Of a stretch of DNA of 64,000 nucleotides, positions 1-64,000 are shown piece by piece. The stretch's first letter is position 1; every line of letters begins with the position of its first letter. The DNA lies in IMG/VR virus record IMGVR_UViG_3300037119_005846, positions 32,031-96,030 of that record. One strand, written 5' to 3'. A program made the translations under genes and the position numbers. The DNA is from a virus. Under the pieces are notes generated by a model. The model searched no databases. It was not told where the DNA came from and was given only the letters and a program-made list of their open reading frames with translations.

Positions 1-14
1 AGAAGGCGCCGACA

Positions 15-1040
15 ATGATGGTAGTCCGCCCTGAGACAGACGGCTTCGGACTGATGTATGACGACGCCGTGGCTAACCTGATCGGCGACAAAGCAACAGG
101 TAAGAGCTGGATGCTGATGCAGGTAGCAATCGACGAGATGAATCGTGGTCGACCTGTTGTCTGGCTCGACTGGGAGATGACAGAGAACCGCGTCGGTCTG
201 CGACTCGTTCAAATGCGAGCTGATCCAACTGTCGTAATGAGTCGGTTCAGATACCTCGAGATGGGCGGCAAGACACTCGCCGCAGCAGTGGGTGCAGCCG
301 AGAGCTCGTTCGGTCGGGGGAGCGGCGCGCTGGTCATTCTTGACTCAGTCAGCCGCGCGCTCGGCAGCGAAGCCGGCGCCGGCGACGAGCGAGACGAGAA
401 CTCCGCGGGCCTGTATGCCGCGTTTATCGAGCGCGTGTCGCGTCTTCGCCAGGTAGTCGGCGGGCCCGTGGCGATGGTGGAGCATACCGGCCACAGCTCG
501 AAATGGCGAGCTCGCGGGACGTCGGCGAAGGGACAGCAGGTCGACACAGAGCTGTCAGTCACGGTCGTCAAGAGGTGGTCGCGATCAGAGTCAGGCTGGG
601 CTGCTCTGACTGCTCGGAAGGATCGCGGTGGCTGGCTCGAGGAAGATCAGCCGCTGTGGGGTGCGTTCTTTCAGCCGCTTGGCGGGGCCGGCGAGCTGTC
701 CGTGAAGTTCCGCGAGCTGGATGACTGGGAGCGCGGTGAAGCCGGCATCGCCGGCCTCGACGAGTCAGAGCGATCACGGCACGAGCGGGACAGCGCGCGT
801 GAGCGACGGACCGTCGAGAAAGAAGAGGAGAACGTTGAGCGAATCATGAAGGTGCTCGCCGACGACAAGGAGCACTCGAACAGCGAGCTTGAGCGGATCA
901 CGAAGATCCCACGGAAGACCGTTGGAGAGATCGTCGATCAGCTCCTCGCGGACGGCGAGGTCGTCTGGAACGGCAAGTCTGGGCGGTTCAACGGAGTCCG
1001 GCTCGCGGGTGCCGAGGGATCTGATCCCATTGAGTCTTGA
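15..1040 (+). CDS. RepA/DnaB-like P-loop ATPase (5' end probably outside window)
   Basis: RecA-fold ATPase of the RepA/AAA_25 type, probably a replicative helicase or helicase-loader ATPase. Walker A is GDKATGKS at residues 24-31. The LDWEM motif that follows in RepA-like ATPases is at 51-55, and Walker B (ALVILD) ends at D110. The last ~70 residues look like a winged helix (SNSELERITKIPRKTV), so DNA binding is likely. Family members usually have 30-60 residues before Walker A. Here there are only 23, and the frame is open to the window edge, so the true start may lie upstream of base 1. A hairpin terminator follows about 107 bases after the stop. Confidence 0.8.
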   Translation: MMVVRPETDGFGLMYDDAVANLIGDKATGKSWMLMQVAIDEMNRGRPVVWLDWEMTENRVGLRLVQMRADPTVVMSRFRYLEMGGKTLAAAVGAAESSFGRGSGALVILDSVSRALGSEAGAGDERDENSAGLYAAFIERVSRLRQVVGGPVAMVEHTGHSSKWRARGTSAKGQQVDTELSVTVVKRWSRSESGWAALTARKDRGGWLEEDQPLWGAFFQPLGGAGELSVKFRELDDWERGEAGIAGLDESERSRHERDSARERRTVEKEEENVERIMKVLADDKEHSNSELERITKIPRKTVGEIVDQLLADGEVVWNGKSGRFNGVRLAGAEGSDPIES

Positions 1041-1043
1041 CCA

Positions 1044-1145
1044 ATGGTATCAGATGAGCCAATGGAGCCATATGCTGACGAAATCCCATCGGAAACCGGC
1101 CATCGTGGAGTATACATTGAAGTGTACCCCCATTGGCCCCACTGA
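1044..1145 (+). CDS. Possible 33-aa acidic microprotein
   Basis: A short ATG frame begins three bases after the stop of the ATPase and ends one base before the hairpin at 1147. The product is acidic and proline-rich. The position between a stop and a terminator favours a real downstream cistron. There is no clear ribosome binding site and no recognisable family, so this is tentative. Confidence 0.35.
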   Translation: MVSDEPMEPYADEIPSETGHRGVYIEVYPHWPH

Positions 1146-1146
1146 T

Positions 1147-1165
1147 CACCGCCCGGAGGGCGGTG
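1147..1165 (+). terminator. Hairpin terminator after the RepA-like operon
   Basis: Perfect 8-bp stem CACCGCCC / GGGCGGTG with a 3-nt loop. There is no U-tract, as is common for actinobacterial hairpin terminators. It follows the stop of the preceding small frame directly. Confidence 0.6.
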
Positions 1166-1283
1166 CCTGGCCTCAGGTGCCTGGCCCAGGTGCCAGTGAC
1201 CAGTGGGATCAGTGGGACAATTCGCCGACCACGAACCCGGACTTCCCACTGAATTTTGAACTGACGAGACGAGAGGACAGACC

Positions 1284-1391
1284 GTGACCACAGATGATGA
1301 CCTGACAACGCTCGGCAAGGAGCTGACCGTGACGACAATTGCCGGATTCAGACTCGGCGGCCAGCTAATCGAGTGGGGACGTTGGGTGTGA
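1284..1391 (+). CDS. Hypothetical 35-aa protein, first of a coupled pair
   Basis: GTG start after a purine-rich stretch (gagagga). It ends ...GRWV and overlaps the next gene by GTGA. Its C-terminus (FRLGGQLIEWGRWV) and the start of the next product (VTVRTSG) read like consecutive strands of one small beta-barrel, so the pair may be a split domain or joined by a frameshift. No family recognised. Confidence 0.45.
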   Translation: MTTDDDLTTLGKELTVTTIAGFRLGGQLIEWGRWV

Positions 1392-1549
1392 CCGTCCGCA
1401 CCAGCGGTCCAGACCGCGATCGAACGTTCATTCCGTGGACGAGTGTGTCGCACGTCAACCGTCCGTGGCATCCGCGCGATGCAGAGCTGATCATGAATCA
1501 GGCCGTGGCTAACGCGCTGAAAGAGCCTGACTATGACCGCCCACACTGA
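1388..1549 (+). CDS. Hypothetical 53-aa protein, second of a coupled pair
   Basis: GTG start inside the stop of the preceding gene (GTGA overlap), so translation is probably coupled. The FIPWTSVSHV segment resembles the closing strand of LSm/SH3-like small phage proteins, and a short helix (AELIMNQAVANALK) follows. Function unknown. The frame is -1 relative to the upstream gene. Confidence 0.5.
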   Translation: MTVRTSGPDRDRTFIPWTSVSHVNRPWHPRDAELIMNQAVANALKEPDYDRPH

Positions 1550-1675
1550 CGGCATGAGGGCCTGTGGTCACGCCTGCGGTGAGAGACGGTGAGAGCTGAA
1601 GGGATATCCATCAGGGCAGCTGAGGGCCTGAGAGGGACACAGGGAGCGAGCCAGAAGCCCGGCCGGACCACAGGT

Positions 1676-1695
1676 AAGCCAACCGATGTTGGCTT
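1676..1695. other. Perfect short hairpin
   Basis: AAGCCAAC and GTTGGCTT form a perfect 8-bp stem around a CGAT loop, followed by TTTAG. It could be a terminator for the upstream small genes or a protein-binding site in the control region. Confidence 0.45.
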
Positions 1696-1743
1696 TAGAG
1701 ATCCTGTCCCGCGACGACGCACGTGCGCGTGCGTCTGAGATCC

Positions 1744-2133
1744 ATGCCCATATCACATTCCCGTCGGCGAGGCGCCGCTGACAGGGACGTCAGCGCGCTG
1801 ACTGCGACCGCGACCGCATCGCTGCCGGAGATGCCTGCCCATATGCTTTTTGAAGTATAAGCACGCGACGTTCGGCGCTGATCGCTGACAGCTCGCTCTC
1901 GCAGAAAAGTGCTGCCCATATGCTTTTCAGACCGGCCTGGGACATCGACGACGACGCGCAGGTTATTCGCTGACAGCTGACAGCTCTGCACAGGTGTCAT
2001 TCTCGTGAAAGTGCCGACCATATCATATTTCTCGGGTCCCCTGATTGTCACGCGCTTTCGGCGTGCATGAGTAGATTCTTAGATGCGCGCAGGGTGCACA
2101 CACATTCTAGATAATGCTGCCCATATCATTTTC
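1744..2133 (+). repeat. Five direct TGCCCATAT repeats (iteron- or operator-like)
   Basis: Copies start near 1744, 1836, 1913, 2012 and 2118, all in the same orientation. The core is TGCCCATAT followed by a CA/GC and T-rich run (TGCCCATATGCTTTT, TGCCCATATCATTTTC); the 2012 copy reads GCCGACCATATCATATTTC. Spacing is 77-106 bp. CGCTGACAG blocks precede several copies, so the full unit may be longer. Such arrays usually bind a replication initiator or repressor; which one acts here is unknown. Confidence 0.6.
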
Positions 2134-2266
2134 TAATAATCGGCGAGTCTTTGACGCGTGCATTCTCTTCCCGAGATTCCCGCCGGCGAATGCCGGCGCG
2201 CGGGCACGCGAGCGTGCCGGTGCACCGCAACCACAGCCATGTCACTTTGGCACGTGTCGCTCGGCG

Positions 2267-2338
2267 CGCTCTCTCGCGCACAGGTGAATGCACGCGCGTG
2301 CACGCACGCATGCGCGTGTATGCGCACGCGAGAGAGCG
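2267..2338. repeat. 12-bp inverted repeat enclosing a 43-bp alternating R-Y tract
   Basis: Arms CGCTCTCTCGCG (2267-2278) and CGCGAGAGAGCG (2327-2338) are perfect reverse complements. Bases 2288-2330 alternate purine-pyrimidine without a break, mostly CG/CA/TG steps, and include the palindrome GCACGCGCGTGC (2290-2301). This composition favours Z-DNA and cruciform extrusion. Confidence 0.7.
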
Positions 2339-2717
2339 AGCAGTCGTCTCGTCGCTCAGCGCTCAGCGCGCATGAGCGAGAGCGCAGGCACGGGCAGCGG
2401 CAGGGGGGCACGTGCAGGCACGTGCAGGCGCGCGAGTCTCTTGACTCGTCGGCGCTCGGCCCGGCGACGTTGCTCCGGCGTCGGCGCCCGGGGGCGAGAG
2501 CTCGAGCTCGTGCTTGTGGCCATGGGCCGGCTCCCGCAGAGCACCGAGCTACGCGGAGTGGAGTTGTGCGTGCACTACGCGCCCTTCACCTCCAGATCCC
2601 CCCGTGTTAGGCACAAACATGTATACGCCCTCAGCATGAGCGAGAGCTCAGGGCTGTTTCACCGCCCTCACCACGGGGAACTATGACCGCGAGTCAGCAC
2701 ACTCAAAGGAGACAACA

Positions 2718-2909
2718 ATGGCCCAGTCACAGAAGTCAGCGCCCAAGTCCAAGGCAGACGACCTGTCCGCCGAGGAGCAGAACTGGATGAACGAGCCGGA
2801 CAAGCCCGGCTACGACCCCACGCTCCCCCAGAACACCCCCAAGGCCGGCGCTCGCCCGACGTCCCCCGACGAGACGGTCGCCCTCGAGGTCGACGACAAG
2901 GAGAAGTAG
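2718..2909 (+). CDS. Hypothetical 63-aa charged protein
   Basis: ATG preceded by a strong Shine-Dalgarno (AAAGGAGA). The product is small, hydrophilic and rich in Lys, Asp, Pro and Glu, with no predicted membrane segment; probably disordered. It is the first gene after the control region and is followed by a hairpin. No family recognised. Confidence 0.7.
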   Translation: MAQSQKSAPKSKADDLSAEEQNWMNEPDKPGYDPTLPQNTPKAGARPTSPDETVALEVDDKEK

Positions 2910-2991
2910 ATAAGGTGTCTCTTGCTCGCCGCGTGACGCGGCAGGCCGGGAGGGATCGCACGTAAACGACCGTCCCGAGGCCCGGACGGCT

Positions 2992-3014
2992 GCCGGCGCC
3001 CACATCCCGCCGGC
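2992..3014 (+). terminator. Hairpin after the 63-aa gene
   Basis: GCCGGCG and CGCCGGC form a 7-bp stem around a 9-nt loop. It lies between a stop at 2909 and the next plausible start at 3057. Confidence 0.4.
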
Positions 3015-3056
3015 GGCCCCGGGTACCGGGCACGAACGCTGATAGCGTAGCAGTCG

Positions 3057-3368
3057 ATGGCGACGTCGAACAGTCCCTGGGTCATCAGCGGCGCGCTCGT
3101 AACGGCGACCTGCGCCTGGAACTGGCCGGCAGACGAGAGGGACCCGGACCCGGACCCGGACGCGGACGCGGACGCGGACGAACCCGTCTACCCGCCGGAC
3201 CCGATGTACGACGACCCGCCCCCGACGCCGACCCCGCCCGCTCCCCCGCCTCAGTCCCAGGTGCCCCTGATGCACGAGTGTCGTCTGACCCCCGGGCACG
3301 CTGACAGCCACTACTGCGCCTGCGGCGTCGTCGGACCGGAGTCTTCGACGCCGAGCCCTCCGGCCTGA
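3057..3368 (+). CDS. Asp/Pro-rich protein with C-terminal zinc-ligand motif
   Basis: 103 aa. The middle is a low-complexity stretch of DP and DA dipeptides encoded by tandem gacccg/gacgcg hexamers, then a proline-rich linker. The C-terminus HxC(x5)GHxxxHxCxCG has the Cys/His spacing of small zinc-binding motifs common in actinophage proteins. No clear ribosome binding site precedes this start, and an internal ATG (MYDDPP) is an alternative. Function unknown. Confidence 0.5.
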   Translation: MATSNSPWVISGALVTATCAWNWPADERDPDPDPDADADADEPVYPPDPMYDDPPPTPTPPAPPPQSQVPLMHECRLTPGHADSHYCACGVVGPESSTPSPPA

Positions 3369-3378
3369 CACGAGAGCG

Positions 3379-3399
3379 CCCGGCCACAAGCCGGCCGGG
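3379..3399 (+). terminator. Hairpin terminator abutting a promoter
   Basis: CCCGGCC and GGCCGGG form a perfect 7-bp stem with a 7-nt loop. It ends one base before the -35 element at 3400, forming a terminator-promoter junction. Confidence 0.6.
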
Positions 3400-3428
3400 T
3401 GGTCATTTACAACACATTGGTGTATAAT
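3400..3428 (+). promoter_or_regulatory. Phage promoter, GTGG/TATAAT family
   Basis: -35 TGGTCA (3400-3405, preceded by G), 17-nt spacer with CA at positions 8-9, extended -10 TG-TATAAT (3423-3428). The downstream ATG at 3435 is only 6 nt after the -10 box, so the mRNA is probably leaderless. Confidence 0.8.
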
Positions 3429-3434
3429 GACGCC

Positions 3435-3665
3435 ATGACACAGACAGAGAAGCCCGATCCCTACCCGATGGAGATCAGCCCCGAGCTCAAGGCCTTCCTC
3501 TACGGCGACGTGCTCGTCCGACGCGAGCTGGACGCCGACGGCGACCCGGCTCCCGACGACGAGCCCGAGCTCAAGGCCGGCGAGCTGTACGACGACGACG
3601 CCCTCCACGACCGCTTCAACGCCTACCGCCCCTACGAGCGCGACGACTGGAACGAGCGTGACTGA
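3435..3665 (+). CDS. Hypothetical acidic 76-aa protein (leaderless)
   Basis: I chose the ATG at 3435 rather than the in-frame GTG at 3399 because the latter lies inside the promoter. The N-terminus MTQT is the coding form of the repeated ATGACACAGACA block. The protein is strongly acidic (many Asp/Glu pairs) and lacks hydrophobic segments. It may be a DNA-mimic or protein-binding factor, but nothing specific is recognised. Confidence 0.7.
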   Translation: MTQTEKPDPYPMEISPELKAFLYGDVLVRRELDADGDPAPDDEPELKAGELYDDDALHDRFNAYRPYERDDWNERD

Positions 3666-3789
3666 CAAGACCCAGACCCAGACCCGCGAGCCGATCCGCC
3701 CGCCGGCCACTCCCACCGCGACGCGGTACGCTAGCAACCACAACTGGTCGCGCCGCGGTGACAACACCAAGTACAAGACCAAGAAGTGA
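3658..3789 (+). CDS. Hypothetical basic 43-aa protein
   Basis: GTG start overlapping the previous stop by 8 bases. The product is basic, with TQTQTREP near the N-terminus and a Lys-rich tail, the opposite charge to its upstream neighbour. Small and probably unstructured; function unknown. Confidence 0.5.
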   Translation: MTDKTQTQTREPIRPPATPTATRYASNHNWSRRGDNTKYKTKK

Positions 3790-3803
3790 AGTAAGGACCC
3801 GAC

Positions 3804-4097
3804 ATGACGACCAACGCATCCCACTCAGCATGCGGCGCACACCCGAACCATCACCACCCCTGGAAGCTCGCCCAGTACGTCTCGCCCGGCGACGTCGTCA
3901 GCGACGAAGATCACCTGTACTGGACGGTGACGGCGACCGCCCATGCGCACTACCCGTCGTCCGGCATCGTCCTCGAGCTCGCGGGCGCCGAGGACGGCGT
4001 CAACGCCGACCGCCGAACCTCCGTCTTCTACGGCGCCCACGAGCGAGTGACGCTGGTCGCCGACCTCGACCCCGGCACCCCCGAGGCGACGCCGTGA
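3804..4097 (+). CDS. Hypothetical 97-aa protein, His-rich N-terminus
   Basis: ATG after a taagga ribosome binding site. The N-terminal ~20 residues contain a His cluster (HPNHHHPW). The rest looks like a small beta-barrel of the 'GDVV...YWTVT' type seen in phage proteins of unknown function. Ends in a GTGA overlap with the next gene. Confidence 0.65.
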   Translation: MTTNASHSACGAHPNHHHPWKLAQYVSPGDVVSDEDHLYWTVTATAHAHYPSSGIVLELAGAEDGVNADRRTSVFYGAHERVTLVADLDPGTPEATP

Positions 4098-4201
4098 GCG
4101 GCTCTCACATCGGCACCCGCGGTATGTGCGTATGGGAGGAGGACACGCCCATCCCAGACGTGGTGGCCGTGTTGGCCCGGTATCGGGAGGCGAGGAAGTG
4201 A
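4094..4201 (+). CDS. 35-aa microprotein A1 (duplicated cassette, copy 1)
   Basis: GTG start with GTGA overlap. The sequence WEEDTPIPDVVAV...ARYREARK is paralogous to the product of 4952-5101. Its stop overlaps the ATG of the next gene by one base, exactly as in the second copy. No known function; the conserved charged helix suggests protein-protein contacts. Confidence 0.6.
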   Translation: MSGSHIGTRGMCVWEEDTPIPDVVAVLARYREARK

Positions 4202-4482
4202 TGGACGCCGTAGACGTACTCAACGGGATCATCGCCACGAAGGACGCCGAGATCAAACAGCTACGGGACGACCTGGCCCGCATGTACCGGCTGCGCCGCG
4301 AGCAGCCACCAATCACCCCGGAACAGCGGGCCGTCCTCGACGCCGCGATCGGACTGCACGAATGCTCCGGGGCGGACGACACCGACGAGGCCGACGATCC
4401 GCGTCTCGCCGAATGGACCGACCGTCTCTACGCAGCTATCGACGCCCTCCGGGCCGCCACCCCGAAACACGACGACCGATGA
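4201..4482 (+). CDS. 93-aa coiled-coil-like protein B1 (duplicated cassette, copy 1)
   Basis: ATG at the stop of the previous gene. The N-terminus MDAVDVLNGIIATKDAEI matches the product of 5101-5346 almost residue for residue. Residues ~10-40 form an amphipathic helix likely to make a coiled coil. The C-terminal halves of the two copies have diverged. Function unknown. Confidence 0.65.
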   Translation: MDAVDVLNGIIATKDAEIKQLRDDLARMYRLRREQPPITPEQRAVLDAAIGLHECSGADDTDEADDPRLAEWTDRLYAAIDALRAATPKHDDR

Positions 4483-4667
4483 GCCTGTTCTTCGGGGACT
4501 TCCCCACCGAGGACACGCTTGCGCCGACCGTGAGTGGCAGCAGTGCCGGGATGAACTCGGCGATGTTCTTCACCTGCCCCGCCTGCGGAGCGTGCGTCGT
4601 GGACACGCACTACGAGACCACGAACCGCCACCTACACGACCAGTGGCACGCCGCCGGAGAGCTCTGA
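4479..4667 (+). CDS. 62-aa zinc-finger microprotein
   Basis: ATGA overlap with the previous gene. The motif CPACGACVVDTHY...HLHDQWH gives a CxxC...H...H zinc site like the small 'CPxCG' proteins widespread in actinophages. Probably a nucleic-acid- or protein-binding regulator; role unknown. Confidence 0.65.
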   Translation: MSLFFGDFPTEDTLAPTVSGSSAGMNSAMFFTCPACGACVVDTHYETTNRHLHDQWHAAGEL

Positions 4668-4695
4668 CACCGCCCGCACCACGACCCTGTATAAT
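4667..4695 (+). promoter_or_regulatory. Variant promoter: TATAAT and spacer CA, but no GTGG
   Basis: -10 TATAAT at 4690-4695, preceded by TG. The 17-nt spacer has CA at positions 8-9, as in the main promoter family, but the -35 region (ACACCG) lacks GTGG. An ACACAGACAAGA leader follows at 4704, then the start at 4732. Confidence 0.55.
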
Positions 4696-4731
4696 CGACT
4701 CAGACACAGACAAGAAAGGTAGGTCGACATC

Positions 4732-4962
4732 ATGACCGACGGCCCATCCGACCTCGTCACCGAGGGTCCGGACGCGTGGTGGCGCTTCCACGACAACGTC
4801 GTCCAGCTCGCGCACCACCTCGCCGACACCGGCTGGGAGGCGAAGAACGTCGCCCACGCGGTGGAGAAGCCGTGGAAGTTCGAGGACGAGTACCGCGAGG
4901 CGCTGATCGCTCAAGCCGAGAGCGAGGCCAGCGAGGCCGGCGAGGCCGGCGATGCCGACTAA
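4732..4962 (+). CDS. Hypothetical acidic 76-aa protein
   Basis: ATG after the leader ACACAGACAAGAAAGG, which carries the ribosome binding site. The protein is helical, acidic at the C-terminus (EASEAGEAGDAD), and contains WWRFHDNVVQLAHHLADTGW. No family recognised. The next gene starts inside its last codons. Confidence 0.7.
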   Translation: MTDGPSDLVTEGPDAWWRFHDNVVQLAHHLADTGWEAKNVAHAVEKPWKFEDEYREALIAQAESEASEAGEAGDAD

Positions 4963-5101
4963 GCGAGCATCCCGCTCCCGCCTCCCGCCCTGCGACGTGC
5001 TCATGGAGAACTTCAGTAGCGAGGGCGTGTTCATCTGGGAGGAAGACACTCCTCTGCCAGATGTGGTGGCGTTGGCCCGTTGGCGAGAAGTGAGGAAGTG
5101 A
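4952..5101 (+). CDS. 49-aa microprotein A2 (duplicated cassette, copy 2)
   Basis: Overlaps the upstream gene by 11 bases. The C-terminal half, WEEDTPLPDVVAL...RWREVRK, is paralogous to the 35-aa product of 4094-4201. The N-terminal ~22 residues are unrelated and basic, so the second copy may have gained a new N-terminus. Confidence 0.6.
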   Translation: MPTKRASRSRLPPCDVLMENFSSEGVFIWEEDTPLPDVVALARWREVRK

Positions 5102-5346
5102 TGGATGCCGTGGACGTGCTCAACGGCGTCATCGCCGTCAAGGACGCCGAGATCCAGCGGCTGGGCGACGACCTAGAGAACGCCTACCGGCTGATACGAG
5201 AGCGCCACGACATCATCGGTTACGAGAGGGCGCTGGCCGACGACTTGGCCGCTGTGCTCTCCACGGTCCTCGATCAGTACGGCACCTTCCACGCCGAAGA
5301 CGAGGTTGAACGGGTGCTGGACCGCTGGCGGGAGGCGAGGAAGTGA
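5101..5346 (+). CDS. 81-aa coiled-coil-like protein B2 (duplicated cassette, copy 2)
   Basis: The ATG overlaps the previous stop by one base. The N-terminus MDAVDVLNGVIAVKDAEI is nearly identical to the 4201 product. The C-terminus DEVERVLDRWREARK also resembles the tails of the A1/A2 microproteins, so three genes here end in the same RxREARK-like helix. Confidence 0.65.
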   Translation: MDAVDVLNGVIAVKDAEIQRLGDDLENAYRLIRERHDIIGYERALADDLAAVLSTVLDQYGTFHAEDEVERVLDRWREARK

Positions 5347-5438
5347 CTGTCGCCAGGTGGATCTCGGTGGTGGTGATGGCCGTCCTGCTCGGCCTCACCG
5401 TGTTGCTGATCATCGACGTGCAACGGAGGAAACGATGA
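5343..5438 (+). CDS. 31-aa single-TM microprotein
   Basis: GTG start with GTGA overlap. Residues ~7-25 (ISVVVMAVLLGLTVLLIID) form one strong membrane helix, followed by a basic tail (QRRKR), suggesting a cytoplasmic C-terminus. One of several tiny membrane proteins in this cluster. Function unknown. Confidence 0.6.
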   Translation: MTVARWISVVVMAVLLGLTVLLIIDVQRRKR

Positions 5439-5677
5439 ACGAGCGCCCGAAGTGGGTCAGGGCGGTCAGTGACTTCGTCACTGACGAGGTGATCGATGAG
5501 AAGTACGACTACCCCGAGGACGGCAGCGACGACTGGCTGCACAGCCTGGTCGAGGACGCTGTCAACGCCATCTTCTGCAACCACTACGGCCATGAGATCG
5601 TGGACGACCAGTGCATGATCCCCGCCCACAGGTACTGCGTATGGTGCGGAAGGAGCGCCAGTGCCATCGCCGGATGA
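5435..5677 (+). CDS. 80-aa zinc-binding protein
   Basis: ATGA overlap. The C-terminal half has Cys/His ligands in the order CNHxGH...C...HRYCVWCG, a pattern seen in small actinophage zinc proteins. The N-terminal half is an acidic helix. Probably a regulator acting on host machinery; no target can be named. Confidence 0.65.
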   Translation: MNERPKWVRAVSDFVTDEVIDEKYDYPEDGSDDWLHSLVEDAVNAIFCNHYGHEIVDDQCMIPAHRYCVWCGRSASAIAG

Positions 5678-5807
5678 CAAGCACTACGTCGTGCGAGTGA
5701 CGGACATGCCGCCGACCGAACTGGAGTGCAAGTGCGGGATGCGTACCGAGGGACCGGATTGTCTCGACCGAATGGTCGTTCACGTCAGGGAGGGCAATCG
5801 TGAGTGA
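5661..5807 (+). CDS. 48-aa protein with CxC motif
   Basis: GTG start with a good ribosome binding site (aaggag) inside the upstream gene. The product contains LECKCGMRTEGPDC, three Cys that may bind a metal, and a C-terminal helix. Overlaps both neighbours. Function unknown. Confidence 0.55.
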   Translation: MPSPDDKHYVVRVTDMPPTELECKCGMRTEGPDCLDRMVVHVREGNRE

Positions 5808-6207
5808 AGAGAAGCTGACACCGGAGCGGGCCGTCAGGCTGTTGAGGGCCAAGGGCGCCGAGTTGGAGAACAAGGCCGCCGTGCTGTTCGAGGACGACAC
5901 CGACGTACTCAACGACGAGTTCGGCTTCATCGCCGCCGACATCGCTCTCGTCGCCCAACTGCTGGCCGACCACATCGAGCGCACCGCCTACACGCTCACC
6001 ACGTCGGCGTCGAGCGGCTCGTTCACCGCCACGACCCATCAGCGGGTGAGCCGTGGCTACCTCAAGTCGATCCTGAACGTGACCGAGTTCGAGGTCGGCT
6101 CCAAGGAGGAGGCCGACTACGTGGCGGCGTTGAAGGCCGAGTGTGACGCCTACCTCGGCCGTCGCTGGGGGCCGGATCACCACGACTACGACGAGATGGG
6201 CCAGTGA
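5800..6207 (+). CDS. Hypothetical 135-aa helical protein
   Basis: GTG start overlapping the previous gene. Mostly alpha-helical by composition, with acidic and Ala-rich segments and no membrane helix or metal motif. The longest gene of this small-gene cluster. No family recognised. Confidence 0.65.
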   Translation: MSEEKLTPERAVRLLRAKGAELENKAAVLFEDDTDVLNDEFGFIAADIALVAQLLADHIERTAYTLTTSASSGSFTATTHQRVSRGYLKSILNVTEFEVGSKEEADYVAALKAECDAYLGRRWGPDHHDYDEMGQ

Positions 6208-6296
6208 TGAGCGACGGCTTCGCCTGGACGATCGTGGTCGAGTTGGCCGTCATCATCGGCCTGCTCGTCGGCCTCGTGTTCGGACCGCGGAAGTGA
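6207..6296 (+). CDS. 29-aa single-TM microprotein
   Basis: The ATG overlaps the previous stop by one base. A hydrophobic stretch (WTIVVELAVIIGLLVGLVF) spans most of the protein and is followed by PRK. Stop and next start form GTGA. Confidence 0.55.
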   Translation: MSDGFAWTIVVELAVIIGLLVGLVFGPRK

Positions 6297-6526
6297 GTGA
6301 AGAGCGCATCGCTCGCCTGGAGACGGCGATGACCGAGATGGCCGAGGCGATGACCGAGACTCGCGTGGACATCCGTCGCCTGTACGAGGCGTGGCCGGGC
6401 CAGTTCAAGCAGGTCACCGCAGCGGCCGATCACGTCCGTCAGCGGATCTCCACGGCCGAGGTCGCCGTCGTCAGTGAGATACGGCGCATTCATGACCGAC
6501 TCGATGCACTGGAGAAGAAGTTGTGA
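6293..6526 (+). CDS. 77-aa coiled-coil protein
   Basis: GTG start with GTGA overlap. Heptad-like pattern throughout (IARLETAMTEMAEAMTETRVDI ... IRRIHDRLDALEKKL), consistent with a long coiled coil or trimeric spike-like fold. Lies between membrane microproteins, so it may be the soluble partner of one. Function unknown. Confidence 0.65.
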   Translation: MSEERIARLETAMTEMAEAMTETRVDIRRLYEAWPGQFKQVTAAADHVRQRISTAEVAVVSEIRRIHDRLDALEKKL

Positions 6527-6547
6527 TCGACAACAGAGGGGGAACCT

Positions 6548-6958
6548 ATGAAGAGACTGATCATGGCGTTTGCGGCAGCGATCTGCCTGACCTTGACAGT
6601 GGCCAGTCCGGCCGAGGCGATACTGCCGACGTGCGACATCTGGTTCACGATGTCATCGACACCGAAGGCGTACAGCCCGTGCAACAACACGGTGATCGGG
6701 CCGTGGACGAGTCCAGCGGGCGGCTGCCTGCAATGGGTGTCGTGGCATCGGACCCAGCGCCGGGTGCAGAGAGGGGCGGTGACCCGCTGGCAGTACCGGG
6801 AGCTTCTGGAGAACGAGGTACGGGCCAAGTTCACGGTGACGGTGGGGCCGGTCGTCTACCACAAGACGCAGACGATGCCGGGGTCGCACACGACGACGAC
6901 ATTGCGATCGTGGCTGGTATGGCCGGGTCCGGGCGGTTGCGTACCGCTGCACATATGA
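6548..6958 (+). CDS. Secreted 136-aa Cys-containing protein
   Basis: The N-terminus MKRLIMAFAAAICLTLTVASPAEA is a clear Sec signal peptide with an AEA cleavage site near residue 24. The mature part has four or more Cys (PTC, SPCNN, GGCLQW, GGCVP), likely disulphides outside the cell, and a basic middle. Ribosome binding site gaggggg. An exported phage protein made among membrane microproteins suggests an envelope role such as superinfection exclusion; that is inference. Confidence 0.7.
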   Translation: MKRLIMAFAAAICLTLTVASPAEAILPTCDIWFTMSSTPKAYSPCNNTVIGPWTSPAGGCLQWVSWHRTQRRVQRGAVTRWQYRELLENEVRAKFTVTVGPVVYHKTQTMPGSHTTTTLRSWLVWPGPGGCVPLHI

Positions 6959-7152
6959 ACCGCTGGACGGTGCTCACTGTGGTGGCCATGTTGTGGCTGA
7001 TCGCCGCCGCCGTCAACGCCATCTGGTTCCCGTCATGGGGCGCCCTGGCCGGAATGCTCCTGGTCATCCTGGCGGCGTGGTGGGTAGTCGGCGGCTGCGC
7101 CCGCCGCGGTGACCCACTGGCTCGACGCCTGACACACATCCACTCGTCGTGA
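6955..7152 (+). CDS. 65-aa two-TM membrane protein
   Basis: ATGA overlap with the secreted protein gene. Two hydrophobic segments (residues ~4-23 and ~30-47) and a basic C-terminus (CARRGDPLARR). Topology is holin-like, but it lies far from the endolysins. Probably works with the neighbouring envelope proteins. Confidence 0.65.
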   Translation: MNRWTVLTVVAMLWLIAAAVNAIWFPSWGALAGMLLVILAAWWVVGGCARRGDPLARRLTHIHSS

Positions 7153-7244
7153 TCATCATCGCTCTCGCCGCCCTCGCCTTGATCGGCCTGCTCGCCGTTG
7201 CGGCGACGATGCTGAGCAGCATCATCAGCCGGGAGGAAGAGTGA
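7149..7244 (+). CDS. 31-aa single-TM microprotein
   Basis: GTGA overlap start. Almost entirely hydrophobic (IIIALAALALIGLLAVAATML), with an acidic tail ISREEE. Overlaps the next start by GTGA. Confidence 0.55.
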   Translation: MIIIALAALALIGLLAVAATMLSSIISREEE

Positions 7245-7327
7245 CCACCAAGCACCACGTCATGCTCTGGCTGGCGATGATCACGATCATCTTCGACGTC
7301 ACGCTTCTCGCCGGTCACTATCACTAA
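7241..7327 (+). CDS. 28-aa single-TM microprotein
   Basis: GTG start with ribosome binding site gggaggaag inside the previous gene. One hydrophobic helix (VMLWLAMITIIFDVTLL) flanked by His residues (KHH, GHYH). Confidence 0.5.
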   Translation: MTTKHHVMLWLAMITIIFDVTLLAGHYH

Positions 7328-7354
7328 CAACACAGACATGAAGGAGACACAGTC

Positions 7355-7723
7355 ATGAGTAGGAAGGACAAGCGCGCTGCCGAGCGTGCCGCGTACCTCG
7401 CGTACTACCAGGCACAGGTCGCGCCGACGCAGTTCGTGCCGCCGGTCATAGCGCAGGCTCAGCTCGCGCCGCCGCGGTCGAAGAAGATCAAGGTCAAGCG
7501 CGGCCAGCGACTCTGCGCGGTCTGCGGCGACATCAACAAGCCCAAGGTCAAGACCGAGACGTTCCGCGGCCGGCCGCGCAAGAAGGTCAGCGGCTGGGGC
7601 GCGCTGGCGACCGGCGGGCTGTCGGTGATCGGCGACCTGGCTGCCCCGCGACGTCAGGGCCCGGTCACCGGCAGGCAGCGCACCGCCTACTGCCGCAGCT
7701 GCGGGGCGGCGAGCCCCGGCTGA
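7355..7723 (+). CDS. 122-aa basic zinc-ribbon protein
   Basis: Strong ribosome binding site (aaggaga). Basic N-terminal helix (RKDKRAAERAAYLAYY), then a CAVCG...CRSCG pair of CxxC knuckles ~55 residues apart that can form a zinc ribbon, with a Lys/Arg-rich loop. Likely binds nucleic acid. Ends before the promoter at 7749. Confidence 0.6.
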   Translation: MSRKDKRAAERAAYLAYYQAQVAPTQFVPPVIAQAQLAPPRSKKIKVKRGQRLCAVCGDINKPKVKTETFRGRPRKKVSGWGALATGGLSVIGDLAAPRRQGPVTGRQRTAYCRSCGAASPG

Positions 7724-7748
7724 CAGACCCGCGCCATTTACAGCGGAG

Positions 7749-7777
7749 TGGACAAACACAACACAATGCTGTATAAT
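7749..7777 (+). promoter_or_regulatory. Phage promoter, GTGG/TATAAT family
   Basis: -35 TGGACA (7749-7754, preceded by G), 17-nt spacer with CA at 8-9, TG-TATAAT at 7772-7777. ATG at 7784 is 6 nt downstream: leaderless. Confidence 0.8.
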
Positions 7778-7783
7778 GGCGCT

Positions 7784-7810
7784 ATGACAACAGACTTGAC
7801 AATCCGATGA
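7784..7810 (+). CDS. 8-aa leader peptide MTTDLTIR
   Basis: Starts 6 nt after a consensus -10 box. Its stop forms an ATGA overlap with the next gene, so its main role may be to deliver ribosomes to the downstream gene from a leaderless mRNA. Compare the 11-aa peptide at 8427. Confidence 0.5.
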   Translation: MTTDLTIR

Positions 7811-7881
7811 GCGCCGCCATGCCGGGAATCCTCGCGATGCTGTTCATCACCGCCGCGTTCGTGTGGCTGGTGCGGCGATGA
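7807..7881 (+). CDS. 24-aa single-TM microprotein
   Basis: ATGA-coupled to the leader peptide. A hydrophobic helix (MPGILAMLFITAAFVWLV) followed by RR. Ends in an ATGA overlap with the next gene. Confidence 0.5.
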   Translation: MSAAMPGILAMLFITAAFVWLVRR

Positions 7882-8048
7882 CCGGTATCAGCCAGAATTG
7901 CGTCATATGCGGCCAGAACGGCGATGTCGCCGAGCTGGTCTGGCACGAGACCTTTCCGCACGGCGAGCCGAAGCTGGCCCATCCGGGCTGCGTCGGAGCG
8001 CTCGGCTACGAAGTCGGGGCCGAGCAAGCCCGCAGAGAACAGCGTTGA
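7878..8048 (+). CDS. 56-aa zinc-binding protein
   Basis: ATGA overlap with the TM microprotein. CVICGQNG...HPGC provides CxxC and HxxC ligands of a small zinc finger; a basic C-terminal helix follows (EQARREQR). Function unknown. Confidence 0.6.
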   Translation: MTGISQNCVICGQNGDVAELVWHETFPHGEPKLAHPGCVGALGYEVGAEQARREQR

Positions 8049-8332
8049 CCGGCATCACCAGCGCCGAGGCGATGGTCGAGCTCGCGGCCCGCGCGCTGGA
8101 CGACATGTACCGATCGTACGAGGAGGACGGCGGCGTCTCGCCCGACACGTACGACGAGCACCTCGCCGTCGCTGACACTCTCGGCGCGCCGCCGTTCGAC
8201 CGCGACAACGAGCTCGAGCGCCTGCTTCTCGACGCCATCTACGATCAGGCCCAGGGCGGCATCGCCATCGACGAGATCGCGCGCCTCCACGTCGAGGCGC
8301 TCGGCGACTGGCTCGACTATGACGCCAGCTGA
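8045..8332 (+). CDS. Hypothetical 95-aa acidic protein
   Basis: Start taken as TTG at 8045, which overlaps the previous stop (TTGA). The in-frame ATG at 8072 is an alternative. Acidic, helical, with clusters of Asp/Glu (SYEEDGGVSPDTYDEHL). No family recognised. It is the last gene before the next promoter. Confidence 0.6.
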   Translation: MTGITSAEAMVELAARALDDMYRSYEEDGGVSPDTYDEHLAVADTLGAPPFDRDNELERLLLDAIYDQAQGGIAIDEIARLHVEALGDWLDYDAS

Positions 8333-8350
8333 ACACCAAGTACAGCCAGG

Positions 8351-8379
8351 TGGACAATTACAACATGATGTTGTATAAT
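8351..8379 (+). promoter_or_regulatory. Phage promoter, GTGG/TATAAT family
   Basis: -35 TGGACA (8351-8356, preceded by G), 17-nt spacer with CA at 8-9, TG-TATAAT at 8374-8379. Followed by a leader with CAGACACAGACC repeats and a ribosome binding site before the 8427 start. Confidence 0.8.
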
Positions 8380-8426
8380 AAACGCAGACCTCAGACACAG
8401 ACCACAGACCCAGGGAGAGAGAAATC

Positions 8427-8462
8427 ATGACGATCAACGCCAACACCGAAGGCGACGACTGA
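8427..8462 (+). CDS. 11-aa leader peptide MTINANTEGDD
   Basis: Preceded by a ribosome binding site (agggagagag). Its stop shares one base with the ATG of the ParB-like gene, so it probably couples translation. Second case in this region of a tiny peptide between a promoter and the first real gene. Confidence 0.5.
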   Translation: MTINANTEGDD

Positions 8463-9295
8463 TGGCCGCCGTCGATCACGTGCCGGACGAGAGCTTGCTC
8501 GAGCCTGACCCACGGAAGATGCTGCACATCTCGGTCACCAAGCTGGTCATCGACAGCGAGCCTCAGCGGGCCATGAACATGGACGTCGTAGAGCGCATCG
8601 CCAACGAGTGGGACTGGCTGCGGGCAGAAGCCGCAACCGTCGTCCCCATCGGCGGCGGGAAGTTCCGGGTGGTCGAAGGCCAGCACCGAGTCCGGGCCTT
8701 GCAGCTCCTCGACCTCACGGTCTCGATGTGGTGCCTGGTGCTCCCGAACGAGGAGCTGGGCGTGACCAACGAGGCCAAGCTCGGACGGCAGATCGCCACC
8801 GGACGTCGTGGCTACTCGACGCTCGCCAAGTGGGTGAGCTGCGCGGCCAGCAATGAGCCTCATGAGGTCCAGGCCAACAAGGTGCTCGCCAAGCACGGCC
8901 TCCGGGTCGGGCAGGCGCAGTCCACCCGCACCATTGCCGCGGTCGGGGCGGTCTCTAAGATCGTCCACGGGCAGAAGAACACTCCGGCCTCGGGAGCTGA
9001 TCAGCTCGACAAGGTGATCATGATCATTCTGAACACCTGGCCGGATCATGACCCCAGCTCCAGCACATCGCGATTCGACGGCCGCCTCATCGAGGCTCTC
9101 GGCCTGATCGTGGCTCGCAACCCCGACCTGGACGTCAAGCGCATGGTCACCAAGCTCGCCTCCAAGCGAGCGATGCGCTGGATCGACGACGTGCTCAACA
9201 CCACCTCGGGGAGGTCCATCCGCGACCTGGTCGCCGGCTCGATCATCACGAGCTACAACGCACAGCTCCGCACGGGATCGAGACTAAAGTTGTGA
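8462..9295 (+). CDS. ParB-like nuclease-fold protein (DUF6551-type)
   Basis: 277 aa. Residues ~20-80 form a ParB/Srx-like domain with the signature VVEGQHRVRAL (family motif GxHR). The following helical region matches the architecture of ParB-like actinophage proteins (DUF6551-type). Such proteins bind or cut DNA, or use CTP as in ParB; which applies here is unknown. First full gene of a cassette with a dedicated promoter. It overlaps the next gene, an HTH protein, so the two probably act together. Confidence 0.75.
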   Translation: MAAVDHVPDESLLEPDPRKMLHISVTKLVIDSEPQRAMNMDVVERIANEWDWLRAEAATVVPIGGGKFRVVEGQHRVRALQLLDLTVSMWCLVLPNEELGVTNEAKLGRQIATGRRGYSTLAKWVSCAASNEPHEVQANKVLAKHGLRVGQAQSTRTIAAVGAVSKIVHGQKNTPASGADQLDKVIMIILNTWPDHDPSSSTSRFDGRLIEALGLIVARNPDLDVKRMVTKLASKRAMRWIDDVLNTTSGRSIRDLVAGSIITSYNAQLRTGSRLKL

Positions 9296-9924
9296 GCGGC
9301 GAGAAGAGGTTCGACAGCACAGGGCGCCCGCAGTATGTTCGCAAGTCCACGCAGGCCGAGATCGACCGGCGCACGGGGCTGATTGCCAAGCTCTACCGGC
9401 GCGGACACAACACGCAGGAGATTGCGACGGGAATGAACGTCAGCGAGGACGTGGTGCGAAAGACTCTGCGGGCCATCTCATCAAACAGAGGGAAGCGGTA
9501 CAGGGGGCGGGGCCCGGTGACCGAGGCGTGCCCCTGGCGCGACGAGGACCTGCCTGTCGTGGAGCGCCACGTCACGACCGAGGTCGAGGAGTCTCGGTGG
9601 CGGCGGTCCAAGATCATCGGGATGGCTCAGATGCTCAACGACGAGTATCGAGAATCCAACTTCACCAATATCCTCGCCAACCAGGTGACCGATGCCGAGG
9701 CAGCCGGCGACAAGGACTGGCTGATCGAGGCGCTGGCGCATGTCACGTCGGCCATCGAGAAGTTGGAGCGGGCCCGACGCGTCCTTGTCGACGACCACTA
9801 CCGAGTGCTCTGCCGAGACACCCTCGAAGGCGTCGAGCAGATGCGGCACAAGGTCAGCGTGCCACTCCTGCGGGTGATCTCGTCCGGCTCCCCCGAGAGG
9901 AGCGCGCGTTGTGAAGAGTCATGA
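9292..9924 (+). CDS. HTH DNA-binding protein
   Basis: GTG start, GTGA overlap with the ParB-like gene. Residues ~25-60 (LIAKLYRRGHNTQEIATGMNV) form a helix-turn-helix of the sigma-region-4/transposase type. A basic linker (RGKRYRGRG) and a helical C-terminal half follow. Likely a site-specific DNA binder working with the ParB-like protein; the repeats at 1.7-2.1 kb are one possible target (inference). Confidence 0.7.
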   Translation: MSGEKRFDSTGRPQYVRKSTQAEIDRRTGLIAKLYRRGHNTQEIATGMNVSEDVVRKTLRAISSNRGKRYRGRGPVTEACPWRDEDLPVVERHVTTEVEESRWRRSKIIGMAQMLNDEYRESNFTNILANQVTDAEAAGDKDWLIEALAHVTSAIEKLERARRVLVDDHYRVLCRDTLEGVEQMRHKVSVPLLRVISSGSPERSARCEES

Positions 9925-10162
9925 CGAGGAGATCGCCGTGATCTGCCTTACCACCGACACCCACTCCTCCAACGTGCCCGGCTCGACGCGAGAGTACTGC
10001 TCGATCTGCGCCGCCGAGGTGTGGTGTTCGCCCGCCAGCAGGCTTCTGGCCGACGTCATCATCTGCATGGACTGCGCCCCCGGAGCGATGGAGGCGACCG
10101 GCGGCGAGCTGAGCAAGCCAACGCCCGAGCAGCTGCGCGAGGTCATGGAGAACTGGCCGTGA
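9911..10162 (+). CDS. 83-aa zinc-ribbon protein
   Basis: GTG start within the 3' end of the HTH gene, ribosome binding site gagaggag. The YCSICAAEVWC...CMDC pattern gives two Cys pairs for one zinc. An acidic C-terminal helix follows. Function unknown. Confidence 0.6.
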   Translation: MKSHDEEIAVICLTTDTHSSNVPGSTREYCSICAAEVWCSPASRLLADVIICMDCAPGAMEATGGELSKPTPEQLREVMENWP

Positions 10163-10542
10163 CCAACCCCGGAGTCTGGATGCTCTGGCCACAGCGTCTT
10201 ACGGCCAGAGACCCCGGCTCCCGCATCGTTCGGGCATTTGATGATCACATCCCCGAGTCCGGGATCATCCTCGCCGCGGCTCCGAACAACGACCTCCGAC
10301 CGCGCGTCCCGCTGGCCGAGGCCGACGTCAAGACGACGATCGGCCAAGGCCAGGCCATAAGTCGCGACCGCCGTCGGCCGGACCATCGCCCGGACTACCT
10401 CCTGTCACTGTGCTGGTGCGGCGCCACCAGAGTCTGGGTGTCCTCGGCAGAGGTCAGGGCCGGTCGCACGCGGCCGTGCCGCAATCTGAGGTGCGGCCCG
10501 ACGAACCAGCTGACGAGGGTCAGAAGCAACAGCTCATGGTAG
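10159..10542 (+). CDS. 127-aa protein with C-terminal zinc knuckle
   Basis: GTGA overlap start. The N-terminal part is basic without a known fold. The C-terminus CWCGATRVWV...CRNLRC has the spacing of the small zinc domain found in phage HNH- and AP2-linked proteins. No nuclease motif is visible. The next gene begins a new transcription unit. Confidence 0.6.
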   Translation: MTNPGVWMLWPQRLTARDPGSRIVRAFDDHIPESGIILAAAPNNDLRPRVPLAEADVKTTIGQGQAISRDRRRPDHRPDYLLSLCWCGATRVWVSSAEVRAGRTRPCRNLRCGPTNQLTRVRSNSSW

Positions 10543-10545
10543 AGT
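10540..10545 (+). promoter_or_regulatory. Late-type -10 box before tail fibre gene
   Basis: GG-TAGAGT ends 6 nt before the GTG at 10552. No consistent -35. Same spacing as the boxes before other structural genes, suggesting a leaderless late mRNA. Confidence 0.4.
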
Positions 10546-10551
10546 CGCGGC

Positions 10552-12051
10552 GTGCCCGTGTCATCGCTGCAGCCTGTCTACCCGCCGCCGGCCGGCCGCG
10601 CCGTCGAGGCTCCGTGGGGCGTCGCCGTCGCCGAGAGCGTCGTCCAGCACTTCGCCAGCACGACTACTCGTGATACAAACTGGACGACGCCGCCTGTCGG
10701 CGCGCTCTGCGCGACTCAGAGCGACAAGTTTCTGTGGTACTTCGCCGGCGGCACCGTCCCGACCGGCTGGAAGAAGATCGCGCAGGTAGCTCTCGACGTT
10801 ACCCCGGTCGCAGCCGCCGCGGTACAGACCATCGGCGACACCATGACCGGCCCGCTGATCATTAATGCTACACCGGGTCTCAAGATACGCCGCAGCAACA
10901 ACTTGCCGTACTTGCAGTTCGAAGACGTCACTGGCGTTACTCGATACGGCTACGTCCAGGGCACGGCAGCGGACATGGTCTATTACGTCGATGCGGCGAC
11001 AGCCGATCACAGTTTCTGGGTCAATAACGCGCGGAAGCTGGAGATCAACAGCACTAACACTGACGTCTGGACAACGCTCACCGCACACCAGAGTATCGAC
11101 GTTACGAGTGGTATTGATGTGAACGGCGGCGGCGTGCGCATCGGCGGCAACGGCGCCCAGCTCAAACTGATTGACACGTCGACGTCCGCGTCTGACTTCC
11201 ACGACACCTACATCGAGTTCTTCGGCGACGGCGTGTCGATGGCGTCGCCTGGCACCCGGTCCGGCTACGTCGGGTTCCCCGGTAGCACGACGATGTACAT
11301 GAACAACGAAGTCCTCAACGGAGGGATACGACTTCAAGGCAATGGGTCGGGCACGGTCACCCTCGCGACCGGCACCAGCGGCGACATCAACATGTTGTGT
11401 GGGTCGGCCGGCAACATCTTGCTGAACGCGGCCACCTGGGGCGTGATGTCTTCGGGAGGTGCCGAGCGCGGCCGTTGGGGTTCGACGTTCATGTGGGGCA
11501 AGACGAGCAGTGGTCACGGCAACGTTGGTTGCGAGTTGTTCGAGTCCGGGGTGATCTACGCGACGACGGCGACCGCATCGTCGTGTCTGGTGCTGCGTCA
11601 CAACACTGACACCGATGGCGGCTCATTCATCCTGTTCCTCAACTCGGCCGGCGGTTCCCTGTCGACGCTCAGTCAAGATGACGTCGCCCCCACCGGCATC
11701 AAGATCAACAACTGCACGACGACCACCCCATCCGACTACCGGTTGAAGGACGACCTCGGCCCGATGGTCGGCGCCCTCGACCGGGTCCTCCAGCTGCAAC
11801 CAAAGCATCTGGCGTGGAAGGAGACCGGCGTCGAGTTCGACGGGTTCATCGCCCACGAACTGGCGACGGTGGTGCCGGACGCCGTAGACGGCGACAAGGA
11901 CGCCGTCTACGACGAAACCGAAGCCGAAATGATGGGCGTCCAACCGGGCGACATCAAAGCGCAGCAGCTCGACCAGACGCCGCTGATCCCGTTGCTGGTC
12001 GCCGCCGTTCAGGAACTCGCCGAGCGCCTCGCCGCGCTCGAAGATGCATGA
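10552..12051 (+). CDS. Tail fibre / receptor-binding protein with S74 intramolecular chaperone
   Basis: 499 aa. Repetitive beta-rich body (many GxGG and INxT segments, e.g. GDTMTGPLIIN near residue 100, typical of tail fibres). The C-terminal ~105 residues are a Peptidase_S74 domain starting SDYRLKDD: S394 and K399 fit the Ser-Lys dyad that cleaves the chaperone off after trimerisation. FIAHELATVVPDAV is also a family hallmark, followed by a C-terminal coiled coil. Likely forms a trimeric fibre at the tail tip. Placed just upstream of the lysis genes. Confidence 0.85.
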   Translation: MPVSSLQPVYPPPAGRAVEAPWGVAVAESVVQHFASTTTRDTNWTTPPVGALCATQSDKFLWYFAGGTVPTGWKKIAQVALDVTPVAAAAVQTIGDTMTGPLIINATPGLKIRRSNNLPYLQFEDVTGVTRYGYVQGTAADMVYYVDAATADHSFWVNNARKLEINSTNTDVWTTLTAHQSIDVTSGIDVNGGGVRIGGNGAQLKLIDTSTSASDFHDTYIEFFGDGVSMASPGTRSGYVGFPGSTTMYMNNEVLNGGIRLQGNGSGTVTLATGTSGDINMLCGSAGNILLNAATWGVMSSGGAERGRWGSTFMWGKTSSGHGNVGCELFESGVIYATTATASSCLVLRHNTDTDGGSFILFLNSAGGSLSTLSQDDVAPTGIKINNCTTTTPSDYRLKDDLGPMVGALDRVLQLQPKHLAWKETGVEFDGFIAHELATVVPDAVDGDKDAVYDETEAEMMGVQPGDIKAQQLDQTPLIPLLVAAVQELAERLAALEDA

Positions 12052-12065
12052 CATCGGAGGAACAG

Positions 12066-12401
12066 ATGACCACGACCATCGAGCCGCCGCCTCCGGGCAC
12101 CGTCTTCACGAGAGACCCGGTGCAGATCACGACAGGCATCTTCACGCTGCTGCTCGGAGTCACCGCCGTGCTGACGATGACCGGTGTGCTCGAGGAGGTG
12201 ATCAGCGGCGTCATTACCGGAGTGCTCACGGCCGCCTGGGCCGCCGTCAACCAGCTGCTCGTGCGCCCGGCCACGGTGCCCCGTCAGCCGCTGGCTGAGC
12301 TCGCATACGAAATGGCTCAGCCGGCGAGCACAGTCGCTCCGGCGTCCACTCTCGTGGTCGAGGTCGAGTCGGATCAGAAGAAGTCACCGCCGAAGAAGTA
12401 A
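12066..12401 (+). CDS. Holin-like membrane protein
   Basis: Strong ribosome binding site GGAGG 5 nt upstream favours the ATG at 12066; an ATG at 12048 overlapping the fibre stop is an alternative. Residues ~17-56 carry two hydrophobic segments (GIFTLLLGVTAVLTM and ISGVITGVLTAAWAAV). The tail is charged and Lys-rich (QKKSPPKK). Topology and position directly before two endolysin genes fit a holin controlling endolysin release. Confidence 0.65.
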   Translation: MTTTIEPPPPGTVFTRDPVQITTGIFTLLLGVTAVLTMTGVLEEVISGVITGVLTAAWAAVNQLLVRPATVPRQPLAELAYEMAQPASTVAPASTLVVEVESDQKKSPPKK

Positions 12402-13189
12402 TGGCTGATACCTCTAACGGCATCGTCTACACGACGAAAGAGTGGGCCTACGTTTGCGCCCACGTCGGCTGGCGGCAGCCTGATCTGTCACGGTTCGTCG
12501 CCACCTGCATCGGTGAGTCACAGCTTCACTCGGCCGCGTACCGGCCGGCGACGCAGAACCCGGGCATCCCCACCACCGTGCCGAAGAACCGGGCAGGCCA
12601 TGACTGGTCGATCTGCATGATCAACGACTACTTCTTCCCGGTCGATGACCCGTTCACCCGGCTCGATCCGATGACAGCTGCTCGTGATGCCCTGGAGATC
12701 TACAAGGCGAATGGGTTGAAGCCGTGGGGCTGGTACGACAAGCGCAACGACGTCAACATGCACGTTGCTGCGATCACCGAGGAGATCGGGCCCAACCCGT
12801 ACGACATCCACCATTCGCCGTACTGGCGGATGAAGAGTGCGCTGATTAACACGTGGGACTTGCCGGTCCCGCCGGCGGATGACTACGTGCCGATCCTGCC
12901 GCCGGCGCCGCTGCGGTACAACACCGGCGGCTATCCGCCCGATCCGACTGGCGTCAGCGTCAACAAGCTCCAGCGGATTCTACAGTCGATGGGTCGCTTC
13001 ACCGGCGCGCTCGACTACTGGTACGGCAGTCGGGTGCGAGATGGCGTGGCGTCGATCCAGCGCGATCTCACGGCGGCAATGCTGTGGACCGGACCGAGCG
13101 ACGGTAAGCTGTTCAGCGTCGAACTCGCGCAGGTATGGGAGGGTGTGCTCGAGGCTCAGTTCGCATTCAACAGAGGGACACTGACATGA
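12401..13189 (+). CDS. Lysozyme/transglycosylase-like endolysin
   Basis: 262 aa. The N-terminal ~150 residues have a lysozyme-fold pattern: CIGESQL (E39 as candidate catalytic acid), then WSICMINDYFF and the Ala/Tyr helix TAARDALEIYKA, as in SLT/GEWL-type domains. Residues ~175-250 resemble a peptidoglycan-binding helical repeat (VNKLQRILQSMG...DGVASIQRDL). Likely cuts the glycan strand of the host wall. Follows the holin-like gene with a one-base overlap and precedes a peptidase endolysin. Confidence 0.65.
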   Translation: MADTSNGIVYTTKEWAYVCAHVGWRQPDLSRFVATCIGESQLHSAAYRPATQNPGIPTTVPKNRAGHDWSICMINDYFFPVDDPFTRLDPMTAARDALEIYKANGLKPWGWYDKRNDVNMHVAAITEEIGPNPYDIHHSPYWRMKSALINTWDLPVPPADDYVPILPPAPLRYNTGGYPPDPTGVSVNKLQRILQSMGRFTGALDYWYGSRVRDGVASIQRDLTAAMLWTGPSDGKLFSVELAQVWEGVLEAQFAFNRGTLT

Positions 13190-13371
13190 GTGATGAACCA
13201 GAAGTAGTCGAAGATGACTCCGAAGAGGTCGACTTCGAGATCGACTTGGACGCCGTGCCCGAGATGACGGGAGGGCGCTTTCCCGAGGAACTCGAGGAGC
13301 ATCTCTCCGATCCCGTCGAGGAAGGCGAAGTGCCCGAGGTCGATGGGTCAGAAGAAGATGAGGTCGACTGA
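13186..13371 (+). CDS. Extremely acidic 61-aa protein
   Basis: ATGA overlap start. Roughly half the residues are Asp or Glu, with no hydrophobic core, so it is probably disordered. Located between two endolysin genes; it could be an inhibitor or chaperone of a basic partner, but nothing proves this. Confidence 0.6.
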   Translation: MSDEPEVVEDDSEEVDFEIDLDAVPEMTGGRFPEELEEHLSDPVEEGEVPEVDGSEEDEVD

Positions 13372-14231
13372 TGGCGATCCTGTATCCATTCGGCTACGGC
13401 GACTGGGCGGCTCGGGTCACACTCGACACGCTGTTCGAGAAGGAGACGGTCCGCAAGCTGCACCCCGAGTACCGGCGACGACTCAAGTCCTTGCTCGTCA
13501 AGGGTGGCGGTCGCTTCGGCATCGGCACCGGATGGCGCTCGTCGGACGTGCAGAAGTCGATCTTCCTCGCTCGTCACTACAAGGTCGCCTCGGGCGGGTG
13601 CTGCCGCTACGGCAACGCCCGCTACCAACTCAAGAAGGGCGTCGCCCACGCAGCTCCGCCTGGATCGAGCTTCCACGAAGCGGTCGTGCACGGCTGGGCC
13701 AGTGCCATTGATGCGATCGGTGACATCAACTGGTTGGCGCAGAACTGCGAGGCGTACGGCCTTGAGCAGGCGACGTGGGGGAACGAGGACTGGCACTACC
13801 AGTTCACCGAGTTCCCGCACTCGGTAACGCAGTGGCGTGCAGCTGGTCAGCCCGCTCCGAAGACGTGGTCAATCCCGGGCGTGCAGCCGCCGGTCGGCCC
13901 GCCGACTACCGGCTGGGCTGCCGCGGGAGCGAAGATGAGCACGCCGCCGGGCACGCCGACGCTGCGTCGCACGGTCCAGCACAGCAACGTGCCGTGGCTT
14001 CAGGCGGTGATGTGCTCGATGCCGAAGCCGCCGGCAGACGGTGGCAAGCCGATCTATCCGCCGACCCGCGTCACGTCCGACCGGATCGGCGCTGGTCCCG
14101 TCGACGGCGACTTGTTCGGTGATCTGACGTACGAGGCCGTGCGCTACTGGCAGTCGAAGAACGCGCTCACCGCGGATGGCATCTACGGGCCGCAAACGGC
14201 GGCGAAGCTGACCACAGTTCGCGGCAAGTAA
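13371..14231 (+). CDS. M15/VanY-type peptidase endolysin with peptidoglycan-binding domain
   Basis: 286 aa. Residues ~35-150 are an M15 zinc peptidase: GTGWRSSDVQ, PPGSSFHE (H102), SAID (D114) and NEDWHYQF (H142) supply the metal ligands and the WH motif. The arrangement is that of D-Ala-D-Ala/L-Ala-D-Glu peptidase endolysins of actinophages. A Pro/Gly linker leads to a C-terminal PG_binding_1-like domain (YWQSKNALTADGIYGPQTAAKL). Cleaves peptide stems while the upstream lysin probably cuts glycan. Confidence 0.85.
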   Translation: MAILYPFGYGDWAARVTLDTLFEKETVRKLHPEYRRRLKSLLVKGGGRFGIGTGWRSSDVQKSIFLARHYKVASGGCCRYGNARYQLKKGVAHAAPPGSSFHEAVVHGWASAIDAIGDINWLAQNCEAYGLEQATWGNEDWHYQFTEFPHSVTQWRAAGQPAPKTWSIPGVQPPVGPPTTGWAAAGAKMSTPPGTPTLRRTVQHSNVPWLQAVMCSMPKPPADGGKPIYPPTRVTSDRIGAGPVDGDLFGDLTYEAVRYWQSKNALTADGIYGPQTAAKLTTVRGK

Positions 14232-14677
14232 TGTTCACACGACCGCCGCAGCAGACAATCAAGGTAGCGGCCGCCGTCTATGGCCAGCTGACCGTGAACA
14301 TCCGTGAGGGTGACGCACTCCACGGTGAGAACTACAGGCAGGCGAGAATCTGGATCGTCATCGACGAAGATGAAGACGGCAGCGACGAGCCAGTGGGGCA
14401 TCTCATCTACGCGTTCAACGACTCGAGCAGAGGCGGGCAGCCGACGTGGGTCGAGGCTGGTTCAGTGCAGCGCGCGATGGTGCGCGCGGTCGGCGGCACA
14501 CAGTCGTGGGACGTCGTCCTCGTCGACCCGATCGACGATGGCCCAATGTCATTGAGGATAGTCGCAGCTCCGTGCGTCTGCGGCGCTGGCGCAGTCGGCA
14601 GCGCCGGTCCGTCCGGCGAAGCACACTACGTCGACTACGTCCGCGCCGACCAGTACGCGTTCATTCAGCGCTCGTGA
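14231..14677 (+). CDS. Hypothetical 148-aa beta-rich protein
   Basis: One-base overlap with the endolysin gene. The sequence suggests a beta-sandwich or decoration-like fold (TIKVAAAVYGQLTVNI, ARIWIVIDEDEDG, HLIYAFNDSS). A Gly/Cys-rich patch (PCVCGAGAVG) lies near residue 115. No TM segment. It may be a minor virion or lysis-accessory protein; not recognised. Confidence 0.6.
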   Translation: MFTRPPQQTIKVAAAVYGQLTVNIREGDALHGENYRQARIWIVIDEDEDGSDEPVGHLIYAFNDSSRGGQPTWVEAGSVQRAMVRAVGGTQSWDVVLVDPIDDGPMSLRIVAAPCVCGAGAVGSAGPSGEAHYVDYVRADQYAFIQRS

Positions 14678-14694
14678 GCTGTACGGTCTACTCT

Positions 14695-14734
14695 GGAGCA
14701 GGAGAGGATCGCCGCCGAGTTTCTCTCTTGCTCC
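14695..14734 (+). terminator. Strong hairpin terminator ending the fibre-lysis operon
   Basis: 12-bp stem GGAGCAGGAGAG / CTCTCTTGCTCC (one G-U) with a 16-nt loop. Directly downstream of the last lysis-region gene and upstream of a new -10 box. Confidence 0.7.
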
Positions 14735-14748
14735 ATAGCGGTCGCGAG

Positions 14749-14754
14749 TATAGT
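14749..14754 (+). promoter_or_regulatory. TATAGT -10 box before a membrane protein gene
   Basis: TATAGT ends 8 nt before the ATG at 14763 and follows the terminator at 14695-14734. Confidence 0.4.
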
Positions 14755-14762
14755 TCAGTTTC

Positions 14763-14969
14763 ATGAACCTCGCGGTCGTGGTCATGGGCGTCTGCGTCAC
14801 CTTCTGTTTCGCCGCGGCCGTGGCATTGTTCTTCATTGATCAGTCGGCTGCAGCGTGGGCAACTCTCGTCATCGCGCTGCTGTCTACGCTCTCGCTTCTC
14901 GCCATGGTCGTGTCGACCGGTCGCGCTGAGACGAGCGTCGCTGACATCAACTCGAGGCGGCGGCTGTGA
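14763..14969 (+). CDS. 68-aa two-TM membrane protein
   Basis: Two clear hydrophobic helices (residues ~2-24 and ~29-51) and a polar tail ending NSRRRL. The ATG is 8 nt after a TATAGT box, so it may be leaderless. It could be a second holin or antiholin, but it is cotranscribed with the MuF gene rather than the lysins. Overlaps the next gene. Confidence 0.6.
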   Translation: MNLAVVVMGVCVTFCFAAAVALFFIDQSAAAWATLVIALLSTLSLLAMVVSTGRAETSVADINSRRRL

Positions 14970-17218
14970 ATACTCTCACCGCGGCCGTCGCGTACGACGT
15001 CACCGATTCCGCGGTCAAGGCGGTCGAGAGCGCGTCACGCGTCGCCGACGAGAAGACCGCGAGCACTGCCGCGCTAGCGCTGGCGATCGCGATGGACTCC
15101 GAGAACGAAGAGTCTGCGAGAGTGGCGGTCCTTAAAGATCCGCGCATCGCTCGCCTCAGTCTCGAGGCGGCGCAGGCGATCAACGACGCCGCCGAGCTCG
15201 CGGCCTGGCATCCGTCGCCGGATACGGATGCCGCGGTCAGCGGCAGTGTCAAAGATGCACTGCGAACACGTCGAACCGATGCCGAGCTCGCTGACACGAT
15301 CCGGAGCACGGTCGCTGACGCAGCAGCGGCTAGACGCTCGACGGTTGAGACCGATGATGAGACGCCCGACGCCGAGTCACGCCGTCACTGGAGTGATGCC
15401 GCCGGGCGCACTGCCGCGACACGGCTGGCAGCTGAGCGAGTCGTTGAGTCCATGCCGGTCGTGGAAGAAGCCGCCGGTGTCTCGCTTCACAAGCTCTGGC
15501 TGACTCAGGCAGACAGCCGCGTCCGGTCAAGTCATCGTCATCTCCAGGGTAAGACCGTCGAAGCTGACAAGCCGTTCTGGCGCGAGCTCGGCACCGACAA
15601 GCAGCTGCGCTTCCCGGGCGACCCAGAGGCGCCGCTGGATCAGACCGTGAACTGCCGGTGCTTCTTGTGGCTCGTCCCCGCGGACCAGGCGGCGGCCGCC
15701 GAGGAAACGTTCCAGATCAGTGACGATGACTACGCACTCGCTGCGTCTGTTAGTCGCCATCCGTCATGCGGGCTGCTACACGGAAATGCCGCGCTGATGA
15801 CAGTCGATGAATTCGACGGTGCGGCCGACATCCTGTACGGTCTGACAGCAGCGACCGAGCGCAAGTACGACGAGAGCAAGCACAAGCGCGACAAGGGCGG
15901 CAAGTTCTCGAAGCATGCCGGCCAGCAGGGCGGCACAGTTCACGAGCACAAGCGCTTCGATCGCAAGAAGTGGCTCGCCGAGGGTGGCTGGGACAGGGTC
16001 AGAGCCAAGTACGGTCTCGGCAAGGGCAAGGGCAAGGGCAAGGGCTCTGGCTCCGGCTCTGGCTCCGGCTCCGGCGGCGGAGACAGCGGCAGTGGAGACG
16101 ACGTCGACGCGGGCAAGGCCTTTGACGACGCCGCCGAGCGTGCTCGCAAGCGCTTCGAGACAATACAGAAGGCTCTTCAAGATCGCAGAGATGAGATCGA
16201 GAACACTCGAGCATCGAACGAGGCTGATAGAAGGCAGCTTCAGGCGCAGGCCGACCTCGAGCAGATCACGCGGCGCGAGGGCGAGGACGCCGCGATGAGG
16301 AAGCGGGAGCAGATGGTCCGAGACGTTGAGCAAGATCTGCGCAAGCACCAGAGTGACGTCGAGCGGTCGCAGAACTTGATCCTCGGCATGCGCCTCCGCG
16401 GCGAGCTGCCGGACGTGATCGAGGCCGAGCGTCAGAAGCTCCTCCGGCTCAAGGGTGAGACGACCGAGCTGGTCAATCTCAGTCGCTCGCTCGGCACTCC
16501 CGACCAGGTGCGCGACCTGCGCGATCGCGTCCGCTCGAGTCGCCGCATTCAGGACGTCGGCACGCGGAACAATCGCGCGGACCTGGATCGTCGGATCAGA
16601 CTCGCGCAGCGCCGGCAAGATCAGGGCCTGCGAAACACTGAGCGCTCCGCGTCGCAGGACTACCAGAATCAGGTACGTGACTTGCGCGCTCGAGCGAACG
16701 AGGCGAGGAAGCAGGCGGCGGAGGCGAAGAGGGGTCGCCGCGCCTCGCTGGTTGGCGGCGGACACGCGGACTCACCGCAGTCATGTGTCATCGCGCTCAT
16801 TCCGAAGGGCCACAAGGAGATCGAGTACGAGTCCGGCGAGAAGGCTCCGGCACATCTGACGCTGGCATACCTCAGTGACGGCAGCGACAACATCGAGGAT
16901 GACTTTGACGCGATCGACGCGGCCGTTGCGCGCTTCGCTGCGAGTCGTCAGCCGTTCACCGTGACTGTCGCCGGTCGAGCTAACCTTGGCGAAGATGGAG
17001 ATGACGTCATCATCGTTGAGGCGTCGGAGCTCGCTGAGGCGCGGGCCTGGGCGGAAAGTGAGCCGGGCATCAGCGAACGCTGCGCTGCCAGTGATCACCC
17101 GCACTGGATTCCGCACATGACTGGCGTCGACGGTGACTACGGCGACGAGGTCGAGTTCGATCGCATCGGCGCGTGGTACGGCGACGACAAGCGAGAGTAC
17201 CCGCTCGGCGGCGGGTAA
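14966..17218 (+). CDS. MuF-like head morphogenesis protein fused to a 2H phosphoesterase
   Basis: 750 aa, GTG start. Residues ~178-235 are the MuF C-terminal core: WLTQADSRVRSSHRHL, FPGDPEAPLDQTVNCRC (N229-C232). A HKRDKGGKF motif follows at ~306, then a GK/GS low-complexity linker (~352-375) and a long coiled coil (~385-600). The C-terminal ~125 residues form a 2H phosphoesterase-like domain with two HxT motifs, HLTL (H630, T632) and HMTG (H717, T719), 87 residues apart. MuF proteins sit on the capsid and can be ejected with DNA, so the enzyme may enter the host at infection; its substrate is unknown. Portal is encoded ~1.5 kb downstream. Confidence 0.8.
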   Translation: MNTLTAAVAYDVTDSAVKAVESASRVADEKTASTAALALAIAMDSENEESARVAVLKDPRIARLSLEAAQAINDAAELAAWHPSPDTDAAVSGSVKDALRTRRTDAELADTIRSTVADAAAARRSTVETDDETPDAESRRHWSDAAGRTAATRLAAERVVESMPVVEEAAGVSLHKLWLTQADSRVRSSHRHLQGKTVEADKPFWRELGTDKQLRFPGDPEAPLDQTVNCRCFLWLVPADQAAAAEETFQISDDDYALAASVSRHPSCGLLHGNAALMTVDEFDGAADILYGLTAATERKYDESKHKRDKGGKFSKHAGQQGGTVHEHKRFDRKKWLAEGGWDRVRAKYGLGKGKGKGKGSGSGSGSGSGGGDSGSGDDVDAGKAFDDAAERARKRFETIQKALQDRRDEIENTRASNEADRRQLQAQADLEQITRREGEDAAMRKREQMVRDVEQDLRKHQSDVERSQNLILGMRLRGELPDVIEAERQKLLRLKGETTELVNLSRSLGTPDQVRDLRDRVRSSRRIQDVGTRNNRADLDRRIRLAQRRQDQGLRNTERSASQDYQNQVRDLRARANEARKQAAEAKRGRRASLVGGGHADSPQSCVIALIPKGHKEIEYESGEKAPAHLTLAYLSDGSDNIEDDFDAIDAAVARFAASRQPFTVTVAGRANLGEDGDDVIIVEASELAEARAWAESEPGISERCAASDHPHWIPHMTGVDGDYGDEVEFDRIGAWYGDDKREYPLGGG

Positions 17219-17221
17219 GAT
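17216..17221 (+). promoter_or_regulatory. Late-type -10 box (GGG-TAAGAT)
   Basis: TAAGAT overlaps the TAA stop of the MuF gene and ends 6 nt before the next ATG (17228). The same GGGGTAAGAT-like block recurs at 18023-18028, at the end of the next gene. Confidence 0.4.
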
Positions 17222-17227
17222 CGAAGC

Positions 17228-18025
17228 ATGAGCGCCGTCGAGAGCGAGCAGACCACGCCGCCGGCAGAAGACAAGCGAGTCAGCGCCGACGGCGACGACC
17301 GCCGTGATCGCGCCGTCAGCTCGTCCGGCTTCTACGCGTGGCTCGCCAAGTACGCCGACGATCGGTACAGCCCCCTGAAGGAGAAGCTCGACCGCAAGGC
17401 GCAGAGAGCTGTGCTCGGTGCGACGTTCAGTCGCGAGAAGATCGCCGCCTATCTCGAGTACGACGAAGACCTCATGACTCTGCTGACCAACGCGGAGATG
17501 GAGTGGCGCGCCGACATGGTCGCGAAGGACGGCCTCAAGGCGCACATGGAGGTCGACACCAGTCCACGCTATGACTTCCGCGATCCGACGATGAGACGCG
17601 CCCAGACATGTCGGTATCGCGGTGCGAGTGGCGTGTGCGGGAAGGGCGCCGTTCCGGGCACGGTTCGATGCGGCGAGCACGGCGGCGAGCTGGTCGATGA
17701 GGTGACGCGGCGAGCGATCCTCATGACGAGTTACTTGCAGATTGTCGAGGCCAGCGGTGTCGCCGTCGAGGCGCTGGTCGATGTCGCGCAGCACAGTCGC
17801 AACGACATCGCTCGAGTTGCCGCCGCGAAGGAGATTCTCGACCGCGCCGGCCTCACGGCAGATCTTCAGGTCACGGTGCACATCGAGGGAGACGAGCGCA
17901 ACGAGCGCATCTCGCGACTGCGGGACCGGCTCGACTCGATGCAGAAGGGACTTCAGAGCCGAGCGATCGACGCTGTCGCTCGCGAGGAGAACATCGTCGA
18001 CGCGGAGGTCGTCGCCGCGGGGTAA
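17228..18025 (+). CDS. Putative terminase small subunit-like protein
   Basis: 265 aa. The central motif C(x6)C...G...RCGEHGG (residues ~125-155) is the Cys/HGG signature often found near the start of phage small terminase-type proteins. Downstream, ARVAAAKEILDRAGL matches the conserved helix of many small terminase subunits. The N-terminal region (KLDRKAQRAVLGATFSREK) could hold the DNA-binding HTH. The C-terminus is helical. No large subunit is visible nearby, which lowers confidence in the assignment. Confidence 0.5.
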   Translation: MSAVESEQTTPPAEDKRVSADGDDRRDRAVSSSGFYAWLAKYADDRYSPLKEKLDRKAQRAVLGATFSREKIAAYLEYDEDLMTLLTNAEMEWRADMVAKDGLKAHMEVDTSPRYDFRDPTMRRAQTCRYRGASGVCGKGAVPGTVRCGEHGGELVDEVTRRAILMTSYLQIVEASGVAVEALVDVAQHSRNDIARVAAAKEILDRAGLTADLQVTVHIEGDERNERISRLRDRLDSMQKGLQSRAIDAVAREENIVDAEVVAAG

Positions 18026-18064
18026 GATAGGCAAGTCACATCAGACTCAGACAGGAGACAAGTC

Positions 18065-18406
18065 ATGGCACTCGCAGAGGTTCCACCTCCTCACGACGAC
18101 AAGTACATCACGTTCAAGCTCGACGACTTTATGACATGGGTGAGTCACGGCGTCGCAGACGACGAGGAAAAGTTCAAGCTCGCGTTCAACGACGCGGTCT
18201 TGCTCTCGCTTGATGACGCTGTCGTCATCCGCCGCCAGGACTACTTCGCCTCGCCGGCGCTGGCGACGTACGCGGCGATGATCGCGATCACGATCAAGCT
18301 GATCGACGACCCGGATCGCCGCGCTCAGCTTCTCGCGATCGCCGACTACTTTACAAGACAATCAGAGCTCGCGGCGGATGAGGGATGGAAGTACCCCGAC
18401 CTGTAG
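18065..18406 (+). CDS. Hypothetical 113-aa protein
   Basis: ATG after leader ACTCAGACAGGAGAC, which provides a good ribosome binding site. Acidic, helical; contains DDAVVIRRQDYFASPAL and a C-terminal region rich in Asp/Glu. No TM helix. Probably a small accessory of the head module, by position only. Confidence 0.65.
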   Translation: MALAEVPPPHDDKYITFKLDDFMTWVSHGVADDEEKFKLAFNDAVLLSLDDAVVIRRQDYFASPALATYAAMIAITIKLIDDPDRRAQLLAIADYFTRQSELAADEGWKYPDL

Positions 18407-18761
18407 TAGCTTGGATGTCGTGTTCGACATCCTGATTGTCATCGTCATCGCGGCGCTAATCGGGTTCCGTCTCGCTCGAGCTATCGCTATGGATGATGTT
18501 GGCAGGCCGATTCGTGACTGGACTGTCAAGTTCAAGGGTCGAAAGCCGCGCAGCCGGCCGCGGACGTGGCTCGTCGGCCTGATGCAGTGTCCGCACTGCA
18601 TAGGTGTCTACGTAACGATCGTGGTCGGGCTCGCCGTTAGCGCGATCTTGCTCGATGTTGACTGGATCGTCGACCTGATCATCGCCGCCGCGGCGGTTGG
18701 TGCTCAGAGCCTGATGGCGACGTACGCTCAGGAGGAACAGGTCCACGTAGACCTTGAGTGA
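18378..18761 (+). CDS. DUF1360-like membrane protein
   Basis: Two or three hydrophobic segments (VVFDILIVIVIAALIGFRLA, GVYVTIVVGLAVSAILL, IVDLIIAAAAVGAQSLM) around a QCPHCIGVYV motif, which matches the 'CPWCxGxW' signature of DUF1360-type small membrane proteins found in phages and Gram-positive bacteria. Start is uncertain: ATG 18378 overlaps the upstream gene, while GTG 18420 would begin just before the first TM helix. Function of the family is unknown. Confidence 0.65.
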   Translation: MRDGSTPTCSSLDVVFDILIVIVIAALIGFRLARAIAMDDVGRPIRDWTVKFKGRKPRSRPRTWLVGLMQCPHCIGVYVTIVVGLAVSAILLDVDWIVDLIIAAAAVGAQSLMATYAQEEQVHVDLE

Positions 18762-18773
18762 TACGGTTGGCCG

Positions 18774-20489
18774 GTGGCAGCACGACGGTTCTTCGATGAC
18801 TCGACTAATCTCGCGAGACAACCGTACGCGACACCGCGTCCGATCGTTGGCTCCGTCGAGCGACTGAATCTGAGCAAGGGCAGCGAGCGAGTCGAGAAGC
18901 GTGCCGTCAGCGCATGGCAGACGAGCGCGTGGCAGATGTTCGACGCCATCGGCGAAGTCCACTTCGCCTTCAGTCTGATCGCTCAGATCCTCAGTCGGGT
19001 CCGGATCTTCGCCGCGATCGTGCAGCATCAGGACGAGGCACCTGTCGACGTCAACGACTTTGTCAAGTCTCTTCAGGGCGACGCAGAAGTCGACGCTCCG
19101 AACACGCGCGAGGCCTGCGAAGAGGCGACCAAGATCCTTAACCAGCTCGTCCTCAACGCGCACGGCGGCATCAGCACGCTGCTCAGACTGATGGGGTTGA
19201 ACCTCTGCGTTCCCGGCGAGATGTACCTTCTCTACTTCAAGGATGAGTGGCACATCGCCAGCGTTGACGAGCTGACGCAGAGCGGCCAGACGCTGTACTA
19301 CCGGACGATGCGGACCTCTCCTAACACCGGCACCAAGGCAACAGCTGGTCGCGGCGAACCGCTGCCGAAGGACGCGTTCGTCGCGCGCATCTGGCGACCG
19401 CACCCACGGTACTCCGGCGAGCCGGACAGCTCGATGCTCGGAGTCCTTGATGACTGCGAACTGCTCGTCCTGCTCGAGCAGTCGATGAGGACGATCACGC
19501 GGAGCCGGATGAACGCCGGCGTGATGTTCATCCCCGAGGGACTCGCGTCGTTCGTTGCCGGCGACGAGGCAATGAGTGTCGAGGATGCGATCAGTCGAGC
19601 TAGCATCGAGAGTGTTGAGAACGAGACGGCTCAGGCGACCGTGGTGCCGCAGATTCTGAAGGGCCCGCCCGAGCTCGGCGACAAGATCAAGTGGATCCCG
19701 TATGGTCGGCAGATCGACCAGCAGTTCGTCGAACTCGTCGACAGGACGTTGCAACGCGTCCTTCAAGGGATCGACATTCCGAAGGAAGTCGTCTCCGGCC
19801 TCGCTGACGCGAAGTTCGCTAACGCGATCGTGATCACAGATGAGCTGTTCAAGGCGCATGTCGAGCCGCTCGTGCTCTTGTGTGTCGATGCACTGACGCA
19901 GGTCTATCTGAGGCCGCTGCTCAAGCGAGCACTCGGGATTGCTCCGGGCTCGGACGCGGACAGTGATGGCTCGAACATCGCTAACCGGATCATCATCTGG
20001 GCCGACACCGCCGGTATCGCTACGCGACCCGACAAGAGCCAGGCGGCGAACGACGGCTTCGACCGGAAGGTCCTCAGCGCCAAGGCGTGGCGTGACACGC
20101 GAGGGTTCACGGACTCCGACGCGCCAGAAGAAGAGGAGCTGCTGTTCCGCGTGGCGCTTCAGAGCGCGGTCATCCCGCCGGAGATCGTCGAGGCGGTGCT
20201 CAAGCGGATCGACCCGGCGTTCTTCGCAGCAGCTCGCGCGGCTAACTCGGAGATCCCACCGGAGATCGAGCAACTGCTCGAGCCGGTGCTCGGGCCACCA
20301 CCCGGCGAGGCACCATCAGCCGCCGGCGGGGCGGGCACTCGGCCGTCGTCTGGCACCACGGCGCCGCCGGTGAATCCAGCGCCGCCGGGGGCCGCGCCGC
20401 CGTCCGCGCTGACGACGCAGCTGAATGGCGCGGACATCAACACGAATGGCTCGAAGCCACCGCGAGCCGGCGAAGCGGCACTCCGCTAG
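18774..20489 (+). CDS. Portal protein
   Basis: 571 aa, GTG start 6 nt after a weak TACGGT box. Matches actinophage portals in length and order of features: N-terminal region, SAWQTSAWQMFDAIGEV, FSLIAQILSRVRIF, the basic SMRTITRSRMNAGVMFIPEGL stem helix region, then DIPKEVVSGLADAKFANA and a Pro/Ala-rich disordered C-terminus. Forms the dodecameric DNA gate at one capsid vertex. Lies in the same unit as the MuF-like protein, as usual for head modules. Confidence 0.85.
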   Translation: MAARRFFDDSTNLARQPYATPRPIVGSVERLNLSKGSERVEKRAVSAWQTSAWQMFDAIGEVHFAFSLIAQILSRVRIFAAIVQHQDEAPVDVNDFVKSLQGDAEVDAPNTREACEEATKILNQLVLNAHGGISTLLRLMGLNLCVPGEMYLLYFKDEWHIASVDELTQSGQTLYYRTMRTSPNTGTKATAGRGEPLPKDAFVARIWRPHPRYSGEPDSSMLGVLDDCELLVLLEQSMRTITRSRMNAGVMFIPEGLASFVAGDEAMSVEDAISRASIESVENETAQATVVPQILKGPPELGDKIKWIPYGRQIDQQFVELVDRTLQRVLQGIDIPKEVVSGLADAKFANAIVITDELFKAHVEPLVLLCVDALTQVYLRPLLKRALGIAPGSDADSDGSNIANRIIIWADTAGIATRPDKSQAANDGFDRKVLSAKAWRDTRGFTDSDAPEEEELLFRVALQSAVIPPEIVEAVLKRIDPAFFAAARAANSEIPPEIEQLLEPVLGPPPGEAPSAAGGAGTRPSSGTTAPPVNPAPPGAAPPSALTTQLNGADINTNGSKPPRAGEAALR

Positions 20490-20511
20490 CCGACCGGCCA
20501 CGAGGCCCGAG

Positions 20512-20540
20512 TGGCATTTCTATACATCACGTGGTATAAT
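20512..20540 (+). promoter_or_regulatory. Phage promoter, GTGG/TATAAT family
   Basis: -35 TGGCAT (20512-20517, preceded by G), 17-nt spacer with CA at 8-9, TATAAT at 20535-20540 (GG instead of TG before it). ATG at 20547 is 6 nt downstream. Confidence 0.8.
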
Positions 20541-20546
20541 GGCCAC

Positions 20547-20843
20547 ATGACACAGACTTCAGACAAGGCGCTGGCGCCAGACCAGGTGGTCACGATCGCC
20601 GGCACCGTCGGATTCTTCAAGGTCAAGGAGATCCCGGACCACGGCCGGTTCGTCGTACTGTACGGTGGCAACGTCCAGAGGCGCGGCGGTATCAAGGCGT
20701 CGAGTCGTACGGTGCCGCCGGCGAAGGTCGAGCCGATCACTAGCTCGGCGACTCTGAAGCGAGCGAACGCCACACTGCATGCCATCGCCGAGGCGATGGA
20801 AGCCGCACCGCACCCGCACTACAAGAAGGCCGGCGCCAAGTAG
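20547..20843 (+). CDS. Hypothetical 98-aa protein (leaderless)
   Basis: Start chosen 6 nt after the -10 box; N-terminus MTQT as in other promoter-proximal genes. Residues ~12-60 suggest a small beta-barrel (VVTIAGTVGFFKVKEIPDHG, FVVLYGGNVQ), KOW/SH3-like. The C-terminus is a helix. May bind nucleic acid; unproven. Confidence 0.65.
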   Translation: MTQTSDKALAPDQVVTIAGTVGFFKVKEIPDHGRFVVLYGGNVQRRGGIKASSRTVPPAKVEPITSSATLKRANATLHAIAEAMEAAPHPHYKKAGAK

Positions 20844-20874
20844 CTCGGCCGCAACCCGAGAGGCAAGACGAGAC

Positions 20875-21087
20875 ATGAACGACCTGCGCAAGAGCAAGTT
20901 CGAGACCAAGGTAGCAGCGGCTGAGGCCGCCGTTGCCGCCGGCGCCAAGCTGTACGTCGGTGGACGACGTACCGTCGCCACTGCAGAGGAAGAAGGCGAG
21001 ACACGGGTGTATAACCTCGGCGGCGGTGAGGGCGCCTACCAGTGGCGCTGGCTGACCGCGCTGGATGATCCGAGTGGCATTCGGTAA
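20875..21087 (+). CDS. Hypothetical 70-aa protein
   Basis: ATG after gaggcaagacgag. N-terminal helix (KSKFETKVAAAEAAVAAGA) followed by beta segments. Its last codons overlap the -35 and spacer of the promoter that drives Ku. No family recognised. Confidence 0.6.
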   Translation: MNDLRKSKFETKVAAAEAAVAAGAKLYVGGRRTVATAEEEGETRVYNLGGGEGAYQWRWLTALDDPSGIR

Positions 21088-21103
21088 CATCACAATGTAT
21101 AAT
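21075..21103 (+). promoter_or_regulatory. Phage promoter driving Ku, GTGG/TATAAT family
   Basis: -35 TGGCAT (21075-21080, preceded by G) lies in the end of the upstream gene. 17-nt spacer with CA at 8-9, TG-TATAAT at 21098-21103. A ~66-nt leader with ACACAGACAAAGGA leads to the Ku start. Confidence 0.8.
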
Positions 21104-21169
21104 GACATCAGCCAGCCGGCGAACCCGGCTGGCACCAGGACTTCAGACACAGACAAAGGAACCAACCCA

Positions 21170-21979
21170 ATGCACGCAACAGCCCCAGTGCCGAACCGAT
21201 CGACGTCATCGTTTGTCGTCTCCTTCGGCCTGATCAACATCCCGGTCAGCGTCTACACGACGGTGGCCGAGACCAAGGTCGCCCGCAAGGAGTTCACCGC
21301 GGACGGCCACGCCGTCGGCCGTAAGCCGTACGACAAGGAAACGGGCGCTGACGTCAACTTCGGTGACGTCGTCAAGATGGTCGAGGTCGGCGGCGCCACA
21401 GTGCCGCTGTCCGACGAGGAGATCGCTGGCGCGACCGGCCACGTCGCCGGTGTCGCGCCGATCGTCGGCCGCGTCTCGATGACCGAGCTCAACTCGGACT
21501 TCATTGCCGAGCGCGTCTACCAGCTTCGCCCGAAGAGCGACAAGAAGGTTCAGAAGGCGAGTGATCGCGCATTTGCGCTGCTGATCGCCACGCTGAAGGA
21601 GACAGACGAGGCCGCGCTGGTGCGAGTCAGCATCCGCGGCACTGTCGCCAAGTGGGGCGCGATCACACCGGACGGGTACCTCCGCATCATCCACAGCGCA
21701 GACCAGGTGAAGGCGGCGCTGCCAATGCCCGACGCGGTCGTCACCGAGAAGGAGACGGAGCTCGCCAAGGCACTCCTTGGCGCGATCCCGACACTGGCCG
21801 TGGAGGACCTCCGTGACGATTCCAGTGAGCGGATTGCCGCATACGTCGACGAGAAGCTGGCTGCTCTGGCTGGCACTGGCACACTGCTGACCGAGCCGAT
21901 GGCTCTGACGCCGGCCGCGGTCGATGACATGTTCGCAGCGCTTCAGGCAAGCATGGACGCCCTCGTGGCGAAAGGATGA
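21170..21979 (+). CDS. ku: Ku-like DNA end-binding protein
   Basis: 269 aa, about the size of bacterial Ku. SFVVSFGLINIPVSVYTTVAETKV is the typical Ku core opening, and the Ku bridge and barrel follow. Bacterial Ku forms homodimeric rings on DNA ends and recruits LigD; here it could protect or circularise the phage genome using host LigD, as proposed for Ku-carrying mycobacteriophages. No ligase gene is in the window. Own promoter and leader. Starts from the ATG after acaaagga. Confidence 0.9.
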   Translation: MHATAPVPNRSTSSFVVSFGLINIPVSVYTTVAETKVARKEFTADGHAVGRKPYDKETGADVNFGDVVKMVEVGGATVPLSDEEIAGATGHVAGVAPIVGRVSMTELNSDFIAERVYQLRPKSDKKVQKASDRAFALLIATLKETDEAALVRVSIRGTVAKWGAITPDGYLRIIHSADQVKAALPMPDAVVTEKETELAKALLGAIPTLAVEDLRDDSSERIAAYVDEKLAALAGTGTLLTEPMALTPAAVDDMFAALQASMDALVAKG

Positions 21980-21985
21980 AATGAA

Positions 21986-22177
21986 ATGATCACACCACAA
22001 CAGCGGCTGGCTGCCAGCAACAAAGCGAACGCCAAGCGTCGAGCACTGTCAGCCGAGACGAAGGGTCTGGCCGACTGCGGTCGGGCCTCGTCTGGTCGGT
22101 ATAGCACTGGCTGCCGATGTGACGCGTGTCGCACGGCAAAGCGCGAGTACGACGCAGCGAGAATTGCCACCGCGTGA
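21986..22177 (+). CDS. 63-aa Cys-rich basic protein
   Basis: Contains DCGRASSGRYSTGCRCDACRTAKREY, a GCRCxxCR motif found in many short actinophage and actinobacterial proteins and probably zinc-binding. Basic flanks suggest nucleic-acid binding. Sits 6 bases after the Ku stop, so cotranscribed with it. Confidence 0.65.
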   Translation: MITPQQRLAASNKANAKRRALSAETKGLADCGRASSGRYSTGCRCDACRTAKREYDAARIATA

Positions 22178-22191
22178 TAGTGTCCCGTGTC

Positions 22192-23763
22192 ATGAGGGCA
22201 CGGGTGGCGGCACTGTTGGTGGCGAGTGCGGCGGTGATCGGGATACCGGCTGTTGCTCTCACGGAATCGGGTGGTGTGGTGCAGGGCGGCGGGTCCTACA
22301 CCACGACCTCCCATCCGTCGTACACAACGACGACGACGACGATCACTCCACCCACCAGCACCTCCTCCCCGTCCACCACGACTACGACGGCGGGTTCGAC
22401 CACTACGTCCTCTACTCCGACCTCTACTTCGACTACGAGCGTGGTGACTTCTACGAGTACGACGACTACGACCTTGACAACTACGTCCACGACCGCAGCG
22501 TCGACCACCACGACGACTGAGGTCATCAAGAAGGTCTTTGTCTGTAAGTTCGTGGGGACGCCGGGAGTTGATGAGAGACTTCAGACTGGTCAGAACCCGA
22601 TCTCGGTCAGCGTCAACGCCATCCCCAACTGGGACGGCGTGATCGGCTCCTTCTTCGCTGACGCCCAGGGCCGCAGTCGGGTGATCGCCTTCGACGTCGG
22701 CCAGCCCGAACCTGACGTGTCTCAATGCCTCCCTGGTGGTGGTACAACAACTACATCGTCAAGCACCACGACAAGTTCGACCACCGCGCCAAGCACGACG
22801 ACCTCCACCGTCGTGCCTACGAGCACGTCTACGACGACTTCCACCCCATCTTCTACGACGACGACTTCCTCGACTTCTACTTCCCTCCCCCAGATCACAC
22901 CGTTCGCGATCGAGGTCGCCCCGCTGTGCCCGGACGGGACGACACCGCAGATCGAGATCACGTTCGGGGTACGCCCTGATCTGAACGGTCAGACCGGCAC
23001 CCTGAGCTTCTCCACCGGAGGGTCGGTCCCGTTGGTGTTCAACTCGGGTGGGACGACCGACATCGCGTATCCGGCGTCGGCCGGGACCGGGCCGGTGACG
23101 ATGACCTACACGTTGGGGGCCGAAAGTGTGGAGCGCTCGACGACCTTCCCCGAAGCTTGTGAGGTGACGACATCAACGACCACGACGACCTTGATTGGCA
23201 CGACGACGTCTACAGCGGCTCCGACGACGACGACCGCTCCGTCGACATCTACAACGAGCACCAGCAGCACGTCCGTGCCATCCTCGACGACTACTTCGTC
23301 GACCACCTCAACGACCCTGCCTGACACGTTCACGTTCGGCGCGGCCGGCACGGTGTGCGTGCGTGAGGTGCCGACGATCCGCATCACCTTCCAGAACCTG
23401 TTCCCGTCCCTCGCCGGGCAGACGGGCACTCTGACCATGACGGCGGCGGCAACGGGCGAAGTCGTTGGCGTCCAGTCCCTCGTCTATGAACCCGGGACGA
23501 CAGTCGACATCCTCTACCCGGGGACGCATGTCAATCCCGACGGCTCCGTGGCCGACGTCCCCGGGTGGATTCTCAACGAGGACGGCTTCTGGATTCAGGA
23601 CCCGTCCGATGCCTTCCTCCGCGACGGCATTTTCCTCACTTACGAGGTGAACCCGACGGCAGGCCCGGTGCTGGTGCTTTACCCACCCGAGTCGAGCGCC
23701 TGCGCCAACCCGGACGGCCCGTTCCCGCCGTTGAATCCGAACCAGCTGCCGCCTACCGCGTAG
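22192..23763 (+). CDS. Secreted mucin-like Thr/Ser-rich multidomain protein
   Basis: 523 aa from the ATG 8 nt after a TAGTGT box. Residues ~1-25 form a Sec signal peptide (RVAALLVASAAVIGIPAVALT). The mature protein alternates long T/S tracts (encoded by acg/acc/tcg repeats) with three folded blocks: VIKKVFVCKF..., PQITPFAIEVAPLC... and DTFTFGAAGTVCVREV.... The latter two share IEITF/IRITF, GQTGTL and IAYP/ILYP elements and look like paralogous beta-sandwich domains. T/S stalks are typical of O-glycosylated surface proteins. No membrane anchor is visible at the C-terminus. Possible decoy, adhesin or exclusion factor; unproven. A strong hairpin follows. Confidence 0.7.
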   Translation: MRARVAALLVASAAVIGIPAVALTESGGVVQGGGSYTTTSHPSYTTTTTTITPPTSTSSPSTTTTTAGSTTTSSTPTSTSTTSVVTSTSTTTTTLTTTSTTAASTTTTTEVIKKVFVCKFVGTPGVDERLQTGQNPISVSVNAIPNWDGVIGSFFADAQGRSRVIAFDVGQPEPDVSQCLPGGGTTTTSSSTTTSSTTAPSTTTSTVVPTSTSTTTSTPSSTTTTSSTSTSLPQITPFAIEVAPLCPDGTTPQIEITFGVRPDLNGQTGTLSFSTGGSVPLVFNSGGTTDIAYPASAGTGPVTMTYTLGAESVERSTTFPEACEVTTSTTTTTLIGTTTSTAAPTTTTAPSTSTTSTSSTSVPSSTTTSSTTSTTLPDTFTFGAAGTVCVREVPTIRITFQNLFPSLAGQTGTLTMTAAATGEVVGVQSLVYEPGTTVDILYPGTHVNPDGSVADVPGWILNEDGFWIQDPSDAFLRDGIFLTYEVNPTAGPVLVLYPPESSACANPDGPFPPLNPNQLPPTA

Positions 23764-23772
23764 GCTGATACC

Positions 23773-23814
23773 GCGAGCCGGCCCTCTCAACTGTGGGGGG
23801 AGGGGGCGGCTCGC
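23773..23814 (+). terminator. Hairpin terminator after the mucin-like gene
   Basis: Outer stem GCGAGCCG / CGGCTCGC (8 bp, perfect), with inner CCCTC / GAGGG pairing. Located 9 bases after the stop. Confidence 0.75.
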
Positions 23815-23842
23815 TTGACCGCAGACACAGACAGGAACACAG

Positions 23843-24418
23843 ATGACACTGAGTATGGATGAACACGCACGGCTGGATGAGACGCGAGGAGGAGCATGGC
23901 TGACACCGTCAGAGGCGAGGCGTCATGACTTTCTGACGACGACGAGCGGCGGCCTGATCGACAAGGTCGACGCTGCCGCAGTGTTCGGCGCTGGCGGTGG
24001 CGGCGTCGCCGCGTACCTCCGGCACGTCAGTCATGTCGCGAGCTTGACGCTCGTCGAGGATGACGCGTCCGGACTGATCGCGCTGCGGAACACGTACACC
24101 GGCGCTCGCGGCGTGACGATCGTCGAGGCCGATCCGGTCGAGGCACTGGACGATGTCATCCGGCAGCGCCAGCCGTCCGTGGTGATCCTTGACCTACGTG
24201 GCCGCGAGGTGGAGCCGCCCGTGGTCCGGGTATTGGCACAGCCGCTTGATCGCGTCGAGGTCCTGTGGGTCATCTACGGGCCTGAGACGGACTCCGAGCG
24301 GGCCGCGGGCCTCGACGAGATGATCCGGACCTGGCACTCGGACGAGCTGCGTTGGTACCTGCAGTCGGTGAAGCACAACGACGAGATCGGCTCGCTGCTC
24401 GTGTATGCCAGAGAGTGA
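23843..24418 (+). CDS. Rossmann-fold, methyltransferase-like protein
   Basis: 191 aa after leader ACACAGACAGGA. Residues ~45-70 (AAVFGAGGGGVAAYLRHV, TLVEDD) resemble SAM-binding motifs I and II of class I methyltransferases; VVILDLRG fits motif IV. No catalytic signature such as NPPY or PC is visible, so the substrate is unknown and it could be an inactive homologue. Confidence 0.5.
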   Translation: MTLSMDEHARLDETRGGAWLTPSEARRHDFLTTTSGGLIDKVDAAAVFGAGGGGVAAYLRHVSHVASLTLVEDDASGLIALRNTYTGARGVTIVEADPVEALDDVIRQRQPSVVILDLRGREVEPPVVRVLAQPLDRVEVLWVIYGPETDSERAAGLDEMIRTWHSDELRWYLQSVKHNDEIGSLLVYARE

Positions 24419-24433
24419 CCGCGAAGTTCATAG

Positions 24434-24444
24434 TATAGTATAGT
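24434..24444 (+). promoter_or_regulatory. Tandem TATAGT boxes
   Basis: TATAGT at 24434-24439 overlaps a second TATAGT at 24439-24444 in a TAGTATAGTATAGTA run, followed 6 nt later by the ACACAGACAGGA leader and the start at 24472. Which box is used is unclear. Confidence 0.45.
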
Positions 24445-24471
24445 AAGTGACACAGACAGGAAGGATGACGG

Positions 24472-24810
24472 ATGACGTTGCGACTAGAGGACATGACGAC
24501 GGTCGACCACGAGACGTTGGTGGGCGCGCTGCGATGCGCCACGATCGGTCACGCGTGGTTCGACGTCGACTCGACGTGGAAGCCGAACATGGGTGTGCCA
24601 CTGACAGTCCGCTGCGAGCGCTGCGGCCGCGAGCGGCGTGACACACTGGACGTTCACGGTGAGGTGCTCAACCGGGACTACTGGCCGCGCAAGTCGTGGC
24701 TCCGCTACCCGAAGCATCAGCGACCATCTCGCGCTGAGTTTCGTCAGCTGCTGCTGAAGCAGCGGATGCTCGAGGCTCGTGAGGCTCGGAAGATGGCGGT
24801 GAGCGCATGA
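24472..24810 (+). CDS. 112-aa zinc-binding protein
   Basis: ATG after aggaaggatgacgg. Contains TVRCERCGRERRDTLDVHGE, a CxxC knuckle with following His, typical of short actinophage zinc proteins that include a WHxW-like segment (GHAWFDVDSTWK). The C-terminal helix is highly basic. Likely nucleic-acid binding; role unknown. Confidence 0.65.
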   Translation: MTLRLEDMTTVDHETLVGALRCATIGHAWFDVDSTWKPNMGVPLTVRCERCGRERRDTLDVHGEVLNRDYWPRKSWLRYPKHQRPSRAEFRQLLLKQRMLEAREARKMAVSA

Positions 24811-25142
24811 CTCGTGAGAAGGTGCCGTGCCCGGAGTGCGGCGTCGAGTACTACCGCGGTCCCGGCATCACGATGCATCGCAAGAGCGCGCACGGCGTTC
24901 AGCCGGCCGGCAACGCGGCCTTGCGGAAGCGTGATCGTGAGCGAAAGCGTCGCTCTCGCGCGAAGGCAAAGTCTTTGACGCCGACGACGGCGCAAGTCGA
25001 CGCTGGCTCGGAGTTGACGGCCGACGACATTCTCGTCTCATTCGTCTCCATGCGATGGCCGGAGCGAATGCCGACATCCGTGATGGCACCACTGCTTGAC
25101 TGGCGTGAGGCGACCAGTCGGATGCTCGAGCGAACTCAGTGA
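24807..25142 (+). CDS. 111-aa C2H2 zinc-finger protein
   Basis: ATGA overlap. PCPECGVEYYRGPGITMHRKSAHG is a near-canonical C2H2 finger (CxxC, HxxxxH) at residues ~8-29, followed by a strongly basic helix (RKRDRERKRRSRAKAK). The C-terminal third is helical. Probably binds DNA or RNA. Confidence 0.7.
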   Translation: MTREKVPCPECGVEYYRGPGITMHRKSAHGVQPAGNAALRKRDRERKRRSRAKAKSLTPTTAQVDAGSELTADDILVSFVSMRWPERMPTSVMAPLLDWREATSRMLERTQ

Positions 25143-25630
25143 CCTACTCGTACTCGTCTCGTGTCGTCCTCGGGCAGTGTCCCGGCGAGGGTGGCCCGCT
25201 GCCGTTCTTCGGCGACGTGCCATCGGACTCCGCCGGGCGCATGGACAAGTTGATGGCGAACTGGCGCGATCATGCGCGGGGCGTGAACCTCTGGTGGAAC
25301 GCGCACGACTGGCAGTGGGGCAATCCGCATCACCTCGACGACATCGTCGCGGAGACTCAGTGTGAGCTGATCGTTGGCCTTGGCACGTTCGTCTGCACAG
25401 AGCTCGGCATGAACAAGCGCGGTGACATCTTCGAAGCTGAGGTCGTGCCATTGCTCACTCGCGAAGTTCTCGCAGTTCGCTTTCCACACCCGTCCGGGCG
25501 CAATCACTTCTGGAACATGGAGCGCAACCGTGAGTGGGCGGCACACGCGCTCCAGTACTCTCTGACAGCGCCGATCAGCGAGATCCGTGAACTGACGAAG
25601 CATGACAGGCGCTGGGTAGCAGCACGATGA
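25139..25630 (+). CDS. Uracil-DNA-glycosylase-like protein
   Basis: 163 aa, GTG start, GTGA overlap. VVLGQCPGEGG (UDG-superfamily motif 1, GxxPG) near residue 10 and RFPHPSGRNHFWN (HPS motif 2) near residue 120 bracket a Rossmann-like core (CELIVGLGTFVC). Could remove uracil or a modified base from DNA, or act as a UDG-fold binding protein. Stands next to a Cas4/RecB-like nuclease. Confidence 0.65.
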   Translation: MTYSYSSRVVLGQCPGEGGPLPFFGDVPSDSAGRMDKLMANWRDHARGVNLWWNAHDWQWGNPHHLDDIVAETQCELIVGLGTFVCTELGMNKRGDIFEAEVVPLLTREVLAVRFPHPSGRNHFWNMERNREWAAHALQYSLTAPISEIRELTKHDRRWVAAR

Positions 25631-26547
25631 GTGAAGCCATAAGAGTCAGTCACAGCGACATCGCGTCGTTCCTTCGCTGCCGGCGCCAGTTCGCGTGGTC
25701 ATACATCGACGATTTCCGCGAGCCGGAGCGACTCTGGGGGCCGATGGCCACGGGCAGCCGCGTCCACAGCGCGATCGAGCAGGCGCGCAAGACGGCGACG
25801 CCGATTGTGGAGACCCACAAGGCACTGGCCGCTCGTGATGAAGAAGTCTTGATCGCGACTCGCGCTCCCGGCTGGGCCCTGGACGATTTCTACGAGAACG
25901 TGATCATGGGCCGCAACTGCTGCATCGCCTATGAGCGCTGGGTCGAGACCGAGGGACCGTACGATGGCTACGACGTCGAGTCAGAGGTGCTCCTCGAGGC
26001 ACCGATCCTGGACGGCCGCGCGATTCTCATCGGCAAGGCCGACCTGCTGCTGACTCGGCGCGACGACGGCTGGATCTTCACGGACGACATCAAGACGTCG
26101 TCGACGCACGTCCGGACGACGCTGCCGGTGATCCTCGAGAAGAGTTATCAGCATATCTGCTATCAGGGCCTCGCTCAGCGGATGAACCCGGAGGCGCACA
26201 TCGGCGAGGCGTGGTACACGATCCTGTTCAAGGCGAAGAATCCGGCGAGGATGACTCACCCGATGGTGGAACGGTTCCGGGTGCCCGGCCATATCAGCGC
26301 GCTGCCGAATCGCATGCGACAGGTCGAGACGATCGTCGCCGACATGCTGGCGCTGATGGAGCGCCGCGAGAGTGAGGGTGCACACGTCGCCTACCCGACT
26401 CCCGGAGACAGCTGCCGGTGGTGTCCCATGAGATTACCGTGTGGGTTGGTAGATGAAAATCCTTTGGGCGCTCGAGCACTGCTCGATGTTGAGTTCGTGC
26501 GCGGCGGCCGCCATGCACGGTACGACAATGAAGGAAACAGGAGATGA
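25627..26547 (+). CDS. Cas4/RecB-family PD-(D/E)XK exonuclease
   Basis: 306 aa. N-terminal FLRCRRQFAWSYI with the first Cys, the nuclease core GKADLLL and DDIKTS (motifs II-III), and the C-terminal CRWCPMRLPCG cluster fit an Fe-S-containing Cas4/AddB-like exonuclease. Usually resects DNA ends for recombination. ATGA-coupled to the UDG-like gene and close to the Sak4-like and SSB-like genes, so part of the phage recombination set. Confidence 0.8.
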   Translation: MSEAIRVSHSDIASFLRCRRQFAWSYIDDFREPERLWGPMATGSRVHSAIEQARKTATPIVETHKALAARDEEVLIATRAPGWALDDFYENVIMGRNCCIAYERWVETEGPYDGYDVESEVLLEAPILDGRAILIGKADLLLTRRDDGWIFTDDIKTSSTHVRTTLPVILEKSYQHICYQGLAQRMNPEAHIGEAWYTILFKAKNPARMTHPMVERFRVPGHISALPNRMRQVETIVADMLALMERRESEGAHVAYPTPGDSCRWCPMRLPCGLVDENPLGARALLDVEFVRGGRHARYDNEGNRR

Positions 26548-26548
26548 C

Positions 26549-26881
26549 ATGACGAACACTATGACTACTGACACGACCGTAGAGCTGATGTCGCCATCGC
26601 CGGACGTAGCGAAGATGCGTGATCAGCTCGACATAATCGGCATGCTCGCGCTGCTGCCGTATCCGTTCACGCCAGATCAGGCGATGAAGGTATTCCGCCT
26701 CATCGACCACATCGTGCTTGACTTGAGCGCTCCGCTGATCGACATCTGGCCGCGTGAGGAATCGAAGAATCGCTACATCGCGCTGAAGTTCAAGGGCTTC
26801 TCCAAGGCGATGTACGTGCACTCGAACACGCGCACCGATAGCTACGTCGACATGCCGGACGGTCGGCGAGTGACTCTTTGA
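26549..26881 (+). CDS. Hypothetical 110-aa protein
   Basis: ATG after ggaaacaggag; starts just after the nuclease stop. N-terminus polar (MTNTMTTDTTVEL), then a helical core (MRDQLDIIGMLALLPYPFTPDQAMKVF). No family recognised; located in the recombination cluster. Confidence 0.6.
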   Translation: MTNTMTTDTTVELMSPSPDVAKMRDQLDIIGMLALLPYPFTPDQAMKVFRLIDHIVLDLSAPLIDIWPREESKNRYIALKFKGFSKAMYVHSNTRTDSYVDMPDGRRVTL

Positions 26882-26906
26882 TCATGATCAACGACAGGAG
26901 AATGAC

Positions 26907-27257
26907 ATGACCACGAAGATGCCCAAGCTGATGGGCACGCAGGAGATGGTGGCGCGCATCCGCGTGCACTCGCTCGACGAGGCCGATGACTTCCTCGAGG
27001 CGTTCGCGCCAGGCGCTCGCAAGAAGGGAACGGTTCAGATCCTTCGAGCGACGCGCACGAAGGGCGTGGACTCGTATCTGCTGACGATCAAGTTCACGCA
27101 CACCGCCCAGAACATGACGCAGACGGTCGACGGCTACCCGTCGGGCAACGGCGACGGCGACTACAACACGCGTCGCTTTATCCAGGAGGCGTCTGACCGC
27201 AGCAAGATCGATCCGATGAAGGTCGAGATCGAGCTCGGGCGCTGGGTGCGTGCGTGA
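26907..27257 (+). CDS. Hypothetical 116-aa protein
   Basis: Good ribosome binding site (gacaggag). Alpha/beta composition, with a basic patch (GARKKGTVQILRATRTKG) and a C-terminal IELGRW. Possibly an accessory to the recombination genes around it. Not recognised. Confidence 0.65.
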   Translation: MTTKMPKLMGTQEMVARIRVHSLDEADDFLEAFAPGARKKGTVQILRATRTKGVDSYLLTIKFTHTAQNMTQTVDGYPSGNGDGDYNTRRFIQEASDRSKIDPMKVEIELGRWVRA

Positions 27258-27412
27258 GCGACCGCCCGTACGACTTCAGCGTGCCGATCGACGAGGCTCA
27301 CCGGATCTCGCTCGAGCTCACGGGTCTCATCAACGAGGCGTACGAGCAAGCACGCAGGCGGGCGGCTGCATGGCAGCCCGCGCCCTGTCCACCGCGCTGT
27401 ACTCGCAGCTGA
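27254..27412 (+). CDS. Hypothetical 52-aa protein
   Basis: GTGA overlap start. Contains one amphipathic helix (IDEAHRISLELTGLINEAYEQA) and a Cys-containing tail (PCPPRC). Ends before the leader of the Sak4-like gene. Confidence 0.5.
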   Translation: MSDRPYDFSVPIDEAHRISLELTGLINEAYEQARRRAAAWQPAPCPPRCTRS

Positions 27413-27459
27413 GTACACGGTAGTGTAGACGATATCGACACAGACAGGAAGATGATGAA

Positions 27460-28263
27460 GTGAATCGGTCACTGACGATCCTCGTTCACGGGGCTAGTAA
27501 GAGTGGCAAGAGCTCGTTCAGTGTCACGTGTCCGACGCCGCGTCTGTATCTCGATGTCGAGTCGGCCGGCCGATTCCTCGCGATCAAGGCAGTTTCATGG
27601 GACCCTGCCCGTGAAGCACCGCCAGTAGAGGATGGCACGTGGGACACGGCCGTGGTCGCGACGCGTGACTGGGGTACGGTTGAGCGAGCGTATCAGTGGC
27701 TTGCCTCAGGTCAGCATCCGTTCAAGAGCGTCATCATCGACTCTGTCAGCGAGCTCCAGCAGCGCTTCATCGAGAGCAAGTCAGGCCGCAATCAGCCGAC
27801 GATGCAGGATTGGGGCGCGGTGTTCCGCGTGGTCTCCGGTCTCGTCCGCGACATTCGCGACTTGACGATGCATCAGACCAAGCCGCTCGAGTGCGTCGTC
27901 ATGACGGCGATGACTCGACAGCAGGAGGGGATGTGGCGCCCGTGGGTCAGTGGGCAGCTCCAGACCGTCTTGCCGTACCTGCTCGACGTAGTGGCGTACT
28001 TGTGGACCGAGCAGGCGGTCGACGAGACGACCGGAGAAGTGAAGGAGGTTCGTAAGATCCTGACGCGCCGGACGACACAGTTCGAGGCCGGCGAACGCGT
28101 CGACGGCAAGATCCCGATCGTGGTGGAGGTGACGGCACGCGCTCCTGGTGAGCCGGGCACAGACATCGACCGCCTGATCGACATGGTCTTTCCGCCGACG
28201 GCGACAACTGAGACTGAGACAACACCAATCACCACAACAACGGAGACTACAGATGACCATTGA
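27460..28263 (+). CDS. Sak4-like RecA-fold single-strand annealing ATPase
   Basis: 267 aa. Walker A GASKSGKS at residues 11-18, Walker B-like VIIDSVSEL near residue 95, and the RecA-like core ending in a Thr-rich tail. This matches phage Sak4/AAA_24 recombinases. Works with an SSB, which is encoded immediately downstream. Preceded by the ACACAGACAGGA leader at 27438. GTG start. Confidence 0.8.
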   Translation: MNRSLTILVHGASKSGKSSFSVTCPTPRLYLDVESAGRFLAIKAVSWDPAREAPPVEDGTWDTAVVATRDWGTVERAYQWLASGQHPFKSVIIDSVSELQQRFIESKSGRNQPTMQDWGAVFRVVSGLVRDIRDLTMHQTKPLECVVMTAMTRQQEGMWRPWVSGQLQTVLPYLLDVVAYLWTEQAVDETTGEVKEVRKILTRRTTQFEAGERVDGKIPIVVEVTARAPGEPGTDIDRLIDMVFPPTATTETETTPITTTTETTDDH

Positions 28264-28801
28264 CTGGGGCGCGGAACTCGACCGCGTCGAACAGGCCACC
28301 AAGCCCATGGCTGAGGGGCCGCACACCTTCCGGATCGTCGACGCGAAGCCCGTGACAGCGAGCACCGGCAACAAGATGATCAAGCTCACGTGCAAGGTCG
28401 AGGGCGGCCCTGACGACGGCAAGCTCGGCTACAACAACATCGTGTTCACGTTCGACAACCCGCGGGCACTGAAGATGACACTGCGGCGCCTGCGTGCCCT
28501 CGGCATCGACGCTGACTTGCTGCGCGGCGAGAAGCCGTCGATCGAGCAGATCGCCGGCAAGCTGATGGGTCGCAGCGCGGAAGGCAACGTGACGCATCGC
28601 CAGTGGAACGGCGAGACGCAGGACGACATCGACTTCGGCGCGGCCGGCTCTGGCACGCCGGTCATCCCGGCGGCGCCCGTCGTCGGTGGCCCCGCTCCAG
28701 TTGTCGCTCCCGCGCCGACCAAGGAGGCGGCGGCCCCGCCGGCGCCGGTCATCCCGACCGAGCCGACGACGCCGGTCGCGCAGAGCGAGGAATCGTTCTG
28801 A
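28253..28801 (+). CDS. SSB-like protein (DUF669-type) with acidic C-terminal tip
   Basis: 182 aa. Residues ~20-125 are a beta-rich domain (HTFRIVDAKPV, NKMIKLTCKVEGG, the LRALGID helix and GKLMGRSAEGNVTHRQW) like DUF669-type ssDNA-binding partners of Sak4 recombinases. A long Pro/Ala linker ends in AQSEESF, resembling the acidic-plus-Phe tip of SSBs that recruits partners. Overlaps the Sak4-like gene by 11 bases. Confidence 0.7.
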   Translation: MTIDWGAELDRVEQATKPMAEGPHTFRIVDAKPVTASTGNKMIKLTCKVEGGPDDGKLGYNNIVFTFDNPRALKMTLRRLRALGIDADLLRGEKPSIEQIAGKLMGRSAEGNVTHRQWNGETQDDIDFGAAGSGTPVIPAAPVVGGPAPVVAPAPTKEAAAPPAPVIPTEPTTPVAQSEESF

Positions 28802-28802
28802 C

Positions 28803-29228
28803 ATGACCGATCGCCTCGACGAGATCTTCGCCCGGCAGCAGCAGCTCCAGCTGGAGTCGTTCCACATCGACGTCACCGCCCTCGAGGGCCTGCCTCGCGA
28901 GAGGTACGTCGTCCAGAACGCGTTCGCTGTCGTCGCGGAGCTCGTCGAGGCGCTCGACAACATCGACTGGAAGATGTGGACGACCGGCAGCCCGGCGCGG
29001 TTTAAGGACCGGGACAGCTTCGTCCGCGAGATGGTCGACGTCCTGCATTTCATGGTGAACCTCCTTCTGATCGCCGACTGCGATGCCACAGAGCTGTATA
29101 GTCGTTATCTCAGGAAGGCCGAAGTCAACGCGCAGCGTCAGCTGGACGGGTACGACGGCGTCAGCACAAAGAAGGATGGGCGAGCGATGGACGAGCCCGA
29201 GTGGCGTCGAGAGGAGGTGGAACCATGA
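28803..29228 (+). CDS. Dimeric all-alpha dUTPase (MazG-like)
   Basis: 141 aa. The conserved helices VQNAFAVVAELVEALDNIDWK, REMVDVLHFMVNLLLIAD and YSRYLRKAEVNAQRQLDGYDG carry the ExxE and ExxD Mg ligands and the uracil-site motif of dUTPase_2/MazG enzymes. Hydrolyses dUTP to dUMP, keeping uracil out of phage DNA and feeding dTMP synthesis. Confidence 0.85.
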   Translation: MTDRLDEIFARQQQLQLESFHIDVTALEGLPRERYVVQNAFAVVAELVEALDNIDWKMWTTGSPARFKDRDSFVREMVDVLHFMVNLLLIADCDATELYSRYLRKAEVNAQRQLDGYDGVSTKKDGRAMDEPEWRREEVEP

Positions 29229-29464
29229 ACGTGCTTGACGAGCTGAGGCAGACGACGAAGGCGCTCGAGGACGCGGAGTTCGTCGTCTTCAGGCTCAAGC
29301 AGCAGCGCGACGCGCAGGTGTCTGCGGCTCGCGACGAGCGCATCGGCTACGCCGAGATCAAGGACGCGACCGGCATGTCGATCAGCTGGATCAACGCGTC
29401 GCTCGTGCGCACCGACGGCTATCGGCCGCGCGCCGGCCGGCCGCGGAGGCGCGAGGTCGCGTAG
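29225..29464 (+). CDS. 79-aa HTH-like protein
   Basis: ATGA overlap. The N-terminal helix (coiled-coil-like) is followed by YAEIKDATGMSISWINASLVR, a helix-turn-helix of the resolvase/sigma type, and a basic tail (RPRRREVA). Probable transcription regulator; last gene of its operon, before a strong terminator. Confidence 0.6.
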   Translation: MNVLDELRQTTKALEDAEFVVFRLKQQRDAQVSAARDERIGYAEIKDATGMSISWINASLVRTDGYRPRAGRPRRREVA

Positions 29465-29485
29465 GTAGCGGCGGCCACCTATGCC

Positions 29486-29534
29486 AGCGACCAGCCGGCG
29501 CCGTGATCACAGAGCCACGACGCCGCTGGTCGCT
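29486..29534 (+). terminator. Strong hairpin terminator
   Basis: Perfect 10-bp outer stem AGCGACCAGC / GCTGGTCGCT, with further GC pairing inside. Ends the recombination operon, 28 bases before the next -35 element. Confidence 0.75.
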
Positions 29535-29562
29535 TCTGCGTTCTGCCCGCGTGCGGCCCGTG

Positions 29563-29591
29563 TGGCTTTTGCTTACATCGCGTTGTATAAT
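29563..29591 (+). promoter_or_regulatory. Phage promoter, GTGG/TATAAT family
   Basis: -35 TGGCTT (29563-29568, preceded by G), 17-nt spacer with CA at 8-9, TG-TATAAT at 29586-29591. Leader contains CAGACACAGACCCAG, then GAGGAG before the 29630 start. Confidence 0.8.
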
Positions 29592-29629
29592 GGTTCCAGA
29601 CACAGACCCAGACCAACTTCGAGGAGACC

Positions 29630-30619
29630 ATGTCCACCACAGTCAAGTTCGACCCGACGGCGCCTGACGCCGGACGGGCCATTCTGGCGGCGGCCTTGGA
29701 CCGGACCAGCGCGATGCGGGACCTCAGCCGCATCAAGTCGATGCCGTCCACGACGACCGCCTCAACCTCTACACCGGCCGAGCCCGCCAAGATGCGGACC
29801 GTGTTCGACGGCATCGAGGTCAGCTCCAGCTACGTCAGGCCGAACGGCTCGGAGTACAAGCCCCGCGCCATGACGGTCGACGGCGTCGTCGTCCACGACG
29901 TCACCTTCGTCCGGTCGGCCGCCAAGGTCAACAAGCCCGTACTGCTGTACGGCCCGCCAGGAACCGGCAAGACCTCGCTGATCGAGGCCGCCTTCCCCGA
30001 CGTCGTCACCGTCCAGGGCACCATCGAGACCGAGATGACCGACTTCGTCGGCAGCTGGGTCCAGGACAGTGACGGCACGTACCGCTGGATCGACGGCCCC
30101 TTGCTGGTCGCCGCCGATGAGGGCAAGAAACTGCTGATCGACGAGATCGCTCTTATCGACCCGCGGAGCCTGGCCGGCGTCTACGGCGTCATGGACGGTC
30201 GCGACGAAATCGTCGTGACTCAGAACCCGAAGCGTGGCGTTGTCAAGGTGCAGCCCGGGTTCATGGTGCTCGGAGCGTTCAACCCGAACGTCCCCGGCGC
30301 CGTGACATCGGACGCGCTGATGAGTCGCTTCCCGGTTCAGATCGAGGTCGGCACCGACTGGTCACTCGCCTCGGCGCTCAAAGTGCCGGCAAAGATCATC
30401 CAGGTCGTTCGCAACCTCAACCACAAGGCCGAGACCGGAGAGATCACCGCGGCCCCCCAGCTTCGCGAGCTGCTCGGCTTTCGCGACCTCACCGAGGTCT
30501 ACGGCGAGGAGTTCGCCCTCAGGAACTTCATCAGCCAGATCCGTCCGGAGAACCGGGCGGTCGCGCTGGCAGCTATCAAGGCGGTCATGGGCGCAGAGCC
30601 CACCGCACTCACCATCTGA
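29630..30619 (+). CDS. MoxR-type AAA+ ATPase
   Basis: 329 aa. Walker A GPPGTGKT from residue 108, Walker B KKLLIDEIAL, sensor region FNPN and an SRFPVQIEV arginine-finger segment fit the MoxR/CbbQ/NorQ class. These chaperone-like ATPases act with VWA-domain partners, and a VWA-metallopeptidase is encoded two genes downstream on a different promoter. The N-terminal ~90 residues are low complexity. Substrate unknown. Confidence 0.85.
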   Translation: MSTTVKFDPTAPDAGRAILAAALDRTSAMRDLSRIKSMPSTTTASTSTPAEPAKMRTVFDGIEVSSSYVRPNGSEYKPRAMTVDGVVVHDVTFVRSAAKVNKPVLLYGPPGTGKTSLIEAAFPDVVTVQGTIETEMTDFVGSWVQDSDGTYRWIDGPLLVAADEGKKLLIDEIALIDPRSLAGVYGVMDGRDEIVVTQNPKRGVVKVQPGFMVLGAFNPNVPGAVTSDALMSRFPVQIEVGTDWSLASALKVPAKIIQVVRNLNHKAETGEITAAPQLRELLGFRDLTEVYGEEFALRNFISQIRPENRAVALAAIKAVMGAEPTALTI

Positions 30620-30636
30620 CACAGACAGGACACATC

Positions 30637-31284
30637 ATGACCACCACAGCAGCGAGCTTCCTCGGCTCCAACCCCCACGTCGCGCCGTCACCCCATGGCG
30701 TGGACGCCTATGGCCTCTACATCGAGACCGTCGAGGTTAACAGCCTCAACCAGGTCCAGTGGTACAACCGGATCTTCCTGGCCGGCAACGCAATCAGCTT
30801 CTATCACCGAGCAGCTCACGCCTCTCGAACCACGTGGAAACTGTACCGCTACGCTGACACCGCCACCGCCGAGAAGGCGCTGACCAAGTTCACCACGGGC
30901 GGCCGCGGCACGATGCTCCTCCGCGGGGCGCCGATTCTCGTCCAGTTGGACGCGGTCGACGTCACCGCGATTGATGAGATGAAGATGCCGATCGCTCGGT
31001 ATCGCGGCAACAACCGCCACGAGAGCTTGTTCGGCAAGTTCAACCTAGACGACACGCCCCAGATCGCACCGCAAGCGCTCAACGCCAAGGGCTTCGACTC
31101 CGCGAATGCCGCGATCGTCGCGGCCGCAGCCTCGGCCGCAGCCGCCGCCAAGGTGGCGACCGACTTGACGTCAACCATGACCCCACCCTTGCCGACAGTT
31201 GGCGGGATGACGAGTGGCACGACGACGAGTGGCACGACGACTGCCACGATCATCACCACCAGCTCGGGCACCGAGCCGTACTGA
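30637..31284 (+). CDS. Hypothetical 215-aa protein between MoxR and VWA genes
   Basis: Preceded by ACACAGACAGGA at 30619. Residues ~20-130 look alpha/beta (LYIETVEVNSLNQVQWYNR, GTMLLRGAPILVQL); the C-terminus is Ala-rich, then Thr/Ser/Gly-rich and disordered. Its place between the ATPase and the VWA protein suggests it is an adaptor or substrate of that module. No family recognised. Confidence 0.65.
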   Translation: MTTTAASFLGSNPHVAPSPHGVDAYGLYIETVEVNSLNQVQWYNRIFLAGNAISFYHRAAHASRTTWKLYRYADTATAEKALTKFTTGGRGTMLLRGAPILVQLDAVDVTAIDEMKMPIARYRGNNRHESLFGKFNLDDTPQIAPQALNAKGFDSANAAIVAAAASAAAAAKVATDLTSTMTPPLPTVGGMTSGTTTSGTTTATIITTSSGTEPY

Positions 31285-31299
31285 CCGACAGCGCCCGGT

Positions 31300-31322
31300 C
31301 CGGGAGTCAGACGGGTTCCCGG
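31300..31322 (+). terminator. Hairpin between hypothetical and VWA genes
   Basis: CCGGGA / TCCCGG 6-bp stem extended by G-U pairs. Lies just upstream of the next -35 element. Confidence 0.45.
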
Positions 31323-31326
31323 CCGG

Positions 31327-31355
31327 TGGCCATTGTGTTCACAATGGTGTATAAT
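31327..31355 (+). promoter_or_regulatory. Phage promoter, GTGG/TATAAT family
   Basis: -35 TGGCCA (31327-31332, preceded by G), 17-nt spacer with CA at 8-9, TG-TATAAT at 31350-31355. ATG at 31362 is 6 nt downstream. Confidence 0.8.
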
Positions 31356-31361
31356 GAGGAC

Positions 31362-33233
31362 ATGACAGACATGAAGACGACAAGGACGGTGAACCCGCAG
31401 CGTGACGCTCTGCAGGTCGCCCTGAACGCGGAGATCCGGTACTCCCCGCTGCGGGTGCCCAGCGCGGTCGTCCACATCGAGGACGACGAGTCGCAGCCGA
31501 ACCCGCCGGCGGTGGCGTGGTACGAGCCGAAGACCGGGGACATCCACATCCACATCGACCGCGCCAAGATCAACCCCACCGACGCCAACTCGCGCGGCCG
31601 CAAGGACTACGCCGTCACCCGCGGCCTACTGGTCCACGAGGCCTCGCACGCCAAGAACAGCGCCTGGCTGACCACCCTCTGGCACACCGGCATCAAGCCG
31701 TCGGTGATGCGGACTCTGACGATGTTCGAGGAGATGCGGGTCGAGGCACGGGCGGTCAACGCCGACCCGGACGAGTCCCGCATCAACCTCCGGGCGTCGC
31801 TGCCGCTGGCGATGGGTGACATCCGCGACAACCCGCCGGTGACCCGCTACGACGCGGCCAACAGCTGGGGCCTCATCTACGGCCGCTCGCTGACGACGGT
31901 CGTCAGCCACATCGAGCTCCAGTGGCTCGATGACGCGGCTCGCACCATCCTCGGCGACGACGACGTCGATCAGCTCGGCGACATCCTTCAGGAGGCGATC
32001 GGCGCGAGCCACCGCGACGCTGCCCGACTCATCCAGCTCGCCGAGGAGTGGATCGACTTGGTCGGCGCTCCGCCGGAGGGCGAGGGTGGCGGCGGCTGCG
32101 GTCATGGCGAGCCGACCGAGACCGAGCCGGAGGGCGAGAAGATCGAGAAGGGTGAGCCCTCCAAGGATGCCGCGAAGGGTGAAGAGGACGAGGACGACGG
32201 TGACGCCAAGGCGACAGCCGACGGCGCGGCCGCCGAGGACGAGTCCGACGGCAAGCCATCGCGTGGCAAGTTCAACAGCGAGGACGATGATGAGGACGAA
32301 GAGTCCGCGGAATCCGAGAGCGCGCCGATCAGCAAGGACGCCGGCGAGCTGATCAAGGAGATGCTCGACCAGCTCCTCGATGACGTCGAGATCAACTGGT
32401 CGAAGGTCAGGGTCGACATGGCCGACCCGATGGACATGGCCAAGCGCGTGTTCGGCATCCACCGCAGCGACAAGGACATCACGAAGTCGGCACCGACCGC
32501 GGTCCACCACGCCGCAGTTGCCAAGACGGCGAAGGCGCTGGAGGAGCTGGTCGTCCCCGCGATCAGCAAGGTCAGCGTCGCCGCTGAGCTTCCGCCGGGA
32601 CGGCTGCGGACCCGCGAGGCGGTCCGTGCTTCTGCTGAGCGTGCGCAGGGTCGGATGGTGACGGCTCGTCCCTGGGAGGCGACGAAGCGCCGCCACACGA
32701 CCTCACGCCCGATCGTGGTCGGCATCGCCACCGACGTCAGCGGCTCGATGGGATGGGCCGAGCAGATGGTCGCGGACTTCGCCTACACCTGGACCAACGC
32801 CGGTCGCCGGATCGGAGCCCGGACCGCGGCAGTCACGTTCGGTGATACCGCTCAGGCGATCGCCGGTCCCGGTGAGGTCCTGTCCGAGGTCCCGCGCCGC
32901 AGCGCCAACGGTGGCAAGGAGCGGGCCGACCACGCGCTGGCCGCCTTGGACGGGGTGCTCAAGCTGAGCCACAATAACGGCGCCGCCAAGTTGCTCGTCA
33001 TCGTCAGTGATGGTGTCCTCGTGATCTCCAACGAGATGGACCGAGTCCGCCAGCGGCTAGCCGACTTCAAGCTCGGTGGGACGACCGTCATCTGGGTGAC
33101 GCCGGAGCGGTCGTACGTCAAGGGTCTCGTCAAGCTCGGCCTCGTCGAGATCGTTGAGGTCTCGATGGGACGCGGCTCCTTCGACCAGGTCCAGGAGGAG
33201 GTGCTGAAGAAGATCAGCCAGCTCAGCCACTGA
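31362..33233 (+). CDS. VWA-domain protein with zincin-like HEASH motif
   Basis: 623 aa from the leaderless ATG. N-terminal domain (~25-230) contains LLVHEASHAKNS: H92, E93 and H96 of an HExxH zinc protease, and MFEEMRVEARAV may supply the third ligand. Residues ~240-330 are an acidic low-complexity linker. The C-terminal VWA domain (~445-620) has a complete MIDAS: DVSGSM (D458), TFGD and a downstream Asp in VSDG. This is the layout of DUF2201/CobT-like partners of MoxR ATPases. Predicted to remodel or cleave a protein with the ATPase at 29630; target unknown. Confidence 0.8.
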   Translation: MTDMKTTRTVNPQRDALQVALNAEIRYSPLRVPSAVVHIEDDESQPNPPAVAWYEPKTGDIHIHIDRAKINPTDANSRGRKDYAVTRGLLVHEASHAKNSAWLTTLWHTGIKPSVMRTLTMFEEMRVEARAVNADPDESRINLRASLPLAMGDIRDNPPVTRYDAANSWGLIYGRSLTTVVSHIELQWLDDAARTILGDDDVDQLGDILQEAIGASHRDAARLIQLAEEWIDLVGAPPEGEGGGGCGHGEPTETEPEGEKIEKGEPSKDAAKGEEDEDDGDAKATADGAAAEDESDGKPSRGKFNSEDDDEDEESAESESAPISKDAGELIKEMLDQLLDDVEINWSKVRVDMADPMDMAKRVFGIHRSDKDITKSAPTAVHHAAVAKTAKALEELVVPAISKVSVAAELPPGRLRTREAVRASAERAQGRMVTARPWEATKRRHTTSRPIVVGIATDVSGSMGWAEQMVADFAYTWTNAGRRIGARTAAVTFGDTAQAIAGPGEVLSEVPRRSANGGKERADHALAALDGVLKLSHNNGAAKLLVIVSDGVLVISNEMDRVRQRLADFKLGGTTVIWVTPERSYVKGLVKLGLVEIVEVSMGRGSFDQVQEEVLKKISQLSH

Positions 33234-33284
33234 GCAACCACACAGACCAAGACCCCCTCAGACACAGACAACAAGGAGGATCCC

Positions 33285-33611
33285 ATGTGGATCATCAGCA
33301 AGACCGGCTTTGTGTCGGTCGTCCAGCATCAGCAAGACCCCAGCCTCATGCGAGCGAGGGCTCGCCGACGCGACCATCTCGTCAATACGTTCGGCCTCGG
33401 CGACGAGGAGGTAATCGACCTCGGCCCCGGCGCCAACGACTACCGCTGGCATGCTGACGTCACTCGCGAGCACGTCAAGCTCGCGCTGGCCTCAGCCGTC
33501 AACGACGTCGACTACGACAGCCACGTCAAAGAGGCGGTCACCGGCGGTGACGAGGTGTTCTACACCGCGATGATCAAGAGCTGGGGCGCTCTGCGGAAGC
33601 TGCAGTCATGA
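33285..33611 (+). CDS. Conserved 108-aa actinophage-type protein
   Basis: Near-perfect Shine-Dalgarno (aaggagg). MWIISKTGFVSVVQH at the start, RARARRRDHLVNTF in the middle and a C-terminal W-containing helix match a short protein seen in many actinophages and not assigned a function. Probably alpha+beta. Confidence 0.75.
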   Translation: MWIISKTGFVSVVQHQQDPSLMRARARRRDHLVNTFGLGDEEVIDLGPGANDYRWHADVTREHVKLALASAVNDVDYDSHVKEAVTGGDEVFYTAMIKSWGALRKLQS

Positions 33612-33772
33612 TCGGCGAGGTCGATCACAGCGGCGCCGTTCCACTGCTGGAGTTCTTGGTCGTCGTCGCGTCTGGCCTCCTGATCCTCGACGTCGTGGCG
33701 GAGGTATACCGCTGGAACATCCGTCGGCGTGAAGAGCGTGACCAGGAGAGGCCATGGCGTGGCATCGAGTGA
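33608..33772 (+). CDS. 54-aa single-TM protein
   Basis: ATGA overlap. TM helix at residues ~12-33 (PLLEFLVVVASGLLILDVVAEV), then a basic and acidic cytoplasmic-type tail (RRREERDQERPW). Function unknown. Confidence 0.55.
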   Translation: MIGEVDHSGAVPLLEFLVVVASGLLILDVVAEVYRWNIRRREERDQERPWRGIE

Positions 33773-33990
33773 CTGGTCTGACAGCCGAGGACATGGTCAA
33801 GGCCGCGTCCAAGCGACGCTTCGTCGTCCTCGCTGACGGCCGCCCGGTGGAGCTCGTTCGCTGGCCGGCCACCGGCACGGGCCGCGCCCGCGTCCAGACA
33901 CCGCGGGGCAAGCCGTTCAGCGTCGCCGTCGCAGCGGTAGTCGAGATCGATCTCCCGCCAGGTGGCAATGTCATACAACACGATGTATAA
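33754..33990 (+). CDS. Hypothetical 78-aa basic protein
   Basis: Starts inside the upstream gene after ccaggagag. Basic, small-barrel-like (RFVVLADGRPVELVRW, RVQTPRGKPFSVAV). Its TAA stop lies inside the TATAAT box of the next promoter. Confidence 0.6.
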   Translation: MAWHRVTGLTAEDMVKAASKRRFVVLADGRPVELVRWPATGTGRARVQTPRGKPFSVAVAAVVEIDLPPGGNVIQHDV

Positions 33991-33991
33991 T
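33963..33991 (+). promoter_or_regulatory. Phage promoter, GTGG/TATAAT family
   Basis: -35 TGGCAA (33963-33968, preceded by G), 17-nt spacer with CA at 8-9, TG-TATAAT at 33986-33991. Entirely within the end of the upstream gene apart from the last base. ATG at 33998 is 6 nt downstream. Confidence 0.8.
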
Positions 33992-33997
33992 GACGCC

Positions 33998-34612
33998 ATG
34001 ACAGAGACACAGACCACCACGCCGGCGGCGGCGAACCCTCTGACCGCCGCGCAGGCCGACTTCATCGGCGGCCTCCTCGACGAGCGCGAGGGCTTCACCC
34101 CCGGATTCGAAGTTCGAGTCCGCGAGGGCATCGCCACCTGGGCGATCGACAAGACCAAGGCGAGCGAGATCATCGGCTGGCTGCTCGAGCGCCCAAAGAG
34201 GGCGAAGGCGACCGGCCCCACCTACACCGCGATCCTCGCCGATGACAAGCTCGACATCCCCGCCGGCCACTACGCCGCGACCGTTCCCGGCTCGCACGAG
34301 CCGCTCTCGTTCTTCCGGGTCGACCGGCCGACCGAGGGCAAGTGGGCGGGCGCGACGTTTGTCAAGCACATCGTCGGTGGACACCCGGACTACCCCGTCA
34401 AGGGCGCGGCTGCGCAGGAGGCGTTGAAGGCGATCAACGACGCCGGCATCGTCGCCAGCGCCGTCAGGTACGCCGCTGAGTTCCGTCGCTGCCTTCACTG
34501 TAACTTGCAACTGACCGACCCGATCAGCCGCGCGATCGGTATCGGCCCTCACTGCCGCAAGGCTTACGCCGGCACCGCACTGATCGCCGCCGTCCTGGCG
34601 GTCGGTCGGTGA
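33998..34612 (+). CDS. DUF6011-like zinc protein
   Basis: 204 aa, leaderless start, MTET N-terminus. Residues ~20-60 are helical (AQADFIGGLLDERE, IDKTKASEIIGWLLERP), followed by a beta-rich middle (YAATVPGSHEPLSFFRVDRP). The C-terminus CLHCNLQLTDPISRAIGIGPHC is a DUF6011-type zinc knuckle common in actinophages. Function of the family is unknown. Confidence 0.75.
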   Translation: MTETQTTTPAAANPLTAAQADFIGGLLDEREGFTPGFEVRVREGIATWAIDKTKASEIIGWLLERPKRAKATGPTYTAILADDKLDIPAGHYAATVPGSHEPLSFFRVDRPTEGKWAGATFVKHIVGGHPDYPVKGAAAQEALKAINDAGIVASAVRYAAEFRRCLHCNLQLTDPISRAIGIGPHCRKAYAGTALIAAVLAVGR

Positions 34613-35484
34613 GCGTCGACATCGTCTGGGCGGCGCTGGAGAACCGGCGCCGCTCGGTCAACCTCCTTCGTGCCGTCGACTGCCTGCAGCCGGCGGCACT
34701 CGAGCGCGCGGCCACTGTCGCCCTCACCGGTGCCGCGGTCAGCGTGCTTGACGCAGTCGGCGACGGCATGCCCGACGACACCGTCGTCTGGCCGATCGTC
34801 GAGTCGGCATGGCCGTACGAGCACGTCCCCGCGCTGTTCGTGGCGACCGACCCGATCACAACCGAGTACATCATCACGTCCAACGACTACGGCATCCTAG
34901 ATGAGCCGTACGTCGACGTCAAGGAGCTGACGGCGCAGCTGATCGTTCCGCCCGGGTTCTACAGCCGCCAGCCGATGCCGGTCTACATGCGCGTCGAGGA
35001 CGGTCACCTCGAGAAGATCAACATCGATGCCGCGGACTACAGCCTCGCCGTGGACATCCATCCGGACGGCGACTCCACCATGAGCTGGATCCCGTGGGGC
35101 GAGAAGATGCGGACGCGCGGCACTGACTGGCGGATCAGCAAGTCGACGCGGCGACAGCGAGCACTGGTCCATGCGATCGCGACCGGCAAGATCATGCTCG
35201 CTGATCCCGACGGTATGACCAAGACTCAGCGACGGCGGCTGGAGCAGGCGAAGACGACACTGAAGATCCTTCGACCGGTCCGCATCGGTGACGCGCTTAA
35301 CAGTCCAACCGCACCTGTCATCCACCACCGCTCGCACTGGACGGCAGACGGCCTCGAGAAGCGAGCGATGTCGCTGTCATGGGCGAAGCAAATATGTGAC
35401 CGTGACCCGGTGATGACTTCATACAAGTGCCACGTCTGTGGCAAGATCCACGTCGGTCACACCGTTGAGACGATCGACCTCTAG
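34609..35484 (+). CDS. Hypothetical 291-aa protein with C-terminal CxxC...H
   Basis: GTGA overlap start. Helical N-terminal third (RRSVNLLRAVDCLQPAALERA), a beta-rich middle (MPVYMRVEDGHLEKINI), a basic helix and a C-terminal KCHVCGKIHVGH motif that could bind zinc. No enzyme motif seen. Confidence 0.6.
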   Translation: MSVDIVWAALENRRRSVNLLRAVDCLQPAALERAATVALTGAAVSVLDAVGDGMPDDTVVWPIVESAWPYEHVPALFVATDPITTEYIITSNDYGILDEPYVDVKELTAQLIVPPGFYSRQPMPVYMRVEDGHLEKINIDAADYSLAVDIHPDGDSTMSWIPWGEKMRTRGTDWRISKSTRRQRALVHAIATGKIMLADPDGMTKTQRRRLEQAKTTLKILRPVRIGDALNSPTAPVIHHRSHWTADGLEKRAMSLSWAKQICDRDPVMTSYKCHVCGKIHVGHTVETIDL

Positions 35485-35493
35485 GGAGATGAC

Positions 35494-36564
35494 ATGAAGA
35501 TACTCTGCACTGCGTTCAACAGCGCGGCGCTGACCGAGGCGACGCACCGGTGGCATATTCGTAATGCCGTCGGCGCCTACGTCGCCGCGCTGAGAGACCT
35601 CGGGCACGACGTCGACTGGCGACGCTCGACGATGGATGACGCCGATCTCGTGCAGACACGCCGTGATCAGTACGACGTCATTATCGCTAACGTCGTTCCG
35701 CCGCTCAGTCTCGTCGCGATCGACTGGATTCCAGTCGTCAGACTGATGAACGCGGCGACCGAGCGTGGCATCCCCGTGATCATGTCCATCGACGACTGGA
35801 ATACAGACAACGTGACCCGCCGCGTCGAGCGCAACGGCGAGAATCCGAGTCTCGTTCTCGGCAAGGACTTCCACGCGAAGCGCGCCGGCTACGAGTGGGC
35901 GATGGCCGATCACGACCGGTACGTCAGGATGTGCTTCGACTTCGCCGCGACCAAGTTCCCGACGCTCGTCTGCGCCTACGAGTTCGGTACTGCCGAGGGC
36001 TTCGCAAGGCTCGCGAGCCGGCTGCCGGGACGAGTGTACCAGTTGGACCCGACGCCGTACGTTCACCACAACTACTACCCGCAGATGCCCGCGAAGCGTG
36101 ACCGCGTGTGGGTCATGTCATCGCTCGCGTGTCATAACAAGTGGCTATCTGAGCACGAGTGGAAGTGGCCGGGCGAGTATTACCTGACGGTTGGAGAGAA
36201 ATGGCCGCCGCCACCCGGCTGGGAGATCCATCCGCCGATCAAGCAGCACGACATTATCGAGCGCTACGGCCAGGTCTGGGGCGTGCTCCTTCAGCCGTAC
36301 AAGAGAATGCTCAGCTCGGGCTGGTGGCGTGACCGGTGGGTGACTGCGACGAGATCAGGCACGGTACTGTATGTCGATCCGGCCGACGCCGGCCGATTGA
36401 CTGACCACAACTTCAGACGTGAGATTGGTGACATCGAGAACATGTCGACAGAGGACCTAGCGCGGCTGGCGAATCGTCAGCGTGAGGAGATCGAAGACTG
36501 GCTCTGGACTAAGGAGCGACTCCAGCGCGAGCTGTCACTCGTGCTCGAGCTGGAGTGCCGATGA
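35494..36564 (+). CDS. Glycosyltransferase-like protein (GT-B fold)
   Basis: 356 aa. The start MKILCTAFNSAALT and AYVAALRDLGHDVDW, then YDVIIANVVPPLSL and IPVIMSIDDW, follow the N-terminal Rossmann half of GT4-type glycosyltransferases. C-terminal RYGQVWGVLLQPYKRM...GTVLYVDPAD resembles the donor-binding half. In phages such enzymes modify DNA bases, virion proteins or host surface sugars. It sits beside a C5-cytosine methyltransferase, and a possible dCMP hydroxymethylase is encoded at 49148. Confidence 0.6.
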   Translation: MKILCTAFNSAALTEATHRWHIRNAVGAYVAALRDLGHDVDWRRSTMDDADLVQTRRDQYDVIIANVVPPLSLVAIDWIPVVRLMNAATERGIPVIMSIDDWNTDNVTRRVERNGENPSLVLGKDFHAKRAGYEWAMADHDRYVRMCFDFAATKFPTLVCAYEFGTAEGFARLASRLPGRVYQLDPTPYVHHNYYPQMPAKRDRVWVMSSLACHNKWLSEHEWKWPGEYYLTVGEKWPPPPGWEIHPPIKQHDIIERYGQVWGVLLQPYKRMLSSGWWRDRWVTATRSGTVLYVDPADAGRLTDHNFRREIGDIENMSTEDLARLANRQREEIEDWLWTKERLQRELSLVLELECR

Positions 36565-36950
36565 CCGATCCGACGCCACCGTGGGAGTACGACGAAGTTG
36601 ATCGTGGCTACGAGACGGCATGTTGGATCGTTCGCGCGAAGAACAAGACTGGGATTCATCCTCGTGCTGGACTCACGAACTGGTTCTCGCGATTCCTTCT
36701 TCGTGGTGAGAAGGGTGTCTTCCAGCATCTCTGTGAGCAGTGGGGTGAGGTCAATTGCTGCGCTCGCTTGTCCCACATCGTGGTTGGCACGCAGTCATCG
36801 AATGCTAAGCACTGGCATCAGCTTCGTCGCGAAGCCGGTGTTGGCTTCTATCACATGCGCGGGCAGCGAAGAGTTCTCAAGACACGTCAATGCGAGGTCT
36901 GTAAAAGAGTCATTAGCCTCGTCAACTTTGAAAGGCACAAGTGTAAGTAA
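36561..36950 (+). CDS. 129-aa HNH-remnant-like zinc protein
   Basis: ATGA overlap. The segment NWFSRFLL...RLSHIVVGTQSSNAKHW resembles the 'CxNPxHL..GT...N' end of phage HNH proteins, but the catalytic HN part is missing. It ends with CEVCKRVISLVNFERHKCK, a zinc finger. Codon use and base composition look more AT-rich than neighbours, which suggests recent transfer. Confidence 0.5.
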   Translation: MTDPTPPWEYDEVDRGYETACWIVRAKNKTGIHPRAGLTNWFSRFLLRGEKGVFQHLCEQWGEVNCCARLSHIVVGTQSSNAKHWHQLRREAGVGFYHMRGQRRVLKTRQCEVCKRVISLVNFERHKCK

Positions 36951-38317
36951 TGACTTTCTCGGTCGTGGATGTCAACGGGCTCAATGGAAGTCTCAGCTGG
37001 GGAATGAACCAAGCTGGTGGTCGTCTGTTGTACCGAACGGGATACCTCGATCTCGGTCGAGCGATTGTCAGAGCGAACGCGCCACTGTGGGGCAATGATT
37101 GGCACGACTACATCGAACCGGGTGTCAAGGACTGGGAGGCGTGGTACCTAGGTGACCAGATGGCTGATGTCGTCGTAGCAGTCCCACCATGTAGTGGATT
37201 CTCCTTGCTAACTGGCAAGGGCTTGTCGCGCGGGACTGGGAACGCAGTTAACGCTGGTGCAGCTCATCCAATGAACTCGTGCATGTGGGAGTCTGCACGC
37301 TACGCCGCTCGTCACGCGCCGCAAGTGTACGTCTTCGAGTCGGTCACGGGCGCGTACCGTCGCGGCCATGACGTCATGCTCGGTCTCAGATCCGAGATCG
37401 AGCGGATCACCGGCAGGCACTACACGCTCACGCACTGGCTCCACGACTGCGCCGTGCTTGGATCGCCGACGTCTCGTCAGCGGTACATGTTCGTTGCCGT
37501 CCAGGGCGACACGCCGTTCTGCGTGACGCCGGTCGAAGAGTACGCGGTGAAGGAGCTGACTACGACGCGTGACGCGATCGGCGACCTCAGCAGCATGGAC
37601 ACAGGCGTTGGCTTGCGCCCCATCCCGTATCCGACGCTCGCCGGCGTGTTTGGTCGTCGTCTTCATCGCAAAGACAAGATGGTCGACGGTCACTACAACA
37701 ACACCGACCTTCGTCGTGATCGCGGGCTGGCGCCGCCGAAGTGGCATCACCAGGTCGATCAGATCGCCAAGACGCTGCAGGCTCACGGTAGCAATTGGCG
37801 TCAGGGCCAGAGCGAGCCGGACGCGCTGCGATGTCTCTACCAGGCGGCTGGCCTCGACCCGCTGGTCGCGATCGAGGGCGAGAAGCGCGCCGGCAAGTTT
37901 GTGCAGAACGACTTCAACCTCGGTGCGTACTTCGCGTGTCGTCTGATCTGGGACGCGCCGTGCGGCGTCATCTCCGGCTCCGGCGGCGACAGCTTTGTGC
38001 ACCCGGAGCATGACCGCCTGCTGACACACCGCGAGTGCGCCCGAATCCAGGGCTGGCCGGACGAGCTCGTGATCGAGTTCGACTCGAAGAAGTTCGGCAA
38101 GGAGCACCTCGGCGCGGTCTGGGGCAAGGCTGTGACACCGGTCGTGGCACGTCATGCTGCGCAGGAGATCGCAGCATGGCTCGAGCAGCCGGCCATGATC
38201 GGCAAGAACGCGGGCACGCTGATCGGTGATCGCGAGTACTTGATCGATGACCTCGAGCCGTCGCGCTTTCTGCGACGGATGTCGTCAGACCTGCGACGCA
38301 GGACTCTCGCTGCCTGA
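36950..38317 (+). CDS. C5-cytosine DNA methyltransferase
   Basis: 455 aa. Motif I variant SVVDVNGLNGSLSWGMNQAGG, motif IV VPPCSGFS with nucleophile C81, motif VI-like FESV, motif VIII SRQRYMFV, motif IX LTHRECARIQGWPD and motif X GKAVTPVVARH. All are in the usual order, with a ~150-residue target-recognition region. Transfers a methyl group to cytosine C5, probably to evade host restriction. The 5' third is AT-richer than the rest, continuing from the upstream gene. No restriction partner is seen. Confidence 0.85.
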   Translation: MTFSVVDVNGLNGSLSWGMNQAGGRLLYRTGYLDLGRAIVRANAPLWGNDWHDYIEPGVKDWEAWYLGDQMADVVVAVPPCSGFSLLTGKGLSRGTGNAVNAGAAHPMNSCMWESARYAARHAPQVYVFESVTGAYRRGHDVMLGLRSEIERITGRHYTLTHWLHDCAVLGSPTSRQRYMFVAVQGDTPFCVTPVEEYAVKELTTTRDAIGDLSSMDTGVGLRPIPYPTLAGVFGRRLHRKDKMVDGHYNNTDLRRDRGLAPPKWHHQVDQIAKTLQAHGSNWRQGQSEPDALRCLYQAAGLDPLVAIEGEKRAGKFVQNDFNLGAYFACRLIWDAPCGVISGSGGDSFVHPEHDRLLTHRECARIQGWPDELVIEFDSKKFGKEHLGAVWGKAVTPVVARHAAQEIAAWLEQPAMIGKNAGTLIGDREYLIDDLEPSRFLRRMSSDLRRRTLAA

Positions 38318-38322
38318 CGAGG

Positions 38323-38328
38323 TATAGT
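38323..38328 (+). promoter_or_regulatory. TATAGT box upstream of the tail operon
   Basis: GG-TATAGT lies 5 bases after the methyltransferase stop and 108 nt before the tail assembly chaperone start, leaving a leader with repeated AGACG/CAGAC elements. Candidate late promoter for the tail genes. Confidence 0.45.
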
Positions 38329-38436
38329 CTCGGCAGACAGCCAGACGCTAGACGCAGACGAGGACGACAGACCGACCATCTACTGATCGCACAGGTCGTC
38401 CATGTCCAATCATGACGAGAAAGAGAGTCAGACGCG

Positions 38437-38787
38437 ATGCCACGCACCTTTAAGGGATATGTTCCCATCGAGGCTCCGAGTTTCGAGCTCGAGTCTCCCG
38501 ACGGCGCCCGCAAGATCACAGTCAACTGCATCGGCATGCTACCAGGATCAAGATTCCTTGACTTCCTCGCCAAGACCGGCGAGGACGACCCCAAGGCAAT
38601 GGTTGGCGCGGTGGACGAGCTGCTCCGAGCAGCCGTCCGACCCGAGTCGTGGGACGAGTTTAAGGCCTTCATCGATCTACCCGATAACGGAATCGGCATG
38701 GACATGCTCGGCGAGATCACCGGGTACATCGGCGAGCTGTACGCGCGACGCCCTACGGCGCCCTCGGAGCCGTCCTTGGCTACCTGA
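38437..38787 (+). CDS. Tail assembly chaperone, short form
   Basis: 116 aa, directly upstream of the tape measure gene with a second overlapping frame, the hallmark of lambda G-type chaperones. Residues ~10-100 are an alpha/beta domain (APSFELESPDGARKITVNCIGMLPG, DELLRAAVRPESWDEF). Binds the tape measure protein during tail assembly. Confidence 0.8.
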   Translation: MPRTFKGYVPIEAPSFELESPDGARKITVNCIGMLPGSRFLDFLAKTGEDDPKAMVGAVDELLRAAVRPESWDEFKAFIDLPDNGIGMDMLGEITGYIGELYARRPTAPSEPSLAT

Positions 38788-39035
38788 GGGAGAACTGGTC
38801 GCCCCTAGCGGGCGAGTACTTCTGGCAGACCGGGCAGGATCTTCGCGACGAGCCGCTGCACTTGATCTTCGACTTCGGCTATGCCGCGCTACGACGGCAC
38901 GTTCTTCGCACGGAGGAAGAGGACAAGCAACTGGGCAAGCTCGACAGGCTGCTGCGCGACTCCGGCCCCCTGGACGTCGAAGTGATACCCGACTGGATGA
39001 GCCAGTACGAGATCAAGAAGAGCGTGCCGCGCTGA
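38437..39035 (+). CDS. Tail assembly chaperone, probable -1 frameshift long form
   Basis: A -1 frame is open from 38688 to 39035, lacks an ATG or GTG start near its beginning, and reads as real protein (YGALGAVLGYLRENWSPLAG, then HLIFDFGYAALRRHVLRTEE). The joint is best placed near CGC CCT at 38749-38754, where tRNA-Pro can re-pair from CCT to CCC, giving ...ELYARRPYGALG.... Length and position fit G-T fusions of siphoviruses. The shift site itself is inferred. Confidence 0.75.
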
Positions 39036-39050
39036 GGGTGGTGACATAGC

Positions 39051-42000
39051 ATGGCTGCCGAGGCTATCGGCACGGCATTTATTGTCATCAGAGCAGTCAC
39101 GACTCGTCTCGCCAAGGACATCCAGGACGGCATCGAGAAGGGCGCCAAGGACGCTGACGTCGAGAGCTCCGGTCGCGACATGGGCGACCGGATGGGCACG
39201 GCCGGCGGTGAGTCGTTCGGGGACTCGTTCGACGAGACGTCATCCAAGAGAGTAGAAGAATCCGCTGACTCTCCTGAGATGAAGAAGTCTCAGAAGAAGT
39301 TCAGCGACAGGTTCTTCGGCCGCTGGGGCGCGCACTTCAGTCAGGGCGCTGATGATGTAAGTGACACGTTCCGTGAGCGACTCAGTGTTGGTATGGAGCG
39401 GTCGGCCACGGACATCGACGTCGATCGCGCTGCCGGCACGTTCGGTAGTGACCTCGGCGACGAGGTGGGCAACGACTTTGACGCGTCGTTCTCCCGCAAC
39501 ATGCAGCACAACTTCAAGAACCGGTCGAACGATGACACGTTCGGCACGGGCTTCAGTGGGTTCGCGCAACGTGCTGGCAAGAGCTTGGCCGACGGCGTGG
39601 GCACCACGTTCCTCGACAGCTTCGTTGGCTTTGGTGACACGGTCGCCGGCGCACTGAACAGCATCAAGATTCCGGGCGGCTCGATTGCCATTCTGGCTCA
39701 GCTCGCGATTCCTGCTCTTGGCGGGGCACTGCAGTCGATCGGTGCGCTCGCTGGCTCGGCCACGGCCGCGCTTGGCTTCCTCGGCACGGCGGCGGCAGGA
39801 GCAGGCATTGGGTTCCTTGGCCTGGGAGCGGCGATCGCGCCAGCGTTCCTTCTGATCAAGGGAGCGTTCGGCGTTGAGTCGGACGAGCTCGACGCGTTCA
39901 ACGGGCAGCTTGATGACTTCAAGGAGAAGTGGGAGTCAGTAGGCCTAGCAACGCAGGAGACTCTGCTTCCAGCGCTGTCAGCGTCACTCGAGATGTTCGA
40001 GGCGCTCATCCCGACCTTTGAAAGCTATGGCTCGGTGATCGGCCAGGTCGTCGGCGACATCGCCTTCGGCGCCGCAGGTATTCTGACGAGCACAGAGAGT
40101 CAGCTGAAGCTCAGCAGTATCCTCGCCAATGGTTCGCAAGTCATACGGACACTTGGTGACGCCGGGGTCGACTTGATCGCGCCAGTGCTGACGATCCTCG
40201 AGGCGGCGATGCCGATCGCTCAGCAGCTCGCGGATGCGATTCACCGCGTCGTTCAGAGCTTCGCCGAGTGGATCGACATGAAGTCGAAGTCGGGCGAGCT
40301 TACGGCTTTGTTCCAGAAGTGGTACGACCGCTTCAAGCTGATCATGTCGATCCTCGGCAACCTCGGCAGCGCGCTGGCTGATGTCTTCGGAATCGGCGCT
40401 GACTCTGCCGACGGCATGTTCAAGACTCTTGATGCAATCACCGAGAAGTGGGCTGAGTGGACGAACTCCGACGAGGGTCAAGCGAAGCTGACGACCTTCT
40501 TCGAGAACGCGAGAAAGATCTCGGGTGAGATCTTCGGAATTATTGGCGACATCGGCAAGCGCTTGTTTGGTGGGATGTTTGACCCAAAGGGCACGGATGG
40601 TCTTTTGGGCTTCTTCAAGACCATCCGCGAGGTATGGATTCCCGCACTGTTCGATTTCGGCGGCATGATCAAAGACCAGCTCGGTCCAGTTGTCGGTCAG
40701 GTCTTTGGCGTCATCACTGATCTGGTCAAGACTCTCACGGAAAACCCCGAGCTCGCAGGCGGCATTATAGGAGTCCTCGCCTCGAATTTCGTCTTGCTCG
40801 TCGCTGCGCTCAAGGGTCTCAACGCCGTGCTTAACACGGAGTTCGTCAAGAAGTGGGGCCCTCTGATCCTGAAGATCCTCCTGTTCGCGAAGATCGGCGC
40901 GACGCTCTGGCCTATCGTCAAGAAGATCATTAAGGTGTTCCAGGGCCTCGAAGCGGTTCTGGGTGCGATCTTCTCGCCGATCGGCCTGGTCGTCGCCGCG
41001 GTTGCTGCGCTCATCGCCGGCATCGTTCTTCTGTACTTCCACTTCCAGCCGTTCAGAGACTTCGTCGACCGCAACATCATCGACCCACTGCAGCGACTAT
41101 GGGACAGAATCGGTGGGTTCAGAGGGATCATTGACTTCTTCAAGGAGTTGCGTGAAGCCTTCAAGACAGGTGGGTTCGGTGGGGCGGTAGACTTCCTCAG
41201 CGAGCAGCTAGGAAATCTGCTCGATGACATCAAGGAGTTCTTCGCCGGCCTTCACATCGACTGGGGTGGGGTCTGGGACACTCTCTTCGAGGGCGCTGGA
41301 GACATCGGTGAGCAGCTCAGTGAGTGGCTGCAGACTGGTATTGACTGGCTCTCCAAGAACTTCCCCAAGATCGCCAGGACGATTGGGAAGATCGCCGGCA
41401 AGGTGCTTCTCGCTATCGTGGGGGTACTCACCCTGATCGTGCGAGCGATCGGGCCAGCGATGCTGACACTTCTCAAGAGTCTGCCGAGGATTCTCCAGAC
41501 TTTGGTCGAGGGAGCATTCCAGTTCCTGATTGGGATCCTGGAGGGTCTGGGTCTTCCCGAGGGAATTGTCAACTTCTTCGAGGGAGCCTTCGGCTTCATC
41601 ACCGATGCGTTCCAGATCATCACGGACTACGTCACTCGTCACATCGAGCGTGGCATCCGGATCGTCACAGACATCATCGGCTTCTTCAAGGCACTCTTCA
41701 GCGGCAACTTCGGCGAAGCCTTCGGCAAGATCGTCGACATTGTCAAGACAGTCATCGAAGATGTCATTGACCAGCTCTTGACGTTCGGCAAATTGATCTG
41801 GTTCGCACTCAAGAACAGTTTCAGCATACTGAAGGATGTGGGCTCACTCCTGCTGGGTTTCGGGCATGATCTCATCAACGGGCTGTGGCAAGGCATCCAG
41901 CGCATCTGGGACTCCACTATCCTGCCATTCTTTAAGAATCTTCCCGGCAACATTCTTAGCGCGATAGTGAGCGTCGGAAACTGGCTCCTGGAGACTGGCA

Positions 42001-44297
42001 AGACCATCCTCAACACGCTCTGGCTCGGCATCCAGATCGTCTGGCCGATCATCACCGACTTCTTCAAGAATCTGCCGGGAAACATTGTCGATCTCGTAGT
42101 CAGCGTCGGCGGATGGCTGCTTGAGACCGGCAAGACCATCCTCAATACGCTCTGGCTGGGAATTCAGATCATCTGGCCGATCATCACAGGCTTCTTCAAG
42201 GACCTTCCCGGAAACATTGTTGACCTGGTCGTGGACGCCGGTGGATGGCTGCTCGAGACCGGTAAGACGATTCTCAACACGCTATGGCTCGGGCTCCAGC
42301 TCATCTGGCCGACGATCAGAGACTTCTTCACGAATCTTCCTGGCGCGATTCTTGGACTCGTAGTCGATGTCGGAGGATGGCTGCTCAACACGGGCAAGAA
42401 CATTCTCAACACGCTGTGGCTTGGAATCCAGGCGATCTGGCCGACCATCACAAACTTCTTCACGGGTCTTCCCGGAGCGATCTTCAGTCTCATCTCCGCG
42501 GCCGCAGGTCTGTACGTAGACGCACTCATCGGCATCGGTTCGAACTTCATCAACTTGATCTGGTTCGGCGTTCAGATGATCTGGCCGACAATCCGAGACT
42601 TCTTCACTGGCCTGCCCGGCAAGATCTTGGATGCCCTGGGGCAGGTCGCGGACTTTAGCGGTGACTTGCTCTCATGGGGCGCTGACTTGATCAGCACGAT
42701 CATCCGCGGCATCACTGACTGGATTCGAGACAACGTTCCAGGCGCTGGATGGCTTCTTGATCTCATGGGCATCGGCGACCTCATGTCTGAGGAGGATAAG
42801 CAGTCAGAGGCTATTCGGTCGACATGGGAGCATGTCGCTGCGGGCTACGTTCTCGCCGGTCAGCAGGCGATGGCAGGCGCGCGCCAGGATCTCGTCGACC
42901 AGGCTGGCGAGGGCAGCGACACGGTAATGAATGCGTTCATCCTGGGTCTTCAGGATGCTGGCACGCAGGCGAACTTTGGGGGCATCGTCCCTTCGACGAT
43001 GATCAACGACATCGTCGGTCAGCTGGGTGACATCGGTGGCCCCGCCGCCGACGCACTGACACTGGAGATCGAAGAGGCACTGAAGGGAGGACTCACCGAC
43101 GCCGAATTCACTGACATCATCACCTCGGCGGAGAAGATCCTTACTGACGCAGGGACGACCGCTGCACATGGGTTTGGGGCTGGACTTTCCAATCCTGACG
43201 CTATCAAGGCTCTGACGCCAGCAATGGAGGCGATGGTCGATACTGCATGGGTGCAGACGCTTGATGGCAGTAGCTTCAAGAAGACTAGCAAGAACACCGC
43301 GACTACCGTCTCTAAGGGGTTAGCCGGCGAGATCACCAAGACCAAGCCGAGTACTTTCCAAAGCTCGGCTGATGCGATGATGACGAACTTGTCAACCGGG
43401 CTGAAGAAGGCTCAAATTTTGCTCAAGGCGTTCGCCGTAGGCCTGATACTCACGATTGTCTCGTGGATCAACCCGACGGTCAAGCTGATGCAGACACTTG
43501 GTCTGAGCATGATGAACGGCTTGCTCCAGGGACTACTCCTGGGCCTGGTCATTGTCCTCGTCGCGGTGAGGACGATCCCGACGAAGATCGTCGCAGCGAT
43601 TGGCAGTGTCGCGACGACACTGCTCGCGTCCGGTCTCAGTCTCATGCGCGGCTTCCTCGCCGGCGTCAACCTCGGCGCGGCTATCGTCGTCAGCGCGCTC
43701 AATGGCATGAGGGCGCGGTTCGTCTCGGCGGTCGGCAATCTGAGCGGCGCGCTCACGAGTGCCGGCTTGGGACTTATGAGCGGCCTGATCTCTGGTGTCC
43801 GCACCGGGATCATCGCGCTTGTCATTCTTCTCGGCAGTCTGCGTCAGACCGTTCTCAACATGTTCGCGGGCTGGGGCAAACTGCTCTATCCAACCGGTGT
43901 GAGCCTCATTCAGGGTCTGATCGCCGGCATCCGGTCGCAGTTCTGGGCGCTGCAACAAGCGGCGAACGAGGCGAGAAGGATCGCTACGATCCCGGCGGTC
44001 ACTGGCGGTCAGCAATTCGCACTAGGTGGCATCGTCACCGGGCCGGTATTTGCGACGATCGGCGAGGCCGGTGCCGAGGCGGTGATCCCGCTGACCAGGC
44101 CACTGCGTGCGCTGTCCTTGCTGCACGCATCGGGTCTCGATGAGCTCGTTCGCCAGGGCTCGCCGACCGGCGGTGACGTCACACTGCTCAACATCGAGCA
44201 CGCCGAGATCAACGACAAGGTAGACGTCGACATGGTCGCGGCTAGACTGACTAGTGCTTATCGCGCAATGATCACAGCTAACGGAGCAGTAGCATGA
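39051..44297 (+). CDS. Tape measure protein
   Basis: 1748 aa, which at ~0.15 nm per residue predicts a tail of roughly 260 nm. Acidic N-terminal coiled-coil region; hydrophobic segments around residues ~205-275, ~560-660 and ~780-830; a tandem array of 44-residue units at ~974-1190 (see repeat); and the classic C-terminal ALGGIVTGPVFATIGEAGAEAVIPL segment. Threads the tail tube, sets its length and is ejected at infection. Follows the frameshifted chaperone. Confidence 0.95.
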   Translation: MAAEAIGTAFIVIRAVTTRLAKDIQDGIEKGAKDADVESSGRDMGDRMGTAGGESFGDSFDETSSKRVEESADSPEMKKSQKKFSDRFFGRWGAHFSQGADDVSDTFRERLSVGMERSATDIDVDRAAGTFGSDLGDEVGNDFDASFSRNMQHNFKNRSNDDTFGTGFSGFAQRAGKSLADGVGTTFLDSFVGFGDTVAGALNSIKIPGGSIAILAQLAIPALGGALQSIGALAGSATAALGFLGTAAAGAGIGFLGLGAAIAPAFLLIKGAFGVESDELDAFNGQLDDFKEKWESVGLATQETLLPALSASLEMFEALIPTFESYGSVIGQVVGDIAFGAAGILTSTESQLKLSSILANGSQVIRTLGDAGVDLIAPVLTILEAAMPIAQQLADAIHRVVQSFAEWIDMKSKSGELTALFQKWYDRFKLIMSILGNLGSALADVFGIGADSADGMFKTLDAITEKWAEWTNSDEGQAKLTTFFENARKISGEIFGIIGDIGKRLFGGMFDPKGTDGLLGFFKTIREVWIPALFDFGGMIKDQLGPVVGQVFGVITDLVKTLTENPELAGGIIGVLASNFVLLVAALKGLNAVLNTEFVKKWGPLILKILLFAKIGATLWPIVKKIIKVFQGLEAVLGAIFSPIGLVVAAVAALIAGIVLLYFHFQPFRDFVDRNIIDPLQRLWDRIGGFRGIIDFFKELREAFKTGGFGGAVDFLSEQLGNLLDDIKEFFAGLHIDWGGVWDTLFEGAGDIGEQLSEWLQTGIDWLSKNFPKIARTIGKIAGKVLLAIVGVLTLIVRAIGPAMLTLLKSLPRILQTLVEGAFQFLIGILEGLGLPEGIVNFFEGAFGFITDAFQIITDYVTRHIERGIRIVTDIIGFFKALFSGNFGEAFGKIVDIVKTVIEDVIDQLLTFGKLIWFALKNSFSILKDVGSLLLGFGHDLINGLWQGIQRIWDSTILPFFKNLPGNILSAIVSVGNWLLETGKTILNTLWLGIQIVWPIITDFFKNLPGNIVDLVVSVGGWLLETGKTILNTLWLGIQIIWPIITGFFKDLPGNIVDLVVDAGGWLLETGKTILNTLWLGLQLIWPTIRDFFTNLPGAILGLVVDVGGWLLNTGKNILNTLWLGIQAIWPTITNFFTGLPGAIFSLISAAAGLYVDALIGIGSNFINLIWFGVQMIWPTIRDFFTGLPGKILDALGQVADFSGDLLSWGADLISTIIRGITDWIRDNVPGAGWLLDLMGIGDLMSEEDKQSEAIRSTWEHVAAGYVLAGQQAMAGARQDLVDQAGEGSDTVMNAFILGLQDAGTQANFGGIVPSTMINDIVGQLGDIGGPAADALTLEIEEALKGGLTDAEFTDIITSAEKILTDAGTTAAHGFGAGLSNPDAIKALTPAMEAMVDTAWVQTLDGSSFKKTSKNTATTVSKGLAGEITKTKPSTFQSSADAMMTNLSTGLKKAQILLKAFAVGLILTIVSWINPTVKLMQTLGLSMMNGLLQGLLLGLVIVLVAVRTIPTKIVAAIGSVATTLLASGLSLMRGFLAGVNLGAAIVVSALNGMRARFVSAVGNLSGALTSAGLGLMSGLISGVRTGIIALVILLGSLRQTVLNMFAGWGKLLYPTGVSLIQGLIAGIRSQFWALQQAANEARRIATIPAVTGGQQFALGGIVTGPVFATIGEAGAEAVIPLTRPLRALSLLHASGLDELVRQGSPTGGDVTLLNIEHAEINDKVDVDMVAARLTSAYRAMITANGAVA
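41850..42630 (+). repeat. Tandem 132-bp repeats inside the tape measure gene
   Basis: Four clear in-frame units start at 41970, 42102, 42234 and 42366, each coding 44 residues of the form GGWLLETGKTILNTLWLGIQ + WPII + FF + LPGNI. More diverged copies lie upstream (from ~41850) and downstream (to ~42630). Amphipathic and aromatic-rich. Confidence 0.85.
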
Positions 44298-45583
44298 GTA
44301 GCACCTACGGTGAAGGACCGTATGGCGTTGAGCCATACGGCGGTACCGACGAAGATGGTGATGGCTTCGTTGACACATTTGAGGATGTGATCCTCAGTGG
44401 TCGACCAGAGGACTGGCCCGCGCCAGGTGAAATGCACTTTCGCTTGTCAGACGCGACACTAGGCAATCTTGATCTGTCGTGTGACACGGGTTACATCGTG
44501 CGCAGCTATGACTTGGGATTCCCAGAGGTGCGCGAGGTCAGCTATGCCGCGACTCTGGACGACGGCACATTTGATGTCACTGCATTCGTCGGCGCTCGAT
44601 CAGTGTCGCTCGACATCGTTCTTCGTGCCACGGACGTCAGCGGTCACCCTCTTCCATCCGGGCCAAGTGAGACACGAATGCGAGATGACCTGCTGAAGTA
44701 TCTCAGTCCCGCTCTTCGCCCCGTCCTCATGTTCTCGGAGCATGGTGACGATCGCGTCCGCGCTATTGTGCTGCGCGGGTCAGATGCGCCGATCAGCGTG
44801 TCGCAGCCGCAGTTCAACAGTGTCAGCGTGTCGTGGCGTGCTCCCCGAGGGATGATCGAGAACACGGATGTGCACCGCGCGTACTTCACCTTCGATGAGC
44901 TGCTGAGTGCGGAATACACAATTTTGACCGAGAACAAGGGAACAGTCCCCGCCCACTGGCAGCTTCAGATCTCTGGCGATCTCGAGAGCCCCCACATCAG
45001 CATTGGTGATCTGCACCTCTGGCTCAACTATCACATCGAGCCAGCCGGCGTTATCACGATCGACTCGCGCACGAGGACAGTTCGCATCGGCAACGTTCCT
45101 GTGGGCTATCGATACCTAGACGACAAGAGTGACTGGTTCCGTATCCCGCCGGGCTTTCAAGAGATTCACTTCTCTCATGACGCCGTGCCACGACTTGGTC
45201 TTCCCTACGCCTACTGGCAGCCTGATGCTTCGTCTGTGTCAGCGTCACACACCGCATGGGCCGCGATCGCGATAAGCAACGTGACCGCGACGCACTTGCC
45301 GAGCGCGTCGTCGTTTGGGAGTCTCGCCGCGCTCAAGGCGAACCCAACATCTGGCGATGGTCACTACGGCGGTCCGGCGTTTGGGCCTGGCAATTATGTC
45401 GTTCTTGGCGACACTTCGCAGGCGTGGTACAACAGTGCGATCTGGATAGCCGGCTACATGCCGTACGACAATCCTTCACCGATCGGCGCGCCGCCGTGGA
45501 TCTGGACGCCCTCGGTCGATGACGGTACCGGCGAGCCGGTCGTTGGCGAAGTGACACTTACTTATCGCGAGCTCTACTTGTGA
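44294..45583 (+). CDS. Distal tail (Dit-like) protein
   Basis: 429 aa, ATGA overlap with the tape measure gene. Position right after the tape measure and a beta-rich layout with a central sandwich (VSLDIVLRATD, RPVLMFSEHGDD, VSWRAPRGMIENTDVHRAYF) fit a Sipho_tail/Dit protein that caps the tail tube and forms the hub for receptor-binding proteins. The C-terminal ~100 residues may be a carbohydrate-binding-like module. Confidence 0.7.
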   Translation: MSSTYGEGPYGVEPYGGTDEDGDGFVDTFEDVILSGRPEDWPAPGEMHFRLSDATLGNLDLSCDTGYIVRSYDLGFPEVREVSYAATLDDGTFDVTAFVGARSVSLDIVLRATDVSGHPLPSGPSETRMRDDLLKYLSPALRPVLMFSEHGDDRVRAIVLRGSDAPISVSQPQFNSVSVSWRAPRGMIENTDVHRAYFTFDELLSAEYTILTENKGTVPAHWQLQISGDLESPHISIGDLHLWLNYHIEPAGVITIDSRTRTVRIGNVPVGYRYLDDKSDWFRIPPGFQEIHFSHDAVPRLGLPYAYWQPDASSVSASHTAWAAIAISNVTATHLPSASSFGSLAALKANPTSGDGHYGGPAFGPGNYVVLGDTSQAWYNSAIWIAGYMPYDNPSPIGAPPWIWTPSVDDGTGEPVVGEVTLTYRELYL

Positions 45584-46815
45584 CACAGTGGGGGATAAGG
45601 CTCTTCGATCCACCAAGTGGCGAAGAACTGGCACTCAACTGGAACAGCATCTCTATCACCGACAACTTCGAGGGCACGAGTGCGACGATAGAGATAGCGG
45701 GTGAACGACCAGAGATCAGCTTCATCACCGAGCTTCGCACGGATGTGCTTCTCTTCAGTGACAAGGTGCTCGCGTATAGACTTCGCGTCATGGATGCCGA
45801 GGACACGTTCACGGCGGACGCGCACACGGTCAGTCTGACATGCCAGTCGTACGAGGCGATACTTGCGCGTCGAGTCCTGTTCGCGGACTACGAGACGAAA
45901 GCTGGAGCACCGCCTGTTGCAGCCGCGATCGGTCAGCATGAGATCGCCTGGCAGTTGATTAGCTACACGCAGCAGTATGACAACTTGTACATTCAGAAGT
46001 CGACCGACTGGACGTCGTCCACGGTCACGCAGAACCGCGTTATCAAGCGCGGCCCCACTATTGCCGAGGCGATTAACAGTGTCGCGACGACGAGTGACGG
46101 CTTCGATTGGTGGATCGACCAGAACTTGAAACTGCATGCTCAGACACCGCGACTCGTATTTAACACCGGTCTTGATCTGATCTGGGGAGCTCGCGTCGCA
46201 TCGTTCACGCGGTCTAGCGCATCTGACTTGTACGACAGTGTGGTCATGGTCGTCGGTGCCGAGACCGACACTCAGATTGGCTCGACGACATACCCACCGC
46301 CGCCGCCGGCTATTCGCCAGCTGCCATCGCGGCCATTCGGACGATGGGAGCGGTTCTACACGTACAGTGATCTGGTCACGACCGCTAGTGTCACCAAGAA
46401 GGCGGACTGGCACTTGGCTGACTCATCGAAACGTCGCGCGACATACAGTGTCGTCCTGACTCCCGGCGTCTGGAATCAGGCGATAAGGCCCGGTGGACTC
46501 GTGTCTCTTCGCGCGCGATCACTGCCGCGCATCGACTTTCGAGTGCCGTGCCGCATCGAGGAGCTCGGCATCAGTGCTACTCCCGATGGCGCTGAAGACG
46601 TGACGCTAGGCATGCGCGCTGAAGCCGCCGAAACACAGATCACGATGACACCGAACGAGACACCTGAAGTTCCGATCATCACTACCAGTCCACCCGGCGT
46701 CGTTGACTCTGACGTCACGCAGCCTGCTGGCCGGACTATCACGAACGCGCGGTCGTCGAGCACGCGAACGTTCGTCGCTATCATCCGCGCAATCTCGCGA
46801 AGAGTCCCGCGATGA
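45580..46815 (+). CDS. Tail tip (Tal/minor tail) protein
   Basis: 411 aa, GTG start. Beta-rich, beginning WGIRLFDPPSGEELALNW; VSLTCQSYEAILARRVLF and the segment GGLVSLRARSLPRIDF are typical of baseplate-hub minor tail proteins (gp27/Tal-like) in actinophages. The third gene of the standard order chaperone-tape measure-Dit-Tal. A basic C-terminus ends RRVPR. Confidence 0.7.
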   Translation: MTQWGIRLFDPPSGEELALNWNSISITDNFEGTSATIEIAGERPEISFITELRTDVLLFSDKVLAYRLRVMDAEDTFTADAHTVSLTCQSYEAILARRVLFADYETKAGAPPVAAAIGQHEIAWQLISYTQQYDNLYIQKSTDWTSSTVTQNRVIKRGPTIAEAINSVATTSDGFDWWIDQNLKLHAQTPRLVFNTGLDLIWGARVASFTRSSASDLYDSVVMVVGAETDTQIGSTTYPPPPPAIRQLPSRPFGRWERFYTYSDLVTTASVTKKADWHLADSSKRRATYSVVLTPGVWNQAIRPGGLVSLRARSLPRIDFRVPCRIEELGISATPDGAEDVTLGMRAEAAETQITMTPNETPEVPIITTSPPGVVDSDVTQPAGRTITNARSSSTRTFVAIIRAISRRVPR

Positions 46816-46830
46816 TTTCAAGTGTTGAGG

Positions 46831-46836
46831 TAGTAT
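46831..46836 (+). promoter_or_regulatory. Late-type -10 box (GG-TAGTAT-CC)
   Basis: TAGTAT ends 7 nt before the ATG at 46844. The block GGTAGTATCC is repeated at 55313 and 60416, each just before a structural gene start. Confidence 0.5.
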
Positions 46837-46843
46837 CCGCGCC

Positions 46844-47701
46844 ATGAGAGCAATTGTCTCCGCTCCGGCACTTCGAACGCACGAGCATGGTCTTGTCAGT
46901 GTCGGCAACGTCATCCAGCCGGGCGACGACCGGTGGTACGACGGTATCAACTTCACCTCACGCGGCTGCGACGTGATCTTTGGTCACGACACAGGCTGCT
47001 GGTCGCCGCGCGGCAACAAGAGCAGTCAGGACTGCAAGGCCCTCGGAGTGTTCACGCCGTATGTCATCGAGACCTCGCTCAGTTGGATGACTGGCGATCT
47101 GGCCGCCGATCCGAAGGCGATGGTCAGCGAGACACTGGAGGTGGGAACGTCTGCCATTCTCGAGCGAATGATCGAGATGAACCTCGTCGATGTCGCCGAT
47201 GCGACGCCGCTGACGAGCCCGACAGTCGTCGGTGCGGTCAGCGCGACCGGCATTCGCGGGCGCGTCGGCGTCGGCGGCGACGTCAGTGTCAAGCTCGAAG
47301 ACTCAGTCAGCATGGGAGTCGCGAGCACGCCGGCGCGAGCGGCGCTCGGCTACATCGAGGCAAAGCTGCTCGACGCGAGCGATCACACCGGCGGCGCCGG
47401 TGTCATCTACGTCAGCCCGCTGTACGTGCCCTTCCTGCGTGACGCGCTCACGTACGCGGACGGCCAGCTGTACACGACGGCCACGGGTAGCAAGGTCGTC
47501 GTCGGCAACTTCGCCGCCAACGCGATCTACGGTCACGTCGGCGACGTCGACGTCTACCTCGGCGACATCATCATCAACGAGTTCGTGCAGAGAGGGGCAA
47601 ACGAATACTTCGTCCAGGCCGAGCGGGTGGTCGCGGCCGTATGGAACCCGTGCGGCGCGTTCCGACAGACCATCGACAACACGCTGACGTTCGCCTCGTA
47701 G
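46844..47701 (+). CDS. Virion structural protein (class uncertain)
   Basis: 285 aa. Residues ~95-260 (ERMIEMNLVDVADATPL, ARAALGYIEAKLLDASDHTGGAGVIYVSPLYVPFL, GQLYTTATGSKVVVGNF, NEYFVQAERVVAAVW) resemble a phage structural family often listed as capsid or minor tail protein in actinophages. It could be the major capsid protein of an unusual type, a decoration protein or a tail component. Its own late-type -10 box and the terminator after it are consistent with high expression. Confidence 0.55.
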   Translation: MRAIVSAPALRTHEHGLVSVGNVIQPGDDRWYDGINFTSRGCDVIFGHDTGCWSPRGNKSSQDCKALGVFTPYVIETSLSWMTGDLAADPKAMVSETLEVGTSAILERMIEMNLVDVADATPLTSPTVVGAVSATGIRGRVGVGGDVSVKLEDSVSMGVASTPARAALGYIEAKLLDASDHTGGAGVIYVSPLYVPFLRDALTYADGQLYTTATGSKVVVGNFAANAIYGHVGDVDVYLGDIIINEFVQRGANEYFVQAERVVAAVWNPCGAFRQTIDNTLTFAS

Positions 47702-47712
47702 CGGGCGTCTGG

Positions 47713-47732
47713 GCGGCTCGTCTGACAGCCGC
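47713..47732 (+). terminator. Hairpin after the structural gene
   Basis: GCGGCT / AGCCGC 6-bp stem with 8-nt loop, 11 bases after the stop and just before a TAAAGT box (47737-47742). Confidence 0.5.
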
Positions 47733-47774
47733 GGTGGTAAAGTAGAACTACAGACGAATGAAGGAGACAGAGAC

Positions 47775-48260
47775 GTGGCTGAGTTCATCGTGGTCCAGGA
47801 CGGGTCACGCAAGATCACTTTCGAGGGCGATCTCATCGCCTCGGTGTCGAGCGTAGGACCGTCCAAGCCGAGGTGGTCGGAGTACCGCCTGTACAAGACG
47901 ATCTCGGGAACGTACGTCCTCGAGAAGGTGGGGCGGTCGATCGTCGTCCACACCCCCGGATGCCCGGAGATCATCGACACCCTCGATCGGTTCCAGGATA
48001 AGAACCCGGGTAAGGACCCGTCTGACGGCTTCTGGCTGTGCGAGAGCTGTATGACTAGTCGCTACGACATCACGGCGCTTCTCGTCGAGCACGACAGGCA
48101 CTGGGTCACGATCACCGAGGAGCCAGCCCACGTCGTTGACGCGCTCTACCGCAAGCGGGACGGCGCTCGCCACCTGCCGCGGCTCAGCCTGGAGCTGCTC
48201 GACCAGGCGGCCCGCGTCGATGACAATCTGGCCGATGCCTTCCGCGTCGAACGGATCTGA
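47775..48260 (+). CDS. Conserved hypothetical 161-aa protein
   Basis: GTG start with aaggaga ribosome binding site. The start EFIVVQDGSRKITFEGDLIASVSS and RWSEYRLYKTISGTYVLEKVGRS match a protein found in many actinophages. A CESCM pair near residue 93 could bind metal. A tail helix follows. Role unknown; begins the nucleotide-metabolism unit. Confidence 0.7.
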   Translation: MAEFIVVQDGSRKITFEGDLIASVSSVGPSKPRWSEYRLYKTISGTYVLEKVGRSIVVHTPGCPEIIDTLDRFQDKNPGKDPSDGFWLCESCMTSRYDITALLVEHDRHWVTITEEPAHVVDALYRKRDGARHLPRLSLELLDQAARVDDNLADAFRVERI

Positions 48261-48262
48261 TC

Positions 48263-49129
48263 ATGTGGATCATTCTCGAGGGAGTGGACGGCAGTGGCAA
48301 ATCTACACTCTGCGACATCATTGCCGAGTCGATCCCCGACATCCCTGACGTCATACGCACGCACCTGGGTGCGCCCAAGTCTGCCGCCAGCGCACTGATC
48401 GAGTGCACTGACGACGAGCCGTTCGGCACGTACCGACCTGGCGGCGGTGCTCACATCATCAGCGACCGTCACCACTGGGGCTGCCCGGTGTACGGACCTG
48501 TCCTGCGGCCGGAGCGTGACACGGACGGCTACGGCGACTTCAACAAGGCCGGCTGGCGATACTGTGAGCTGTTCATCGCGTCCCGGGGTGGTCGGACGAT
48601 CTACGTCGACGTCAGCGCCGAGACCGCGCAGGAGCGCATACGGCATCGAGGCGACGCGAACTACGACGTTGAGACGCTGATCGCCATCACGCCGGAGCTG
48701 CTCGACCGCTACCACTGGTTGCTGACCGAGGCGCCGACGCTGGGGCTCCACATCGTCGAGCCGAGCATGGCTGAGCTGACGGTCCTTGCGCGCGACATCA
48801 TCGAGCTCGGCTCGATCCACGAGGACGAGGCCGCGCCGCTGGCGCACTACCCGGACTACATCGGTAAGCCGCAGCCCAAGAAGCTGCTCGTCTGTGAGCC
48901 GACCAAGGATGCGCGGCTAGACATTCTTGCTAGCTTCAGTGACGATGAGTGGGCCGATGTCGGCTTTTGCTCGAGCGCGCACACGCGTGACTCGCTGCAC
49001 GAGCTAGCGTCGACGCTGGATTACCCGCAGATCGTCGGTGTTGGTCGTCTGCCGAGCGACGCGGACGCATTTGTGTTCGACATGGCTGGTAGGGTTGAGT
49101 CAGCCCGCGACGGCGCAGTGGCTATCTGA
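48263..49129 (+). CDS. Deoxynucleotide monophosphate (thymidylate-like) kinase
   Basis: 288 aa. P-loop LEGVDGSGKST at residues ~5-15 and the LID-type RIRHRGDANYD, with helices as in the thymidylate kinase family. A C-terminal ~90-residue extension (from ~KLLVCEPTKDA) is an extra alpha/beta domain not needed for kinase activity. May phosphorylate dTMP or, given the neighbouring gene, hydroxymethyl-dCMP as T4 gp1 does. Confidence 0.75.
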   Translation: MWIILEGVDGSGKSTLCDIIAESIPDIPDVIRTHLGAPKSAASALIECTDDEPFGTYRPGGGAHIISDRHHWGCPVYGPVLRPERDTDGYGDFNKAGWRYCELFIASRGGRTIYVDVSAETAQERIRHRGDANYDVETLIAITPELLDRYHWLLTEAPTLGLHIVEPSMAELTVLARDIIELGSIHEDEAAPLAHYPDYIGKPQPKKLLVCEPTKDARLDILASFSDDEWADVGFCSSAHTRDSLHELASTLDYPQIVGVGRLPSDADAFVFDMAGRVESARDGAVAI

Positions 49130-49147
49130 CACAGACAGGAGACATAG

Positions 49148-50041
49148 ATGCATCACCGCAAGGTGAAGGATCTTCGACGCGAGTACGCGGACATCGTGTA
49201 CGAGGTGCTCACGCTCGGCGACAAGACCGCTCCGCGTGGCATTCCGACGCACGAGATCCTCAACTACGTGATGACGTTCGACGACGCGCGCAACTGCACG
49301 TTCCCGTCCGGCATCGGCCGGCTGGTCAGCCCGCGAGTACTGGCTGCCGAGGGGATGCAGTGGCTTGGCGGGGTCAGCGACCTGGCGCAGCTGGAGTCGG
49401 TCAGCGCCAAGTTCCTCGAGTACTCGGACGACGGCACGCGGCTGTACGGCGCCTACGGGCCGCGATCACACAAGGGTCTCTGGCGCGCGATCAGGCTTCT
49501 GTACAATGACCCGGACACTCGTCAGGCCGTCGTGTCAATCTGGAGCCATGACGAGCTCCATTCGACGCGTGACCTCCCGTGCACAGTCAGCTGGTCGTTC
49601 ATCATCCGCCGCGGTCGGCTGCACATGACGACGTTCATGCGCTCGAATGACGTCTGGACCGGCCTCGCGTACGACGTCCCGATCATGGCACGCATCCAGA
49701 CGGCGATGGCATGGGCGCTTGGCGTCGACGTCGGCTCGTACACGCATCACGCTCAGTCGATGCACATCTACGAGAGTGACCTCGCCGGGCTGGACTCGCT
49801 GCAGTCGGTGATCCTGGAAGTCGATGAGCCGCCATTCTTCGACGACATCGGCAATGTGCACCATCTGCCGTCGCAGCGCTGGAAGTACGTTGTTGAGTGG
49901 GCCATCGACGCCGCTCAGGGCGCGTCGCATCTGCCGCCGGCGTTCGACTGGTACTCACGTCAACTTGCGGCGACCGAGCACCACCCGTACTTCTGCGACC
50001 GCTGCCGGTACTACACACCTGCCGTCTGCGAGTGCGAGTGA
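49148..50041 (+). CDS. Thymidylate-synthase-family enzyme, probable dCMP hydroxymethylase
   Basis: 297 aa, after leader ACACAGACAGGA and ribosome binding site. The TS fold is clear: catalytic C145 in DLPCTVSW and RSNDVWTGLAYD for the substrate pocket. At the position of the dUMP-selecting Asn (E. coli TS N177) there is D176, the substitution found in T4 dCMP hydroxymethylase. It should therefore act on dCMP, adding a hydroxymethyl (or methyl) group at C5 with methylene-THF. A C-terminal CDRCRYYTPAVCEC tail, probably zinc-binding, is an addition to the family. Followed by dCMP deaminase. Confidence 0.8.
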   Translation: MHHRKVKDLRREYADIVYEVLTLGDKTAPRGIPTHEILNYVMTFDDARNCTFPSGIGRLVSPRVLAAEGMQWLGGVSDLAQLESVSAKFLEYSDDGTRLYGAYGPRSHKGLWRAIRLLYNDPDTRQAVVSIWSHDELHSTRDLPCTVSWSFIIRRGRLHMTTFMRSNDVWTGLAYDVPIMARIQTAMAWALGVDVGSYTHHAQSMHIYESDLAGLDSLQSVILEVDEPPFFDDIGNVHHLPSQRWKYVVEWAIDAAQGASHLPPAFDWYSRQLAATEHHPYFCDRCRYYTPAVCECE

Positions 50042-50496
50042 GGCCGACGTGGGACGCGACGTGGATGGCGATGGCCGACAGCGTCGGGCAACGAAGCCTC
50101 TGCAGCCGCGCTAAGATCGGTTGTGTCATCGTCACTCGCGACAATCGCGTCGAGTCGGCGACATATAACGGCCCCGCACCGGCGTTCGATCACCACGAGC
50201 TCGAGTGCGACCACTGGTGCGAGCGGATGATGACCGGCGAGAAGGGCGTCAACTATGACACATGCCCGTCGACGCATGCGGAAGCTTCCGCGATCGCGCG
50301 AAGCGACTGGTCTCGACTTCAAGGCGCGACGTTGTACGTCAACGGATCATGCTGCCAGAATTGTTCGAAGCTGATCGCTCAGACAGGCATCAAGCGAGTA
50401 GTGCATCGCGTCACCGAGAGCATGGCGTATCGCCATCCCGAGCTGGTCGAGCAGTACTTGCGGAGCATGCTCATCGAGGTGAGACGTGCCACTTGA
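50038..50496 (+). CDS. dCMP deaminase
   Basis: 152 aa, GTG start, GTGA overlap. Opens RPTWDATWMAMADSVGQRSLCSR, as in dCMP deaminases. Zinc ligands are HAE (in TCPSTHAEASAI) and CCQNC; the family's PCxxC is SCCQNC here, so Pro is lost but the CxxC is kept. Converts dCMP to dUMP for dTMP synthesis. Confidence 0.8.
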   Translation: MRPTWDATWMAMADSVGQRSLCSRAKIGCVIVTRDNRVESATYNGPAPAFDHHELECDHWCERMMTGEKGVNYDTCPSTHAEASAIARSDWSRLQGATLYVNGSCCQNCSKLIAQTGIKRVVHRVTESMAYRHPELVEQYLRSMLIEVRRAT

Positions 50497-52261
50497 CCCG
50501 ATGCAGGCGGTCAACTTCGTCGAGTCTGCCGACGACGTCGAGCGACTGTGGCGCTGGATGTCCGCTGAACCGCTGATCGCGACCGACACCGAGACGACCG
50601 GCTTCGGCCTGTACGACGATGACTTCAGCGTTCGGCTGATCCAGTTCGGCTCGCCCACTGAAGCGTGGGTGGTCGACTTCCAGCGCTGGCGCGGCCTGGT
50701 CGAGGACATCTTCATCCGCTACCAGGGTGACTGGGTGATGCACAACGCTCGCTTCGACGTTACGGGTCTGGCCCAGGAAGGGATCGCGGTCCCATGGCAT
50801 CGCCTTCACGACACCATGGTCCAGATGCGCCTGGCCCGCCCGACCGAGTCGGCGGCACTGAAGAACGCCGCCGACAAATACATCAGCCCGATCAGCAGCG
50901 ACGCTCAGAAGGTTCTTCGCGAGGCGTTCCGCCGCCAGGGATGGAACTGGGCGACAGTGCCGATCGACTTCCCGCCGTACCGCTTCTATGCAGCCCTGGA
51001 CCCGATCTTGACAGCCCGGCTGTATCACACCCCGGTCTGCCGCGAGGGCCGCGAGAGTGACGTCTACGCCCTCGAGATGCAAACCAAGGCGGTGTGCTCA
51101 CGCATGGAGCAGAACGGGCTCCGGATCGACCGCGACTTCTGCCGCCGCAATGCCGAGCGCCTGCGCGAGCACGCCGACGCGCTGAAGGCCGAGATGGACA
51201 GTCGTCACGGCATCAGCATCACCAGCGCCATGCAGCTGAGTCACTGGTTCGCCAGTCGGCCGGACGCGCTCGAGTGGATGACCAAGGAGACTCACAAGGG
51301 CAAGCTCAGCGTCGACAAGGAAGTGCTCCACGTGCTGGTCGGCCTCGGCGGCGAGGTCGGCGAGATGGCGTCTGCCGTGCTCGCGGTCCGCCGCGACGAG
51401 AAGATCGCCGGCTCGTACCTGGAGAACTTCTTGCGGATGTCCGACGGTGATGACTTGCTCCACCCGCAGATCGAGACGGTCGCCGCGCGCACCGGTCGCA
51501 TGTCGGTGAAAGAGCCCGGTCTTCAGACGCTGCCGAAGCCGACGGTTGAGAGTGATTACAGAATCGTCCGTGAGGGGATCGTGCCGTTCACCGACGACGA
51601 GGTGATCATCAGCTGCGACCTCGACCAAGTGGAGTTGCGCCTGGCCGCGATCATCTCCAAGGACCAGGGCCTGATCGACGCGTTCGCCGCGGCAGATGCC
51701 GGCGAAGACGACTTCTTCACACTCCTGGCTCAGGGTGTCTACCGCGACCCAACGATCACCAAGGATAACAAGCGTCGAGCCCGGATAAAGACATTTTCTT
51801 ACGCGTCACTTTACGGCGCGTCGGTGCGCAAGATGGCGATCAGCGCCGGCGTCCCTGTCGCGGAGATGCGCGACATCCGTGACGACATGGCGGCGCGGTT
51901 CCCGGGTTTCTTCAGCATGGGGCTCGAGGCGCAGCACCAGCTTCGTGAGAACGGCGGCTACATCAAGACACTGTTCGGCCGCAAGTTGCCGGTCGACGAG
52001 TCGAAAGAGTATGTGTCGACAAATTATTTGATACAGGGCAGCGCTGCCGACCTGCTCAAGCGGTCACTCGTCCTGATGGCGCAGGCCGGCCTCGAGGAGT
52101 ACATGCTCGTGCCCGTCCACGACGAGATCGTGCTGTCCGTGCCGCACGCCGACGCCGACGAGGTCGGCCGCGAGGTCGAGCGCGCGATGACGTCGACGGA
52201 GTTCAGCGTGCCGATCACCGCGTCGTCGTCGACCGGCGACAACTGGGCAGCGGCGAAATAG
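50486..52261 (+). CDS. polA: DNA polymerase I (family A) with 3'-5' exonuclease
   Basis: 591 aa, GTG start. Exonuclease motif I DTET (D34, E36), and NARFDVTGL as motif II. Polymerase motif A is DLDQVELR (D378), the O-helix KTFSYASLYG has K435 and Y439, and motif C is VHDEI (D546). Tyr at 439 replaces the Phe of E. coli Pol I (F762), as in T7 polymerase. No 5'-3' nuclease domain, as usual for phage PolA. Main replicative polymerase candidate. Confidence 0.9.
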   Translation: MPLDPMQAVNFVESADDVERLWRWMSAEPLIATDTETTGFGLYDDDFSVRLIQFGSPTEAWVVDFQRWRGLVEDIFIRYQGDWVMHNARFDVTGLAQEGIAVPWHRLHDTMVQMRLARPTESAALKNAADKYISPISSDAQKVLREAFRRQGWNWATVPIDFPPYRFYAALDPILTARLYHTPVCREGRESDVYALEMQTKAVCSRMEQNGLRIDRDFCRRNAERLREHADALKAEMDSRHGISITSAMQLSHWFASRPDALEWMTKETHKGKLSVDKEVLHVLVGLGGEVGEMASAVLAVRRDEKIAGSYLENFLRMSDGDDLLHPQIETVAARTGRMSVKEPGLQTLPKPTVESDYRIVREGIVPFTDDEVIISCDLDQVELRLAAIISKDQGLIDAFAAADAGEDDFFTLLAQGVYRDPTITKDNKRRARIKTFSYASLYGASVRKMAISAGVPVAEMRDIRDDMAARFPGFFSMGLEAQHQLRENGGYIKTLFGRKLPVDESKEYVSTNYLIQGSAADLLKRSLVLMAQAGLEEYMLVPVHDEIVLSVPHADADEVGREVERAMTSTEFSVPITASSSTGDNWAAAK

Positions 52262-52677
52262 TGATCATCCTCGGCGTCGACCCCGGCATGCACACCGGCG
52301 CGGTGATGCTCGACCTGCCGAGGATGCTGGTCACGTTCAGCGTCGAGATGAGCGTCGAGGACTTCTTCGACTCGGCCCGGCTGCTGGTCGGTCAGGCTAA
52401 CATCGTCGCGGTCGAGCAGTTCACGATCAGCATGCGGACCCTTCAGATGACTCGGCAGCCGGACGCGCTGCACATCATCGGCATCCTTCGGTTCCTCTGC
52501 CACGAGCGGTCGACGCCGATGCTGACGCAGCTGGTCGCAGACGCCAAGGCGTCGTTCAGCGACGAGACCCTGCGTGACCTCCACGTCTGGAGCTCGTCCA
52601 ACCATATTCGGGACGCGACGCGGCACGCGCTCCTGGCCGCGCGTAGGAGTGGTCATGACGTGCACGTCGATGTATAA
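52261..52677 (+). CDS. RuvC-like Holliday junction resolvase
   Basis: 138 aa. RNase-H-fold pattern: ILGVDPGMHTGAV (first Asp), VAVEQF (Glu) and DATRHALLA (C-terminal acidic residue). Likely resolves branched DNA before packaging. Coupled to polA by TAGTGATC. Its TAA stop lies inside the TATAAT box of the next promoter. Confidence 0.75.
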   Translation: MIILGVDPGMHTGAVMLDLPRMLVTFSVEMSVEDFFDSARLLVGQANIVAVEQFTISMRTLQMTRQPDALHIIGILRFLCHERSTPMLTQLVADAKASFSDETLRDLHVWSSSNHIRDATRHALLAARRSGHDVHVDV

Positions 52678-52678
52678 T
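52650..52678 (+). promoter_or_regulatory. Phage promoter, GTGG/TATAAT family
   Basis: -35 TGGTCA (52650-52655, preceded by G), 17-nt spacer with CA at 8-9, TG-TATAAT at 52673-52678, all but the last base within the resolvase gene. ATG at 52685 is 6 nt downstream. Confidence 0.8.
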
Positions 52679-52684
52679 GGCCTC

Positions 52685-52885
52685 ATGACACAGACAACGA
52701 CAGACACGCTCAACCGCGAGGCCAGCGAGCTCGGCCTTCTTCCCGGCAACTGGCCCGTGGAACTGACCATCGACGGCACCCGGTTCTACCGCGTCGCCGT
52801 CAAGCGTGACGCTGACTTCGACGTCGTCTACGTCCGCTACGAGGACAACAACGACACCCGCCAGCTGAGGGTCTGGAACGACTGA
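52685..52885 (+). CDS. Hypothetical 66-aa protein (leaderless)
   Basis: N-terminus MTQTTTD, the coding form of the ATGACACAGACA block. Small alpha/beta (VELTIDGTRFYRVAVK, DVVYVRYEDNND). Overlaps the helicase ATG by one base, so it is cotranscribed and perhaps cotranslated with it. Confidence 0.6.
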   Translation: MTQTTTDTLNREASELGLLPGNWPVELTIDGTRFYRVAVKRDADFDVVYVRYEDNNDTRQLRVWND

Positions 52886-54693
52886 TGACCGCCACCATCG
52901 CCCCGGCCAGCGCCGCCTCGTGCGATCTGAGCCCGTACCACGCCGACCGGATCGCCGTCTGGAGCGACTACCGCCTCAAGGACAGCGTCAAGCGCGTCCC
53001 CGGCGCCCGCTGGGACGGCGACAACCGATGCTGGACCGTGCCCCTGACATGGCCCAGCTGCCTCGCGCTGCGCGCCGAGCTCGGCCGCAGCCTGACCATC
53101 GGCGGCGGCCTCAACGCATGGGCCAAGGAGCAGCGCGAGGCCAAGGAAGCTGTCAAGGCCCTCTGCGGCGCGCACGTCCTCGACGAACTCGACGTCGGCG
53201 ACGCCGAGTGCTACGTCACGATGTACCCACACCAGCGCACCGGCGCGCGGGTGATCGCGGACACGCAGGCGTTCGCGCTGTTCGATGAGATGGGCGCCGG
53301 CAAGGGTCGGACGACTCTGGCTGGCCTCCGCCTCGCGAAGGAGGACGGCGAAGAAGTCTTCCCGGCGCTGATCGTGGCGCCGAAGTCGATGCTGATCACC
53401 TGGGCGCGTGACGAGATCCCGCGGTACTTCCCCGAGACGACCATCAGCGTGGTCGCTGGCACGCCGACCAAGGTGCGCGAGGCACTCAAGCCCGGCTTCG
53501 ACGTCTACGTCTGCTCGTACGACACGGCTCGCCGCTACTCGCGCCACGCCGGCTACCCAACTGTGACGCTGACGCCCGACGAGGCCAAGGACAAGGAGCT
53601 GAACGCTATTCCCTTCAAGTCCGTGGTCGCCGACGAGGCACAGCGGATCAAGAACCCGTCAGCCAAGCAGACTCGCGCGCTCTGGCAGCTCGGCCGTCAC
53701 GCCGACTACCGCGTGGCGCTGAGCGGCACGCCGATCCAGGACACGCCAGAGGACCTCTGGTCGATCCTCCATTTCATCTCGCCTGATGAGTATCCGGGCA
53801 AGACGGCCTTTGTCGACCGGTTCCTCCGTGTCAGCTACAACCCATGGGGCGGTCGCGAGATCAAGGGCCTCAATCCGCTGAACGAGATCGAGTTCCGCGC
53901 CAACGCGGAGACGCGGTTCCGCCGAGTGACCAAGGCGATGGCACTGACGTTCCTCCCGCCGAAGGTGTTCGAGACCCGCTGGGTCGAGCTGCCGCCGCGG
54001 ATGCGCAAGGCATACGAGTCGATGGTGGACGTCCTCGTCGCTGAGCTGGAGGGCGGCGACAAGCTCGTCGCTCAGTCCGTCCTCGAGCGGGCCGGCCGGT
54101 TGATCCAGATCGCCAACGCGTCTGGGACAGTTACTGACGTCGAGGAGACTGACGCCGACGGCGTGACCAAGATCAAGCACGTCTTCAAGATGGAGCTGCC
54201 GAGCCCGAAGATCGAGGCGTTCTTAGAAGACGTCGCCGAGGGTGACTTCGACGACCAGCAGGTGGTCGTGTTCTCGGACAGCCGCCAGCTGATCGACTTG
54301 CTCAGCGCGGAGATGACGCGGAAGAAGCTTCCTCACGTCACGGTCACTGGAGCGGTCACGGGCGACGACCGTCAGGAGGCAGTTGACGCGTTCCAGCGAG
54401 GGGACGTCCAATTCATCCTCATCACGCGCGCCGGCGGCGAAGGCCTTACCCTTACTGCCGCGTCGGTGATGGTCCGCCTGGTCAGAAGCTGGAGCTACAT
54501 CGTCCACACCCAGTCCGAGGATCGGGTGCACCGGATCGGCAGCGAGGTCCACGACTCGATTCTGTACGTGGATTACATCACAGATGATACTGTAGAGTTG
54601 TCTCAACTGGCACGTTTGAACAGCAAGCGTGAACGAGCAACAGAGGTACTTCGTGATGATGAGCTACTCGACATGCTGAAGCCGAAGAAATGA
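52885..54693 (+). CDS. SNF2-type DNA helicase/translocase with HARP-like N-terminus
   Basis: 602 aa. The N-terminal ~60 residues (VKRVPGARWDGDNRCWTVPL) resemble the HARP fold of SMARCAL1-type annealing helicases. Helicase motifs: I in FDEMGAGKGRTT (variant of DEMGLGKT), Ia LIVAPKSML, II DEAQRIKN, III ALSGTPIQ, V GGEGLTLTAA and VI QSEDRVHRIGS. Probably remodels replication forks or strips proteins from DNA. Confidence 0.85.
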   Translation: MTATIAPASAASCDLSPYHADRIAVWSDYRLKDSVKRVPGARWDGDNRCWTVPLTWPSCLALRAELGRSLTIGGGLNAWAKEQREAKEAVKALCGAHVLDELDVGDAECYVTMYPHQRTGARVIADTQAFALFDEMGAGKGRTTLAGLRLAKEDGEEVFPALIVAPKSMLITWARDEIPRYFPETTISVVAGTPTKVREALKPGFDVYVCSYDTARRYSRHAGYPTVTLTPDEAKDKELNAIPFKSVVADEAQRIKNPSAKQTRALWQLGRHADYRVALSGTPIQDTPEDLWSILHFISPDEYPGKTAFVDRFLRVSYNPWGGREIKGLNPLNEIEFRANAETRFRRVTKAMALTFLPPKVFETRWVELPPRMRKAYESMVDVLVAELEGGDKLVAQSVLERAGRLIQIANASGTVTDVEETDADGVTKIKHVFKMELPSPKIEAFLEDVAEGDFDDQQVVVFSDSRQLIDLLSAEMTRKKLPHVTVTGAVTGDDRQEAVDAFQRGDVQFILITRAGGEGLTLTAASVMVRLVRSWSYIVHTQSEDRVHRIGSEVHDSILYVDYITDDTVELSQLARLNSKRERATEVLRDDELLDMLKPKK

Positions 54694-55304
54694 CGCAGCT
54701 ACATCACATTCACTACGTTCATGTAGCACTCGAAGCATATGGACCACTACCTCATCCATGCCACTTCTGCGAGCTTCCAGTCGTCCACTTGACGACGCGG
54801 CACCCACTAGGTGGTGTTGTTCATCATCTTGACGCGAACCGGGCTAATGACGATCCGTCGAATCTCGTGTTCGCGCACACCGCCTGTCACTCACGTCATC
54901 ATCAGACCGGGCGCAAATTGACCAAGGCGGCGAAAGCCAAGATCGGCGAGGCAGTCCGTGAGTGGAACAGCAAGCTCGAGAATCAGGAACGAAAGTCTCG
55001 TGGCATGAAGACAGCGCACGCAGACGGTAAGTTCACCACGATGTATGAGAAGGTTCGTCTGCGGTGGGCGGATCCAGAGATGCGACAGGCACAGTCAGAC
55101 CGACTTCGAATCTACGAGCCACGGGAGCTACTCACGAAGGAGCAGCGCGCTGAGATCTACCGAGACAATGGTGCACGCTACAGCGCGCATCTTCGATCTG
55201 GCATGTATGACGTTGACTGTCCGAACGGCTGCGGCAAGCGATGCGCTCCTGGTCCGATGGCCATACACGTCCGCGGCGGCCGGTGTCCTCTGAAGGCGAA
55301 ATGA
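54690..55304 (+). CDS. HNH endonuclease (homing-type)
   Basis: 204 aa, ATGA overlap. HNH core HHLDANRANDDPSNLVFAHTACHSRHH, with an upstream CHFC pair for zinc. A NUMOD3-like segment (TGRKLTKAAKAKIGEAVREW) follows, and the C-terminus CPNGCGKRC...HVRGGRC is another zinc module. The composition is more AT-rich than its neighbours, which suggests a mobile gene inserted between the helicase and the virion genes. Confidence 0.8.
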   Translation: MTQLHHIHYVHVALEAYGPLPHPCHFCELPVVHLTTRHPLGGVVHHLDANRANDDPSNLVFAHTACHSRHHQTGRKLTKAAKAKIGEAVREWNSKLENQERKSRGMKTAHADGKFTTMYEKVRLRWADPEMRQAQSDRLRIYEPRELLTKEQRAEIYRDNGARYSAHLRSGMYDVDCPNGCGKRCAPGPMAIHVRGGRCPLKAK

Positions 55305-55314
55305 GCGACGAAGG

Positions 55315-55320
55315 TAGTAT
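55315..55320 (+). promoter_or_regulatory. Late-type -10 box (GG-TAGTAT-CC)
   Basis: TAGTAT ends 7 nt before the ATG at 55328, identical in spacing to the box at 46831. Confidence 0.5.
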
Positions 55321-55327
55321 CCCGCCC

Positions 55328-58300
55328 ATGACTGACGTTGACGTCAATGCCGTCTCCGAACTGTACGCTACTTGGGAAAGAGAGCTAGCCCAGCTCGACC
55401 ACGAGCCTGATCCCGCGCTGATCGCGTCACTGGAGAGCCAGGCGCTCGACATGGGCGTCGACCTGTTCGACGTCTTCACGACGCTGACCGCGGCGTTCGA
55501 TCCGAGCCTCCATCCGCGCGGCAAGGACGGCAAGTTCATCGAGGTCGGCGGACTGATCCGCTTGTTCAATTTCTCGATCCAGGGCAAAGACGGCAAGCAG
55601 CACGACTTCAGCGGCCGTCGCGGCAAGGTCCTCGGCATCGACAAGGACCCGAAGAGCGACAAGCTGCCGCCGAACATCCGCGTCGGGCTGTACGACACGG
55701 ATGACATGAGCGGCCCGCCGAAGGCTGTCGTCACTGTCAAGCCGAACCACATCGAGAAGGCACCGGAGAAGGGTCGTCTGCCCAACGCGGAGTCGTATAA
55801 GGCGCCTGACGTCAAGATGCCGGGCGGCACGAACGATGTCATTCCGATGACGCCGACACCGCCGAAGTCCGAGAACCAGAAGCTGAACGACTCCGGCATG
55901 AAGTGGAACAGCAACCTTCAGCTCTACGAAACGCCGAATGGGACGAGCGGGTCGCAGATGAGCATCGACAATGTTGACAACAAGCCTCGCTACAGTGTGT
56001 TCCCGCCCGGTATATCTCGCTGGTCGACAGATCAGAGCGGCGTGCGACGGTACGACAACATCGATGACGCGTTAGCGAGCATCAACGAGCCGGCTACACC
56101 AGGTGCGAGTGCGCCGCCCCTGACGCCAGATGACCTCAACACGGTACCGGCGCCCGCGAGCTTCACACCGTCATCGAACATCACCAATGACTTCGTCGAG
56201 TACCCGGTCGGCTCCGGTGACGTGTACATGCTGACGCCGTTCAACGGCGGCGAGCGCTACCAGCTGACGCCGCAGAATCCCACGGCCGGCGAGCCGATCC
56301 AGAACCCGTACCTTGACGAGCTTAATCCGGACGAAGTCGCGAAGATCGACACTAGCGGTAGCGGTGGTGGCGGCGTTCCCAAGAACACGCCACCCTCTGG
56401 CTCGCAGTACGAGGAAGCTTCAGTACGCGCCGAGGGACTTCGCAACACCGGCATCTTCGATGACTGGTACGGCCGCGAGGCCGAGCTCGCCGACGGCAAG
56501 CTGTGGCTGTCGAAGGAGAAGTTCAACGCCGACGTCGACAAGGGCAAGTATGGCTCGGTCTCGGACGGTCAGCGCGAGGCACTTCGCCAGGCTTTGATGA
56601 ACCAGGCGGCTCAGGTCAATGCCGTGAATGAGGCCGACCTGAGCACTCAGAGCGCCGACTTCATGAACACTCAGCGCGCCAAGGCCGTGCCGTTCGACCA
56701 GGCCAAGAAGAACTCGATCGTGATGATCAACGAGAACGGCGTCGAGACTCCGTTCAAGGTTGAGGGCAAGCGCAACGGCAAGCTGTACGGCCATACGATG
56801 ACTCCTGATACCGCCGGCGAGGTGTATTACGACGACGGCCTGTCACCGAACGAGGCGTGGGGCGCGAGCGACATCGGCTTCGGTAGCGATGAAGAGACAG
56901 CCGACGACCTCAAGGATTACGGTCCGTACGCATTCAAGGATGGTGGCGGAAACGTTCTTCCGCCGATATCGCCCGAGATGCAAGCTAAGGCCGACAAGTT
57001 GATGGGTCCCAAGCCTGCCGCTGCGCCGAGCGCACCTGGTGGCGGCGGCGGCGGCCGTGAATGGCCGCCTCTTCCGTCCAGCCCCGACGATGACGATGCT
57101 ATCGCTTTGATGGACGAGGCGATTGATGCATTTATCACCGATTGGGCGCGTGAGCACAACGGTGAAGAAGTCGACAATATGGGCGCATCTGATATCGAGG
57201 ATGCGTTATTTGACGGTGCTATCGAATCCGGGCTCGACGCTGAGGCTCTTGACAGCATGACGGCATGGGACCCGCATGAGTACTACGACCGCTGGCGAAA
57301 CATCACAAATGACGGCACAGAAGTTCCTGGTGAAGGTCATGTCCCCGTAAGTGAACGTGAGCCTCTTGCGCCTGTACCTTCTGCTCCCGTCGGCGTGTCG
57401 ACGCCGTCCGCCAAGAGCGGCCCGGCGCAGCCGGGCGGCGGCAAGAGAACACCTGATGAGGTGCAGAAGATCGCAGACTTCATCGGAGCATCACCTGCCA
57501 CGACCGCGGATCTGCAAGAGTTCTACGGCACGAACGACCCTCAACGTCGTGCACAGCTTGGCAATAAGCTCAGCAAGCAAGTTGGCCCAGGAGCATGGGC
57601 CGACATCAACGATCCTGAGTATGTCGACAGCGTCGTTCTCAAGAACAAGCCCATCAAGTTCGTCGGGACGCCAGATGCCGCATCTGATCCCGTCGAGTCG
57701 CGCGGCGGCTTCGACCTCTGGGACAACGGCGCTGAAGGCTGGGCCGTCTACAGCTCTGACGGCGACCTCGTCGTCGCCGACACGACCGAGGCCAACGCTC
57801 GCTCCGTGTTCAACACGTCCGCGGGCAAGGATGGTGGCGGCACGCCGGCGTACGCACCGCTCGACAAGGCTCGTGTCGACGCGATCATTGATCACATCGG
57901 TGCTAAGGGAAAGATCGCGGCAGATCTCAGAGAGTTCTTCAGTACGACTGATCCGAAGCGCAAGGCGGCACTCGGTACCAGCCTCGACCAGCGAGTCGGT
58001 CCGGGAATCTGGAGCGATATCAATGATCCGGACTACGTCGACAACACCATCTTGAAAGGCAAGGGCACATCATTCGCCGACGTCGGCAATGCCGTCGCGA
58101 AGGGCGGGACCGGCGGAACGTTCAAGCCCGAGAACTACAACAAGATGAAGGCCGGCGACGCGGACACGTATCTGGCCGGCCTTACTCCCGAGAACCGCGC
58201 GGCGGCGATGGACTTCACCAAGAAGGACGTCCCGGCTCGCGCGAAGAAGTTCGACGACGCGAGCCTGCGAGCGACGTATGAAGCCGCGACCGATCCCGAC

Positions 58301-58945
58301 GTCAAGCGCGACCTGAAGATCGAGCTCGCGAGACGTGGCCTGCTTACCGAGGTGGACACGGTCGGGGGAGGTGAGGGCGCGGCACCGGCGGCGGAGGCGC
58401 CGGCCGTCCCTTTATCTGAGGCGCCGGCCGCGCCGGCGCCAGCGGCTCCTGCAGCCCCCGCGATGCGCAGCAGGGCGGCGATCCAGACCGAGCTCGACGA
58501 CGTCACGGCTCAGCTCGACAAGAAGTGGGGCGATCAGTTCGGCAACATGGGTCCAGGCGCGCAGAACATGCGCAACAATCTCATGAACAGGCGCAAGGCA
58601 CTCTACGCCGAACGCGACGCTGTCGACGCCAAGGAGACCGACGACCTTCGAACGTCACTGAAGACAGTGCAGCCGCACACCTATATCAAGCCACAGCACG
58701 ACTACGTTCGTCAGCAGTGGGAGATGTACTTCGCCGAGGAAGACAGCATGTACTCGCCCACTGACACGACGATCACGGCGCTTCTGCGTGACGCGATCAA
58801 GAAGCATCCGAACGATCCATACGTGACGATCGGTCCGCCGTCCGAGGCCGAGGTCCAGTTCCCGATGGCCGACGCTCGCATCCTCGCGTACACCAACCCG
58901 ACGATGGAGTACAGCCCACCGCCGGGACTGCCGGCGATAGTGTGA
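55328..58945 (+). CDS. Giant virion-type protein with HPRGKDGKF motif and duplicated domain
   Basis: 1205 aa from ATG 55328; an in-frame ATG at 55301 overlapping the HNH stop (ATGA) is an alternative start. DPSLHPRGKDGKFIE (H62 onward) is shared with three other proteins in the window. Long Pro/Gly/Ala linkers separate modules. A ~75-residue module occurs twice: RTPDEVQKIADFIGA...GPGAWADINDPEYVD and KARVDAIIDHIGA...GPGIWSDINDPDYVD. C-terminus beta-rich. Likely a capsid-associated or ejected protein; no enzyme motif recognised. Confidence 0.65.
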   Translation: MTDVDVNAVSELYATWERELAQLDHEPDPALIASLESQALDMGVDLFDVFTTLTAAFDPSLHPRGKDGKFIEVGGLIRLFNFSIQGKDGKQHDFSGRRGKVLGIDKDPKSDKLPPNIRVGLYDTDDMSGPPKAVVTVKPNHIEKAPEKGRLPNAESYKAPDVKMPGGTNDVIPMTPTPPKSENQKLNDSGMKWNSNLQLYETPNGTSGSQMSIDNVDNKPRYSVFPPGISRWSTDQSGVRRYDNIDDALASINEPATPGASAPPLTPDDLNTVPAPASFTPSSNITNDFVEYPVGSGDVYMLTPFNGGERYQLTPQNPTAGEPIQNPYLDELNPDEVAKIDTSGSGGGGVPKNTPPSGSQYEEASVRAEGLRNTGIFDDWYGREAELADGKLWLSKEKFNADVDKGKYGSVSDGQREALRQALMNQAAQVNAVNEADLSTQSADFMNTQRAKAVPFDQAKKNSIVMINENGVETPFKVEGKRNGKLYGHTMTPDTAGEVYYDDGLSPNEAWGASDIGFGSDEETADDLKDYGPYAFKDGGGNVLPPISPEMQAKADKLMGPKPAAAPSAPGGGGGGREWPPLPSSPDDDDAIALMDEAIDAFITDWAREHNGEEVDNMGASDIEDALFDGAIESGLDAEALDSMTAWDPHEYYDRWRNITNDGTEVPGEGHVPVSEREPLAPVPSAPVGVSTPSAKSGPAQPGGGKRTPDEVQKIADFIGASPATTADLQEFYGTNDPQRRAQLGNKLSKQVGPGAWADINDPEYVDSVVLKNKPIKFVGTPDAASDPVESRGGFDLWDNGAEGWAVYSSDGDLVVADTTEANARSVFNTSAGKDGGGTPAYAPLDKARVDAIIDHIGAKGKIAADLREFFSTTDPKRKAALGTSLDQRVGPGIWSDINDPDYVDNTILKGKGTSFADVGNAVAKGGTGGTFKPENYNKMKAGDADTYLAGLTPENRAAAMDFTKKDVPARAKKFDDASLRATYEAATDPDVKRDLKIELARRGLLTEVDTVGGGEGAAPAAEAPAVPLSEAPAAPAPAAPAAPAMRSRAAIQTELDDVTAQLDKKWGDQFGNMGPGAQNMRNNLMNRRKALYAERDAVDAKETDDLRTSLKTVQPHTYIKPQHDYVRQQWEMYFAEEDSMYSPTDTTITALLRDAIKKHPNDPYVTIGPPSEAEVQFPMADARILAYTNPTMEYSPPPGLPAIV

Positions 58946-58949
58946 GGTC

Positions 58950-60413
58950 ATGAGCGACAGCTTCGTCGTAGTACGACGCACTCGAGAGTACAAGCCGCTG
59001 GTTGCGGCCTTCAATCCGGACCTACATCCTCGCGGGCACGACGGCAAGTTCATCGAGAAGTTCGGTTTCATCAAGATCGTTGGTGGCTACGACAAGGGTA
59101 ACCATGGCCAGGTTGTAGACATCACTCCGGACAAGAGCAACCCCGGTCGGCCGGTCATCCACTACCGCCAGACTGATAATCGCGGCAACCAGATCGGCCC
59201 TCGTCTCGGAGCTACGCCGGATCAAGTCGAGTCGATTGACGAGAAGGCGCGTCTCAGCGGTCCACCCAGCGCGCGCCGTACTGAGATGGACGTAGACTTA
59301 GGGCCGGACACGAACCAGTCACCGTATGGGCAGCTGAACTTCGAAGCACCAGGGCAGGTGCCGAGATTCCCGGTGCCGCAGCCGCAGACGACGAGTCATG
59401 ACGCCGAGATTCCCGGCATTGGTAGCGTCGACGAGTACCTAGCCGCGAACCCGCAGCAGCCTGATGAGCCATTCTTCGAGTGGCAGTCTAGACTATGCGA
59501 TGGCCTTCCGCAGAAGTCGAGGCACGCGCTGACGTTCGAGACGAGAGAGCGCTACCCCAAGGTCGACTACATCGCCGAGGGCTCCGCGCGCTGGCGGGCC
59601 GAGCACGATCTTCCCGAGCCGAAAGTCGACCTGACCGAGGTGCCGGCGCCGCTGGAGAAGGCTGACGCCGTCGCTCGAGCGTTCGAAACCGCGGCTGATC
59701 AGAGCGACGACCCGCGAGTGCAGGCGGCATTCGCCGAGTTCAAGCGGCAGAACGACGAGATGTGGGACTTCGCGACTAGGCCCGAGTCAGAGGGCGGCCT
59801 CGGGATCAAGGTCGACTTCTGGACCAACCTGGACGAGACACAGTTCGGCGTAGGTCCGTATGCGGACGCGACCGCGCAGGCTGAAGACTTGCGCGCCAAC
59901 CATCACATCTACCTCGAGCACGGACTCGGCGGCGATCACGGCGCGACGATGACCGACGACGAGTACGACAGGTTCCGCGCGGTTCACGATATCTTCGGCC
60001 ATGCCGGCATCGGCGGCGGGTTCGACCGTCACGGCGAGTACCAGGCGTACCTCGCTCACTCGTCGATGTACGAGGGCGACGGCCGTCGTGCGATGGCGAG
60101 CGAGTACCACGGCGTCAACACCGCGGTCTGGGCGGGAGCGCCCGGCAGCCCGGGCACGGGCAAGTCGATCTTGCTTCCGGAGGAGCTGATCCCGAACCCG
60201 TTCGGGCCGACCGGCGACATCATCGCGGCGTCCGCGGTCCAGGTCCCGACGCCGGCGCAGCAGAAGGCGCTCGGCATCGACGCCGCTCACGCGGAATCGC
60301 TGGTCTACCTCGCGATGCAAGCGAACATCGAGCCGCCGTTCGCTCAGTGGTATGACGACCTGCCGCGACACCACTCGACGCCGCCAGAGGGAACAGAGCC
60401 CTACGCGGCCTAG
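58950..60413 (+). CDS. Virion-type protein with HDxFGH domain
   Basis: 487 aa. FNPDLHPRGHDGKFIE (H26 onward), then a KOW-like strand segment (GGYDKGNHGQVVDITPDKSN) and linker. Residues ~230-460 form a separate domain with RAVHDIFGHAGIGG (H346, D347, G350, H351), HGEYQAYLAHSSMY (E363) and SEYHGVNTAVW. The conserved H/D/E residues suggest a metal site; H-x-x-x-G-H plus a downstream Glu loosely recalls aromatic amino acid hydroxylases, but that is only a pattern similarity. Catalytic function unknown. Starts 4 bases after the previous stop. Confidence 0.65.
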   Translation: MSDSFVVVRRTREYKPLVAAFNPDLHPRGHDGKFIEKFGFIKIVGGYDKGNHGQVVDITPDKSNPGRPVIHYRQTDNRGNQIGPRLGATPDQVESIDEKARLSGPPSARRTEMDVDLGPDTNQSPYGQLNFEAPGQVPRFPVPQPQTTSHDAEIPGIGSVDEYLAANPQQPDEPFFEWQSRLCDGLPQKSRHALTFETRERYPKVDYIAEGSARWRAEHDLPEPKVDLTEVPAPLEKADAVARAFETAADQSDDPRVQAAFAEFKRQNDEMWDFATRPESEGGLGIKVDFWTNLDETQFGVGPYADATAQAEDLRANHHIYLEHGLGGDHGATMTDDEYDRFRAVHDIFGHAGIGGGFDRHGEYQAYLAHSSMYEGDGRRAMASEYHGVNTAVWAGAPGSPGTGKSILLPEELIPNPFGPTGDIIAASAVQVPTPAQQKALGIDAAHAESLVYLAMQANIEPPFAQWYDDLPRHHSTPPEGTEPYAA

Positions 60414-60417
60414 GCGG

Positions 60418-60423
60418 TAGTAT
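60418..60423 (+). promoter_or_regulatory. Late-type -10 box (GG-TAGTAT-CC)
   Basis: TAGTAT ends 6 nt before the GTG at 60430. Third copy of the GGTAGTATCC block. Confidence 0.5.
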
Positions 60424-60429
60424 CCGACT

Positions 60430-63400
60430 GTGATCACGGCAGACGATGACGTCCTCCTTGACATCGACGTCGTAGAGCTGTCACCAGCGGGCCTGCGTCA
60501 GCTTGAGGCAGCCCCCGTGAGCGTCCAGACTGCGTGGTACCAGAGGCGTCGTCGGGAGGCTCTAGCAGCCGCGGGGCTGGTCGGCGCATTCAATCCACTC
60601 CAGCCTCGAGGCAAGGATGGCAAGTGGATCGAGAAGTGGGGCTGGGTCCGCTGGCTGGAGAATGGCCAGTGGAAGCGCGGCCGTGTCACAGACATCGACA
60701 AGGACGGTAACTCAACAGTCACGGAGACGGCGACTAAGCAGCAGCGCAGCTTCGATCGGTTCGAGGCGCGCCGTCGCCTGTTCACGACGGCGAAGACGAA
60801 GGCGACGCTCGAGCTGCCGAGCCCCGGCGCGCACAAGGGCGCCGACGGCTTCACGCAGATCGGCGGGCAGGGCGGCTCCAACCCTGGCGCGCTGTACCAG
60901 GTGACCGACCAGGACGCGGTCAAGGGCAACCTCGCGCTGACGCCAAGCATGATGCGCGAGTCACTCAAGCTCAACAATGTCTCGCCGCACGACGTCAGCT
61001 TCAACGAGACGGACAGCGTCACAAGTGTTCAGTCGAAGATCGGTCAGCCGTCGATCTTCATTGACAAGTCGAACAACAAGGCGTATCTGAATCTCTCGGG
61101 CGGCGTCTTGTGGGATCTCGACACCGGCGACATAGCCGAGGTCGAGGAAGTGTTCGGACTGCCCGACACGCCGCGTCGCCACGACGTCCTCGGTCAGCTC
61201 GAGGTCTACGACCCCGGCGACGTCACCACGCAGACGAAGATCCTTCAGACGGCGCGGTCACTTGGCGTCGGCAGGCCGACAGTCGACACGAAGTTCTACG
61301 TCAAGACGTCGAAGTCGCCGGAGCACGCCCGCAACGAGGCGCTGGCCAACGACCTGTACGAGCTCGCCGGTGTCTCTGTCCCGAACGTCGCCGTCGGCAA
61401 GGACGGGAACACGATCTCGAGCGAGATCGTCACGGGCGACAGCGTCCAGCCGCTCTCGAACGTTCTCAGCGACCCTGACATCATGAAGCGAGTCCGCGAG
61501 GACTTCGTCATCGATGCGTGGCTCGCTAACTGGGACGTCGCCGGCCTCGGCCTCGACAACATGGTGATCGTCGACGGCCAGCCGTATCGGATCGACGCCG
61601 GCGGTGCGCTTCTGTATCGCGCTCAGGGCAACCCGAAGGGTAACAAGTTCGGGAATGAAGTCACCGAGCTCGACTCGCTGACGAATCCGAGCGTCAACCC
61701 GCAGGCGGCGAAAGTGTTCGGCAAGGTCACACCTGGTGAGATGGCCGATGGCGCTCAGCGCCTCGCGGCGATCAGCCCGCAGCAGATCATCAACGCGGTC
61801 GAGGCTCAGAACCTCGACAAGAGCCTCGCTGACAAGCTGATCGCGCGGCGCAAGTACATCCTCGACAAGACCGGCATCATCGAGCCCAAGGTCGACGACA
61901 TCCTTGAAGAGTTGCTCGACGAGGAGCCGCCGTCGACGCCGGTATTGCCGATTACGCCCGGTAACACTCTTGACGTCGGCACCGGCACTACGGTCTACGA
62001 CCCCAAGACGAAGTCACTCGTTCCTGGTACGGCACTGTCAGTCAGCGCGCAGAATGATCATGACGCCTTCATCACGAGTCACGTCGGGCCGCTCAAGGGA
62101 GATGGCATCGTCGGCGGCTACATAAACGGCGACAAGCTCGTTGTCTCGACTGACGGCAGCCTCTGGGAGGTCACGGGAGTAGAGCCAACATCGGGTACCG
62201 GCGGCTCGTACAATCTTAACATTCGTCACCTCGGCACGGGCGAGGTAAGCACGATGAACGTTTACGACGACACGACGTACTACGCGACGACTGATACGGA
62301 TGGCTCACTCGCAGCTGACTACGCTCCGGTCTATGATGACTTCCAGACGTATGCCGTGAACTCGTACACGAGCGTCAGCGACATGCTCAATGACGGATGG
62401 CGTCCTGAGCTGAAGACCGCGCCGACTCACAGTGGCGTGACGCTCAAGCCGGGTGACTGGATCATTCGCGGTTCAATCGCGTCTACCAAGCCGGGGGCGT
62501 ACAGGGTCGACAGTGTCGCGGACAACGGCTATGTGTACGCGACGAGCATGAGTGGTGAGAAGCTCGCGACCAAGCCCGGCTTCGACTGGCGTCAGGCCGG
62601 TCCCGGAACGATGGTGAATCAGACGCTGGACGCAATCAAGGCTCGCAACGACGCGGCGGCGCACGCTGACATTCTAGCTGGATATAGCGATGGAATAAAG
62701 ACCGCGTACACGCCGAGCGACCAGACGCTAGCGAAACTGAACGCGTCGACGCCCACGCCGCCGAATCCTGCCGTGACGCCGGTAGTCGTAGACCCGGACA
62801 CGCTCGAGACTCACTTCGACCCGGAGACCGGGATCAACGAGAGCCTGAAGGTGCTCGGCGATCCCGTCCCTGTAACTGAACTCAAGAACCAGAACCCGGA
62901 CGACTGGGTCGGCAAGTGGGTCTACGTCCGCAAGTCGATCGAGCCAAAAGCCGACTGGAAGGGCTACAAGGCGTCGGGCGATCAGGGGATGTTCAAGATC
63001 GCGGGTGACGACTGGTCCGGCGGTTACGGTGTCTGGGCTTACGACTCGACTGGACTGAAGCAGAAGATCGACCCGTATGGCAACGAGGTCATGTTGATTG
63101 ACGGTGAGATTCCGCCGGTCGTCAACCTCCAGTTCAAGAAGGATCACACGATCGCGGTCAACGGTCATCGCGTTGGCTCGTGGAGCGGCAGCGGTGATCA
63201 CTGGTATCACGACTACAAGGTTCAGCTCGATCCTGACTACACGGTCAGTGGCCAGGTGTTCCGCGCGAAGGTCGGCCAGAAGGCGGCGATGCGCACGATC
63301 ATCGTGCCAATGCTCATGCCGCACAGCGTCGGCGGCAGCAAGGACAAGTCGACCGCCTCGATCGAGCTCGAGCACGCGGTCCGCGCCGACGTCGAGTTCG

Positions 63401-64000
63401 GCGCTGGCAGTGCCGAGGTCACCGAAACGGGCACGGCCGACACATTGCTCGACGGCTCCAAGGCTACGCTCGGCATGTGGGTCATCTCCAAGACCGACGG
63501 CAAGGTCGGCAAGATCTCGACGATCGAGAAGGGGACCGGCTACGTCAAGGTGACGATGGACGACGGCACGATCAAGGGTCGTGCCGCGTCGACTCTCAGT
63601 GCAGCAGCCGATCCGTCGTCTGGCGCGATCCCGCCCTACTCGCCGCTGTACAAGGACGTCAAGCTCGCCGACGGCAGTGGCGCGTTCCCGTCTCAGGGCG
63701 TGCTCGTCGGCGACAGCAGCGCGACGATCGTGATGATCAAGCCGGATGGCAACGTCCGCATCGTTGACTCGTCGGGCAAGTTCACCTGGACGAAGGCGAC
63801 GAAGCTGTCGCCGGCCAAGACGTTCTCGGTGAAGACTCAGGCGGACGTCCATAACAGTCCGGCTGTCGGCATCGCGCTGAGCACTGACGCATGGAAGACA
63901 GTCGGCAAGCCGGGCAAGGTCCAGTACGCCGCGCCCGGCGACGTCACTATCCCGCAGACGTCCAATGCGGTCGAGATCTATCGCGAGTTCGCGCACACTC
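60430..64000 (+). CDS. Giant virion-type protein with kinase-like domain (3' end outside window)
   Basis: GTG start; frame open to the window end, at least 1190 aa. FNPLQPRGKDGKWIEKWGW near residue 57 links it to the two upstream proteins and the MuF protein. Residues ~285-440 look kinase-like: FYVKTSK (K292), WLANWDVAGLGLDNM (D369, N377) as a catalytic loop and YRIDAGGALLYR (D389) as a metal-binding DxG equivalent, followed by GNPKGNKFGNEV. This recalls HipA/PI3K-like folds. The C-terminal part has several SH3/KOW-like beta modules (GMWVISKTDGKVGKISTI). Possibly ejected into the host to phosphorylate a target; unproven. Confidence 0.65.
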   Translation, partial: MITADDDVLLDIDVVELSPAGLRQLEAAPVSVQTAWYQRRRREALAAAGLVGAFNPLQPRGKDGKWIEKWGWVRWLENGQWKRGRVTDIDKDGNSTVTETATKQQRSFDRFEARRRLFTTAKTKATLELPSPGAHKGADGFTQIGGQGGSNPGALYQVTDQDAVKGNLALTPSMMRESLKLNNVSPHDVSFNETDSVTSVQSKIGQPSIFIDKSNNKAYLNLSGGVLWDLDTGDIAEVEEVFGLPDTPRRHDVLGQLEVYDPGDVTTQTKILQTARSLGVGRPTVDTKFYVKTSKSPEHARNEALANDLYELAGVSVPNVAVGKDGNTISSEIVTGDSVQPLSNVLSDPDIMKRVREDFVIDAWLANWDVAGLGLDNMVIVDGQPYRIDAGGALLYRAQGNPKGNKFGNEVTELDSLTNPSVNPQAAKVFGKVTPGEMADGAQRLAAISPQQIINAVEAQNLDKSLADKLIARRKYILDKTGIIEPKVDDILEELLDEEPPSTPVLPITPGNTLDVGTGTTVYDPKTKSLVPGTALSVSAQNDHDAFITSHVGPLKGDGIVGGYINGDKLVVSTDGSLWEVTGVEPTSGTGGSYNLNIRHLGTGEVSTMNVYDDTTYYATTDTDGSLAADYAPVYDDFQTYAVNSYTSVSDMLNDGWRPELKTAPTHSGVTLKPGDWIIRGSIASTKPGAYRVDSVADNGYVYATSMSGEKLATKPGFDWRQAGPGTMVNQTLDAIKARNDAAAHADILAGYSDGIKTAYTPSDQTLAKLNASTPTPPNPAVTPVVVDPDTLETHFDPETGINESLKVLGDPVPVTELKNQNPDDWVGKWVYVRKSIEPKADWKGYKASGDQGMFKIAGDDWSGGYGVWAYDSTGLKQKIDPYGNEVMLIDGEIPPVVNLQFKKDHTIAVNGHRVGSWSGSGDHWYHDYKVQLDPDYTVSGQVFRAKVGQKAAMRTIIVPMLMPHSVGGSKDKSTASIELEHAVRADVEFGAGSAEVTETGTADTLLDGSKATLGMWVISKTDGKVGKISTIEKGTGYVKVTMDDGTIKGRAASTLSAAADPSSGAIPPYSPLYKDVKLADGSGAFPSQGVLVGDSSATIVMIKPDGNVRIVDSSGKFTWTKATKLSPAKTFSVKTQADVHNSPAVGIALSTDAWKTVGKPGKVQYAAPGDVTIPQTSNAVEIYREFAHT

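Follow-up and report, generated by a model that had tools for sequence, protein, structure and literature searches.

Does the thymidylate synthase (TS) homologue at this locus act on dUMP, or does it modify dCMP and so supply 5-hydroxymethylcytosine (hmC) for the virion DNA? The gene lies in a window of 64,000 nucleotides, by which we mean the whole stretch of DNA analysed here (bases 32031–96030 of the 96,030-base IMG/VR virus record IMGVR_UViG_3300037119_005846; 63.5% GC). The virus is uncultivated and its host is probably an actinobacterium. A first-pass annotation had proposed a dCMP hydroxymethylase on account of a single aspartate, accompanied by a T4-like set of genes for making and glycosylating hmC. 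The features referred to below are collected in Table 1.

Table 1. Positions in the window of the genes and codons discussed, and the basis of each assignment
Feature	Position	Strand	Basis
Conserved protein without assigned function, cassette head	47775..48260	+	Homologues in related loci
P-loop deoxynucleoside monophosphate kinase, candidate hmdCMP kinase	48263..49129	+	phrog_761 (6.6e-12), weak PF02223
Predicted dCMP hydroxymethylase (TS superfamily)	49148..50041	+	PF00303, alignments and residue tables, MilA top solved match (profile and fold)
Predicted roles: Cys145 nucleophile; Asp142 water-activating; Asp176 cytosine-selecting; also Thr146, Asn167, Asp168	in 49148..50041
Codon of Asp142 (E. 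coli ThyA Leu143, T4 gp42 Asp145), three residues before catalytic Cys145	49571..49573	+	Alignment
Codon of Asp176 (E. coli ThyA Asn177, T4 gp42 Asp179)	49673..49675	+	Alignment
dCMP deaminase	50038..50496	+	PF00383 (4e-17), phrog_174
PolA-type DNA polymerase, presumed modified-dCTP incorporation	50486..52261	+	NCBIfam DNA polymerase I matches under curated cut-offs; conserved position
All-alpha NTP pyrophosphohydrolase, candidate dCTPase	28803..29228	+	PF08761; PHROGs 173, 18650 and 12184, all common to T4 gp56 dCTPase
GT-B-type glycosyltransferase, candidate hmC-DNA glycosyltransferase	35494..36564	+	Predicted fold, homology to annotated glycosyltransferases, linkage

Active site of the TS homologue

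The open reading frame encodes 297 aa, begins with ATG and is preceded by AGGAG. That its product is a TS homologue, as had been claimed, was borne out by matches to PF00303 (1.8e-20) and to thymidylate synthase PHROGs (down to 1e-38). The 96-kb record encodes no other TS homologue; neither ThyX nor DHFR was found in this record, which is possibly a fragment. Aligned by MAFFT with E. coli ThyA, T4 gp42, SPO1 gp29 and others, the protein keeps the catalytic residues (Cys145, Glu68, Tyr103, Arg165, Ser166, Asp168, His206, and Tyr208). Among these, Cys145, Glu68, and Tyr103 correspond to the hydroxymethylase marks, namely the catalytic Cys and the equivalents of Glu58 and Tyr94. The protein ends in a Cys-rich tail, FCDRCRYYTPAVCECE (49979–50041), possibly a zinc-binding knob; among the related loci a comparable end was seen in one tree neighbour only (L045).

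The alignment pairs Asp176 with Asn177 of E. coli ThyA and thus confirms that the aspartate stands opposite the dUMP-selecting Asn. The residue had also been called diagnostic, which holds for cytosine selection but not for hydroxymethylation by itself: according to Liu and Santi (1992), as cited in PMC8670742, the exchange of Asn for Asp alone converts TS into a dCMP methylase. Homologues from the clade of the 5-methylcytosine (5mC) phage Xp12 and an RB69 enzyme share this Asp, and Asp176 alone was rejected as proof of hydroxymethylation. Since Asp177 (E. coli numbering) cannot tell 5-hydroxymethyl-, 5-methyl-, and 5-hydroxy-dCMP synthesis apart, enzymes of each kind were compared at positions 143, 147, 168, 169, and 177 of E. 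coli TS. Five reference chemistries were considered: dTMP synthase, dUMP hydroxymethylase, dCMP/CMP hydroxymethylase, dCMP methylase, and 5-hydroxy-dCMP synthase. Of all TS positions in the MetaGPA study, 177 and 147 showed the strongest association with modified-cytosine phage DNA (PMC8670742).

At the five positions the protein of the window reads D/T/N/D/D. The same residues are found in the dCMP hydroxymethylase T4 gp42 and in the CMP hydroxymethylase MilA, and in no others among the five reference chemistries. This supports the dCMP-hydroxymethylase reading, as does Asp142, the equivalent of T4 Asp145. The latter activates water, its exchange in D145N kills the activity, and the authors of the T4 structure proposed this Asp as a hydroxymethylase signature (PMC6400193). 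Their second proposed signature residue, Ser94 (PMC6400193), corresponds to a Ser or Thr two residues before the Tyr. Here the protein of the window has Gly101; in the same alignment MilA has Gly and SPO1 gp29 has Ala. As SPO1 gp29 and MilA are without it, Ser94 was rejected as a universal hydroxymethylase marker. Position 80, a Trp that contacts folate in T4 gp42 and TS, is Phe89 in the protein of the window. Loss of this Trp was likewise rejected as a hydroxymethylase marker, the Trp being kept in T4 gp42.

In MilA the deoxyribose-selecting Ser and Arg are replaced by Ala176 and Lys133 (PMC5175136). The protein of the window keeps the equivalents of Ser167 and Arg126 as Ser166 and Arg125, and the CMP-type residues are absent. 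dCMP, not CMP, is therefore the expected substrate. Judged by its active site, the enzyme very probably hydroxymethylates dCMP.

Relatives, fold, and phylogeny

In IMG/VR, 438 loci were found to encode relatives with the motif [FTY]MRS[NS]D[VI]W. Our locus comparisons cover the best 80 of these 438 loci, which contain 54 distinct sequences. All five key positions, Asp177 included, are invariant across the 54 sequences; because the column is Asp in every one of them, Asp176 is no chance change.

The order kinase–TS–deaminase recurs in the Gordonia phages GMA2, Forza, Mareelih, Sixama, GodonK, and Phendrix and in the uncultured DSL-LC01. Their TS homologues are only about 30–38% identical to the protein of the window, and the genes are annotated merely as thymidylate synthase, glycosyltransferase or hypothetical. 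D/T/N/D/D is present in all five TS homologues that were read out (GMA2, Sixama, Phendrix, Mareelih, and DSL-LC01). Forza, BlueNGold, and Boopy, which were compared by tblastn, gave matches equal to that of Mareelih in score and extent.

Homologues were also seen outside this group. Genomes of Virgisporangium and Paractinoplanes (L112, L113, and L114, about 8001–8603) encode one with the full dCMP-hydroxymethylase residue set, and no cassette gene was matched within 8 kb on either side; these may be prophage remnants or part of a chromosomal pathway. The homologue in a Propionibacteriaceae MAG (L118, 7644–8759) has Asp177 and Thr147 but Asn143, a change that abolishes the activity of T4 gp42.

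The first-pass annotation had likened the enzyme to T4 gp42. The residue pattern is indeed that of gp42, but the closest solved relative is MilA (PDB 5jnh, 5b6d), which ranks first among solved proteins whether sequence, profile or fold is compared. With the family profile MilA scores 176 bits versus 121 bits for the best TS. In the fold search with the predicted enzyme structure MilA came first and the dCMP hydroxylase 9iqu second; this structure is weak (pLDDT 64.5), which counts against the hydroxymethylase reading, as do Gly101 and Phe89 at the positions of Ser94 and Trp80. MilA differs in having Ala176/Lys133 for ribose instead of Ser/Arg for deoxyribose, and it serves antibiotic synthesis. 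With T4 gp42 the enzyme shares, apart from the five residues, the deoxy-selecting Ser/Arg, the lack of a TS-type C-terminus, and the partners, namely kinase, dCTPase, dCMP deaminase, and glycosyltransferases. It differs from gp42 in its very distant sequence, in Gly for Ser94 and Phe for T4 Trp82, and in a longer C-terminus.

A phylogeny had been suggested as a check. DSL-LC01, uncultured viruses, and three Gordonia phages (GodonK, Mareelih, and GMA2) join the protein of the window in a fully supported clade of our tree, which was built without the variable key columns; plain TS and the Xp12-clade homologues lie outside this clade. T4 gp42 sits on a very long branch, and its placement relative to the actinophage clade is not fixed by the tree. 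The phylogeny was therefore set aside as an arbiter: TS and the Xp12-clade homologues are set apart from all other sequences, but the deep order among the hydroxymethylases is not fixed either.

The gene cassette

Within the best 80 of the 438 loci the kinase gene is immediately 5' of the hydroxymethylase gene in 79 and the dCMP deaminase gene immediately 3' in 76. The best start of the deaminase gene in the window is 50038, not 49897, so that its start and the hydroxymethylase stop share 4 b (GTGA). The protein that opens the cassette (161 aa) has a homologue in 73 of the 80 loci, always just before the kinase, and also in Gordonia phages. Searches of Pfam, PHROGs, NCBIfam, and PADLOC gave no match for it; it is possibly part of the modification pathway. 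After the deaminase the loci continue with PolA, a RuvC-like resolvase, a helicase, a PD-(D/E)XK nuclease, a Sak4-like protein, and SSB; some of the 80 loci end before these outer genes. In the window the cassette genes are split into two blocks (25627–29228 and 47775–54693).

The kinase, dCMP deaminase, and dUTPase that had been placed near the TS homologue are all real, but the dUTPase/dCTPase-type enzyme is not adjacent and lies about 20 kb off. Its sequence assigns this product to the same all-alpha pyrophosphohydrolase family as the T4 gp56 dCTPase (direct comparison 1.2e-7, with a search set of two sequences) and makes it a candidate for dCTP specificity. Two further genes were observed, a phage-encoded Ku-type DNA end-binding protein at 21065–21979 (PF02735, 6.5e-21) and, outside the window at record positions 11642–12304, a Methyltransf_11-type methyltransferase (PF08241, 9.7e-10).

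The glycosyltransferase

The glycosyltransferase-like gene at 35494 had been the weakest item of the first-pass annotation, and it gained the most support. Its product has no sequence-profile match in Pfam, NCBIfam or PDB, and fold prediction was therefore used. With the AlphaFold2 model (pLDDT 73, TM about 0.5), all 21 Foldseek matches at E<=0.001 are glycosyltransferases. T4 alpha-glucosyltransferase is among them (1ya6, E 7e-6), with no detectable sequence similarity, and streptococcal Gtf3/GtfC match slightly better.

A homologue of the 35494 protein occurs in 12 of 50,697 phage records, all of them Gordonia phages or DSL-LC01, and all 12 belong to the hydroxymethylase-bearing actinophage clade. 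Among the Gordonia phages named above and DSL-LC01 only GodonK gave no match at E<=1e-5. The homologue in GMA2 is orf56. The GMA2 paper regards two other glycosyltransferases, orf4 and orf22, as possible DNA protectors and calls their purpose unclear; it makes no mention of a thymidylate synthase (PMC4524720).

We considered two alternatives for the target of the glycosyltransferase. First, it could glycosylate hmC in DNA; second, the hydroxymethylase could be real while the glycosyltransferase decorates the virion or host surface, the hmC staying bare or being modified by another enzyme. In the window the gene is situated 13 kb from the hydroxymethylase gene, beside virion genes and just ahead of a tail-gene block, as the second alternative would suggest. 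Another glycosyltransferase gene (PF00534, PHROG 3408) at record positions 25098–26201, outside the window and upstream of the large terminase gene, also speaks for it; the product of that gene could target the virion, the host surface or DNA. In relatives, by contrast, the 35494-type gene lies within the replication block, where it directly follows the SSB gene and is downstream of the hydroxymethylase gene. The glycosyltransferase or a tandem paralogue has this downstream position in 42 of the 49 IMG/VR loci that extend at least 9 kb beyond the hydroxymethylase gene. This linkage makes DNA a likely candidate substrate, and T4 alpha-glucosyltransferase is among the fold matches. A role away from DNA is thus rather unlikely. 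Glycosylation of hmC in DNA is on balance the favoured function, predicted with some reservation: the model is of moderate quality, and the DNA substrate is guessed from linkage.

Two glycosyltransferase-like genes stand in tandem in many related loci, resembling the paired glucosyltransferases of T4. In DSL-LC01 (L012:19900–23045) two such genes, inside the replication block, flank a gene for UDP-galactopyranose mutase. Among the loci looked at this mutase was found in DSL-LC01 only and was rejected as a conserved partner. As it directly follows a glycosyltransferase gene there, the sugar might be galactofuranose. We tentatively suggest that the 35494 gene could represent a family of DNA glycosyltransferases not described before, with no sequence relationship to the T4 enzymes, that adds a sugar new to phage DNA across a large actinophage clade (relatives of GMA2, Forza, and GodonK and many uncultured viruses).

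Alternative chemistries

In place of water, a reduction of the methylene intermediate would give 5-methyl-dCMP and a DNA with 5mC as in phage Xp12. The single exchange that suffices in TS (Liu and Santi 1992, cited in PMC8670742) and the Asp177 of the Bosavirus and Pamexvirus homologues are in line with such a dCMP methylase. These homologues, from relatives of Xp12, were used as stand-ins for it, and we infer that they are methylases of the Xp12 type. They read N/P/S/D/D and retain Trp80, however, in contrast to D143, T147, N168, and Phe in the protein of the window, and the tree parts them from it. Pamexvirus phages such as AXL1 have a DHFR (PMC9206674), whereas none was found in the record. 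Moreover, 5mC would deprive the linked glycosyltransferase of its usual hydroxyl acceptor. We regard the methylase as unlikely.

A flavin-dependent 5-hydroxy-dCMP synthase of the RB69 type (PDB 9iqc, 9iqu; the RB69 sequence used is near-identical to these) would provide 5-hydroxycytosine, which the glycosyltransferase would glycosylate directly. This enzyme of the TS superfamily shares Asp177 and Thr147, its phages carry linked sugar genes and glycosylate (PMC13390438), and 9iqu was the second-best fold match. But it reads E/T/Q/N/D and has F209, against D143, N168, D169, and Y209 in the protein of the window, and its chemistry is FAD-linked. D169, which is kept here, is the pterin-binding Asp of the folate-using members. 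The flavin-dependent reaction is very unlikely.

The dCMP deaminase directly downstream would be equally expected beside an enzyme using dUMP, which counts against our reading. Matches spanning most of the protein include SPO1-type dUMP hydroxymethylases; SPO1 gp29 is about 30% identical and has D143, N168, and a lost Trp80 in common with it. Nevertheless, a dUMP-using enzyme fed by the deaminase is hardly credible, since ordinary TS reads L/H/C-or-A/D/N with Trp80/Trp83 (here Asp, Thr, and Asp at 143, 147, and 177 and Phe/Tyr for the two Trp), and SPO1 gp29 and PAKlein3 read D/N/N/D/N, with Asn at 177 and 147 and therefore a uracil substrate, whereas the protein of the window and all 54 relatives have Asp and Thr.

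Proposed pathway

Most likely, then, the protein is a dCMP hydroxymethylase within an actinophage pathway to glycosylated hmC. The assignment builds on the active-site class, the conserved cassette, the glycosyltransferase fold, and the relationship to gp56, all of them read from sequence. Cys145 would attack C6 of dCMP, with Asp176 holding and protonating the cytosine, and methylene-tetrahydrofolate would donate the one-carbon unit. The methylene intermediate would be captured by water activated by Asp142, so that hmdCMP, not a methylated product, would be released. The adjacent kinase may begin the conversion of hmdCMP to hmdCTP, the gp56-like pyrophosphohydrolase would remove dCTP, and the phage PolA would put hmdCTP into DNA. 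After replication the GT-B-type enzyme may add a sugar to the hydroxymethyl group. The dCMP deaminase would provide dUMP for dTMP synthesis by the host. We infer each of these reactions, as well as the replacement of C in the virion DNA, its glycosylation, and the sugar. As a whole, the account up to hmC in virion DNA (dCMP hydroxymethylase, hmdCTP supply, and incorporation) is probably correct.

Implications for actinophages

The enzyme itself is of a known kind, and TS homologues with Asp177 are abundant in phages. Less known is a conserved actinophage cassette with an unclassified glycosyltransferase family; in a limited search we found no literature report of hydroxymethylcytosine in actinobacterial phages. 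The five-position signature allows thymidylate synthase annotations to be corrected from the sequence. Because the enzyme is usually kept near the same glycosyltransferase gene in related viruses, sugar-coated cytosine probably hides their DNA from bacterial defences, which would add a new branch to a known strategy. If this is true, an entire clade of actinophages, among them cultured Gordonia phages whose enzyme is annotated as plain thymidylate synthase, glycosylates its cytosines by means of a new set of DNA glycosyltransferases. This would bear on host range, on resistance to restriction and CRISPR, and on the sequencing of virion DNA.
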